DNA of 38,304 nucleotides from Elusimicrobiota bacterium. Its GTDB lineage: Bacteria > Elusimicrobiota > Elusimicrobia > Elusimicrobiales > UBA9959. Below are positions 1-38,304 of this stretch, one piece after another. The number at the start of each line of letters is the position of its first letter. Within the stretch, counting starts at the first letter, position 1. The position numbers and the translations under genes were made by a program. The stretch is taken from NCBI GenBank assembly GCA_030651035.1, contig JAUSCK010000120.1, forward strand, positions 1 through 38,304. The letters run 5' to 3'. The notes under the pieces are model-generated. The model searched no databases and was not told the origin of the DNA. It saw only the letters and a program-made list of their open reading frames with translations.

Positions 1-315
1 TAATTTAGTCCTTTCGATATAAACCTCTTTTTTTCTAATTGGGTCAGTGGGTAGCACTTTATATTCTTCATTGAGAACAATACTTTTAAGTTTTTCATTA
101 TACTTTGCCTCATACAAGGCAATACCAAGATTTATTGAAGCATATTCATCTTCATTTGCATTTTCCAGAAATAAATCTGCAATTTTTCGATACACTCCCT
201 CTTTAGTTTTATACTTTTCTCTAATATAGTTCTCAAAATCTTCATCTCTAAATGATAGAATAAAGCAGAAGAGATAAGCGAGAAGATCAGCGTAAGCGAT
301 AATATAACCACGCAT
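1..315 (-). CDS. Hypothetical protein, 5' part only (runs off left edge)
   Basis: Read on the minus strand from an ATG at 315, the frame stays open for 105 codons to the window edge, with no stop, in DNA that is strikingly AT-rich compared with everything to its right. A GGAGG lies 5 nt before this ATG; an in-frame ATG seven codons further upstream is an alternative start. The product begins MRGYIIAYADLLAYLFCF and then becomes strongly charged (RDEDFENYIREKYK). Aromatic and charged residues are abundant, and I recognise no family. Its start codon overlaps that of the divergent radical SAM gene, and its SD would lie inside that gene. The base composition suggests recent transfer or the edge of an accessory region. 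The frame could also be open by chance in AT-rich DNA, though AT-rich DNA usually has more stops. Confidence 0.45.
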   Translation of the reverse strand, partial: MRGYIIAYADLLAYLFCFILSFRDEDFENYIREKYKTKEGVYRKIADLFLENANEDEYASINLGIALYEAKYNEKLKSIVLNEEYKVLPTDPIRKKEVYIERTKL

Positions 316-970
316 GAACGCCTCCAACCCCACCATTGTCTACCGTTTTAAAAACGGCCTCTACGTAAACCTCACCAACCGCTGCCCGACGGCCTGCGTT
401 TTCTGCATAAAGAACGCCTGGAAGATGGACTTCCGCGGCAGCAACCTGAACCTCGGCGGCGCGGAGCCCTCTCCGGCGGATGTTATAGCCCTGGCGAAGG
501 AACAGTGGGCCGCGGCGCCCTTTCAGGAATTTATTTTCTGCGGCTACGGCGAACCTACCATGCGCCTGGAGGCCATGCTCGCCTGCGCGCGCATGATAAA
601 AACCGGCCGCGCCGAGCCGCTGCCGCGCACGATGAAGGTGCGGCTGAACACCAACGGCCTGGCGAACGCCGTCTGGGGGCGCAACGTAGTTCCCGAAATG
701 AAAGGCCTCATAGATTCGGTGCATGTCAGCCTTAACACCGCGGACCCCGCCCAGTGGCTCGCGCTGATGAGGCCGATGGAACCCTGGGCCGCCACGGGCT
801 TTGAGAAGGTGAAGGAATTTATAAGGGAAGCCGTAATGCTGCTGCCCGAGGTCTACGCCACCGCGGTCGAGAACCAAGACATAGACCTGGAGAAGTTCAA
901 GGCCCTGGCCGGGCAGCTCGGCGCGGAGCTGCGGCTAAGGCCGAAGCTGGAAGCGGAGGCGCCGCAGTGA
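314..970 (+). CDS. Radical SAM protein, TatD-associated type
   Basis: This 218-aa protein carries the radical SAM cluster motif CPTACVFC (C-x3-C-x2-C, about residues 24-31), preceded by YVNLTNR, and then the signatures FCGYGEPTMR and VRLNTNG. These match the family annotated 'radical SAM protein, TatD-associated', whose members are about 190-220 aa. The three cysteines should bind a [4Fe-4S] cluster that cleaves S-adenosylmethionine; the substrate of the family is unknown. The ATG at 314 is the first start after an in-frame stop at 305-307 and gives the expected N-terminus. No convincing SD precedes it. A TAATAT lies 8 nt upstream, so the message could be leaderless. No tatD gene is in the window. 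The 3' end overlaps the next gene by 4 nt (GTGA), which implies translational coupling. Confidence 0.85.
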   Translation: MNASNPTIVYRFKNGLYVNLTNRCPTACVFCIKNAWKMDFRGSNLNLGGAEPSPADVIALAKEQWAAAPFQEFIFCGYGEPTMRLEAMLACARMIKTGRAEPLPRTMKVRLNTNGLANAVWGRNVVPEMKGLIDSVHVSLNTADPAQWLALMRPMEPWAATGFEKVKEFIREAVMLLPEVYATAVENQDIDLEKFKALAGQLGAELRLRPKLEAEAPQ

Positions 971-1428
971 TCGAGCGCAAAGCCCTGCTGTTGCTTATTG
1001 CGGCGGCCGCCTTCGCGCTGGTCAGCGTGCCCAGCGTGCTCTTCAACAACGCCATCAAGAAGTATTTCAGCTTTGTCGGCCACTGGAGCGTCGCCAACAT
1101 AAAGCCCTCCCGGACCGGCGTCCCCCCCCTCCGGGTCCGCACCGAGAGGCCGGAGGAACCGCCGCAGCCGGAGCTGCGGTTCGCGAAATTCTCGGTGAAG
1201 ATAGCGGGCGCCAGGGAAGTGAAGATCGCCGGGGATTTCAACAAGTGGAACCCGGAAGCCCTGGTCCTCGTAAAAAGCGGCAGCAAGACCTGGGAAGCCC
1301 TGGTGCCGCTGCCGCCCGGCAGGTACAAGTACCTCTGCCGCATCGACGGTCAGGACGTGCTGGACCCGCTCAACCCCGACACCGACCTGGAAGGCGGCCG
1401 CAAAGTCTCCGTCCTGACCGTGAAATAA
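967..1428 (+). CDS. Membrane-anchored protein with CBM48/AMPK-type glycogen-binding domain
   Basis: This 153-aa protein starts at a GTG that overlaps the stop of the radical SAM gene. An N-terminal hydrophobic helix (about residues 6-27) is followed by a short Pro/Arg-rich linker. A C-terminal beta domain (about 75-153) has the hallmarks of the CBM48/AMPK-beta glycogen-binding family: an AGDFNKW core, a WEALVPLPPGRYKYLCRIDG strand pair and a closing DPLNPDT. In this family the Trp and nearby residues contact alpha-1,4-glucan. No catalytic domain is attached, so it probably binds glucan or scaffolds proteins at the membrane. The next gene, 1 nt away, encodes a secreted protein with another carbohydrate-linked module. 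Whether the domain faces the cytoplasm or the outside is unresolved. Confidence 0.75.
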   Translation: MIERKALLLLIAAAAFALVSVPSVLFNNAIKKYFSFVGHWSVANIKPSRTGVPPLRVRTERPEEPPQPELRFAKFSVKIAGAREVKIAGDFNKWNPEALVLVKSGSKTWEALVPLPPGRYKYLCRIDGQDVLDPLNPDTDLEGGRKVSVLTVK

Positions 1429-1429
1429 C

Positions 1430-3160
1430 ATGCAGAAAACTCTCGCGGCGCTGGCCCTTTCCTTTATATTTCCCGCGCCCTGCGTGATCGCGCAGGGCGC
1501 GGCGCAGCAGGCCATCCTCTGGGTTCCCGCCGATACCGCCGGCGCCGGGCAGGTCATAGCCGCGCTGGAGCTTGACGGCGGCCTGCGGCTTACGGCCGCG
1601 CTCTCCTCCCTCCCCAAAGACCTGGAAGAGCGCGTTAAGAAGCTGGAAAAAGAAGGCCGGCTTGAACTTGCGCTGCGCCCTGCCGGCGACCCTCCCCTGC
1701 CGCTGCTATATTATCCCGCCGCCGCGGAAGTAAAATGGTCCGGCAAGCCTTCGTCGGCCACGCTGCCGACCGAGCAGTATTTTTTGGCGCTGCGCCTCAG
1801 CCTGGCCAGGGACGCGGCGCTTACAACCTTTAAAAAAACACCCGCCGGGCTGGTCAGCCCGCCCGGCGGCCTTGCAGCGGACTATTTCCCGCTTGCAGGC
1901 GCCCTGGGAGTAAAGTGGCTGGCAACCGGCCTGCTCGCCGCTGGCGCGACCAGGGAGATCCTGATACCGGGATCCGGGGCCGCCGCTGTACTCGAGTCCG
2001 GCGGGATTTACGCCGTGCCTTTCATTAACTTTTCCACGGCCGCGGCCCTCCGCAGCCCGGCCTTCACCCTTTTCGACGAGACTTCCTCGCCCGATCCGGC
2101 GGCCCTGCGCGCAATGCTGCTCGCCGAGCTGAAAGCCTCAGTGTTCCAGAAAAGGGTCACCGTTTCAGAGGCGCTTAAGACAGCGGTCTCCACCGCGGCG
2201 ACCCCCGCGGAAATAGCGGCGGCAGCCTCGCCCTGGGCGGGGGATTATACGCCCTGGGCTTCCGCCGCGGTCCAGGCCGGCGCCCTTGCCGCGCTGGCGC
2301 AGACAAGGGCCGGCCTCATGCTGCACCTCAACGCCGCGCAGGGAAATTACGCGCAGGCCGCCCCGGCCTTCGAGGAGTATTTTTCCGCCGAGAACGGCGG
2401 GAAACTGCGAAGCCTCGCCTCAGCGGACGCGGAAACCGCCAGCGAAACCGAAATAGAGATCAGGAACGCGCTGGGCAACGCCTACCGCCTTATGCAGAAG
2501 CCCCCTCCGCCCTGGGTGTTTTCAAGCCTGGCCGATGCGGCCTCCGGGCCCGCGCAGGCTGACAAAATGCAGGTCACCAAGCTGCCGGGCGGTTTCGAGA
2601 TCAAGAACGTTTCCAGGCTGCCGCAGCCCCCGGCAAAAACTTCTGGCCTGCCCGGCACAGCCGACCCCAACCGCATCTGGAAGCTTGACGGGCTCAGGGT
2701 TGAATCGAGCACCGAGGGGATAGTCTTTCAGTTCGTCCCGCTCGCGCTGGACAACGCCTTCAAAAAAAACTCGGGCTTCAGCCACGTTAGGCTGGACCTG
2801 TATATCGACGTCAACCACCGCCCGCGCGCCGGCATGACCCGGCCGCTTGCAGGCCGCCCTTTGCGGCTTTTCCCGGAAAACGCCTGGGAATACGCCCTCG
2901 AGGCGACGCCCTCCGGCGCCGCTCTTTACAAGACAACCCCCAAAGGCCCGGTCTGTGTCGGCGCCCTCACGGCGAAGGCGGAAGCCGGGCGGATAACGGT
3001 GCGCGTGCCCGCGGCGCTGCTTAAAGGGAACCCGGCGCTCTGGAGCTACGCCGCCCTGATGCTGGCCCCGAAGGACGGCGGCGGCCTTGTCATCACGGAT
3101 TACATCGCCGACGAGATAGCCAACGGCTACATTTACGCGGTGCGGCCCGGCAGCAGGTAA
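1430..3160 (+). CDS. Secreted protein with glucodextranase-type C-terminal module
   Basis: This 576-aa protein has a typical signal peptide (MQKTLAALALSFIFPAPCVIA, cleavage probably near residue 21-22). The N-terminal 300-odd residues are Ala/Leu-rich and resemble a worn-down polysaccharide-active barrel (possibly GH57- or deacetylase-like), but I see no N-terminal His-x-His motif or clear catalytic pair. The C-terminal 180 residues (from about 395: IWKLDGLRVESS, then LDLYIDVNHRPRAGMTRPL and NAWEYALEA) resemble the C-terminal module of glucodextranase and of secreted amylopullulanases. The gene starts 2 nt after the CBM48 gene ends, so the two are probably cotranscribed. A glucan-related envelope role is inferred; activity is uncertain. 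Confidence 0.6.
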   Translation: MQKTLAALALSFIFPAPCVIAQGAAQQAILWVPADTAGAGQVIAALELDGGLRLTAALSSLPKDLEERVKKLEKEGRLELALRPAGDPPLPLLYYPAAAEVKWSGKPSSATLPTEQYFLALRLSLARDAALTTFKKTPAGLVSPPGGLAADYFPLAGALGVKWLATGLLAAGATREILIPGSGAAAVLESGGIYAVPFINFSTAAALRSPAFTLFDETSSPDPAALRAMLLAELKASVFQKRVTVSEALKTAVSTAATPAEIAAAASPWAGDYTPWASAAVQAGALAALAQTRAGLMLHLNAAQGNYAQAAPAFEEYFSAENGGKLRSLASADAETASETEIEIRNALGNAYRLMQKPPPPWVFSSLADAASGPAQADKMQVTKLPGGFEIKNVSRLPQPPAKTSGLPGTADPNRIWKLDGLRVESSTEGIVFQFVPLALDNAFKKNSGFSHVRLDLYIDVNHRPRAGMTRPLAGRPLRLFPENAWEYALEATPSGAALYKTTPKGPVCVGALTAKAEAGRITVRVPAALLKGNPALWSYAALMLAPKDGGGLVITDYIADEIANGYIYAVRPGSR

Positions 3161-3181
3161 AAGCGGGGTAACGGAGGTCAA

Positions 3182-3937
3182 ATGGCTGACAGGGATAAAA
3201 TAGTTTCTTTCACGGACACCTACCTGGATTCAAAAAAGATAAAGGACATGTCGCTGAACGGCCTGCAGGCCGAAGGCCGGCCCGAGGTTAAAAAAATAGC
3301 TTTCGGCGTCTCCGCCTCGCTTGAATGCATAAAGCGCGCGGCCGCCTGCGGCGCCGACATGCTGATAGTCCACCACGGCCTGCTGTGGGGCCGCTCCCAG
3401 CCTTTCAGCGGCCCCTTAAAGCGCAAGCTGGAGACGCTTTTCAGCAGCGGCCTGTCCCTGGCCGCCTGGCACCTGCCGCTGGACAAGCACCCCGTCTGCG
3501 GCAACAACGCGCGCCTGCTTAAAATGCTCGGGGCCGGGAGCCTGAAGCCCTTCGGGACTTACGACGGGGAAACCATAGGCTTCAGCGGGACTTTCGCCAA
3601 GCCCCTTTCGATGGGTGATCTAGCCGCCGCGCTGGCCATAAAGCTGGACGCGGAGCCGCTCTGCTTCAGGTTCGGGAAAGAAAAGATCAGGACCGTCGGG
3701 GCCGTCAGCGGGGGAGCGGCGCGCATGTTCGAGCAGGCCGTGGCCGCCGGGCTGGACCTCTATATAACAGGCGAGGCCGGGGAATTCGTACAGGAATTCG
3801 CGCGGGAGAGCCGCGCCAACTTCGTCTCCGCCGGCCATTACAACACCGAGAAACCGGGCGTGCTGGCGCTGGCGGAAGTGCTTGGAAAGAAATTCAGGGT
3901 AAAGACGGAGTTCATAGACATCCCCAACCCGGCGTAG
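3182..3937 (+). CDS. NIF3/YbgI family dinuclear metal-centre protein
   Basis: This 251-aa protein matches the NIF3 (YbgI, 'GTP cyclohydrolase I type 2 homolog') family in length and motifs. LIVHHGLLWG (about residues 60-69) supplies two metal-binding His. WHLPLDKHP lies mid-protein, and the C-terminal GEAGEF and SAGHYNTEKPG hold the remaining His and Glu ligands. Members form toroidal hexamers with a dinuclear metal site per subunit; their physiological reaction is not settled. The start is well supported by GGAGG four nucleotides before the ATG at 3182. It follows the secreted protein gene by 21 nt and may be the last gene of that transcription unit. Confidence 0.9.
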   Translation: MADRDKIVSFTDTYLDSKKIKDMSLNGLQAEGRPEVKKIAFGVSASLECIKRAAACGADMLIVHHGLLWGRSQPFSGPLKRKLETLFSSGLSLAAWHLPLDKHPVCGNNARLLKMLGAGSLKPFGTYDGETIGFSGTFAKPLSMGDLAAALAIKLDAEPLCFRFGKEKIRTVGAVSGGAARMFEQAVAAGLDLYITGEAGEFVQEFARESRANFVSAGHYNTEKPGVLALAEVLGKKFRVKTEFIDIPNPA

Positions 3938-3944
3938 AACGGAA

Positions 3945-4000
3945 GCCGGGGGTCGGGGGTCGGGAGTCGGGGATCGAGAATCTAAAATCGGGGATCGGCG
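3945..4000 (+). repeat. Short degenerate tandem repeat, unit near GGTCGGGG
   Basis: Between the NIF3 and cyclase genes, an octamer-like unit (GGTCGGGG, AGTCGGGG, GATCGAGA, AATCGGGG, GATCGGCG) recurs about six times with drift. It looks like a low-complexity intergenic repeat of the type scattered through many environmental genomes. No promoter or terminator is evident in it. Confidence 0.5.
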
Positions 4001-4029
4001 GACTGGACCGCAGGCGCAGGGAGAAGAAG

Positions 4030-5250
4030 ATGGAAACCAGAAACATCACGATAATGCTGACGGATATAAAGGGGTTCACCTCTAAAACCGCCGGTTTCTC
4101 GAGGGCGCAGACCCAGGAAATGCTGGCGAAGCACCGCGAGCTCGTCCTGCCCGTCATAGAAAAATTCGGAGGCCGGCTCGTAAAAACCATCGGCGACGCC
4201 TTCCTGGTGGCTTTCAACAGCCCCACCGACGCCGTTATCTGCGGCGTGGAGGTGCAGACCGTCCTGCGGGCCCACAACGAAGGCAAGACCCCGGCGGAAA
4301 AGATAGAGATACGCATAGCGATAAACTCCGGCGAGGTGGCCATCCACGACGACGGCGACATCTACGGCGACGCCGTGAACATAACCTCCCGCCTCGAAAG
4401 CATAGCGGAGGCCGGGGAGGTCTTTTTCACCGAGTCCGTATACCTGTCGATGAACAAGACGGAGGTGCCCTCCAGCGAGATCGGCTACAGGCAGTTCAAG
4501 GGCATACCCGAAAAGATCAAGGTATTCCGCGTGCTCAGGGAAGTCCCGGTCGGCGCCCAGTCCCAGGGCGTAGCCGCGGCCGGGCCCGCGACGCCTCTTA
4601 TTGCGCCCGCGGCAGCCGCCGCGCCCGCCGTGGCCGCGCCCGCCCTCCAGTTCCAGCCCGCCGGCATAGCGCCCAGGGCCGTCTCTTTGTTCATAGACTT
4701 TTTGTTGTTCATGATCATCGCATCGCTGCTTTTCGGGAAAGGCTGCGGCCCGACGGGGATCATAAAGGACAAGGCCGGGCGCAAGCAGGCCGAGATGAAG
4801 ATCAGTAACATCAATATTAACGACAAAGGCATCCGCATAGACGGCGAGCAGGGCAAAACCATAACACTGAACGGCAAAGGCGCGACGATCTCGGACAAGA
4901 GCGGCACGAGAAAGCTCAAGGAAGCGGACTTAGGCATAGGGGTTTCCGGGGAAGAAGACGGGGACGAGGGCGGAGACCGCCGGGGAGCTTTCCCGTTCAA
5001 AGCCCTGTTCTGGGTTATTTACCTTACCGTATTCCTTAAAAGAAAAGGCGCCACTCCCGGCATGATGATAATGAAGCTGAAGCTGATAGACGTTGAAACC
5101 GGGCTCACCCCGAAAAAACCGTTCTGGCGCTCCGTCCTGGGCGTCGTCTCCGCCCTCCCGGCCGGGCTCGGCTACTTCTGGGCCTTGTGGGAAAAGGACC
5201 AGCGCACCTGGCATGACCTCATAACAGGCACGCGGATAGTAAAAAGCTGA
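4030..5250 (+). CDS. Class III adenylate cyclase fused to a split RDD membrane domain
   Basis: Residues 5-170 form a class III nucleotide cyclase domain. The metal-binding Asp are at 12 (TDIKGFT) and 56 (KTIGD), adenine-selecting residues at Lys52 and Asp114, and transition-state Asn117 and Arg121 in GDAVNITSR. All are intact, so cAMP synthesis is likely. An Ala/Pro linker (173-212) leads to an RDD-family membrane domain. Its first helix (APRAVSLFIDFLLFMIIASLLFG, 215-236) is separated from the second (322-336) by about 85 hydrophilic residues with short alternating beta strands, where RDD proteins normally have a short loop. The C-terminus (GATPGMMIMKLKLID, then RTWHDLITGTRIV) is typical RDD. 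GGGAG before the ATG supports the start. The architecture suggests a cyclase controlled by a membrane transport or sensing module. It converges with the receiver gene. Confidence 0.85.
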   Translation: METRNITIMLTDIKGFTSKTAGFSRAQTQEMLAKHRELVLPVIEKFGGRLVKTIGDAFLVAFNSPTDAVICGVEVQTVLRAHNEGKTPAEKIEIRIAINSGEVAIHDDGDIYGDAVNITSRLESIAEAGEVFFTESVYLSMNKTEVPSSEIGYRQFKGIPEKIKVFRVLREVPVGAQSQGVAAAGPATPLIAPAAAAAPAVAAPALQFQPAGIAPRAVSLFIDFLLFMIIASLLFGKGCGPTGIIKDKAGRKQAEMKISNININDKGIRIDGEQGKTITLNGKGATISDKSGTRKLKEADLGIGVSGEEDGDEGGDRRGAFPFKALFWVIYLTVFLKRKGATPGMMIMKLKLIDVETGLTPKKPFWRSVLGVVSALPAGLGYFWALWEKDQRTWHDLITGTRIVKS

Positions 5251-5255
5251 GGGGC

Positions 5256-5285
5256 AAAAAACAGCCGGCCGCCCCTGGCGGCCGG
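5256..5285 (-). terminator. Intrinsic terminator of the receiver gene
   Basis: A perfect 9-bp stem (CCGGCCGCC / GGCGGCCGG, 3-nt loop, 5265-5285) is followed on the minus strand by a run of six T (5261-5256). It lies about 50 nt past the receiver stop. On the plus strand it could also slow polymerase leaving the cyclase gene, but there is no T run in that direction. Confidence 0.75.
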
Positions 5286-5337
5286 AAACTGAACAGCGGT
5301 CATCAACTTATATATCGGGCAGCTAAGCGGGAAGGCT

Positions 5338-5727
5338 TTACGGCTTCGCGGCGGGGCCTTCGCTTTTTTCAAACTCGGCTTTTACGGCTTTCAGGAGGTC
5401 GTTCGTCTCGAAGGGCTTGCGCAAGAAAGCGATCACCTGCGGAAAGCGCTCGAACATGCGCCTTGAGACTTCCAGGGAGGACATTACGATTATCGGGAGG
5501 CTGCCTAATTCCGCATCCTCGGAAACCTGGGTTGTCAGGGAGTAGCCGTCCATGCCGGGCATCATCACCTCCATTATCATAAGGTCGGGCTTGTAGGAAC
5601 GCAGGGTTTGAACCGCTTCGCGGCCGTTGGAACACACCTTAACCCAGTGGCCAAGCGGCTCAAGGGCGCATCGCAGCATGCCCGCGTTATCCGGATCGTC
5701 GTCTACGATAAGTATTTTTTTCCCCAT
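5338..5727 (-). CDS. Single-domain response regulator with Glu at the phospho-acceptor site
   Basis: This 129-aa CheY-like receiver consists of the receiver fold alone, without an output domain. From the chosen start (MGKKILIVDDD) it has the acidic cluster D9-D11, the switch Ser at 83-84 (IIVMSS) and the conserved Lys104 (RKPFE). The residue that is normally the phosphorylated Asp is Glu53, in IMEVMMPGMDG; the codon reads GAG. Asp-to-Glu is the classic phosphomimetic change, so the protein may be locked in an active-like state or switch by other means. An upstream in-frame ATG (5742) was rejected because it falls in the spacer of a good promoter whose expected start point is the A of the 5727 ATG. 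The preceding M16 peptidase gene ends 54 nt upstream. Confidence 0.85.
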   Translation of the reverse strand: MGKKILIVDDDPDNAGMLRCALEPLGHWVKVCSNGREAVQTLRSYKPDLMIMEVMMPGMDGYSLTTQVSEDAELGSLPIIVMSSLEVSRRMFERFPQVIAFLRKPFETNDLLKAVKAEFEKSEGPAAKP

Positions 5728-5733
5728 ATGATA

Positions 5734-5762
5734 ATTAAACATTAATCACAAAAAGCGGTCAA
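5734..5762 (-). promoter_or_regulatory. Sigma-70-like promoter giving a leaderless receiver transcript
   Basis: On the minus strand, TTGACC (5762-5757), a 17-nt spacer and TTTAAT (5739-5734) are followed after 6 nt by the ATG at 5727. Transcription would begin at or next to the start codon. No SD precedes the ATG. Confidence 0.5.
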
Positions 5763-5781
5763 GCCAAATCTCCGTCAGGAC

Positions 5782-8700
5782 TTACGGCCAGAAGTCGCGC
5801 GGGTAAAGCCGGATCACCTCCGCGGCCTCTCCCCGCTCGCGCACGAAATTCTCGTATTTCCGGATCAGGTCGTCCGGCCCGATGAACAAGGACCCCGCTT
5901 GGGGCGAAGCGGAAACCTTCCCGCCCGGGAAGCCGACCAGCACGCGGCCGAGCGACTTGCCGAATTGCGCGCGGACCAGGCCCAGGGTTCCCGGCTCCCG
6001 GGCGAGCCGGAGCAGCGCGGATTTATAAGCGCGCACGACAGCCGGACGGTTACCCTCCTCCAGGTCAAAGGCCAGGCGGTCCCCGCGCGACGAGAAATCC
6101 CCCCCGGCGCGGTAATCGCTGAAGGAAGTGGCGAGGCTGTATTCCAGCAGGAACGGGTCGTTCACGGCGGTGGCCGAGGCGATCTTGTTCACGAACATCA
6201 GGGTCTGGGCCGGGTCGGGGCACTTGTCGGCGTAGTACAATGCCTGGCCGACCGACGCGCTGTACCCCATCCCGTTGCTGTACGCGAGCCCGGCGCTCCA
6301 GGTGCGCAGGAAGAGCGAGTGCGCGCCGCCGCCGGAAAGGATCCCCAGCGCCAGCGTGTCGAGAAGTTCGCCGCGCTGCTGCGAGCGATAGCCTGCGGCC
6401 GGCGCCCAGACGCTGATCGTGCCCGTCTTGCCGCTGTTATTCACCAGGGCGACATGCGCCGGCCGCTCAAGGCCGGGGAAGCGCCCGCGGAGACGGCTGA
6501 TGACGAGGTCGCGGCGCCCGGGCGCCGCGGCGGCGGGCCCGCCCTCTGGCAGCCGGGACAGCAGGGCGTCTACCTGCCTGGCCGCGCGCCCGGCATTCGC
6601 GGCGTTCCCGTTAATGTGCACCCGCGCGCCCGCGCGCACAAGCACCTTCAAGGACAACTCCTGTATCCGGCGGATGGTCTCGGAGGAGCGGCCGACGTCA
6701 TAAAGAAAATCCGCGGCGATGCGCTGCATATCGCCGCGCCATGAATCTTCCGGAAGGTGCGAAACGTCCCCGCGCAGATATTCGCCGAGCTCCCCGTCCA
6801 CGGCCTCAAGGAGTTTCCCCGCCGCCGGCCTGCCGGAGGTCTTTGCCGCGGCCGCCACCGCGGTCATCGTCGCGCGCATGACGGCCAGCTCGGGCGGCGC
6901 CGGCTCCTCCAGGCGCCAGCGCAGGCGGTTCATGTGGCGCAGGACGGTGAACGGGCTCGAGATGTGCATGAACTGGGGCCTGTCCTGGTACTTGTAGGCG
7001 GCGACCGCGCCGGAAACCCAGGCTTCCTCGTCCTGTTGAAAGATCCCCCGCCAGCCCTGGATGCCGGCCCGGAGCAGGTCTATCAGGCGCTCGCGCGAAC
7101 CGGGCGACAGGTTCGGCCGGAGAAGGTAGTTCTCTATCCATTCGACGGACCGGTCCACCTCCCCGGGGGAGGAAGCGTAGCCGCTGAAGGTCAGCTCGGC
7201 GCGCTCGCTGCGCGGGTGGGCGCTGACGCCGATGCCCGCCCCGTAGATCTCCACCATGAGCCGTTCCTGGGTTTTGGAATAATCAAGGCGCTCGCCCGCC
7301 CGGGTTACGACGCCGACGGAGCCGACGGCCCCCCCGAGGAGAGGCAGCAATTCCCAGTCCTTCTCGGCGACGCCGCGCAGGTCGAAGGCTATTTTTATAT
7401 CGGTGAACGGCGTCTGGAACCGGGTGCTCACCAGCCGCGGCCCGGAAGGCAGGCGGCTTTCGCCCCAGTCAAGCTCGTCGAGTTCCAGCGGGGGCTCGCG
7501 CAGAAAAGAGGGGTTTGCCGCGCCGCGCCCGCCCGTCTCCGCCGCCGCGGCGGCCGAAGCCAGCTCGGCGCGGTAGCGGTCGATAGCCTGCGCCTCCGGC
7601 AGCCCGTACTCCGAGACCAGCTGCGCCGCTGTCGCTTTAAGATGCTCCTGTTTCAGGGCCTTCTGCCGCTCCAGCAGCGCGGGATCCGGCAGGACGGCCG
7701 AAATGTACGGCTGTTCCAGCATGCCTGCCCGCTCCAGGGCGGCTGCCCACGGGTTCTGTCCCGCGTCAAGTTCCGCGAGCAGCCGGTCAAGGGCGGCGTC
7801 TTCAGCCAGCGGTTTGGCGAACCCCGGCTCGGCGGCGATCTCGTTTAAAACGCCGTGCCAGCTGTCGCCGGTGAAGCGTTCGCCGAACTGCGGCGGGCCC
7901 TCCAGCGACTTGAGCATGGAGCGCCGGCTCGAGCGGATGCGCGAGCGCGCTTTATCGGCCGCCTCGGCGAGTTCCGCGCTGCCGGGCTTCAGGCCGTGGA
8001 GCCGGCGTATGCGCTCCATAACTACGCCGCGCACCCGCTCCAGGGCCGCGGGGGTGACCGACGCCGACGGGATGCCGGAAAGCCCGATTAGCACGTACGA
8101 AGCCGGCAGGACCTCTGCGCCGGCTTCGACGCCCGTCGCGCCCGAGTCGGACCTTCGCGTTTTCTGGTCGACCAGGTCGCGGTACAGATAGGAAGTTTCA
8201 CCGCCGCCGAGCAGGTTGGCGGCCAGGTTGACCCGCACCCTGTCGGCGACCCCGAACGTCCGGACGGGAGGCCAGGCTATAAGCGCCTCCTGGGGGACAG
8301 GCGCGCCGTCGGAAGGAAAGCGTCCGATCCCGATCTCACGGGCTTCCGCCGGCGCGAAGGGAGGCAGCCCCGCGTAGGCGCGCGTCGACAGCTCCGGCTC
8401 CAGCCGCAGCATCTCCGCGTTGAGGCGCGCCAGGAAGTCCCCGGCGTCCCAGCTTGCGGGCAGCGCCGCTATCAGCTCCATGTTGCCGTCCATGCGGTAA
8501 TGCGCGGCGTGGAAGGCGCGGATGCCGGCGGGCGAAAGCTTCCAGATCTCCGCCGGCTCCCCGCCCTGGTTGAGCGCGAGCGGGTGCCCGGGCCCGTACA
8601 ATAGCCGTTCAAGCTGGTCCCAGCGGATAGAGTCGGGCCGCTCCATGCGCGCGACCATTTCGGTGTATACCGTGCCCTTCTCCTCGAGCCTGGACAGGCC

Positions 8701-9216
8701 GCCCTCCTCTATCACGGCGGTATGCGCCACCTCGCTGCGCACCTCCTCGTCGGTGAAGTCCGGCCGGATCAGCGCGTCCAGGAACGTGCCCAGCAGCTCA
8801 TAGAACTCGGCCGGCCCGGCGGCGCTTGAGAACTGGTAATTCGTCCTGTCGGGATACGTGCCCGCGGTGTAGCCGCCCATCCGCATCGGCATCAGGGTGT
8901 TGAGCCGCCGGCCTGCCGCGCCCTTGCCAAGAAGGAGGTGCTCCAGGGTATGCGGCGCGCCGCGGTCGTCGTCGGGGGGCGTGCGGAAATTGACCGAGAT
9001 CTGCGGCACCGATTCGAAGAACAGTAGGTCTACGACCGCGCCGCGCTCGTGCACGAAACGCGCTCCCTTCGGTGCGCCGGAGGGGTCCAGGTACAGGGCC
9101 TGGGCGCGGAAGGTCTTGGCCACCACCTGGTCTTTCTGCAGGGAGGCGAGGTCGCCGGGCCCGGCGGCGTTCGCCAGCGAGGCCAGGAGGATGGAGAAAC
9201 GGAGAAGAATGAGCAT
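5782..9216 (-). CDS. Secreted M16C-type zinc metallopeptidase (insulinase/PreP-like)
   Basis: This 1144-aa protein is the right size for the M16C subfamily (falcilysin, mitochondrial presequence protease, about 1000 aa). After a signal peptide (MLILLRFSILLASLANA) comes the inverted zinc motif HTLEH (His89, catalytic Glu92, His93). About 75-90 residues later, EEKGTVYTEM is the region that carries the third zinc ligand and resembles the KGVVYNEM box of presequence proteases. A long linker and a second, non-catalytic M16 half follow, ending near the C-terminus. Such enzymes enclose and degrade unstructured peptides. The signal peptide places it in the periplasm or outside. The ATG at 9216 has AAGGA 6 nt upstream and starts directly with the signal peptide; an earlier in-frame start at 9258 lacks these features. 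Confidence 0.85.
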   Translation of the reverse strand: MLILLRFSILLASLANAAGPGDLASLQKDQVVAKTFRAQALYLDPSGAPKGARFVHERGAVVDLLFFESVPQISVNFRTPPDDDRGAPHTLEHLLLGKGAAGRRLNTLMPMRMGGYTAGTYPDRTNYQFSSAAGPAEFYELLGTFLDALIRPDFTDEEVRSEVAHTAVIEEGGLSRLEEKGTVYTEMVARMERPDSIRWDQLERLLYGPGHPLALNQGGEPAEIWKLSPAGIRAFHAAHYRMDGNMELIAALPASWDAGDFLARLNAEMLRLEPELSTRAYAGLPPFAPAEAREIGIGRFPSDGAPVPQEALIAWPPVRTFGVADRVRVNLAANLLGGGETSYLYRDLVDQKTRRSDSGATGVEAGAEVLPASYVLIGLSGIPSASVTPAALERVRGVVMERIRRLHGLKPGSAELAEAADKARSRIRSSRRSMLKSLEGPPQFGERFTGDSWHGVLNEIAAEPGFAKPLAEDAALDRLLAELDAGQNPWAAALERAGMLEQPYISAVLPDPALLERQKALKQEHLKATAAQLVSEYGLPEAQAIDRYRAELASAAAAAETGGRGAANPSFLREPPLELDELDWGESRLPSGPRLVSTRFQTPFTDIKIAFDLRGVAEKDWELLPLLGGAVGSVGVVTRAGERLDYSKTQERLMVEIYGAGIGVSAHPRSERAELTFSGYASSPGEVDRSVEWIENYLLRPNLSPGSRERLIDLLRAGIQGWRGIFQQDEEAWVSGAVAAYKYQDRPQFMHISSPFTVLRHMNRLRWRLEEPAPPELAVMRATMTAVAAAAKTSGRPAAGKLLEAVDGELGEYLRGDVSHLPEDSWRGDMQRIAADFLYDVGRSSETIRRIQELSLKVLVRAGARVHINGNAANAGRAARQVDALLSRLPEGGPAAAAPGRRDLVISRLRGRFPGLERPAHVALVNNSGKTGTISVWAPAAGYRSQQRGELLDTLALGILSGGGAHSLFLRTWSAGLAYSNGMGYSASVGQALYYADKCPDPAQTLMFVNKIASATAVNDPFLLEYSLATSFSDYRAGGDFSSRGDRLAFDLEEGNRPAVVRAYKSALLRLAREPGTLGLVRAQFGKSLGRVLVGFPGGKVSASPQAGSLFIGPDDLIRKYENFVRERGEAAEVIRLYPRDFWP

Positions 9217-9247
9217 ATGCTTTCCTTGTCCCGCAACACGTTCAATA

Positions 9248-9278
9248 CCGGCGCGCACGCCGCTTTATGCCGCGCCGG
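9248..9278 (-). other. GC-rich hairpin between MFS and peptidase genes
   Basis: An 8-bp perfect stem (CCGGCGCG / CGCGCCGG) encloses a 15-nt loop just after the MFS stop. No T run follows, so it may be an mRNA-stabilising or weak termination structure. It is common in GC-rich DNA and its role is uncertain. Confidence 0.3.
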
Positions 9279-9281
9279 CGG

Positions 9282-10511
9282 CTATGCGCTGTACTCCAGC
9301 CTGGGGATCAGCAGCGCGAAGAAGGAAAGGGCCAGCACGGCCGAGGCGTTCATGCCTATGCAGAAATTCACGGAGAATTTTTCCGCCAGCATGCCGTTCA
9401 CCATGAACGTAAGGGGCAGCACCGCGTAAGCCAGCGTGGTCAGCACCGAGAAGAAGCGGCCCTTCATGGCGTCCGGCACGGTGGACTGGAAAAGGGTCAG
9501 CATCACGGTGTTGCCCGCGCCGAGCGCCGCCCCGGCCCCGAAAAGCAGCGCGCAGATAACGTACTTCTCGCCGGTGAAATAAAGCCCGCCGAAAGAGAGC
9601 CCCACCGCCAGCAGCGAGCCGAAGAACCACCAGTAGATATTCCCGTAGGACTTCTTGAAGCTGAGCGCGACCGCGAGAGCCGAGGAGCCGAGCGCGAAGA
9701 AAGTCTCGAAGACCGCCAGCCAGGTCACGGACTCCTTCAGCGTGAACTTCACTATCATCGGGATAAGTATCAGGATCGGCCCGACGAAAAAATTGAAAGC
9801 CGCGAAAGACAGTATAAGCCAGAGCACCGGCTTGTTGCCGAAAATATAGGCCAGCCCCTCCTTGAATTCCGCCGTAAAGGTGCTCTCCGTTCTTGCCTCG
9901 GGCGCCAGCGGCGTCCTGATGCCCCAGACCGCCGCGAAAGAGGCGGCGTAGCCGGCCGCGTTGAACAGGAAGGCGCCGGCCACGCCCGCGGCCGCCATCA
10001 GCACGCTGCCCAGCGCCGAGCCTATCACGTTGGAGAACTGCATCACCGAGGAATCCGTAGCCACGGCCTGCGGCATTTTTTCCTCCGAGGTCAGCCGCAG
10101 TATCGAGGCCGCCACCGCGGATTCGAACAGCGGGCCGAAGCCGGAAATAAGGAAGCAGATGGCATAAAGGAAGTAGAGGTTAAGGCGGCCGCTCCAGAGC
10201 AGCAGGGCGAGCGACAGCACCAGGAAAGCCCGGGCCGCGTCGGCGGCCAGCATCACCCGGCGCTTGTCGGACCGGTCGGAGAGCGTGCCCAGCAGCGGCC
10301 CGAAGATCACCACCGGGATGACGTTCATGGCCATTATCAGCCCGAGGTGGAACTTGGAGCTTTCGCCGGCCTTTGAAAGCACCCACCAGGCGATGGCTAT
10401 CGAAAAGAACTTGTCTCCCACGGCGGAGATCACGCGGCCGGCGAACAGCCTGCGGAAATCGGCGAAAAGCGCCAGCGGATGGGACTTGACCCCGGAAATT
10501 ATTTCGCGCAT
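9282..10511 (-). CDS. MFS transporter, MFS_3/EntS-like
   Basis: This 409-aa protein has about 12 hydrophobic segments across its whole length. The loop between helices 2 and 3 contains GPLLGTLSDRSDKRRVMLAAD, a form of the MFS motif A (G-x-L-x-D-R-x-x-x-R). ALRF-like openings such as FADFRRLFAGRVISAVGDKFF and the general pattern match the MFS_3 branch, which includes the enterobactin exporter EntS and macrolide exporters. It is therefore probably an efflux protein of the inner membrane, with unknown substrate. The start at 10511 has a strong SD (AAAGGAGG). It lies 65 nt upstream of the peptidase gene and 51 nt downstream of the GYF_2 gene on the same strand. Confidence 0.85.
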   Translation of the reverse strand: MREIISGVKSHPLALFADFRRLFAGRVISAVGDKFFSIAIAWWVLSKAGESSKFHLGLIMAMNVIPVVIFGPLLGTLSDRSDKRRVMLAADAARAFLVLSLALLLWSGRLNLYFLYAICFLISGFGPLFESAVAASILRLTSEEKMPQAVATDSSVMQFSNVIGSALGSVLMAAAGVAGAFLFNAAGYAASFAAVWGIRTPLAPEARTESTFTAEFKEGLAYIFGNKPVLWLILSFAAFNFFVGPILILIPMIVKFTLKESVTWLAVFETFFALGSSALAVALSFKKSYGNIYWWFFGSLLAVGLSFGGLYFTGEKYVICALLFGAGAALGAGNTVMLTLFQSTVPDAMKGRFFSVLTTLAYAVLPLTFMVNGMLAEKFSVNFCIGMNASAVLALSFFALLIPRLEYSA

Positions 10512-10562
10512 TCAGCCTCCTTTGGGGCGAAAAGAGCCCCGGATCCCGATCCCCCTTTAGAC

Positions 10563-11105
10563 CTATCCTTTATTTGGCGGCGCAGGGACCAGGAGGGCCT
10601 TAATCTCGGTGACAGCGCTTTCAACCCGGCTCACCCTCTCAAGCAGCTGGGACTGGGTGTTCCCGATAGAGACCAGCATAGCGCTCAGCTGGCCGAGTTT
10701 TTCCAGCAGCGGCCCCGGAACGCCGGGATTCAATTCGCTCTGCGGAACAGGGGCGGCGGCGGCCGGGCCCGGGGCCTGCCTGGCGGCCGTCGCGGGCTTA
10801 ACCGCGGCCGGCGGCCGCGTCTTGGCAGGCTCGTCAATTACCGGCGCTTCTATTATCGTCCCCCTTATAGTCATCGCGAAAGGAGATTCAGCGGCGGGGC
10901 TTCGGGGCTGAACCGGGGCGGGAACGGGAGTAAGGGCAGCCAGCACTTCAGGAAAAGCGGAGGCCGCTTTCCAATCATTGGCCTGCGCCCCGCCCGGGGA
11001 ATCCGGACAGAGCAGGGAGGAAAGGCTGAAATTCGCAAGCTCCGCCAATTTTTCCTTTTCAAACGGACCGCAGACTTTATTATCCATGTACACCCAATAT
11101 TGCAT
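10563..11105 (-). CDS. GYF_2-domain protein with C-terminal coiled coil
   Basis: The 180-aa product starts with MQYWVYMDNKVCGPFEKEKLAEL, a GYF_2 (DUF4339) type opening in which Trp, Gly-Pro-Phe and a following helix are diagnostic. A Pro/Ala-rich linker (about residues 65-130) follows. A C-terminal heptad-like helix (LLEKLGQLSAMLVSI, then LLERVSRVESAVTEIKALL) probably forms a coiled coil. GYF-type domains bind proline-rich partners or membrane proteins; no enzyme function is visible. The ATG at 11105 was chosen over the longer frame (11192) because GGAGG lies 6 nt upstream and the domain begins right at this Met. Confidence 0.65.
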   Translation of the reverse strand: MQYWVYMDNKVCGPFEKEKLAELANFSLSSLLCPDSPGGAQANDWKAASAFPEVLAALTPVPAPVQPRSPAAESPFAMTIRGTIIEAPVIDEPAKTRPPAAVKPATAARQAPGPAAAAPVPQSELNPGVPGPLLEKLGQLSAMLVSIGNTQSQLLERVSRVESAVTEIKALLVPAPPNKG

Positions 11106-11197
11106 AAGGCCCTCCAGCCCTGACCACCGCCGCGGCTCAGAATCAATAATACCAAAAAAATCGTAAATATTCAGTAAACCCGTCAATCCCATTTGTC

Positions 11198-11222
11198 ATC
11201 CCTGCGATCCGTTGGCAGGGAT
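11198..11222. repeat. REP-like hairpin repeat
   Basis: ATCCCTGC (11198-11205) and GCAGGGAT (11215-11222) form an 8-bp stem with a 9-nt loop. Together with the following GGATTCCCGCC (from 11239) it resembles the dispersed 'gtcatccc...ggatcca...ggattcccgc' palindromic repeats seen in many genomes. It lies just outside the transposase inverted repeat. Confidence 0.55.
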
Positions 11223-11258
11223 CCAAGCAGCTTTTTATGGATTCCCGCCTATAGTAGA

Positions 11259-11286
11259 GATGGGGGACGCTACACGATAACTCGAT
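11259..11286 (+). repeat. Left 28-bp inverted repeat
   Basis: It begins GATGGGGGACGCTACACG and runs to 11286. It is immediately followed by a copy of its last octamer (CGATAACT twice in tandem, 11275-11290), which the right repeat lacks. Confidence 0.8.
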
Positions 11287-11328
11287 AACTGGGTAGGGCA
11301 CGAATATATAATCGTTCTGGCAGAATTT

Positions 11329-11352
11329 ACCCCGACAGACGGTTGTCGGGGT
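11329..11352 (+). other. Perfect hairpin upstream of the transposase gene
   Basis: ACCCCGACA (11329-11337) pairs with TGTCGGGGT (11344-11352) across a 6-nt loop. It lies 47 nt before the transposase ATG, inside the element. It could be a transposase recognition hairpin or a regulator of transposase expression. No T run follows. Confidence 0.5.
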
Positions 11353-11399
11353 TGTCTGCTATGCTTTAAAGGATAAACAATCTTTTAAAGAGGTGGATT

Positions 11400-12374
11400 A
11401 TGCCACGAAACGCACGACTGGATATCCCAGGCTGTCTTTATCATGTGATCGCCAGAGGGAATGAACGGCGCAATATTTTTACTGATGATGCGGATCGTTA
11501 TAATTTTATGAGCCGGTTGGCTGTGGCTTTACGCCAGAACGGAAGTAAATGCCTGGCTTGGTGCCTTATGCCGAATCACTTTCACCTAGTGATCCTGCGC
11601 GGATTACGGCCGCTTTCCGAACTGATGCGCCGGCTTTTAACCGGTTATGTGGGAAACTTTAACAGACGGCATTTGCGGTGCGGACATCTATTCCAGAACC
11701 GGTATAAATCAATCCTTTGCGAGCAGGATGAATACCTGCTTGAACTGGTAGCCTATGTTCATTTGAATCCCCTGCGCGCAAGGCTTGTTGGGAAGTATGA
11801 GGATTTAAGAAGATACAACTGGTGCGGACACGGCGAGGCGCTTGGAACAGCGCGCACCGCGCTGATCGACAGGGATTATGTGCTTGATTACTATGGGCAT
11901 GGCGATGGGGATGCCGCAGCTAAATATGAAGAATTCCTCCGTGCACGTATAAACAAGTATAAAACCGGAGAGCTATCCGGCGGCGGGCTCCTGCGCAGTA
12001 TTGGCGGAGCAGCAAGCCTATTAAGTATGCGTCAAACCGGCGAAAAGGAAATGTCAGATTCGCGCGTATTGGGAAGCGGAGGGTTTGTCGAGGCGCTGTT
12101 GGCTCAGATAGAGAAAGAAACCGAACCAGGGGAAAGCGCTGAAGCGGTTCTTGAGCGTGTCTGCGCCGAAACTGGAGCAACTGCTGCCGAAATAAAAAGC
12201 AGAAGCAGGATAAGACGAATAGTAGAGGCCCGCGCCCGGTATTGTTATATGGCTGAAATGGCAGGGGTAAGCGGCGGACTTTTAGCGGAAGAACTAGGAA
12301 GGAATTCCGGATCTATTTCGTATCTTGTCGGTAAGGGCAGGGAGTTGGAAGAAAACAATCGAGTTATCGTGTAG
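11400..12374 (+). CDS. REP-associated tyrosine transposase (Y1_Tnp/RAYT)
   Basis: This 324-aa protein is of the IS200-like HUH type. It opens with MPRNARLDIPGCLYHVIARGNERRNIF, characteristic of REP-associated transposases. The metal-binding HUH motif is NHFHLVI (about residues 59-65), and LVAYVHLNPLRARLV carries the family's conserved helix; the catalytic Tyr should lie nearby, for instance in YVHLNP. Residues beyond about 170 form a helical C-terminal extension (about 150 aa) with a DnaA-like or HTH look (GVSGGLLAEELGRNSGSISYLVGKG). The start has GAGGTGG upstream. The gene is intact, and its final codons are part of the right inverted repeat. Codon use is less GC-rich than its neighbours, consistent with transfer. 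Confidence 0.88.
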   Translation: MPRNARLDIPGCLYHVIARGNERRNIFTDDADRYNFMSRLAVALRQNGSKCLAWCLMPNHFHLVILRGLRPLSELMRRLLTGYVGNFNRRHLRCGHLFQNRYKSILCEQDEYLLELVAYVHLNPLRARLVGKYEDLRRYNWCGHGEALGTARTALIDRDYVLDYYGHGDGDAAAKYEEFLRARINKYKTGELSGGGLLRSIGGAASLLSMRQTGEKEMSDSRVLGSGGFVEALLAQIEKETEPGESAEAVLERVCAETGATAAEIKSRSRIRRIVEARARYCYMAEMAGVSGGLLAEELGRNSGSISYLVGKGRELEENNRVIV

Positions 12375-12385
12375 CGTCCCCCATC
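12358..12385 (+). repeat. Right 28-bp inverted repeat
   Basis: Exact reverse complement of 11259-11286. It contains the transposase stop codon (12372-12374), so the coding sequence extends into the repeat. Confidence 0.8.
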
Positions 12386-12401
12386 CGTCCCACTGGTCTC
12401 T

Positions 12402-12430
12402 TTTATACTGCCGTCAAAGTAACATATAAT
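12402..12430 (+). promoter_or_regulatory. Promoter of the DUF2157 gene, probably leaderless
   Basis: TTTATA (12402-12407), a 17-nt spacer and a consensus TATAAT (12425-12430) stand exactly 7 nt before the ATG at 12438. The start point would coincide with the start codon. No SD is present. Confidence 0.5.
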
Positions 12431-12437
12431 TTAACCG

Positions 12438-13760
12438 ATGTCCTATTACAAAAAACTCAAAACAGATCTGACGGGCGCTGCCGCAGCGGGAATAATAACC
12501 CCGGAGCAGGCGGATAAGGTGTGGGAGCGCTCCTACTCCGGCAGGACCTTCGCCTCTTTCAAAGCCGCGCACTGGATAGCCGCCGCCTCCGGCCTCTTCA
12601 TAGCCCTGGGCGTGATACTTGTGGCGGCCCACAACTGGGACAAGATAGGCGATATCGCGAAAATGGGCGCCTTCCTTCTGCTTTTCGCGGGCTCCGCCGA
12701 AGCCGCCATGCGGCTTGAGGAGAAACCCTCAGCAGCGATACCGCTTGAGACCTTGTGGTTCTTCATGCCCGCGCTGGGGATAGGCCTTTACGCGCAGATC
12801 TTCAATCTGAGCGGCGACCCGGTGAAGCCTTACCTTGTCTGGGCCGCGCTTTCAGCCCCGCTGGCGCTGCTGTCGAAACGGCCGCTGGCCGCCTATCTCT
12901 GCTCCATACTGCTTTTTGCCGTGCTTTACTGGGGCACGCTGGGCTCGACCAATATGCTTTCGCTGACCATGGGCCGGAATGCGGCCGTTCAGCCGCTCTG
13001 GCACTGGGGCCTGGCGCTGGCCGTTCTCGGCGCCGGCTTCGCTCTTTACCCGGGGAAGAAACTCGGCAAGCCGCTCGGCGCCGCGGCCGTCTGGCTTTTC
13101 TTCATGCTGGTGGCGGACACGGCGATAAAAGTGCGCTCGAAGGCGCTGGTGCTGCTGGCCGGCATGTCCCTGGCCGTGCTGTGGCTCGCCTGGGGCAGAG
13201 GGGAAGATGAGGACGCGCGCCCCGGCCTGCCGCTCACGGTCTGGGTGGGAGCCGTATACGTGATGACATTTTTCTGGCATTACAGGCCCGACAGCTACCG
13301 CCTCCACGGCCAGGACACTACCGCCCTGGGGACGATGATCACCTGGGCGGCTTTCGCGGGGGCGCTTGTTACCCTGGCTGTCCGCAAACAGCGCCTGCTG
13401 CCGGAGGGGAAAATGGAGGATTACCTGGCCAAGGGCCTGCTGGCCGCCTCGATGCTCTGCGCTTTCCTGCTCTTCGACGCCAACGAGGGCTCGGCGAAAA
13501 TAATGGCGGTCATAGCGAACCTGATCCTGGCCGCCTTCGGCGCCGGCTGCATAATCAGCGGCGCCAAAAACTCCGACGAGAAAATGATAAACCGCGGCGT
13601 CCTGGTGATCACCCTCACCGCCGTAACCCGCTTCGTGGACATCTTCGGCGGCCTGCTGAAGAGCGGCGTGGCCTTTATAATCACGGGGCTCGCCTTCGCG
13701 GCGCTGGCCTATTTAATAAACCGGGGCCGCAAAGCCCTGATAGAGGCGGCAAAGAAATGA
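12438..13760 (+). CDS. DUF2157 multi-pass membrane protein
   Basis: This 440-aa protein has a cytosolic-looking N-terminal helix-turn region (about residues 1-45: LKTDLTGAAAAGIITPEQADKVW) and then about 12 hydrophobic segments. The first pair, GLFIALGVILVAAHNWDKIGDIAKMG, contains the AHNWD signature of DUF2157 proteins. The family has no established function. It is often paired with a GDYXXLXY protein, as here, where the stop overlaps the next ATG by 4 nt. The gene begins 52 nt after the transposase element and appears to use its own promoter. Confidence 0.85.
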   Translation: MSYYKKLKTDLTGAAAAGIITPEQADKVWERSYSGRTFASFKAAHWIAAASGLFIALGVILVAAHNWDKIGDIAKMGAFLLLFAGSAEAAMRLEEKPSAAIPLETLWFFMPALGIGLYAQIFNLSGDPVKPYLVWAALSAPLALLSKRPLAAYLCSILLFAVLYWGTLGSTNMLSLTMGRNAAVQPLWHWGLALAVLGAGFALYPGKKLGKPLGAAAVWLFFMLVADTAIKVRSKALVLLAGMSLAVLWLAWGRGEDEDARPGLPLTVWVGAVYVMTFFWHYRPDSYRLHGQDTTALGTMITWAAFAGALVTLAVRKQRLLPEGKMEDYLAKGLLAASMLCAFLLFDANEGSAKIMAVIANLILAAFGAGCIISGAKNSDEKMINRGVLVITLTAVTRFVDIFGGLLKSGVAFIITGLAFAALAYLINRGRKALIEAAKK

Positions 13761-14266
13761 GCAAATTACGGATTGTGCTTGGCCTGCAGCTCCTCTTCTT
13801 CGTCGCCTGGGGCGGCTGGCTGCTCTCCTCAAAGAACACCGCCTCGCCGGAGTTCTACCTGGAGACCGTCCCGGTGGACCCGCGCGACCTGCTGAGCGGC
13901 ACCTACGTGGCCCTCACCTATGGGATCTCGACCCCGCAGGCCGGTTCCTGCCTGGCCGTATTGAGCTCTAATTCGAAATTTTTCGTAAAACTGGAGGACC
14001 GGGGCAGGACAGCCGAAACTCCGGACGGCCCCGCCGCCGTATATGAAGCGACGGACTGCTCCAAGGACCCGGCCAACGAGCCCGGCTGGGTGAGCGCCAC
14101 CCTCCAGCCCAACTTCCCCAGGCCCGGCGCGCGCTACGGCATAGAGCGCTTTTTTCTGAACGAGAACGACCCGCGCAAGGACGCGCGCAGCGGCTCGGTG
14201 ATAGCCAAGGTGAAAATAGACCGCCGCCGCCAGCTGGTCCTTCTGGACCTGGTTAAAAAGATTTAG
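13757..14266 (+). CDS. GDYXXLXY-family membrane-anchored protein
   Basis: This 169-aa protein starts in an ATGA overlap with the DUF2157 gene. One N-terminal membrane segment (about residues 6-24) is followed by an extracytoplasmic-type domain beginning TVPVDPRDLLSGTYVALTYGI. The family is named for its GDYxxLxY motif; here the motif reads GTYVALTY, with Thr in place of Asp. The rest (YGIERFFLNE, IAKVKIDRRRQLVLLDL) fits the family. It probably works together with the DUF2157 protein in the membrane; the function is unknown. Confidence 0.8.
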   Translation: MSKLRIVLGLQLLFFVAWGGWLLSSKNTASPEFYLETVPVDPRDLLSGTYVALTYGISTPQAGSCLAVLSSNSKFFVKLEDRGRTAETPDGPAAVYEATDCSKDPANEPGWVSATLQPNFPRPGARYGIERFFLNENDPRKDARSGSVIAKVKIDRRRQLVLLDLVKKI

Positions 14267-14268
14267 CT

Positions 14269-14325
14269 CGCCAGCGGGCGCACTCGCCCCGACACCCGTC
14301 CGCTGGCGCGAACCGCCGGGCGGTT
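14269..14325 (+). other. Two consecutive hairpins upstream of pyrB
   Basis: CGCCAGCGG (14269-14277) pairs with CCGCTGGCG (14300-14308) across 22 nt, and AACCGCCGGGCGGTT (14311-14325) is self-complementary. They lie between the GDYXXLXY stop and the pyrB SD. They could end the upstream transcript or act in the pyrB leader. Only TTT follows, so intrinsic termination would be weak. Confidence 0.4.
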
Positions 14326-14350
14326 TGCCTCTAAACCCAAGGAGAACCTA

Positions 14351-15412
14351 ATGCAAAGAACGCAGGAAATGACCAGCGTGCAGCCGGACTGGGAGAACTT
14401 CTATCCCCGCCCCATCTCCGAAAAGATCCCGTACTTCTCAAAAGACGGCCGCCTTTACGACTGCCTCTTCGCCCAGCAGTTCAACCGCGAGCTGCTCGAA
14501 CACCTCTTTAAAACCGCCGACGCGCTGAGGAATATAACCCAGAAAAAGGCCGGAGCCGACCATGTCGGGAACCTGCTTTCCGACAAGCGCGCCATGCTCT
14601 ACTTCGTGCAGCCCTCCACCCGCACTTTCATGTCCTTCCTCAACGCCTGCCACATCCTGGGGGTAAAGACCTCCGAGATACGCGACACCTCCACTTCCTC
14701 CGAGGTGAAAGGCGAAACGCCCGAGGACACCGTGCGCACCTTCTCGAGCTACGTGGACATGATCATCATGCGCCACCCGGCCCCCAACTTCGTGGAAAAG
14801 ACCGCCTGGCTGATGAACCGCACCGGCCGGCCCGTGCCCATCGTCAACGGCGGCTCAGGCAAAGACCAGCACCCCACCCAGGCCCTGCTGGACATGTACA
14901 CGCTGCACCGCAGCTTCAGCGGCGAGCTGGACAGCAAGCATATCGTGATGGTGGGCGACCTGAAGCGCGGCCGCACCGTGCGCTCGCTCAGCTACCTGAT
15001 GAAGAACTATAAAAACGTCTCGCTGTCCTTCGTCTCGCCCAAGGAATTCCGCATGGAGGCCGACATCCTCGAGTTCCTTAAGCGCCACAATATCCCGTTC
15101 AGCGAAACCGAGGACTTCAGGGGCGTGATGAAGACTGCGGATGCCATCTACATGACCCGCATACAGGACGAGCACGACAAGTCAGGCGAATCCAAGGGAG
15201 TGGATTCCTCCCCTTTCTACTTCAAGAAAGAGCACCTGGCGCTGATAAAGAAAACCTGCGTGATAATGCACCCGCTGCCGCGCCGCCACGAGATCGAGGT
15301 GTCCGTCGACGACGACCCGCGCGCCGTGTTCTGGCGCCAGGAGCGCAACGGCATGTGGGCCCGCGCCGCCCTGATGGCCTACATCTTCGGCGTGGACGGG
15401 AAGATCGGGTAG
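14351..15412 (+). CDS. pyrB: Aspartate carbamoyltransferase catalytic chain
   Basis: This 353-aa enzyme joins carbamoyl phosphate and aspartate in the second step of pyrimidine synthesis. Visible motifs are the carbamoyl phosphate loop STRT (89-92), SSEVKGET (mobile loop with Lys120), RHP (141-143), the aspartate-transcarbamylase-specific HPTQALLDMY (174-183; ornithine enzymes have HPCQ), VGDLKRGRTVRSL and HPLPR near the C-terminus. The N-terminus is about 37 residues longer than E. coli PyrB, and the residues after STRT read FMSF instead of the common RLSFE or RxSF. No pyrI regulatory chain is adjacent. AAGGAG lies 7 nt before the ATG. A strong terminator follows. Confidence 0.9.
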   Translation: MQRTQEMTSVQPDWENFYPRPISEKIPYFSKDGRLYDCLFAQQFNRELLEHLFKTADALRNITQKKAGADHVGNLLSDKRAMLYFVQPSTRTFMSFLNACHILGVKTSEIRDTSTSSEVKGETPEDTVRTFSSYVDMIIMRHPAPNFVEKTAWLMNRTGRPVPIVNGGSGKDQHPTQALLDMYTLHRSFSGELDSKHIVMVGDLKRGRTVRSLSYLMKNYKNVSLSFVSPKEFRMEADILEFLKRHNIPFSETEDFRGVMKTADAIYMTRIQDEHDKSGESKGVDSSPFYFKKEHLALIKKTCVIMHPLPRRHEIEVSVDDDPRAVFWRQERNGMWARAALMAYIFGVDGKIG

Positions 15413-15460
15413 TCAGCGGGAAAAGCACTTTTCCAAGGGGTTGTAATAAGCCGCTAAACG

Positions 15461-15488
15461 AAAGGGCTGCCGGGGTCGGCAGCCCTTT
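15461..15488. terminator. Bidirectional intrinsic terminator
   Basis: An 11-bp perfect stem (AAAGGGCTGCC / GGCAGCCCTTT, 6-nt loop) lies between the convergent pyrB and DUF4105-like genes. T-rich tails follow on both strands. A smaller palindrome, GGAAAAGCACTTTTCC (15419-15434), sits just before it. Confidence 0.85.
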
Positions 15489-15506
15489 CTTGCGCGGGCG
15501 GGGCGG

Positions 15507-16811
15507 TTACTCGTGGAAAAGCTGCGTGTAGTTTGTCTCGTCCAGGTAGGGCAGGGGTTTTGAAACCAGCCCGCGCCTGGTCAGCAGCCTCGTCGCCGCG
15601 TCCGGGAGGGTGGCGCGCAGGCGGTAGATTATCTCGGGCAGCCAGCCTTCCACTATCTTTTCATTTTTGTTAAGGACGCCGTTGATGAAAGAGACCACGG
15701 CGTTGGTGCAGCTGTTGTAGATCAGCGAGTACATCTCGCCCGTCCTGTTGGCGGTAGCCTGCCGTATCGCGTTCTCCAGCAGTTTCACCTGGCGGTCGCG
15801 GGAGAGGGTGAGCGGGTACAGGGAGATGCGGTTGCCGTCGGTAAAGACGTTCTGCTCTACGTAGCCTTCCGCCGAGTTGATATTGTAGTGCACCGCGTAT
15901 CTGCCGCGCAGGCCGTCGATGATGCCCTGGTTCTGCACGCCGGGGACCAGCGAGTAGGTATTCACCGAGACCACCAGCCCGCGCACCGAATTGCCGTTCC
16001 CGTCCGTCACGCCGCCCGGCTTGAACTTGAAGGCCAGGAAGCCGTGCACTCCGGCGTAGGGGAAGCTCTGCAGGGATTTCTTGCCGACATAAGCCTGTTC
16101 GAGGAAATCCGGTTTCACGGTCACGCTCTTGGGCCAGATAAATTTGAAAATGCCGTCCGCGCGCTTCAGCCTCTTGCCGTCCGCGGAATGCTGCACGCCC
16201 CAGTTCACGTTCGCCAGCGCGTAGCCCCGGGAGTCTTTTGAAAGGATATAGGACTGTCTCTGCAAGTCCAGCGTAGCGGCCGAAGGCGCGTACGCCGCCG
16301 CCGCGTCCAGGGGCAGGACCGTCGCTATGGCGAGCTCGCTGGTATTGTCCTGCTGCCTGATGTAGCCTTCCACGCAGAACTCGGTATTACCCGTGTTCCT
16401 GAGCCATTTCGGATACTTGACCAACTTGTAAACCTTGCCTTCCAGCGTGGTGAAGGTGCGGGGAACGCGGTCGAGCTGCAGCGTGCCGTTCATAACGTAC
16501 CGGGAAGAGAAATCGGAGAGCAGCTCCTTCGTATCGCCCGGCTTGGCTTCCGGGCCCGAAGCGAAAATTTCGTCCCACTCGGCGGGGGTCAGTGAACCGG
16601 CGGGGCCGTCTTCACTCCCGGCTGCCGCGGGCGACAACAGGCCGGCGTCCGCCGGCGGGACGCCCGTCAGGGGGATACTGAGATCTAACTTTGAAATTTT
16701 TACCGCGGATAGTGAATTGAGAGTGAAAGGTTCCGCCGCTTTGGCGTTCAGTGAGCCCAAAAGGAAAACAAGCCCTGCCGCCAGTACCGCTTTTGATTTT
16801 TCTTTGGTCAT
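15507..16811 (-). CDS. Secreted DUF4105/Lnb-like protein
   Basis: This 434-aa protein starts with a signal peptide (KAVLAAGLVFLLGSLNAKA, cleavage near residue 25). After a low-complexity stretch, a mature domain contains PYAGVHGFLAFKF, then RQVKLLENAIRQA followed by MYSLIYNSCTNAVVSFING. This resembles the 'YN-x-NCTTN' core of DUF4105, the Lnb-type N-terminal periplasmic domain, in which a Cys follows an Asn. In that family the Cys and a preceding His (here the VHGFLAF His) suggest a papain-like (NlpC/P60-related) active site, but activity is not established. GAAGG lies 8 nt before the ATG. It has its own promoter. Confidence 0.6.
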   Translation of the reverse strand: MTKEKSKAVLAAGLVFLLGSLNAKAAEPFTLNSLSAVKISKLDLSIPLTGVPPADAGLLSPAAAGSEDGPAGSLTPAEWDEIFASGPEAKPGDTKELLSDFSSRYVMNGTLQLDRVPRTFTTLEGKVYKLVKYPKWLRNTGNTEFCVEGYIRQQDNTSELAIATVLPLDAAAAYAPSAATLDLQRQSYILSKDSRGYALANVNWGVQHSADGKRLKRADGIFKFIWPKSVTVKPDFLEQAYVGKKSLQSFPYAGVHGFLAFKFKPGGVTDGNGNSVRGLVVSVNTYSLVPGVQNQGIIDGLRGRYAVHYNINSAEGYVEQNVFTDGNRISLYPLTLSRDRQVKLLENAIRQATANRTGEMYSLIYNSCTNAVVSFINGVLNKNEKIVEGWLPEIIYRLRATLPDAATRLLTRRGLVSKPLPYLDETNYTQLFHE

Positions 16812-16854
16812 TAATTATACCTTCGCGTTCACCAAAATAAATTACCGTTATGAT

Positions 16855-16883
16855 AGTTTAGCGCACAAAGCCCCGTTCGCCAA
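16855..16883 (-). promoter_or_regulatory. Sigma-70-like promoter of the DUF4105-like gene
   Basis: On the minus strand TTGGCG (16883-16878), a 17-nt spacer and TAAACT (16860-16855) precede a leader of about 35-40 nt with an SD. Confidence 0.5.
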
Positions 16884-16891
16884 GGGCAAAA

Positions 16892-16914
16892 GGGCCCAAA
16901 AACGCATGGGCCTT
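16892..16914 (-). terminator. Probable terminator of the GHKL/pseudokinase operon
   Basis: On the minus strand GGCCCA / TGGGCC (6 bp, 8-nt loop) is followed by CCTTTTG. It lies about 40 nt past the pseudokinase stop and just before the next promoter. The stem is short. Confidence 0.45.
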
Positions 16915-16951
16915 ATGTTGCCGTGTGAAAAAGTCTTTAGGGGCCTGTCCG

Positions 16952-18283
16952 TCAGTTACAGCGCACTTTGAGGGACACATCGTCGTAATAGGCCTTCCTG
17001 GAGAACAGCGAAAGGGCGGTCACCGTCGAATCAAGTTCAACCCGGACTTTCTTCGTTCCCGCGGGGAGCGGGAACTCACAGACGCCGCGCGTCCAGTTCT
17101 TGGATTCCACCGGCTCGCAGGCGGTCCCGGAGGCGGGATCGTCGGCGTTGAGCTTCGCGTAGCCGTAAAGGAACGGGGCGCCGTCCTTCCCGAAGCCCGA
17201 GGCGCGCATATAGGCTGAAAGCTCCGCTTTGCACTGCCCGGAGGCGATAGACCCGGAAAAAGCGGAAACGTCCACCTCCTGCTTCACCAAGGGCATATCG
17301 TTCTCCGTGGCGAAGCAGTACTCGCCCGAGTTAGCCCCGCCTTTTTTCAGGACGGCGCCGTCAAAGGTCGGGAACATGGTCCAGCCGCAGGGCCCTTCCA
17401 GGCCGGGGTTTACCAGCAGGTTCTCTCCGAGCTTAATCTCGGGCCTGGGGAAGGACGAGCAGTTGAATTTCCTGAACAGCACCGTCGTAGCCGCTACCAG
17501 GCGCTTCGCGCGGAACTGCGGCCAGACCTCGAAGCGTATATAGAACGCGCCGTAAAAGAACAACAGCGCCACCGCCGCAGCCAGGGGCCAGGCCAAGAGC
17601 GGCAGCCCGTGCCTGAACCGTTTGAAGATCTGCGGCCGCGCCTCCGGCCTGGCCACGGGCCCGGCCCCCAGCGCCTCTATGCTCTTCAGCGCGTCTCCGG
17701 CGTCGGCGCCGGGAAGTTCAAGGTACCCGGCTATCTTGAAATAATCGGCCGAAAAGGTCCCCGCGCGCGGTGAATCGGCCAGGCGGCGCATAAGCCCGGC
17801 CAGTCCCTTCATGTCCCCCTCAGGCCCGGCCGAAGGCCCGCGGCCGCAGAGCAGCAGCCTGCCGCCCTTGGCCCTGAACACCGAGCCGGCCGAGACGTCG
17901 CCGTGCGCCACGCGCGGCGACAGGCCGTGCAGGTATTTCAGCGCCCGCGCCGTCTCGTAAGCTATCTTGACCGCCTCGAACTCGGTAAAAGTCCCTCCGG
18001 CCGCCGCTTCCGCCTGCAGGCTTTCCCCGTCGAAATATTCATAGACCAGGAATTTTTTACCCCCGGCCTCCCCGGCGCCTAAATAGGCCGGCAGGCAGGG
18101 GTGCGAAAGGAAGGGCGCGGCGCCGGCTTCGGCTTTTGACGCCTCGCGAAGGAGAACTTTTTCGCCGCCGGGCCCGGCGGCAGTGAAAACCGGGCCGCCC
18201 GCCCACGGCGCAGCCGGTGCAATCACCGAATATTTCCCTTCTTGTTCGCCGCCCATAAGTTTCTCGTCGTTCAGCCCGTTCAT
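16952..18283 (-). CDS. Membrane pseudokinase with extracytoplasmic carbohydrate-binding-like domain
   Basis: Residues 15-205 of this 443-aa protein follow the protein kinase fold: hinge-like KKFLVYEYFDGESL, and ETARALKYLHGLSPRVAHGDVSAGSVF in the catalytic-loop position. Key residues are lost. The VAIK Lys is Arg46, HRD-x4-N reads HGD-x4-S (127-134), and no DFG remains (LLLCGRGP). It should therefore be a pseudokinase that binds partners or nucleotide without phosphotransfer. A single membrane helix (about 228-248) is followed by a 190-aa domain starting NLLVNPGLEGPCGW, an opening typical of CBM4/9 and discoidin-like beta sandwiches. Cysteines near 275, 299 and the C-terminus suggest an oxidising compartment. 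The start overlaps the upstream stop by 4 nt (ATGA). Confidence 0.7.
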   Translation of the reverse strand: MNGLNDEKLMGGEQEGKYSVIAPAAPWAGGPVFTAAGPGGEKVLLREASKAEAGAAPFLSHPCLPAYLGAGEAGGKKFLVYEYFDGESLQAEAAAGGTFTEFEAVKIAYETARALKYLHGLSPRVAHGDVSAGSVFRAKGGRLLLCGRGPSAGPEGDMKGLAGLMRRLADSPRAGTFSADYFKIAGYLELPGADAGDALKSIEALGAGPVARPEARPQIFKRFRHGLPLLAWPLAAAVALLFFYGAFYIRFEVWPQFRAKRLVAATTVLFRKFNCSSFPRPEIKLGENLLVNPGLEGPCGWTMFPTFDGAVLKKGGANSGEYCFATENDMPLVKQEVDVSAFSGSIASGQCKAELSAYMRASGFGKDGAPFLYGYAKLNADDPASGTACEPVESKNWTRGVCEFPLPAGTKKVRVELDSTVTALSLFSRKAYYDDVSLKVRCN

Positions 18284-20982
18284 TTACCGCTCCCTCGCCT
18301 GGCCAGCTCGGCTAATGCGCGCTGGAAGTTAATGTCGTCGCTGTCGGTAAGCTTCACTTCCCGCCTGTTGAAATCGGTATAAAAGACGGACAGCAGGTAG
18401 TCCGCCTTGCGCAGCGGCGGCAGGCCGGAGCCAAGTATCTCCTCCGCCAGGTCGTTCTTCAGCCATTTCCCGTTCGCGGCCCGGTCCCTTATGAACGCCG
18501 CCACAAGCCGCGCTCCCGGAACATTGACGCGGGCGAGCTGCCGCGCGAGATACTCGGGGAAATTAGCCGCGGGGTCCGCCTCCAGGTCCTCCGCGCCGGG
18601 CATGGGGAGCGTGGGCCTGCGCTTCCTGGGTTCCTCAGGCTCTTCCGGCAGCAGGTCCTCCGGCGGCGGCTGCGCGGCCGGCGGTTCGGGCCGGGGCTCG
18701 GGAGGCGCTGGAAGGGGCGGGGGCGCCGCCGGGGCGGATGCGGCTTGTATGTCGGAAAGGGAGATCTCCAGCGCACGCGGGGCCCCCGCGGCCCTGCGGG
18801 AGCGCGGTATTATGATTATTTTCTGGCTGACGGCCACCTGGCTCAGGCTCTTCCTGCCCAGGAATTCCTCGGCGGCAGCGGGGTTCACCCCGTAATGCGG
18901 TATCCTGTACGTTATATTGGAGGTATCCCAGCGCTCCAGCGGCTCCAGGTCTTTCATGCCGGGACACCAGATCACGTCGAAGGGCAGCAGGATATCGGTA
19001 TACGGCTCCATGGAATATGGGACAAAGCCCAGCCTGTCATGCTGGGCCTGGACCTGGGCCAGGCTGCGCGGCTCGGCGTTTATGGTCAGGAAGACCGGGG
19101 CCTCCCACAGGGACTTCAGGACCTTGTCCCCGGAATCCTTTTTATAATCGGTCAGCAGGCGGCCGCAGGCCTCCCGGAGCCACAGCGTTATCCGCACCGC
19201 CTCGCGCACCAGGGCCTCGGCGCTCTCGCGTTTGGCGGCCGCCGCCCCGCCGCTTGGCAGGACCAGGCCGCGCGCGCGCTTCAGGAGCCCGCCCAGCAGG
19301 CCCGGTTCCACCGGCTTCCCCTTCTCCACGCATTTCTTCCAGTAAGCCTGCATCCCGCCGTAAGCCATCACCTTCCCGGCGGCGGGCAGGCTGGCGCCGT
19401 GCATGCGCAGCACATACTCGAGCAGCAGCGGGACCTGCAGGGCCACCTCGGCCAGGGCACTGGAACACCGGGTATTGTTCACCACCCCCGTCTGCGAGAT
19501 GTTCATCGTGAAATGATCGCTGTTAAGGTAGCCGGTAACCTGCAGGTAGTTCAGCTTTACCACCAGGGCGTTGTCCAGCGTGACGCTGGCTACGGCGGGA
19601 GTAAGGGTGCTCGACGGCGAGGGCCATTTCGGCACGCTGAGATGGCCGTGCACGGGCCCCTCCTCGAAGTAAAGGCCGGCCTGGCCGGAACCGGAGCGGT
19701 CGCGCGGTATATCGCGGCCGTTTATCAGCAGCGGCACCGGGCTCAGTGAGCAGCGCTCGCGCACGCGGCCGAGCAGGCGCCCGTTCCTGAACGGGGACAG
19801 CGGGCCGCTCCAGAGCAGGCGCACGACGGTCCCTTTGCCCGGGTCGTCGCTGCCCTGTACCGCCTCCTTGCCCAGCTCGTCGATCTTAAGCCGGAAGCGC
19901 GCCCCCTGCGGGCCCGAGCTTACCGTTATTACCTGCGGCTTAAGCCTGAGGGCGCAGAGCAGGCCGGTGGCCAGGTGCCTGGCGGCGGCGTTGGCGGCGC
20001 TCTTTGTTTCGAAAAGGGCGGCGTACGGGTCGGCCAGCCGCTCGCGGGTGAATGGTTCCCCGTCGAAGCGCAGCTCCACGCCGCCGGTCCTCACCTCGCT
20101 GATCGCGATCTCCGACGCTTTCCCGGCGTGGGCGCAGCGTATCATCGGCAGCAGGCAGTTTACCGGGTCCGGCAGCTGGAAGCGCATCAGCTTGTCGAGC
20201 GCCCGCTGCTTGTCCACGACGAAGCTGCCACTGCCCACGAACACCCCGCCGTCCTCCTGGAGCGCCGGGGCTTTCGGGCGCGCGGCGCTTTCCTCCGCCT
20301 CGTCTTCCGCTTCCTCTATGCCGTACTGCGCGGCCTTCAGGAGGTCCTTGACCGGCATGAACTCCCGCAGGCGCAAAAAACCGCTCTGGGGGCAGGCCGG
20401 GCTGTAATTCTTGAAGAAGGAGGCGGCGTACGCGTCGCGCGGCCCGAACATGGTCAGCGCGACCGTAACCTGCGCGGGGGGCGTGCCGAACTCGGCACTG
20501 TCCGGGGAGGTCAGCCCCCATTCCGCCCCCGCCTCTGTAACGCGCGGTATGACTTCCTGTTCCCATCTGACAACGGCCAGGCCAAGGATCTTCCTCAGTC
20601 CGTCGCTGCCCCACTTCTCCTTCTTCCCGCCGCGCCGCCCCTGGTAATAGAACGGCACGTCCCCAACCCAGACCACGCGCCCGCCGGCCTTCATATATTC
20701 CATCACCAGGCAGGTCGGAGAGCACTCTTCCGCCGCCATGTCCGGCACTATATCCTGCGAAAAGAAGCAGATGGACCCCTCGGCGCCGCCGTTTATCTGC
20801 GCGTTCATCCATTCGCGCAGCTGGAAAGCGGTCACCGGCACGAAGCCGGCGGCCGCGAAGGCTTTGGCAAGCTCCGTGCTGTTGCGCACCAGGCTGCAGG
20901 CGTAATCGTCGTCGCAGAACACGACCTTGCGCACCGAGTGCCAGTCGGAGACCTTTATCATGCCGGGGAGGGCTTCAGCCAT
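18280..20982 (-). CDS. 900-aa protein: amidotransferase-like domain plus degenerate GHKL domain
   Basis: Residues 15-215 look like a class I amidotransferase/ThuA-like Rossmann fold (KVVFCDDDYACSL, CFFSQDIVPDM, YMKAGGRVVWVGDVPFYYQG), without an obvious catalytic Cys. After an acidic linker, residues 250-430 read like a worn Hsp90-type GHKL ATPase: ALDKLMRFQLPDPVNCLLPMIRCA in the N-box position lacks the Glu and Asn, VELRFDGEPFT replaces D-x-G-x-G, and RHLATGLLCALRL and GTVVRLLW follow. Then comes a mostly unassignable region. A Pro/Glu-rich linker (about 755-815) leads to a helical C-terminal domain of about 85 residues. The gene overlaps its upstream neighbour, an intact Hsp90-like ATPase, by 8 nt, and its downstream neighbour by 4 nt, so the three proteins are probably made together and may form a complex. 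The domain calls are from motif reading only. Confidence 0.6.
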   Translation of the reverse strand: MAEALPGMIKVSDWHSVRKVVFCDDDYACSLVRNSTELAKAFAAAGFVPVTAFQLREWMNAQINGGAEGSICFFSQDIVPDMAAEECSPTCLVMEYMKAGGRVVWVGDVPFYYQGRRGGKKEKWGSDGLRKILGLAVVRWEQEVIPRVTEAGAEWGLTSPDSAEFGTPPAQVTVALTMFGPRDAYAASFFKNYSPACPQSGFLRLREFMPVKDLLKAAQYGIEEAEDEAEESAARPKAPALQEDGGVFVGSGSFVVDKQRALDKLMRFQLPDPVNCLLPMIRCAHAGKASEIAISEVRTGGVELRFDGEPFTRERLADPYAALFETKSAANAAARHLATGLLCALRLKPQVITVSSGPQGARFRLKIDELGKEAVQGSDDPGKGTVVRLLWSGPLSPFRNGRLLGRVRERCSLSPVPLLINGRDIPRDRSGSGQAGLYFEEGPVHGHLSVPKWPSPSSTLTPAVASVTLDNALVVKLNYLQVTGYLNSDHFTMNISQTGVVNNTRCSSALAEVALQVPLLLEYVLRMHGASLPAAGKVMAYGGMQAYWKKCVEKGKPVEPGLLGGLLKRARGLVLPSGGAAAAKRESAEALVREAVRITLWLREACGRLLTDYKKDSGDKVLKSLWEAPVFLTINAEPRSLAQVQAQHDRLGFVPYSMEPYTDILLPFDVIWCPGMKDLEPLERWDTSNITYRIPHYGVNPAAAEEFLGRKSLSQVAVSQKIIIIPRSRRAAGAPRALEISLSDIQAASAPAAPPPLPAPPEPRPEPPAAQPPPEDLLPEEPEEPRKRRPTLPMPGAEDLEADPAANFPEYLARQLARVNVPGARLVAAFIRDRAANGKWLKNDLAEEILGSGLPPLRKADYLLSVFYTDFNRREVKLTDSDDINFQRALAELARRGSGK

Positions 20983-22771
20983 TTTTGCCCCCGTCCAGCT
21001 TCAGCGCCGCCCGCAGCAGTTTCAGCTCCCTGCGCCAGGTAAGGTTGCTGGAGCCGGCTTCCGCGCCGGGAGGAATGCTGCCGTCCTGGTACAGCAGCAT
21101 GGACTTGAGCAGCAGGAAGGCCGCGAAGCCGGGGCGCGAGGCGTGCAGTTCAGCCAGGCCGGTTATGAACGGGTGGAAGCAGTCGATCACCGGATAGAGA
21201 CGGGCCTCGTTCCTGAACACCAGGCCTTCCTCCGCGTGCCCCGGACTATAAGGGTCCCTCTTGAACAGGAAGGGGTGCCGCTCCGCGGGGTTCCCGCCGT
21301 AAATGAACCTGGCCGGGTAAAAGGCGGAATAATCGCGGCCGCGGACGGAGCCGACGGCGGCCAAGGTCTTGAGGAAGGCCTCCATCCCCTTTCCGGCGGC
21401 GTCGGGCCGGACCTGTTCGCTAAGCACGTACTTCCCTATATCGACGGTCCCCAGCGGAAGCCAGGAGCTGAAACTGCAGGTCTCCGTCTGAAAAGCCACG
21501 GGGACGCCCATCTCCCCCAGCGCGCAAGTGACCGCGCAGGCCTTCCGCGCCAAAAAATAATATCTCTCGCCGGGCTTCAGGCCGACTTTTTTCCAGGCCT
21601 TAAGCAGTTCCTCCTGCGTTGCCGGCGCCCCGGTAACCGTCGGGACGATGCGCCATTCGTCGAAGTCGTGCCGGAAGCCGGCCAGGAAGGAGTTGCGCAG
21701 GAACCTGAAAAAATTAGTGCGCCGCCACCACTCGTACTCCAGCGCCCGGAGTTCGGCGGCGTCGGCCTGCGCCTCCGGTTTGGACAGGCGCAGCGCCAGG
21801 GCCTCCAGCTCGGCGCGCAGTTTTTTCGGGAGCTCTTTCGCGGCCTGGCGTTTTACTATAGCCAGCGCCTTGTGATAGTTGGCGTCCTCCATCACGTTGT
21901 CGCGGGTGATGGTGTGCTCGAGGTAGCGGGACTTTATCTTGAATTCCACGCCGGGGATAAAAAGCTTTTTCCCCTCCTTCAGGGTCAGGCCCCTGTTGTA
22001 AAAACCGTAAAAAGGCTCGCCCTCGAACCTGGAGCCGTCGCCGTAATAGCCGCCGCGCAGCTTCCTGGAGAGTTCCATCGTCGTACCGATGAAAGCGTCG
22101 ACCGGCGAGAAGGCCATGACTATCTCCGTGCCCTCCTCGCTGTAGCGCAGGCTCTCGCCGCCGGGCAGAGTGAAGAGCTCGTTGACCCGCAGCGGCGGCC
22201 CGCCCAGGGCGCGGTCGGAGAAGAAGATGTGCGTTTCGGCGTGGCGGCACCAGTACCTTACGGTCGCGAGCGATTTTTCGGACAGGGCCGCGTATTCCTG
22301 CGGGGACATCCTTTTATGGATCTCCACCAGCGTGCCGTCGCGCGGGTCGGGCATGCGGAACTTGTTGTAGGAGCGGTAATCAGGGAAATCCAGCCGCCAG
22401 CTCTGCGTGTTCTTCCCGGTATAGAGGCGCACCAGGTGCGGCTTCAGCGCGAAGACTGACAGAAAGCCCACCCCGAACTTGCCTATCTTGGTGAGATCGT
22501 TCTCCTTGGTGGATTTAAAAAGGACCAGCAGGTAATTGTCGACGACGGCCTCGTCCATGCCGCAGCCGTCGTCCTCCACGCGCATCACCGCGAGCCCCGG
22601 CCCGCCCTTCGGGTCGGGAGTATAATCCAGCGTGACGTCGATGCGGTTGGACCCGGCGTCGATGGCGTTCTGTATCAGTTCGCGGTAAAAAGCGAGAGTG
22701 TCCGAGAACTGGCTGACCAGGTCCTTTATCATGCCCTGCGCGGCGATGTTACCCCGGATCCCGCTATTCAT
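20975..22771 (-). CDS. Hsp90-like GHKL ATPase
   Basis: The N-terminal 200 residues of this 598-aa protein form an intact Bergerat-fold ATPase. The N-box YRELIQNAIDAG has catalytic Glu31 and Mg-binding Asn35, the G1 box is EDDGCGM (Asp67-Gly71), the lid has KSTKEND, and the G2 box is KIGKFGVGF (97-103). A middle region (about 230-330) containing YGFYNRGLTLKEGKK and HTITRDNVMED resembles the HtpG middle domain, where TRDNV supplies a catalytic-loop Arg. The remaining 250 residues are not HtpG-like: there is no recognisable C-terminal dimerisation domain and no HtpG client region. Ordinary HtpG is about 620 aa, so the length is similar but the C-terminal half differs. It is the second gene of the operon, 45 nt after the TPR gene, and overlaps the next gene by 8 nt. 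Confidence 0.8.
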   Translation of the reverse strand: MNSGIRGNIAAQGMIKDLVSQFSDTLAFYRELIQNAIDAGSNRIDVTLDYTPDPKGGPGLAVMRVEDDGCGMDEAVVDNYLLVLFKSTKENDLTKIGKFGVGFLSVFALKPHLVRLYTGKNTQSWRLDFPDYRSYNKFRMPDPRDGTLVEIHKRMSPQEYAALSEKSLATVRYWCRHAETHIFFSDRALGGPPLRVNELFTLPGGESLRYSEEGTEIVMAFSPVDAFIGTTMELSRKLRGGYYGDGSRFEGEPFYGFYNRGLTLKEGKKLFIPGVEFKIKSRYLEHTITRDNVMEDANYHKALAIVKRQAAKELPKKLRAELEALALRLSKPEAQADAAELRALEYEWWRRTNFFRFLRNSFLAGFRHDFDEWRIVPTVTGAPATQEELLKAWKKVGLKPGERYYFLARKACAVTCALGEMGVPVAFQTETCSFSSWLPLGTVDIGKYVLSEQVRPDAAGKGMEAFLKTLAAVGSVRGRDYSAFYPARFIYGGNPAERHPFLFKRDPYSPGHAEEGLVFRNEARLYPVIDCFHPFITGLAELHASRPGFAAFLLLKSMLLYQDGSIPPGAEAGSSNLTWRRELKLLRAALKLDGGKNG

Positions 22772-22816
22772 TTTGTTTCCATGGAAAACCGGCCTTTTTC
22801 ATTGAACGCGGCCCGC

Positions 22817-24415
22817 TCATGTTTCCTGCGGCCTGAGACCTGCGCCCTGCACGGCCAAAGGCAAAAAATGTTTCTCCGGCCGCCTGTAGCCGCCGCACAT
22901 CTTCAGCGTGTGCTCTATTACACGGATCATCTCAGGCCCGTTCAAAGTTTCTCCGCCGTCCATCCCGAGCCCTTCGCGCGCCAGCAAAAGAAGCTCAGGC
23001 CAGGTGGAAGCGGCGGCTTCATAGCTGCGCTTTATTTTCGACGCGTCTCCGCTGCCGCTGAAGATCAAAGCTCTGTTCAGGTAAACCCAGATATTGCGGC
23101 CGTCGCTGAGCCTGCCGGCAAGCTCCAGCTCGCGCAAAGCCCCGGGGTAAAGGCCGCACCGCCGGTAAGCCTCGCCGAGCCAGGTCCTGGCCTCCGCATC
23201 CTCCGGATCGGCGGCGACGCCCTTTTCAAGCTCGGCCACGGCGTTTTTCAGTTTGCCCATTCCCAGGTACGCCGCTCCCAGCCAGCAGGCGGCGTGGCGG
23301 CTGCCGTTGCTTTTCAACAGCCGGGCAGCTTCGCGGTATTTCCGCATGAACAGGAGCATCTCCCCTTCCCAGGCCCGCACGCTTTCCTTTTCGCCGGGCG
23401 CCGCGGAAGAACATGCGGCCTTGAATTTTTCCATCCCCGCCCTTATCCTGCCTTTACACAAAAGCGCTTCGCCGAGGCTGCACTGTACGACGAAGTGCCG
23501 GTAGCCCGAAGAAAGGCTTTTCTGAAAGCCGGAAATGGCCGCGTCGTACCGGCCGCTGTCGAGGCTGCGCCACCCGGAGACATAGCCGGCGAAGCCGTAC
23601 CTGCCGGCCTCTTTTTCCGCCAGTTCAGCTAAGCCCTTCAGGGCGGCTTCTTTCCGCGGGCCATGAAAGTTGATGGCCAGGGTATGGCTAAGATAAGCCA
23701 GGGACCCTTCCAGCCCCGGGCAGGCTTTCGTTTTTTCCAGATCGCGCTTATGCCGGATAAAATAAGCCGCGGGCAGCCTGTGTTCCAGGCACCAGGGATT
23801 CGCGACATCGAGCAGGCATAAGCGGGCCCTGGCTTCGCGCGGCGAGCTAAGCAGCGAGAGCGTTTCGCAGGCCTTTTTATAATACCCGAGCATGCAGTAC
23901 GCCTTGAAAAGCTGGGGGCTTAAGCCGGCTCCGGTCGCGGCCACGAAATCCAGAAGAGCGCGGCGCATTTTCCCCAGGTCCGGCTTTTTCCCGGCCTCGA
24001 TGGCCATTTGCCAGGAATCGAGCATATCGGTCCCGCGCGGGTTCCACCCCGGGTTATTTGCCAGCAGGAACATGAGCCTGCCGGCGTCTTCAAAGCCCGG
24101 GGAAAGGCCGACGGCCTTTTTAAGGCGGCAAAGGGCCCCGGCGCGTTCGCCTTTCTGCGCAAGGATGCGCGCCTTCAGATAATGCGCATGGGCGATACCG
24201 GGACCGCCGGCAAGGGCGCGGTCCGCGTGCAGTTCGGCTTTTGCCGTATCGCCTGAACGGAGCGCTATCTGGGCAAGATGCAGTTCCGCCTGCACAAGGC
24301 CGCCGTCAAAACATAAAGCGCGCCCGAAGAATAGCCCGGCCTTCCGCAGGTCGCCGCGCTCAAGGAAAAATTCTCCGTTTTTCATCGCTTCGCGCGCGGC
24401 TGTCGTGTTTGGCAT
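22817..24415 (-). CDS. TPR-repeat protein
   Basis: This 532-aa protein is built of tetratricopeptide-like helical pairs. Clear repeats sit at the N-terminus (NGEFFLERGDLRKAGLFFGRAL, then LHLAQIALRSGDTAKAELHADRAL and YLKARILAQKGERAGALCRLKKA) and near the C-terminus (AYLGMGKLKNAVAELEKGVAA, WLGEAYRRCGLYPGALRELELA), with more diverged copies between. No signal peptide is visible, so it is probably cytosolic. TPR proteins are classic Hsp90 partners, which fits its place as first gene before the Hsp90-like ATPase. The start is uncertain: the ATG at 24415 is preferred, with a weak GGAA upstream; a TTG at 24460 would add 15 residues. Confidence 0.8.
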   Translation of the reverse strand: MPNTTAAREAMKNGEFFLERGDLRKAGLFFGRALCFDGGLVQAELHLAQIALRSGDTAKAELHADRALAGGPGIAHAHYLKARILAQKGERAGALCRLKKAVGLSPGFEDAGRLMFLLANNPGWNPRGTDMLDSWQMAIEAGKKPDLGKMRRALLDFVAATGAGLSPQLFKAYCMLGYYKKACETLSLLSSPREARARLCLLDVANPWCLEHRLPAAYFIRHKRDLEKTKACPGLEGSLAYLSHTLAINFHGPRKEAALKGLAELAEKEAGRYGFAGYVSGWRSLDSGRYDAAISGFQKSLSSGYRHFVVQCSLGEALLCKGRIRAGMEKFKAACSSAAPGEKESVRAWEGEMLLFMRKYREAARLLKSNGSRHAACWLGAAYLGMGKLKNAVAELEKGVAADPEDAEARTWLGEAYRRCGLYPGALRELELAGRLSDGRNIWVYLNRALIFSGSGDASKIKRSYEAAASTWPELLLLAREGLGMDGGETLNGPEMIRVIEHTLKMCGGYRRPEKHFLPLAVQGAGLRPQET

Positions 24416-24539
24416 ATGTTCAGTTCCGGCCCTTACTGCGGAATCCTTAAATTCTACCAATTCCCCCCGGTCCGTTTTTTAGAAAAAATCCGTTTTGCCG
24501 CCGATCTAATTTATAAATTAAAAGCGAACGCCTGCTATG

Positions 24540-24548
24540 TGCTAAAAT
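24540..24548 (+). promoter_or_regulatory. Extended -10 promoter before the riboswitch-like leader
   Basis: TGCTAAAAT is an extended -10 element; no clear -35 is seen. Transcription would begin near 24555, just before the first hairpin of the structured leader. Confidence 0.4.
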
Positions 24549-24553
24549 AATCT

Positions 24554-24641
24554 TATAAGGGTTCGGAGCGCGGGCTCCGGAGGCATGGGATGGTCGGGCC
24601 GCCATCACCGGTTTAGCTACCGGTGTGGCGGATTTTTATTT
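24554..24641 (+). ncRNA. Riboswitch-like leader (candidate Na+-I/DUF1646 motif)
   Basis: Hairpin 1 (CGGAGC / GCTCCG, 24564-24579, GCGG loop) is followed by a purine-rich stretch and then a strong terminator hairpin. GATGG (24589-24593) can pair with CCATC (24602-24606), which is the left arm of that terminator, so an antiterminator alternative exists. The layout of compact domain, mutually exclusive pairing and terminator is that of a riboswitch. The operon encodes a DUF1646 transporter and a cation exchanger. The DUF1646 RNA motif has been reported as a Na+-sensing riboswitch class, and I infer identity from gene context. I could not align the consensus. Confidence 0.55.
24599..24641 (+). 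terminator. Intrinsic terminator of the leader (expression platform)
   Basis: Left arm 24599-24612 and right arm 24619-24631 form 6 bp plus 7 bp with one bulged T (24605) and a TTAGCT loop. ATTTTTATTT follows immediately. It lies 56 nt before the first gene of the operon, so it should control read-through. Confidence 0.85.
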
Positions 24642-24696
24642 ATAGCTACATCCGTATACCCGTAGTTGAACTTACCACGTTCAAGACGGAGGCGGC

Positions 24697-24855
24697 ATGA
24701 ATAAAAACATTGAAAAGACTCAGGTTCCTACCGGTCCTAAGATAGAGTATCTGGGTGTCTGGGGAATGTTTATTGTGTGGGGGAAAGTGATCGCCATCAC
24801 TGCGGTTATAGTTCTGATTCTTAAATACGTTTTCAGAATCCCATTTACTTTCTAA
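24697..24855 (+). CDS. 52-aa small membrane protein
   Basis: The ATG at 24697 is preceded by GGAGG with 5-nt spacing, one of the best SDs in the window. The 52-residue product has a polar N-terminus (MNKNIEKTQVPTGPK), then a hydrophobic helix (about residues 19-45: GVWGMFIVWGK followed by VIAITAVIVLILKYVF) and a short tail. The stop is 11 nt before the DUF1646 start, so the two are cotranscribed and under the same leader. I know no family for it. A role as small subunit or regulator of the transporter is inferred from position only. Confidence 0.7.
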   Translation: MNKNIEKTQVPTGPKIEYLGVWGMFIVWGKVIAITAVIVLILKYVFRIPFTF

Positions 24856-24866
24856 GGGAACTCATT

Positions 24867-25913
24867 ATGTCTTACTGGGCTGTCGCAAGCCTGGCGCTTA
24901 TAATGGCGCTGGTGTTATTGCTCCCGTTTTCCATTAAGCGGGTGGAAGAAGAATTGGAAATTTTCCTTCTCGTCATGGGTTGCGCCGCCATGACCGTTTC
25001 CGGGTTGTGGAACTGGCATATAATCGAAGCGTCGCTGGTCGAGCCGGTAAAGATCTCCGCCGCCGTGCTGGCCGCCGGCTTTTTATTCAGGGCCGCTAAA
25101 AGTCACGTCGAGAAGTTTATAGAACGTCTTGAACGTCTTCTCGGCATCAACCATTCGCTCTTCGCCCTTATGATTATCCTGGCTTTTTTATCCAGCCTGC
25201 TTACTGCCATAATAGCAGCACTGATCCTTTGTGAAATTTTGCATCATCTTCGCCTGGATCGCCCCTCGCGCATACGTGCCGCCGTCTACGCCTGCTACGC
25301 CATCGGCCTGGGCGCGGCGCTCACACCATTAGGTGAGCCGCTTTCCACCATCGTAACCGCCCGGCTGCAGGGTCCGCCTCACAACGCCGGTTTCTTCTGG
25401 CTGGCCGATCTGCTGCTGTTATGGGTTGCACCCGCCATAGTTGTCGTGGCCGCAATCGCGGCCTACTGGCGCCCGCTGGGCCGGGAATCAAAAGCCAAGG
25501 CCGGCCCGGACGCCCCGCCCGAAACAAATAAGGCGCTGCTTATCCGGGCGGTAAAGGTTTACGTCTTCGTGGCCGCGCTGGTCTACCTGGGCGAAGGCTT
25601 AAGCCCTGTCGCCGGCAAACTAATACCGGCGCTTAAAGGCTGGCAGCTTTACTGGTTGGGCCTCACCTCGGCGGCGCTCGATAACGCCACGCTCGCGGCG
25701 GCGGGAATAATCCCCGCCATGAGCCGCGAGCAGATACTTTCATTCACACTAAGCCTGCTTATCTCCGGCGGTATTCTTATTCCTGGAAATATCCCGAACA
25801 TAATAAGCGCCTCCAAGCTCGGTATCAAAAGCCGGGAATGGGCCCAGGCGGCAATTCCTACCGGGGCCGCGCTCCTTCTTATTTACTTCCTGGCATTAGG
25901 CGCTATTTACTGA
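24867..25913 (+). CDS. DUF1646 family putative cation transporter
   Basis: This 348-aa protein has about 10 membrane segments and matches DUF1646 in length and features: an opening with LPFSIKRVEEELEIFL; a central ALTPLGEPLSTIVTARL; and a C-terminal SAALDNATLAAAGIIPAM and GGILIPGNIPNIISASKL. The two re-entrant-like Pro/Gly/Asn segments resemble those of the ion transporter superfamily that includes arsenite and Na+/H+ carriers. DUF1646 genes are associated with Na+-responsive RNA leaders, so Na+ export is a reasonable guess. AAGGGAA lies before the ATG. It is the second gene of the riboswitch-led operon. Confidence 0.85.
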   Translation: MSYWAVASLALIMALVLLLPFSIKRVEEELEIFLLVMGCAAMTVSGLWNWHIIEASLVEPVKISAAVLAAGFLFRAAKSHVEKFIERLERLLGINHSLFALMIILAFLSSLLTAIIAALILCEILHHLRLDRPSRIRAAVYACYAIGLGAALTPLGEPLSTIVTARLQGPPHNAGFFWLADLLLLWVAPAIVVVAAIAAYWRPLGRESKAKAGPDAPPETNKALLIRAVKVYVFVAALVYLGEGLSPVAGKLIPALKGWQLYWLGLTSAALDNATLAAAGIIPAMSREQILSFTLSLLISGGILIPGNIPNIISASKLGIKSREWAQAAIPTGAALLLIYFLALGAIY

Positions 25914-25999
25914 GGGCTGACAGGAAGTTCGCTTGCTTATAACGCTCAGTGACGGGCTGCACCGCGTGACCGATAAGCGGTAATTCAATATGGAATGTA

Positions 26000-26929
26000 A
26001 TGAACGATTATAGCGCTTTGATTCTTGGAGTAGTCTGCGCCGGTATCGGCGGAGAGCTTTTTGTCCGCAGCGCGGTCGGCCTTGCGGCCTGGGCGCGGGT
26101 TTCTCCGGGGATTATCGGCGTAACCGTCGCTGCATTCGCAACATCGAGCCCTGAATTGTCAGTCGCAATAAATGCCTCTTTGGCCGGGAAACCACAGATC
26201 ACTCTGGGGGACGCTCTGGGCAGCAACGTCGTGAATATCGCCCTGATCCTTGCCCTGGCCCTTGTGATTTCCGGGATCCAAAGCCCGCGTGACAGCATAA
26301 AACGGGATTTCCCTGTTGCATTGCTGATCCCGCTGATCACAGGTGTTCTGTGTCTGGATGGCGAGCTTTCCCGGTTCGACGGTATATTGATGTTGGGGAT
26401 GTTCTTCGCCTGGCTCGCGGCCGTGATCATAGAGGCGCGCAGCCAGCGAAGCGCCGCAGCCAAAGTTCTTGGCGCCCGGCGCGGGTGGCTGACCGTGCTT
26501 TCCTGCGTAGCCGGCCTGGCAGCTCTTGCCGCTGCGGGGAAACTCATCGTTGCCGGCGCAAGAGGTATCGCCCTATCCTTCGGCATAGATGAATTCGTTA
26601 TCGGGGCCACTGTGGTGGCGGTGGGTACTTCCATGCCCGAACTCGCGACAACGCTCATCGCCAAGTATAGGGGACACGACGACGTCGGCCTGGGAACAAT
26701 TTTAGGCAGCAATATCTACAACGGCATTTTTATCATCGCGATAGCGGCCATCATCACTCCTATATCAGTTGTTTGGCGCGAGGTCGCTGCGGCGTTGGTG
26801 TTCGGTCTTGCGGCATTGGGGCTCGCCTACCCCACGCGCGAAGGATTTATCGGGCGCAGGCGCGGCGTCCTGTTGCTGACGCTGTATGCCGTGTACCTGC
26901 TTGTCGTTTTTAAGCGCCAGGCAGCCTGA
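26000..26929 (+). CDS. Calcium/sodium antiporter, CaCA family (YrbG-like)
   Basis: This 309-aa, about 10-helix protein carries both alpha repeats of the Ca2+:cation antiporter superfamily. The first is ATSSPELSVAINASLAG followed by LGDALGSNVVNIALIL; the second is VGTSMPELATTLIAKYRG followed by LGTILGSNIYNGIFII. The acidic residues in the two PEL motifs and the Asn of GSN are the usual ion ligands. It exchanges Ca2+ for Na+ (or H+) across the inner membrane. It lies 86 nt downstream of the DUF1646 gene, and a shared transcript is likely. The gap contains a GCTTAT / ATAAGC pair enclosing about 35 nt, which could be a structured element. Only a weak GGAA precedes the ATG. Confidence 0.9.
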   Translation: MNDYSALILGVVCAGIGGELFVRSAVGLAAWARVSPGIIGVTVAAFATSSPELSVAINASLAGKPQITLGDALGSNVVNIALILALALVISGIQSPRDSIKRDFPVALLIPLITGVLCLDGELSRFDGILMLGMFFAWLAAVIIEARSQRSAAAKVLGARRGWLTVLSCVAGLAALAAAGKLIVAGARGIALSFGIDEFVIGATVVAVGTSMPELATTLIAKYRGHDDVGLGTILGSNIYNGIFIIAIAAIITPISVVWREVAAALVFGLAALGLAYPTREGFIGRRRGVLLLTLYAVYLLVVFKRQAA

Positions 26930-26999
26930 CCTGGGAAACCCGGCCTGAGCCTGATTTTCTGGATAAAGCAAAGCCACTTTTTGAAAAAGGGAAATTCTT

Positions 27000-29255
27000 A
27001 TGCGTGTAACAATGAGGCTTATCGTTTCGCTTATCGTGGTGGTCGTCTTCGTGGCGCTGGTTTCCGCCTGGTTCAACGTGCGGCAGGAAAGGGAAAATCT
27101 TTACGAGGAAGTCCGCTCGCAGTCCGCGCTGCTGGCCGAGAGCTTCAAGGAAAGCGTAAGGCACAACCTGGAAACGAAGAACACCCCCGGTCTGCAGAAG
27201 CTCGCGGATAAATTCCAGAACCAGAAGAAGCTAGAGGGCGTGGCGGTATACGACGCGGAGGGCACTCTGATCTCGGGGTCTTCTTCTCTGGCCCCGGACC
27301 TGCTGTCCCGCGCGCTGGAGATAAACGCCATTTTAGGCTCCGGAGCCGGCAAGGACAGAGTCTATGCCGTAGGCGAGAAAAAGATCTTCCTGTATCCTCT
27401 CACGTTCACCTTCGACGGCTCCCAAAAAGCGCGCATAGTGCTGTTTACAAATATTTCCTATATAGACTACGACCTTTTCAAGATCTGGAAACGCACCCTG
27501 ATAAGGCTGCTCGCCCAGATGATACTTATCTCGCTGGTCACCCTGCTCATAATAAGATGGAACCTGGTGGACCCCATAATCCAGATGGCCGAGTGGATGA
27601 AGAATCTCCGCATTGGTGACGAGCACGGCCACGCCCCGCCGATAAAAGGCGATATCTTCGCGCCGATAGCCAAAGAGGCCACCACCCTGGCCACAAACCT
27701 GCAGGCGGCCCGGCGCGCCGCCGAGAACGAAGCCCGCCTGCGCCAGAAAGGAGAATCCCTGTGGACCCCGGAGCGGCTGAAAGAGCATATAAAAGTAAAA
27801 ATGGACGGGCGGCCGCTTTTTGTAGTCTCCAACCGCGAGCCGTACATGCACATAAAAGAGGGCAAGGATATCCGCACGATAATCCCCGCCGGCGGCCTCG
27901 TGACCGCCCTCGACCCCATACTTAAAGCTGCGGGCGGAACCTGGGTGGCCCACGGCAGCGGAGAGGCGGACTTCGAGGTTACCGATGCTGATAACCGCAT
28001 TAAAGTTCCGCCGGAAGAACCGACCTACACCCTGCGCAGGGTTCCTCTCACCAAAGAGGAGGAGGACGGTTACTACTACGGCTTCTCCAACGAAGGTATC
28101 TGGCCGCTCTGCCACATCGCCCATATCAGGCCCATCTTCAGGAAAGAGGATTGGAAGTGTTATTACGACGTCAACGAAAAATTCGCCAAAACCGTCCTGG
28201 AGGAAATAGCGGACGTAAAAGAGCCCTGCGTGCTGATACAGGACTATCACTTCACTCTTCTGCCGGGCATGATAAAGGCGGCGCGGCCCGACGCCCGCGT
28301 GGCCGTGTTCTGGCATATCCCCTGGCCCAACCCGGAAACCTTCGGCATCTGCCCCTGGCAGAAAGAACTGGTTATGGGCCTGCTGGGCGCGGACCTGATA
28401 GGCTTCCAGACGCAGTTCTACTGCAATAACTTCCTGGATACCGTAGACCGTACTATAGAATCCCGCATAGACTGGGAGCATTTCTCGGTGCAGAAAGAAG
28501 GCCATATAACCATGGTGAAACCCTTCCCCATAAGCGTGGACTTCCAGCAGCCGGAAAAAGACGCCAAAGCCCTGGCCGTAAAGCCGGAGTTGAAAACTAT
28601 CCTGAAAGAAATGGGGCTCAAAGCCGAATACCTGGGCGTGGGCGTGGACCGCATAGATTACACCAAGGGGATGCTTGAAAGGGTTAAGGCCGTGGAACGG
28701 TTCCTTGAAAAATATCCGGAGTACGTGAAAAAATTCTCGTTCATACAGCTGGGCGCGCCCAGCCGCACGCATATCCCGCAATACCACAGGTTCCTCGCCG
28801 AGCTGCACTCCGAGGTGGACCGCATAAACTGGAAGTTCAAAGCCAAAGACTGGAAAGCCATAGTCTTCCTGGAAAAACACCACGAGCACAAGGAAATAAC
28901 CAAGTTCTTTAAAATAGCCGATACCTGCCTGGTGACCTCGCTGCACGACGGCATGAACCTGGTGGCCAAGGAATTCGTGGCCGCCCGCGACGACAATGCG
29001 GGGGTGCTGATACTCAGCCGCTTCGCCGGGGCCTCGCGCGAGCTGAAAGACGCGCTTATAGTCAACCCCTACGATATAGAACAGATGGCCGACGCCATCT
29101 ACTATTCGCTCACCATGCCCAAAACGGAAGTGAGCGAGCGAATGACCCGTATGCGCCAGGATCTTCACGAAAACAATATATTCAAGTGGGCGGCGAACCT
29201 GACCGAGGAATTGATGAAACTGCGGATGGACGACTTTAAACTGAACGGCGTATAA
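27000..29255 (+). CDS. otsA: Trehalose-6-phosphate synthase fused to a membrane Cache/HAMP-like sensor
   Basis: This 751-aa fusion has TM1 (about 5-25), an extracytoplasmic sensory domain (about 26-165) with a PAS/Cache-like strand ([15 protein letters not shown]), TM2 (about 168-186), a HAMP-like coiled region (about 187-250) and a GT20 catalytic domain (about 270-745). GT20 motifs are intact: VVSNRE (275-280), AGGL (297-300), [31 protein letters not shown] (Arg and Lys that bind the donor phosphates) and [12 protein letters not shown]. It makes trehalose-6-phosphate from UDP- or ADP-glucose and glucose-6-phosphate. The fusion ties the enzyme to the membrane and could let an external signal set its activity. 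Its stop codon abuts the otsB ATG directly. AAAAAGGGAA precedes the start. Confidence 0.9.
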
Positions 29256-30029
29256 ATGAAATATTTCTGGAAGAACTCCGCCGCGATCTCGGCCCGGCTT
29301 GCCGCCGCGCCGGAGGTGCTGGTAACGCTGGACTTCGACGGCACACTGGCCGCGCTGGCTGAAACCCCGCGCCGGGCGCGCCTTAAGCCGGAATTTAAAG
29401 CCGCACTAAAGACCCTGGCCGCGGCGCCGGGCGTTTCCGTGTTCATCCTCAGCGGCCGGGCATTGAAAAACGTACGCGCTCTGGTCGGTCTGCGCAATAT
29501 TTACTACGGCGGCAACCACGGCATAGAAATTCAGGGCCCCGGCTTCGCCTGGCGCGACGCCGGCGCGGCTAAAACAAGGGGCTTAGTGGCCGGGATAGCC
29601 GCCGACATACAGGAGAGATTCCCGGCAGGCACAGGCGTGCTGGTGGAGAATAAGATATTTTCCGCCAGCGTACATTACCGTAACCTCAAAGCGGCCTACA
29701 GCCGCGGTTTCTTCAGCCGGATGAAAGTCCTTATGTCCGCGCAAAGCGGAACCCTTCATTGGCGCAGCGGCCATAAAGTCTTCGAGCTGCTGCCCCAGGA
29801 TGCCGCCCACAAAGGAAATGCGGTAACGCGGCTGGCCGCGCGGCTGGGGCGCCCGCTTTGCGTGGCCGTGGGCGACGATCTTACGGACGAAGATATGTTC
29901 AGCGCCCTTGCCGCCCGGGGAATAAGCATACGGGTGGGCCGCAAGGCCGGTTCAAAAGCCGCGTATTTCCTGTCAGGCCAGGCGGAAGTCCTGCGCCTGC
30001 TGCGGTTTATTACAACCTCGCGGGAGTGA
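29256..30029 (+). CDS. otsB: Trehalose-6-phosphate phosphatase
   Basis: This 257-aa HAD-superfamily phosphatase hydrolyses trehalose-6-phosphate to trehalose. Motif I is VTLDFDGTLA (about residues 24-33; the first Asp is the nucleophile), motif II is VFILSGR, and motifs III/IV are GDDLTDEDMF, preceded by the conserved Lys in AAHKGNAVTRL. YYGGNHGIEI is the cap-domain signature of OtsB. Length is typical. The gene begins right after the otsA stop (TAAATG) with no SD of its own, so its translation is probably coupled to that of otsA. The pair makes trehalose as osmolyte and stress protectant. Confidence 0.92.
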   Translation: MKYFWKNSAAISARLAAAPEVLVTLDFDGTLAALAETPRRARLKPEFKAALKTLAAAPGVSVFILSGRALKNVRALVGLRNIYYGGNHGIEIQGPGFAWRDAGAAKTRGLVAGIAADIQERFPAGTGVLVENKIFSASVHYRNLKAAYSRGFFSRMKVLMSAQSGTLHWRSGHKVFELLPQDAAHKGNAVTRLAARLGRPLCVAVGDDLTDEDMFSALAARGISIRVGRKAGSKAAYFLSGQAEVLRLLRFITTSRE

Positions 30030-30156
30030 AATAGAATGGTAAAGGCAACGAAGTAAGTTTCGTAATACCTGTTTCACGCGCGGCTGGCGCTAAAGCACGG
30101 CGATTTTGGCATTTATATAGTAGCTTCCGGGCTTGTATTTGTCTGGGTAGATTTAA

Positions 30157-33100
30157 ATGATAAAAAAACAATTCCCCGATTCGGACCCGCTCTGGTACAA
30201 GGACGCGGTCATCTACGAGCTGCACGTAAAATCCTTCTGCGACAGCAAGGACGACGGGATAGGCGATTTCCGCGGCCTTATGGAAAAGCTCCCGTACCTG
30301 GAAAGCCTGGGGGTCACGGCGGTCTGGCTGCTGCCTTTCTATCCCTCGCCTCTGCGCGACGACGGCTATGATATCGCCGACTATTACGGCATACACCCCG
30401 ACTACGGCGACCTGGGGGATTTCAAGGATTTCCTGAAAGAGGCCCACAGCCGCGGTATCCGCGTGATAACGGAGCTGGTCGTCAACCATACCTCCGACCA
30501 GCACCCCTGGTTCAAGCGCGCCCGCCTGGCCCCTCCCGGCTCCGCCGCACGCGACTACTATGTCTGGAGCGACACCCCTGAGAAGTACAAGGACGCCAGG
30601 GTGATCTTCAAGGATTTTGAAACCGCCAACTGGACCTGGGACCCGGCGGCCAAAGCCTATTACTGGCACCGTTTCTATCATCATCAGCCCGACCTGAATT
30701 TTGAAAGCCAGCACGTCCAGGCAGGTCTGCTTAAAGTGGTGGACCTGTGGCTGGGCCTAGGGGTGGACGGCCTGCGCCTTGACGCAGTGCCGTATCTGTT
30801 CGAGGCGGAGGGCACGAACTGCGAGAACCTGCCCCGGACCCATGACTTCCTGAAAAAGCTGCGGGCCCACGTGGACGCCAGCTTTAAAGACAAGATGCTC
30901 CTGTGCGAGGCCAACCAGTGGCCGGAGGACGCGGCCGCCTATTTCGGCGCGGGCGACGAATGCAACATGGCCTTTCATTTTCCCGTCATGCCGCGCCTCT
31001 TCATGTCCCTTTGGATGGAGGACAGTTTCCCCGTCACCGATATTCTCGACCAGACGCCGGCCATCCCGGACGCGTGCCAGTGGGCGATCTTTCTGCGCAA
31101 CCACGACGAGCTTACGCTGGAGATGGTCACGGACGAAGAGCGTGACTACATGTACAAGGTCTACGCCCGCGACGCCAAGGCCCGGGTAAACCTGGGCATC
31201 AGGCGAAGGCTCGCCCCGCTGCTAGGCAACAGCCGCCGCAAGATAGAGCTGATGAATATCCTGCTGTTCTCGCTGCCCGGCACGCCGGTGATCTATTATG
31301 GCGACGAGATAGGCATGGGCGACAATTTCTACTTGGGCGACCGCAACGGCGTGCGCACTCCCATGCAGTGGAGCCCGGACAGGAACGCCGGCTTCTCCCG
31401 GGCCAACCCCCAGAAACTTTTCCTGCCGGTGGTCACGGACTCCGAATACCACTACGAGGCGCTGAATGTGGAAAGCCAGGAAGGCAACCTGTCCTCCCTG
31501 CTCTGGTGGATGAAGCGGGTGATAGCGATGCGCGCCAACTTCAAGGCGTTCGGCAGGGGAACCATAGAAAATATCCATTCCGACAACCCTAAGGTCATCT
31601 CCTTTGTGCGCCGCTACGGAGACGAAATAATCCTGGTGGTGGCCAACCTTTCCCGCTTCTCTCAGGCCGCGGCCCTGGACCTGGCCAAATACGCTGGCTA
31701 TACCCCGGTGGAGGTCTTCGGGGGCAGCGATTTCCCGGTGATAAAAGAGAAGCCCTACCTGCTGACTCCCGGCTTCCACAACTACTACTGGTTCCAGCTT
31801 AAAAAGCAGGAGGAAGGTGTACCCGCGGACAAGCCCGCTCCCGAATTGAAGCTCCCTGGCAGTACCTGGCAGGGGCTTTTTGAAAGAGGGGAAGGGGCCA
31901 GCCTTGAGCCCGCGCTGACAACATACGTAAAGAATTGCAAATGTCTCAGCCGCAATACGGCCGGGCTGCGCCGGGTGAAGCTTGCGGAGCATTTCGCCCT
32001 GCCCTCCGGCTCGGTGCTGACGGTACTGGAGGCTTCCCATTCCAACGGCTGGACCGAGACTTACCTGCTGCCGCTGGTCTTCCTAACCGGTGAAAAAGCT
32101 TTAAAAGCCGCTAAACAGCATCCGCAAACCCTTATAGCTTCGCTGGAACTCTCCGGAGATAAAGGCCTGCTTTTTGACGCCATCCAATTCCCGGCTTTCC
32201 ATTCGGACCTGCTTTCCCTGTTCGTTTCCAGGAAAAGGATGCGCTGCGGCTCCGGAGAACTGCGCGCCCTGCCCGACACGGGTTTCAGGGACCTCCTGAC
32301 CTCCAACCCGATACCGCCCGACTCGAAGGTGATGAAAGCCGGGCCGGACGGCGTTTCTATAGCCTTCGGCAGTCTTTACCTGCTGCGCATGTCCCGTCTG
32401 CTGGAAGAGGGAGTCAGTCCGGACCTGGAAATAGGCGCGCGGCTGGCGGCAAAAGGCGGCTTCGCGAATTCAGCGCCGAACCTCGGCGCGCTGAACTTGA
32501 ACCGGGGCGGCCGTTTCTACGGAACGGTCGGGGTCTTGCGCGGCTTTGTCCCGAACCAGGGTGACGCCTGGACCCTGATGACAGACGAAGCGGCCAAATA
32601 CTATAACGCGGTGAAGTCCAGCCCCGCGGCCGTCAAACCTCCCGCCGCGCCGGAGCTTTCAGCGGTCAACCTTAAAGAAATTCCGCAGCAGGTTATGAAT
32701 CTTACCGGCGCGGTCTCATTCGAGATGGCGGCCCTGCTGGGCCGGCGCGCGGGAGAAATGCACCTGGCTCTCGCCGCCGGGCCCGCCGCGACGGAGTTCG
32801 CTCCGGAGCCTTTTTCACGCCTGTACCAGCGGTCTATTTACCAGTCCATGTCAGGGCATTGCAAAAAGTCTTTCTTAAGCCTGGCCAAATCTCTGAAGAG
32901 CCTGCCGGAGGAAAGCCGGGAGGAGGTGAAGTACGTGCTTGAGAACCAGCAGCAGCTGCTCAAGCGCTTACGCCTGCTGACGGAGAAAAAGATCTCCGCG
33001 AAGAAAATACGCATACACGGGAACTATTCTCTCCGGCAGGCTCTATTTACCGGCAAGGATTTTATTATTAAGGATTTCGCCGGCGATCCGGGACATACTA

Positions 33101-33471
33101 TAGGCGAACGCCGCTTGAAACGCTCGCCGCTGCGGGATGTGGCCGGGATGCTGCTGTCTTTCTACTACGCGGCCTACGCGCCTTTCCTGCTACCGGGGGA
33201 AATTCCCGGCAAGGAAATAGCCGGCCTCGCCCCCTGGATAGAACTCTGGTACGCCTATACCGCCGGGGCTTTCCTTAACGGCTATCTTTCCGCGGTCGAG
33301 GGCTCCCAGCTGCTGCCCGCGTCCCGGGAAGAGACGGACGCGCTGCTGCAGATATTCCTTATAGAGAAAACCATACTGACCCTGGATTCCGAGGCTTCCG
33401 CGAGGCCGGATTGGGCGCTCGTGCCAGCCAGGTTCCTGCGCCGGCTGACCGGCACGGGGCCGCGCGAGTAG
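30157..33471 (+). CDS. treS: Trehalose synthase fused to a maltokinase-like domain that looks inactive
   Basis: This 1104-aa protein has two parts. Residues 10-545 are a GH13 trehalose synthase (maltose-trehalose isomerase): WYKDAVIYELHVKSF, nucleophile Asp209 (GLRLDAV), acid/base Glu251 (LLCEANQW) and Asp317 (RNHDEL) are all present. Residues from about 565 follow the maltokinase (Pep2/Mak) fold that is fused to TreS in many bacteria. In that domain the catalytic HGDxHLGQ reads HGNYSLRQ (Asn956 for the base Asp), DFEGEP reads DFAGDP (Ala975), and the N-lobe Lys position seems to be Arg744. Maltose-1-phosphate formation is therefore unlikely. The domain keeps ERRLKRSPLRDVAGML, so it may be structural. 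A 127-nt gap after otsB holds no obvious gene. Confidence 0.9.
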   Translation: MIKKQFPDSDPLWYKDAVIYELHVKSFCDSKDDGIGDFRGLMEKLPYLESLGVTAVWLLPFYPSPLRDDGYDIADYYGIHPDYGDLGDFKDFLKEAHSRGIRVITELVVNHTSDQHPWFKRARLAPPGSAARDYYVWSDTPEKYKDARVIFKDFETANWTWDPAAKAYYWHRFYHHQPDLNFESQHVQAGLLKVVDLWLGLGVDGLRLDAVPYLFEAEGTNCENLPRTHDFLKKLRAHVDASFKDKMLLCEANQWPEDAAAYFGAGDECNMAFHFPVMPRLFMSLWMEDSFPVTDILDQTPAIPDACQWAIFLRNHDELTLEMVTDEERDYMYKVYARDAKARVNLGIRRRLAPLLGNSRRKIELMNILLFSLPGTPVIYYGDEIGMGDNFYLGDRNGVRTPMQWSPDRNAGFSRANPQKLFLPVVTDSEYHYEALNVESQEGNLSSLLWWMKRVIAMRANFKAFGRGTIENIHSDNPKVISFVRRYGDEIILVVANLSRFSQAAALDLAKYAGYTPVEVFGGSDFPVIKEKPYLLTPGFHNYYWFQLKKQEEGVPADKPAPELKLPGSTWQGLFERGEGASLEPALTTYVKNCKCLSRNTAGLRRVKLAEHFALPSGSVLTVLEASHSNGWTETYLLPLVFLTGEKALKAAKQHPQTLIASLELSGDKGLLFDAIQFPAFHSDLLSLFVSRKRMRCGSGELRALPDTGFRDLLTSNPIPPDSKVMKAGPDGVSIAFGSLYLLRMSRLLEEGVSPDLEIGARLAAKGGFANSAPNLGALNLNRGGRFYGTVGVLRGFVPNQGDAWTLMTDEAAKYYNAVKSSPAAVKPPAAPELSAVNLKEIPQQVMNLTGAVSFEMAALLGRRAGEMHLALAAGPAATEFAPEPFSRLYQRSIYQSMSGHCKKSFLSLAKSLKSLPEESREEVKYVLENQQQLLKRLRLLTEKKISAKKIRIHGNYSLRQALFTGKDFIIKDFAGDPGHTIGERRLKRSPLRDVAGMLLSFYYAAYAPFLLPGEIPGKEIAGLAPWIELWYAYTAGAFLNGYLSAVEGSQLLPASREETDALLQIFLIEKTILTLDSEASARPDWALVPARFLRRLTGTGPRE

Positions 33472-33529
33472 GGCTCGAGTTTGCCATTAATGAGAGTATA
33501 GCCCTGAATCTCAATTGTTAGGAGTTCTT

Positions 33530-34807
33530 ATGAAATCACTGCTGAAACTCGCGGTACTGCTCTCGCTCTTAATCTCCGCCTGCTCTAAAAAACCGGCGGA
33601 GCTGGTGTTCGCGGTCGGCGGCGCGCCCAACGAGCTGGATTTCTGGGAGACCATCGCGGCCGATTTCCGGGAAGAAACCGGCATAAGCGTGAGGATACTG
33701 CGCCAACCCACCGATTCCGACCAGAGGCGGCAGGGCATACTTATTCCGCTCAAGGCGGAGAAAAAAGACCCCGACGTTTTTCTTATGGACATCGCCTGGA
33801 TACCGCAGTTCGCCGCCTCCGGCTGGCTGCAGGACCTGGACGCGGCGGGCGGCGCGCCCGTGGATACCGCCCCTTTCTGGAAGAACATCGTGGACCGTTC
33901 CGACAGGTACGGGGGGAATCTCGTGGCCCTGCCTGTCTATGTGGATGCCGGCCTCCTGTATTACAGGAAAGACCTGCTGAAGAAATACGGCTACGCCAAA
34001 CCGCCCGCCACCTGGAAAGAGTTGCTTGAGATTTCCGCCAGGGTGCAGGCCGCCGTCCGCAAGGACAATCCGGAATTTTACGCTTTCGCCTGGCAGGGCG
34101 CGCAGTATGAGGGCCTCGTCTGCGATTTCCTGGAATTCTCGGGGGCCAAAGGCGGTTTAAGAACGGAGAACGGCAGGCTGCTGGCGGCTACCCCTGAAAA
34201 CAAGAAGGCGCTCGCGTTCATGCGCGACCTGATAAGCAGGCACAAGATCTCCCCGCCCAACACCTATACCGAGATGAAAGAAGAGGAAGTGCGGCTGTTC
34301 TTCCAGAAAGGCAACGCGCTGTTCGAGCGCAACTGGCCCTATGCCTGGGGCCTGCACCAGGCCGAAGGCTCGCCGGTAAAGGACAAGACCGGGATCTGCC
34401 CGCTGCCCGGCTTTGCCGGTCCGGACAGCGTCTCTACGCTGGGCGGCTGGCATATAGGCCTGTCTAAATATTCGGACAAGCCCGCGGACGCGGCCCGGTT
34501 CATAGAATACGTGCTGTCGAAGAAAGTGCAGAAGGAACTTTCCCTGAAGCTGGGCTGGAACCCGGCCAGGCGGGACGTCTACGGCGACCCCGAAGTGCTC
34601 AAGGTCCATCCGCATTTCACCCAGTTGCGGAAAATATTCGACAACGCGGTTCCTCGCCCCGGTCTGCCTTATTACACGCAGGTGTCGGAAGCGCTGCAGC
34701 GCCATCTGAACGCCGCTGTCTCCGGCAATGAAGAGCCCGCCGAGGCCCTTGAGGCCGCGCAAAAAGAGATAGACGCCGTGGCTGCGAGATACGGGGGCGG
34801 GAAGTGA
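33530..34807 (+). CDS. ABC transporter sugar-binding lipoprotein
   Basis: This 425-aa family 1 solute-binding protein begins with a lipoprotein signal (MKSLLKLAVLLSLLISAC, lipobox ISAC), so the mature protein is lipid-anchored at Cys18. The body has ELVFAVGGAPNELDFWETIAADFREETGISVRIL, DVFLMDIAWIPQFAASGWLQDLD and a C-terminal SEALQRHLNAAVSG, as in maltose/trehalose/glycerol-3-phosphate binding proteins. The ATG at 33530 has AGGAG upstream and opens the signal peptide. An in-frame TTG at 33515 precedes it but does not. It overlaps the first permease gene by 4 nt. Location beside trehalose genes suggests it captures trehalose or a maltooligosaccharide. Confidence 0.88.
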   Translation: MKSLLKLAVLLSLLISACSKKPAELVFAVGGAPNELDFWETIAADFREETGISVRILRQPTDSDQRRQGILIPLKAEKKDPDVFLMDIAWIPQFAASGWLQDLDAAGGAPVDTAPFWKNIVDRSDRYGGNLVALPVYVDAGLLYYRKDLLKKYGYAKPPATWKELLEISARVQAAVRKDNPEFYAFAWQGAQYEGLVCDFLEFSGAKGGLRTENGRLLAATPENKKALAFMRDLISRHKISPPNTYTEMKEEEVRLFFQKGNALFERNWPYAWGLHQAEGSPVKDKTGICPLPGFAGPDSVSTLGGWHIGLSKYSDKPADAARFIEYVLSKKVQKELSLKLGWNPARRDVYGDPEVLKVHPHFTQLRKIFDNAVPRPGLPYYTQVSEALQRHLNAAVSGNEEPAEALEAAQKEIDAVAARYGGGK

Positions 34808-35682
34808 AAAACCGGCTCCTGAGCGGCCTTGAGCCTTACCTGTTCGTAGCCCCGCTGACGCTGTTCGTGGTCCTCTTCGTATTTATCCCGATACTGGGCA
34901 CCGTCTGGAGCAGCTTCTACAGCGACGTGACTTTTCTGGAAAGGCGGTTCTCGTTTCTTCAGAACTACGGCGCCCTGTTCTCGGATCCCGGCTTCTGGAA
35001 GTCGCTGCGGTTCACCCTTCTTTTCATTTCGCTGGCCGTGCCGCTTGAACTTATAATAGGCACGGCCTTCGCGGTGGTGCTGGACCTGGAAATACCGCTG
35101 CGCGGGCTGCTGCGCGCCTGCGTCCTTATCCCCTGGGCCATCCCCTCCGCTATTTCAGCGCGCATCTGGGAGCTGATCTATAATTACTCCTTCGGGCTGG
35201 CCAATTTCCTGCTGGCTAAAACGGGGCTCGCGTCCGCGCCGGTGAACTGGCTGGGGACCGACTTCGGCGCGTTCGCGGCGGTCACGGCGGCGGATGTCTG
35301 GAAGACGGCGCCTTTCGTGGCGATAATAGTGCTGGCCGGGCTGCAGGCCGTGCCGCGGGACCTGAAACTGCAGGCCAAGATCGACCGGGCCAATTTCGCG
35401 CAGGTCTTCTTCAAGGTAACGCTGCCCTTGCTCAAGCCGGTGCTGGTGGTGGCGCTTTTATTCCGTACCATAGATTCCCTGCGCATCTTCGACGTGATCT
35501 ACGTGCTTACGCACGGCGGGCCTGGCGGGGCCACCGCTTCTGTCTCGCTTTACGCCTATAAATATTTTCTCGGCGGGGATTTCGGCTACGGCAGCGCCGC
35601 CTCGGTGGCGCTGTTCCTGGTGTCTTTCGCCCTGTCCTGCCTCTACGTGAAGTACAGCGGCTTCTCGGAGGCGGCGTCATGA
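34804..35682 (+). CDS. Sugar ABC transporter permease, MalF/UgpA-like
   Basis: This 292-aa inner-membrane protein has six membrane helices. The cytoplasmic coupling loop that in this family reads EAAxxDGAxxxxxFxxITLP is here LQAKIDRANFAQVFFKVTLP, so the first Glu and the Gly are replaced. That is a modest departure, and the permease may still dock to the ATPase. It starts with a GTG in a GTGA overlap with the binding-protein gene. It probably forms the pore with the next gene product. Confidence 0.88.
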   Translation: MKNRLLSGLEPYLFVAPLTLFVVLFVFIPILGTVWSSFYSDVTFLERRFSFLQNYGALFSDPGFWKSLRFTLLFISLAVPLELIIGTAFAVVLDLEIPLRGLLRACVLIPWAIPSAISARIWELIYNYSFGLANFLLAKTGLASAPVNWLGTDFGAFAAVTAADVWKTAPFVAIIVLAGLQAVPRDLKLQAKIDRANFAQVFFKVTLPLLKPVLVVALLFRTIDSLRIFDVIYVLTHGGPGGATASVSLYAYKYFLGGDFGYGSAASVALFLVSFALSCLYVKYSGFSEAAS

Positions 35683-36503
35683 AAGAGGAGACTCTCAGCT
35701 CCGCCCTAACCTTCGTTTCCGCGGGCTTCATGGCGGTGTTTTCGCTGGCGCCGTTCCTCTACATGTTCGCCACCAGTTTTAACGCCTCCCCGGATTACCT
35801 TACGGGAGGTTTCAATTTCACCCTGGCCAATTACAAAGACGTCCTGGGGGTAAAATCCCTGCATTTCCTCGATTATCTCAGGAACAGCCTCATAGTTTCC
35901 TTTGTTTCGTCCGTGGTTACGGTGTTGCTGGCTTCGCTCGCGGCCTATGCCATAACCCGCCTGGAGATGAAAGGCAAGGCGGCCATCCTGCTCTTCGTGC
36001 TGGCGGTGTCCATGTTTCCCCAGGTGAGCCTTATCGGCTACCTGTTCCGCGTCATGACGGAGCTGGACCTGATCAACACCTACACCGCCCTGGTACTGCC
36101 CTACATCGCCTGGATCCTGCCGCTGGCGCTCTGGATACTGGTGAGCTATTTCACCCAGATCCCGAAGGAACTGGACCGCGCGGCGGTGATAGATGGCTGT
36201 TCGAAATGGCAGGTGCTTTTCAAGGTGCTGCTGCCGGTCTCGCTGCCTGGCATCTTCTCTACGGCGCTGCTTTCCTTTATTTTCGCTTTCAACGAGTTCA
36301 TCTTCGCCCTGATGCTCACGACCGACTACCAGAGCCGCACCATCCCAGTGGGCATAGCGCTGTTCCAGGGGCTGCACGGCGAGACGCCCTGGGGGCAGAT
36401 AATGGCGGCTTCCACGCTTACCACGCTGCCGATACTGCTGTTCACGCTGCTGTTCCAGCGGCATATAGTGCAGGGCCTCACAAGGGGGGCCGTAAAAGGC
36501 TGA
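35679..36503 (+). CDS. Sugar ABC transporter permease, MalG-like
   Basis: This 274-aa six-helix permease has the coupling loop LDRAAVIDGCSKWQVLFKVLLPVSLPG, close to the family form EAAxxDGA. The early segment FMAVFSLAPFLYMFATSFNA is the usual opening of MalG-type subunits. It overlaps the preceding permease gene by 4 nt (ATGA) and is followed 5 nt after its stop by the ATPase gene, so all four genes form one operon. Confidence 0.9.
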   Translation: MKEETLSSALTFVSAGFMAVFSLAPFLYMFATSFNASPDYLTGGFNFTLANYKDVLGVKSLHFLDYLRNSLIVSFVSSVVTVLLASLAAYAITRLEMKGKAAILLFVLAVSMFPQVSLIGYLFRVMTELDLINTYTALVLPYIAWILPLALWILVSYFTQIPKELDRAAVIDGCSKWQVLFKVLLPVSLPGIFSTALLSFIFAFNEFIFALMLTTDYQSRTIPVGIALFQGLHGETPWGQIMAASTLTTLPILLFTLLFQRHIVQGLTRGAVKG

Positions 36504-36508
36504 TAACC

Positions 36509-37558
36509 ATGAAGATACATATAAACGGCGTGCAAAAAACCTACAGCACCCTCCGTAAGAAAACGGAGGTGCTCAAAAATATAAATATCACGGTGGAGGA
36601 CCGCGAGTTCTTCGTCCTGCTCGGGCCTTCCGGCTGCGGCAAGTCCACGCTGCTCAACATTATTGCCGGCCTTGAGCCCATGACCGGGGGTGAACTGCGT
36701 TTCGGGGACAGGCTTGTGGCGTCGGTGAATAAGAAAGATTTTGTGCAGCCCAAAGAGCGGAACGTGGCCATGGTGTTCCAGAACTACGCTCTTTACCCGC
36801 ATTTGACGGTTTTTGAAAATATCGCTTTTCCGCTGAGGATAGCGCGCGCCGGCGCTGAGGAAATAAAAAGCGGGGTGGAGAAAAGCGCGGAGATACTGAA
36901 GATCTCCGGTCATCTCCAGTCCAAGCCCGCCGAACTTTCGGGCGGCGAGAGGCAGCGCGTGGCCATAGCCCGGGCCATCGTAAGGCGGCCGGACGTGCTG
37001 CTCTTCGACGAGCCGCTGTCAAACCTGGACGCGCAGTTGCGCACCGCCACCAGGGTAGAGTTGAAAAAACTTCAGCGCGAACTCGGGATAACCACGGTCT
37101 ATGTCACCCATGACCAGGTGGAAGCTATGACCCTCGGCGACAGGGTGGCCGTGCTGAAAGACGGGCTCGTGCAGCAGCTGGACACGGCCATCGGCCTGTA
37201 TGAGCGCCCGGCCAACAGGTTCGTGGCGCAGTTTATAGGGTTTCCGCAGATAAATCTTTTTGAAACCGAGGTTAAAAACGGGGCTTTCAGCCTTTGCGGC
37301 ACGGATTTCCCGGCGCCGGCGCAAGCCCCTTCCGGCCCGGTCTGGGCCGGCATACGTCCGTCCGATCTCGAACTGAACGACGCGGGCCCGCTCAGCGGGC
37401 GGGTGGACACTATAGAACTGCTCGGCCGCGACGCGGTGTTGTATGTTTCCTGCGGGCAGCTTGAGTTCGCCATCCTCAGCGAGAGAAAAGACTTCCGGGA
37501 AGGCGACGCCGTGAAATTCTCGCTGAAACAGGGGAAAGCGCATTGCTTCCCGCGGTGA
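36509..37558 (+). CDS. Sugar ABC transporter ATP-binding protein, MalK/MsmK-like
   Basis: This 349-aa ATPase has Walker A GPSGCGKST (about residues 37-45), Q-loop VFQNYALYPHL, signature LSGGERQRVAIARAI, Walker B VLLFDEPLSNLDAQLR and H-loop VTHDQVEAM. A C-terminal TOBE-type regulatory domain (GIRPSDLELND, GRVDTIELLGRDAVLYV) is present and of normal length. It powers the importer encoded by the three genes before it. The start at 36509 was chosen because MKIHINGVQKTYS is the normal N-terminus and the first gene-like Met; the open frame runs upstream within the permease gene. Confidence 0.92.
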   Translation: MKIHINGVQKTYSTLRKKTEVLKNINITVEDREFFVLLGPSGCGKSTLLNIIAGLEPMTGGELRFGDRLVASVNKKDFVQPKERNVAMVFQNYALYPHLTVFENIAFPLRIARAGAEEIKSGVEKSAEILKISGHLQSKPAELSGGERQRVAIARAIVRRPDVLLFDEPLSNLDAQLRTATRVELKKLQRELGITTVYVTHDQVEAMTLGDRVAVLKDGLVQQLDTAIGLYERPANRFVAQFIGFPQINLFETEVKNGAFSLCGTDFPAPAQAPSGPVWAGIRPSDLELNDAGPLSGRVDTIELLGRDAVLYVSCGQLEFAILSERKDFREGDAVKFSLKQGKAHCFPR

Positions 37559-37594
37559 AGACCGTCGAAGACTTTATCGCGGATTAAGCATAAT

Positions 37595-37600
37595 TAAAAT
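37595..37600 (+). promoter_or_regulatory. -10 box 7 nt before the last gene
   Basis: TAAAAT stands exactly 7 nt before the ATG at 37608, the same spacing as at 12425-12438. The -35 is poor and no SD is seen, so a leaderless transcript is possible. Confidence 0.35.
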
Positions 37601-37607
37601 AGCCAAT

Positions 37608-38222
37608 ATGTTTTCATTTTTAAAACCCGGTCTGCGGTTCAAACTAACGGCGGCGTTCATCGCCCTGTCCGCGCTGACGGTTATTTCCCTCGCTTACTTC
37701 ACCATCCAGCACAGCTATCAGGCGCTGAAGAGCCAGAAGCAGCAGGACGAACTTGTAATAGCCAAAAATATTTCAGCCCAGATAGACGAAGTTCTCGGGA
37801 AGGCCAAGGCTACCATCACCACGCTTTCGCGGCACCGCGACATCTCGAACCCCGGCTCCTTCAGGCAGAGCGAAGCCCTCGATATCGTAACCCAGGTCAC
37901 GGAGCTGATAGACGGCATAGCGGTCCTGGACAGTAACGGAAAAGTTCTGGCCATAGACCGCACAGCCCCGGATACAGAGGGCCTGCTGCCGCCGCCCGGC
38001 GATATAAAAAAGTTATTCGTCCACCCGGCAAAAGAAAATCCCGCTGCCCAGTTCACCAGCATCTTCCTCTCCCGGTCGGGCGAGATCGTGGCGGGCATAA
38101 TCGCGCCGGTCGTTAAAAGCGGCTCCGACAGCCGCATAATAGTCGGGCTGATGATCCTTAAAAATCACACCATGGGCGGCATAGAGCCCTCAAGACTAAC
38201 CGGAGACAGCCGTGAAGAGTAA
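37608..38222 (+). CDS. Short membrane sensor protein with single Cache-like domain, no output domain
   Basis: This 204-aa protein opens like a sensor kinase (MFSFLKPGLRFKLTAAFIAL), with one membrane helix (about residues 10-33). A helical region (QQDELVIAKNISAQIDEVLGKAKATITTLSRHRDIS) and a beta domain (IDGIAVLDSNGKVLAIDRTAP, ... FTSIFLSRSGEIVAGIIAPVVKSG) follow, typical of extracytoplasmic Cache modules. The sequence stops at GLMILKNHTMGGIEPSRLTGDSREE, where a second membrane helix, HAMP and kinase or cyclase domain would normally start. It is either a stand-alone sensor or a gene cut short by mutation. The 82 bases that remain show no in-frame continuation. No recognised partner is in the window. 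Confidence 0.65.
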   Translation: MFSFLKPGLRFKLTAAFIALSALTVISLAYFTIQHSYQALKSQKQQDELVIAKNISAQIDEVLGKAKATITTLSRHRDISNPGSFRQSEALDIVTQVTELIDGIAVLDSNGKVLAIDRTAPDTEGLLPPPGDIKKLFVHPAKENPAAQFTSIFLSRSGEIVAGIIAPVVKSGSDSRIIVGLMILKNHTMGGIEPSRLTGDSREE

Positions 38223-38304
38223 GTGATTTTTCGCACCTAATCCCCTCTGTAGCCAGCTTTCCTGTAAAAATATTCTTCGCACCTTTGCTTTCCGGCCTCT
38301 TGAC

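Follow-up and report, generated by a model that had tools for sequence, protein, structure and literature searches.

A divergent bacterial Hsp90 encoded beside a pseudo-Hsp90: a putative two-gene chaperone machine in Elusimicrobiota and Myxococcota

The four-gene locus and its pseudokinase

The window, i.e. the whole stretch of 38,304 nucleotides that was analysed, is contig C51 of a 4.47-Mb Elusimicrobiota genome (G000, 96% complete), a close relative of which is the Elusimicrobia MAG G006. Four genes lie head to tail on the minus strand within positions 16952-24415, surrounded by ordinary genes. In agreement with a sequence-only reading of the same DNA, the last three overlap, by 8 nt (ATGGCTGA, between HSP and PSEUDO) and by 4 nt (ATGA, between PSEUDO and PSK), and a gap of 45 nt separates the TPR gene from HSP. 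From 5′ to 3′ of the coding strand, the genes are:

22817..24415, minus strand: TPR protein, 532 aa from ATG, 5′ of HSP (Pfam TPR_16, 3.2e-13)
20975..22771, minus strand: HSP, 598 aa, divergent full-length Hsp90 ATPase with intact ATPase motifs, as judged by Pfam, hhalign and Foldseek
18280..20982, minus strand: PSEUDO, 900 aa, pseudo-Hsp90 carrying additional parts at both termini, as judged by hhalign and by comparison of the AlphaFold model with the PDB
16952..18283, minus strand: PSK, 443 aa, putative membrane pseudokinase (Pkinase match of 1.2e-6, which misses the gathering cut-off; L023 and L024 have paralogs)

The three downstream genes can be considered real because a paralogous set occurs in the same genome (68, 61 and 50% identity for HSP, PSEUDO and PSK, respectively), with dN (about 0.25–0.44) well under dS (about 0.8–1.3). 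No promoter-like site was found on the minus strand of the window, which means little for Elusimicrobiota. The TPR protein had been proposed as a co-chaperone-like adaptor, a role that did not prove to be conserved: no homolog of it was found at any other HSP locus, and its relatives elsewhere are only 24–34% identical, so that it belongs to the group by position alone. A functional unit of four genes including the TPR protein was thus rejected.

PSK is predicted to have a truncated kinase-like part, followed by a single membrane helix and, at the C terminus, an outside domain:

17534..17605, minus strand: transmembrane helix of PSK, with KRFRH just before it (hydropathy 2.0 over 19 residues)
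16955..17533, minus strand: predicted extracytoplasmic C-terminal domain of PSK (from the topology)

The Pkinase match covers profile positions 52–124 of 263 only. The loss of all three catalytic signatures had been claimed; this is right for the beta-3 Lys and DFG, which are gone, and not for HRD, the Asp of which is kept in the window copy as HGD (HGA in the paralogs). The membrane helix, also predicted earlier, was borne out by hydropathy, and by the positive-inside rule the KRFRH stretch before it places the kinase part in the cytoplasm. Concerning the carbohydrate-binding-like nature suggested earlier for the outside domain, a CBM_4_9 (PF02018) match was obtained with a PSK paralog only, and it was sub-threshold (E 0.006).

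An Hsp90 with intact ATPase motifs and a neighbor that has lost them

The features of HSP, numbered by residues of the window copy, are:

22646..22684, minus strand: N-box RELIQNAIDAGSN, with Glu31 (catalytic) and Asn35 (Mg-binding); E and N in 43/43 homologs
22556..22576, minus strand: G1 box EDDGCGM, with Asp67 (adenine-binding); Asp67 in 43/43 homologs
22466..22489, minus strand: G2 box KIGKFGVG; Gly97, Gly100 and Gly102 in 43/43 homologs
21902..21904, minus strand: Arg290, aligned with the Arg of SREILQ in the HtpG middle domain (gamma-phosphate sensor); 42/42 homologs covering the site
21128..21196, minus strand: motif YPVIDCFHPFITGLAELHASRPG of the Hsp90 C-terminal (dimerisation) domain; colinear with TRAP1 (c-E 2.2e-5) and with HtpG ELNPDHVLV

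The N, G1 and G2 boxes had already been recognized as intact. The C-terminal half had been described as unlike that of HtpG, and this description has to be abandoned. Single-sequence searches with HSP detected the ATPase domain alone, with Pfam matches to HATPase_c_3 (5.8e-12) and SACS (1.1e-9; 38.9 bits against a cut-off of 32.8), while hhalign with a profile and five aligned HtpG sequences matched the two proteins end to end (Prob 99.4, E 3.3e-21, 504 columns), at about 19% identity. In this alignment, HTITRDNVMED of HSP corresponds to LNVSREILQDS of HtpG, the catalytic loop that carries the middle-domain Arg. A profile of 16 HSP homologs matched an HtpG N-domain structure (2e-9) and then, colinearly, the TRAP1 C-terminal domain. 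The AlphaFold model (mean pLDDT 79) gave in Foldseek top matches that were Hsp90 throughout the list, with full-length coverage (E 7.5e-18). So, on the grounds of alignments and model, it can be said that HSP is a divergent but complete Hsp90, with N-M-C order and intact ATPase motifs; the C-terminal dimerisation domain is indicated by the TRAP1 alignment and by the Foldseek coverage, its sequence signal being weak. As a relative of HtpG, it may act as an ATPase and chaperone in dimeric form. The Pfam HSP90 model, PF00183, matched neither HSP nor anything else in the genome of the window, which marks HSP as a divergent relative rather than a canonical HtpG. The family would add bacterial Hsp90s missed by that model, and it is the sole Hsp90 detected in this genome.

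The features of PSEUDO are:

20263..20982, minus strand: N-terminal extension, residues 1–240, in the G000 and G006 copies only (unmatched in other PSEUDO members)
18928..20220, minus strand: Hsp90 N+M-like core, residues 255–685 (profile, mostly high-confidence model, Foldseek)
20107..20154, minus strand: degenerate N-box LLPMIRCAHAGKASEI, Glu to Met280 and Asn to Ala284; both residues gone in 48/48 members
20050..20067, minus strand: G1 box degenerated to FDGEPF, with Phe306 for Asp and Pro310 for the second Gly
19492..19494, minus strand: Gln497, replacing the middle-domain Arg; Q in 19/22 Elusimicrobiota PSEUDO
18298..18594, minus strand: helical C-terminal domain, residues 797–895 (profile of about 750–895 matched in many Elusimicrobiota loci)

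The homology of PSEUDO to Hsp90 is visible with profiles and not with single sequences, which gave nothing useful in Pfam, NCBIfam, PADLOC or PDB searches. A profile built from 22 PSEUDO members, with no HSP sequences, could be aligned to that of HSP (Prob 98.6, E 1.4e-15) along 250 columns, which comprise the N domain and the beginning of the middle domain; the comparison with HtpG gave E 7.7e-5. The AlphaFold model, the input alignment of which had no HSP rows, led to the same family: the 50 PDB matches listed were all Hsp90, TRAP1, GRP94 or HtpG, the best one being TRAP1 (E 5e-14), as expected from the GHKL fold suggested earlier for this protein. Outside the core, an amidotransferase-like region had been suggested for the N-terminus and was not confirmed: residues 1–240 had no Pfam match and a pLDDT below 50. 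Much of 686–796 was modelled poorly. Across the family, size varies from 900 to 2400 aa, and the extra parts are variable.

The absence of the N-box Glu and Asn, first noticed in the window copy, extends to every PSEUDO member considered. The position of the adenine-binding Asp is occupied by F, W or Y in 43 of the 47 members with a residue there. The middle-domain Arg is gone in 22/22 aligned Elusimicrobiota members and kept in 6 of the 20 Myxococcota members with a residue at that position. PSEUDO is, as far as profiles and model can tell, a pseudo-Hsp90 with an Hsp90 N-M fold that has lost its ATPase residues. That the gene is decaying into a pseudogene was rejected, given purifying selection (dN/dS far under 1) and the fixed substitutions.

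Pairing across two phyla and the AAA+ module

HSP was found in 14 of 341 Elusimicrobiota genomes and in 87 of 379 Myxococcota genomes (the phylum to which the Myxococcales locus L051 was taken to belong), counts that do not represent independent events because relatives share descent. Genes were located by means of six-frame profile searches, as a simple gene caller gave antisense ORFs in high-GC loci. In Elusimicrobiota there are 20 HSP loci, 18 of them with sequence beyond HSP, and PSEUDO lies directly 3′ on the same strand in 17 of these 18; in the other one, L064, it is convergent, on the opposite strand. The Myxococcota sample consisted of L050–L052 plus 20 loci picked by HSP score and contig size, not by PSEUDO, and here PSEUDO was directly 3′ of HSP in 20 of the 23 loci, the exceptions being L085, where it is 2.3 kb off, and L091 and L094, where none was detectable. 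A single orphan PSEUDO was found (L026), also devoid of the catalytic Glu and Asn. Two or three PSEUDO genes accompany one HSP in L050, L058, L060, L061, L062 and L086. With the catalytic Glu and Asn in 43/43 HSP and 0/48 PSEUDO proteins, the suggestion that an active and an inactive GHKL protein are encoded side by side, with homologs clustered also in other genomes, was borne out, and we regard the pairing of HSP with a pseudo-Hsp90 as solid, close to certain.

The same genome contains, in contig C249, what can be considered the parent locus, with the gene order coiled-coil, 329-aa protein, AAA+, HSP, PSEUDO, 112-aa coiled-coil protein, kinase-like/WD40 protein and PSK. The order is the same in G006, and both genomes share the downstream flank of this locus. 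The coiled-coil/329-aa/AAA+ genes are located 5′ of HSP, directly or after a short gap, in eight loci, and the module is detectable also in Myxococcota (L086, L096). The AAA+ gene occurs in 13/341 Elusimicrobiota genomes, all 13 with HSP, and 13 of 14 Myxococcota genomes with AAA+ have HSP. A relationship of the coiled-coil genes to ZorA was considered and dropped, the matches being weak coiled-coil ones only. The sequence-only reading contained neither the parent locus with its AAA+ module nor the spread to Myxococcota.

Each of the 13 Elusimicrobiota genomes with the AAA+ has a single gene for it (in pieces in G182), against up to three copies of HSP, so extra pairs like that of the window are satellites without an AAA+ of their own. 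In the HSP tree, the window copy forms one group (support 1.0) with those of C249 and G006, its branch being 0.51 versus 0.21 and 0.25; the tree fixes this trio, not the order inside it. The operon of the window is a satellite copy, with a longer branch, which has retained the pair and the membrane pseudokinase.

A possible asymmetric clamp and its alternatives

Hsp90 is active as a dimer, and descriptions of it speak of a homodimer. As it works as a two-arm clamp, a mixed clamp is the simplest account of an intact Hsp90 that stays together with a dead one, and the presence of both genes side by side in two phyla makes an unequal chaperone pair probable, in which one arm is the motor and the other is dead. 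The best explanation, to which we assign a probability of roughly 0.55, is a two-gene Hsp90 machine, an asymmetric clamp with one catalytic arm. HSP and PSEUDO would form the heterodimer, HSP supplying all the ATP hydrolysis and PSEUDO acting as a nucleotide-independent arm that contributes structure and specificity for clients or partners. The loci where a lone HSP is accompanied by two or three PSEUDO genes fit one engine with several partners that can be exchanged. At full loci the clamp may work with the conserved coiled-coil/329-aa/AAA+ module; the window operon, as a duplicated satellite, would use the single AAA+ of the parent locus or need none, and PSK could tether the clamp to the membrane. 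In what cellular role the pair might act can be proposed only with low confidence.

For a true heterodimer of HSP and PSEUDO the chances appear about even. Against it, the clear profile homology between the two proteins stops halfway through the middle domain; beyond this point, where the dimerisation domain would be expected, PSEUDO gives a weak colinear match only (E 0.004). Also against it are the loci lacking a detectable PSEUDO (L091, L094), its distant or opposite-strand location in L085 and L064, and the orphan of L026. The most ambitious version is tentative, its odds being somewhat below even: an obligate heterodimeric Hsp90 kept in two phyla, in which dead subunits can be exchanged and the only AAA+ module of a genome serves several clamps. 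With its own C-terminal domain, HSP could also homodimerise, and in that case PSEUDO would dock on an ordinary HSP homodimer, without protomer exchange, as a co-chaperone or adaptor dedicated to it. The complete N-M-C architecture of HSP, the size and variable extras of PSEUDO and the loci with up to three PSEUDO genes agree with such an adaptor, which we nevertheless consider unlikely: PSEUDO has the Hsp90 fold through the N domain and the first middle domain, which are the regions that build the closed clamp, and at most loci the pairing is about 1:1 in adjoining genes.

Other roles were judged more improbable. GHKL ATPases might serve in an anti-phage or other biological-conflict system, and the patchy distribution, the expanded paralogs, the commonness of kinases in conflict systems and the weak matches of HSP to the GHKL domains of PADLOC TmtA (3.8e-9) and MzaB (0.0012) point that way. 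The likeness to TmtA and MzaB is limited to the N domain, however, with no full-length match, and no other component of the TmtA or Mza systems was found with PADLOC; the tested PSEUDO proteins matched no PADLOC model, neither PSEUDO nor the tested neighbors gave a match to a nuclease, a pore or any further effector domain, and the flanking genes are ordinary, with the conserved flank of the parent locus mentioned above. No full-length family member was found on plasmids or phages, which speaks against a conflict system, a distinctly unlikely reading altogether, and also against a mobile element, an idea that was rejected. Less plausible still, and in our opinion very unlikely, is the membrane-linked sensor suggested in the sequence-only reading, in which the kinase or pseudokinase takes a signal from outside and controls an ATP-driven assembly. 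Membrane kinase-like genes do lie beside the pair in the window, in L023/L024 (a kinase/WD40 protein plus PSK) and in L060/L061 (an intact kinase adjoining PSEUDO), and the topology of PSK favors a cytoplasmic kinase part, but such genes occur at a minority of loci, do not form one orthologous set and show no ligand-binding domain above threshold.

Returning to the asymmetric clamp, the need for ATP hydrolysis in both arms of Hsp90 has been studied with engineered heterodimers. The working mode proposed for HSP and PSEUDO, an asymmetric clamp with one hydrolysing protomer, resembles that of engineered active/dead heterodimers of TRAP1, the mitochondrial Hsp90, and of other Hsp90s; those heterodimers are laboratory constructs of one gene (PMC5550277; Mishra and Bolon 2014, as cited in PMC11687934), while HSP and PSEUDO are two diverged genes kept together in two phyla. 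A heterodimer of TRAP1 in which one site is dead reaches the closed state with near wild-type kinetics and re-opens slowly (PMC5550277). Half-site cycling would accordingly need another release step, and it may be speculated that the AAA+ module perhaps provides a dedicated one. No description of an active/dead Hsp90 gene pair was found in the open-access literature, and, where they bear on the matter, two accounts of groups A, B and C of bacterial Hsp90 do not describe dead partners (PMC1525184; PMC3708813). What is new here is an Hsp90 with a dedicated pseudo-Hsp90, Hsp90 itself being already known. If the heterodimeric clamp is real, evolution would have split the motor arm from the dead arm, making the role of each ATP directly testable, in a lineage that sometimes has several alternative dead arms per motor arm and has kept the pair across two phyla.

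HSP has in common with HtpG the N-M-C order, the GHKL motifs, the middle-domain Arg, the C-terminal motif and a length of about 600 aa, and differs from it in the low sequence identity, in falling outside PF00183 and in being encoded with a catalytically dead partner. Sacsin is another protein with Hsp90-like N-domains, a resemblance reflected in HSP passing the SACS cut-off of Pfam. Unlike sacsin, HSP has M and C domains and no sacsin repeat array, and its dead copy is a separate gene.

Genes adjoining the HSP-PSEUDO pair

At two loci, HSP (the divergent full-length Hsp90 ATPase) is followed by two copies of PSEUDO (the pseudo-Hsp90 lacking the catalytic Glu and Asn), and this HSP-PSEUDO-PSEUDO set is directly adjoined by a kinase gene, in a position near that of the pseudokinase in the window:

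L060 3016-4041 and L061 8939-9964: Ser/Thr membrane kinase in which VAVK, HRD and DFG are intact

Two further genes occur in other loci:

L023 16103-16441: coiled-coil protein of 112 aa, small and rich in lysine
L056 12763-14310: AAA+ gene of G182, split into several frames

The former is conserved 3' of PSEUDO in several full loci, in which the pair occurs with the coiled-coil/329-aa/AAA+ module. The genes neighbouring the latter are intact, and its splitting reflects either a sequencing error or real decay.

Gene orders and forms of PSEUDO

The order in L086 (Myxococcota, 4340-18802) is an AAA+ gene, two lipoprotein-like ORFs, HSP and three consecutive PSEUDO domains, each in a separate open frame. 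In L064 (= L048, 8876-12097), HSP ends in a piece similar to the C-terminal domain of PSEUDO, while PSEUDO itself is encoded convergently on the opposite strand, close to the contig end; this arrangement is either a rearrangement or an assembly error.

The PSEUDO proteins of L088, L093 and L102 (Myxococcota) are very long (about 1700-2300 aa). The PSEUDO core matches them weakly at a second place as well, which suggests an internal repeat.

An orphan PSEUDO core of 470 aa is encoded in L026 (G000:C143, 9498-10910, minus strand). It shares 28% identity with the window PSEUDO, as well as the degenerate signature, and HSP was not found within the 20 kb examined.

A transposase-type gene in the window

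On its plus strand, the window encodes at 11400-12374 a transposase-type protein of the IS200-like Y1 kind.

A DnaA-like helix-turn-helix lies at the C-terminus of this protein, which resembles REP-associated tyrosine transposases.
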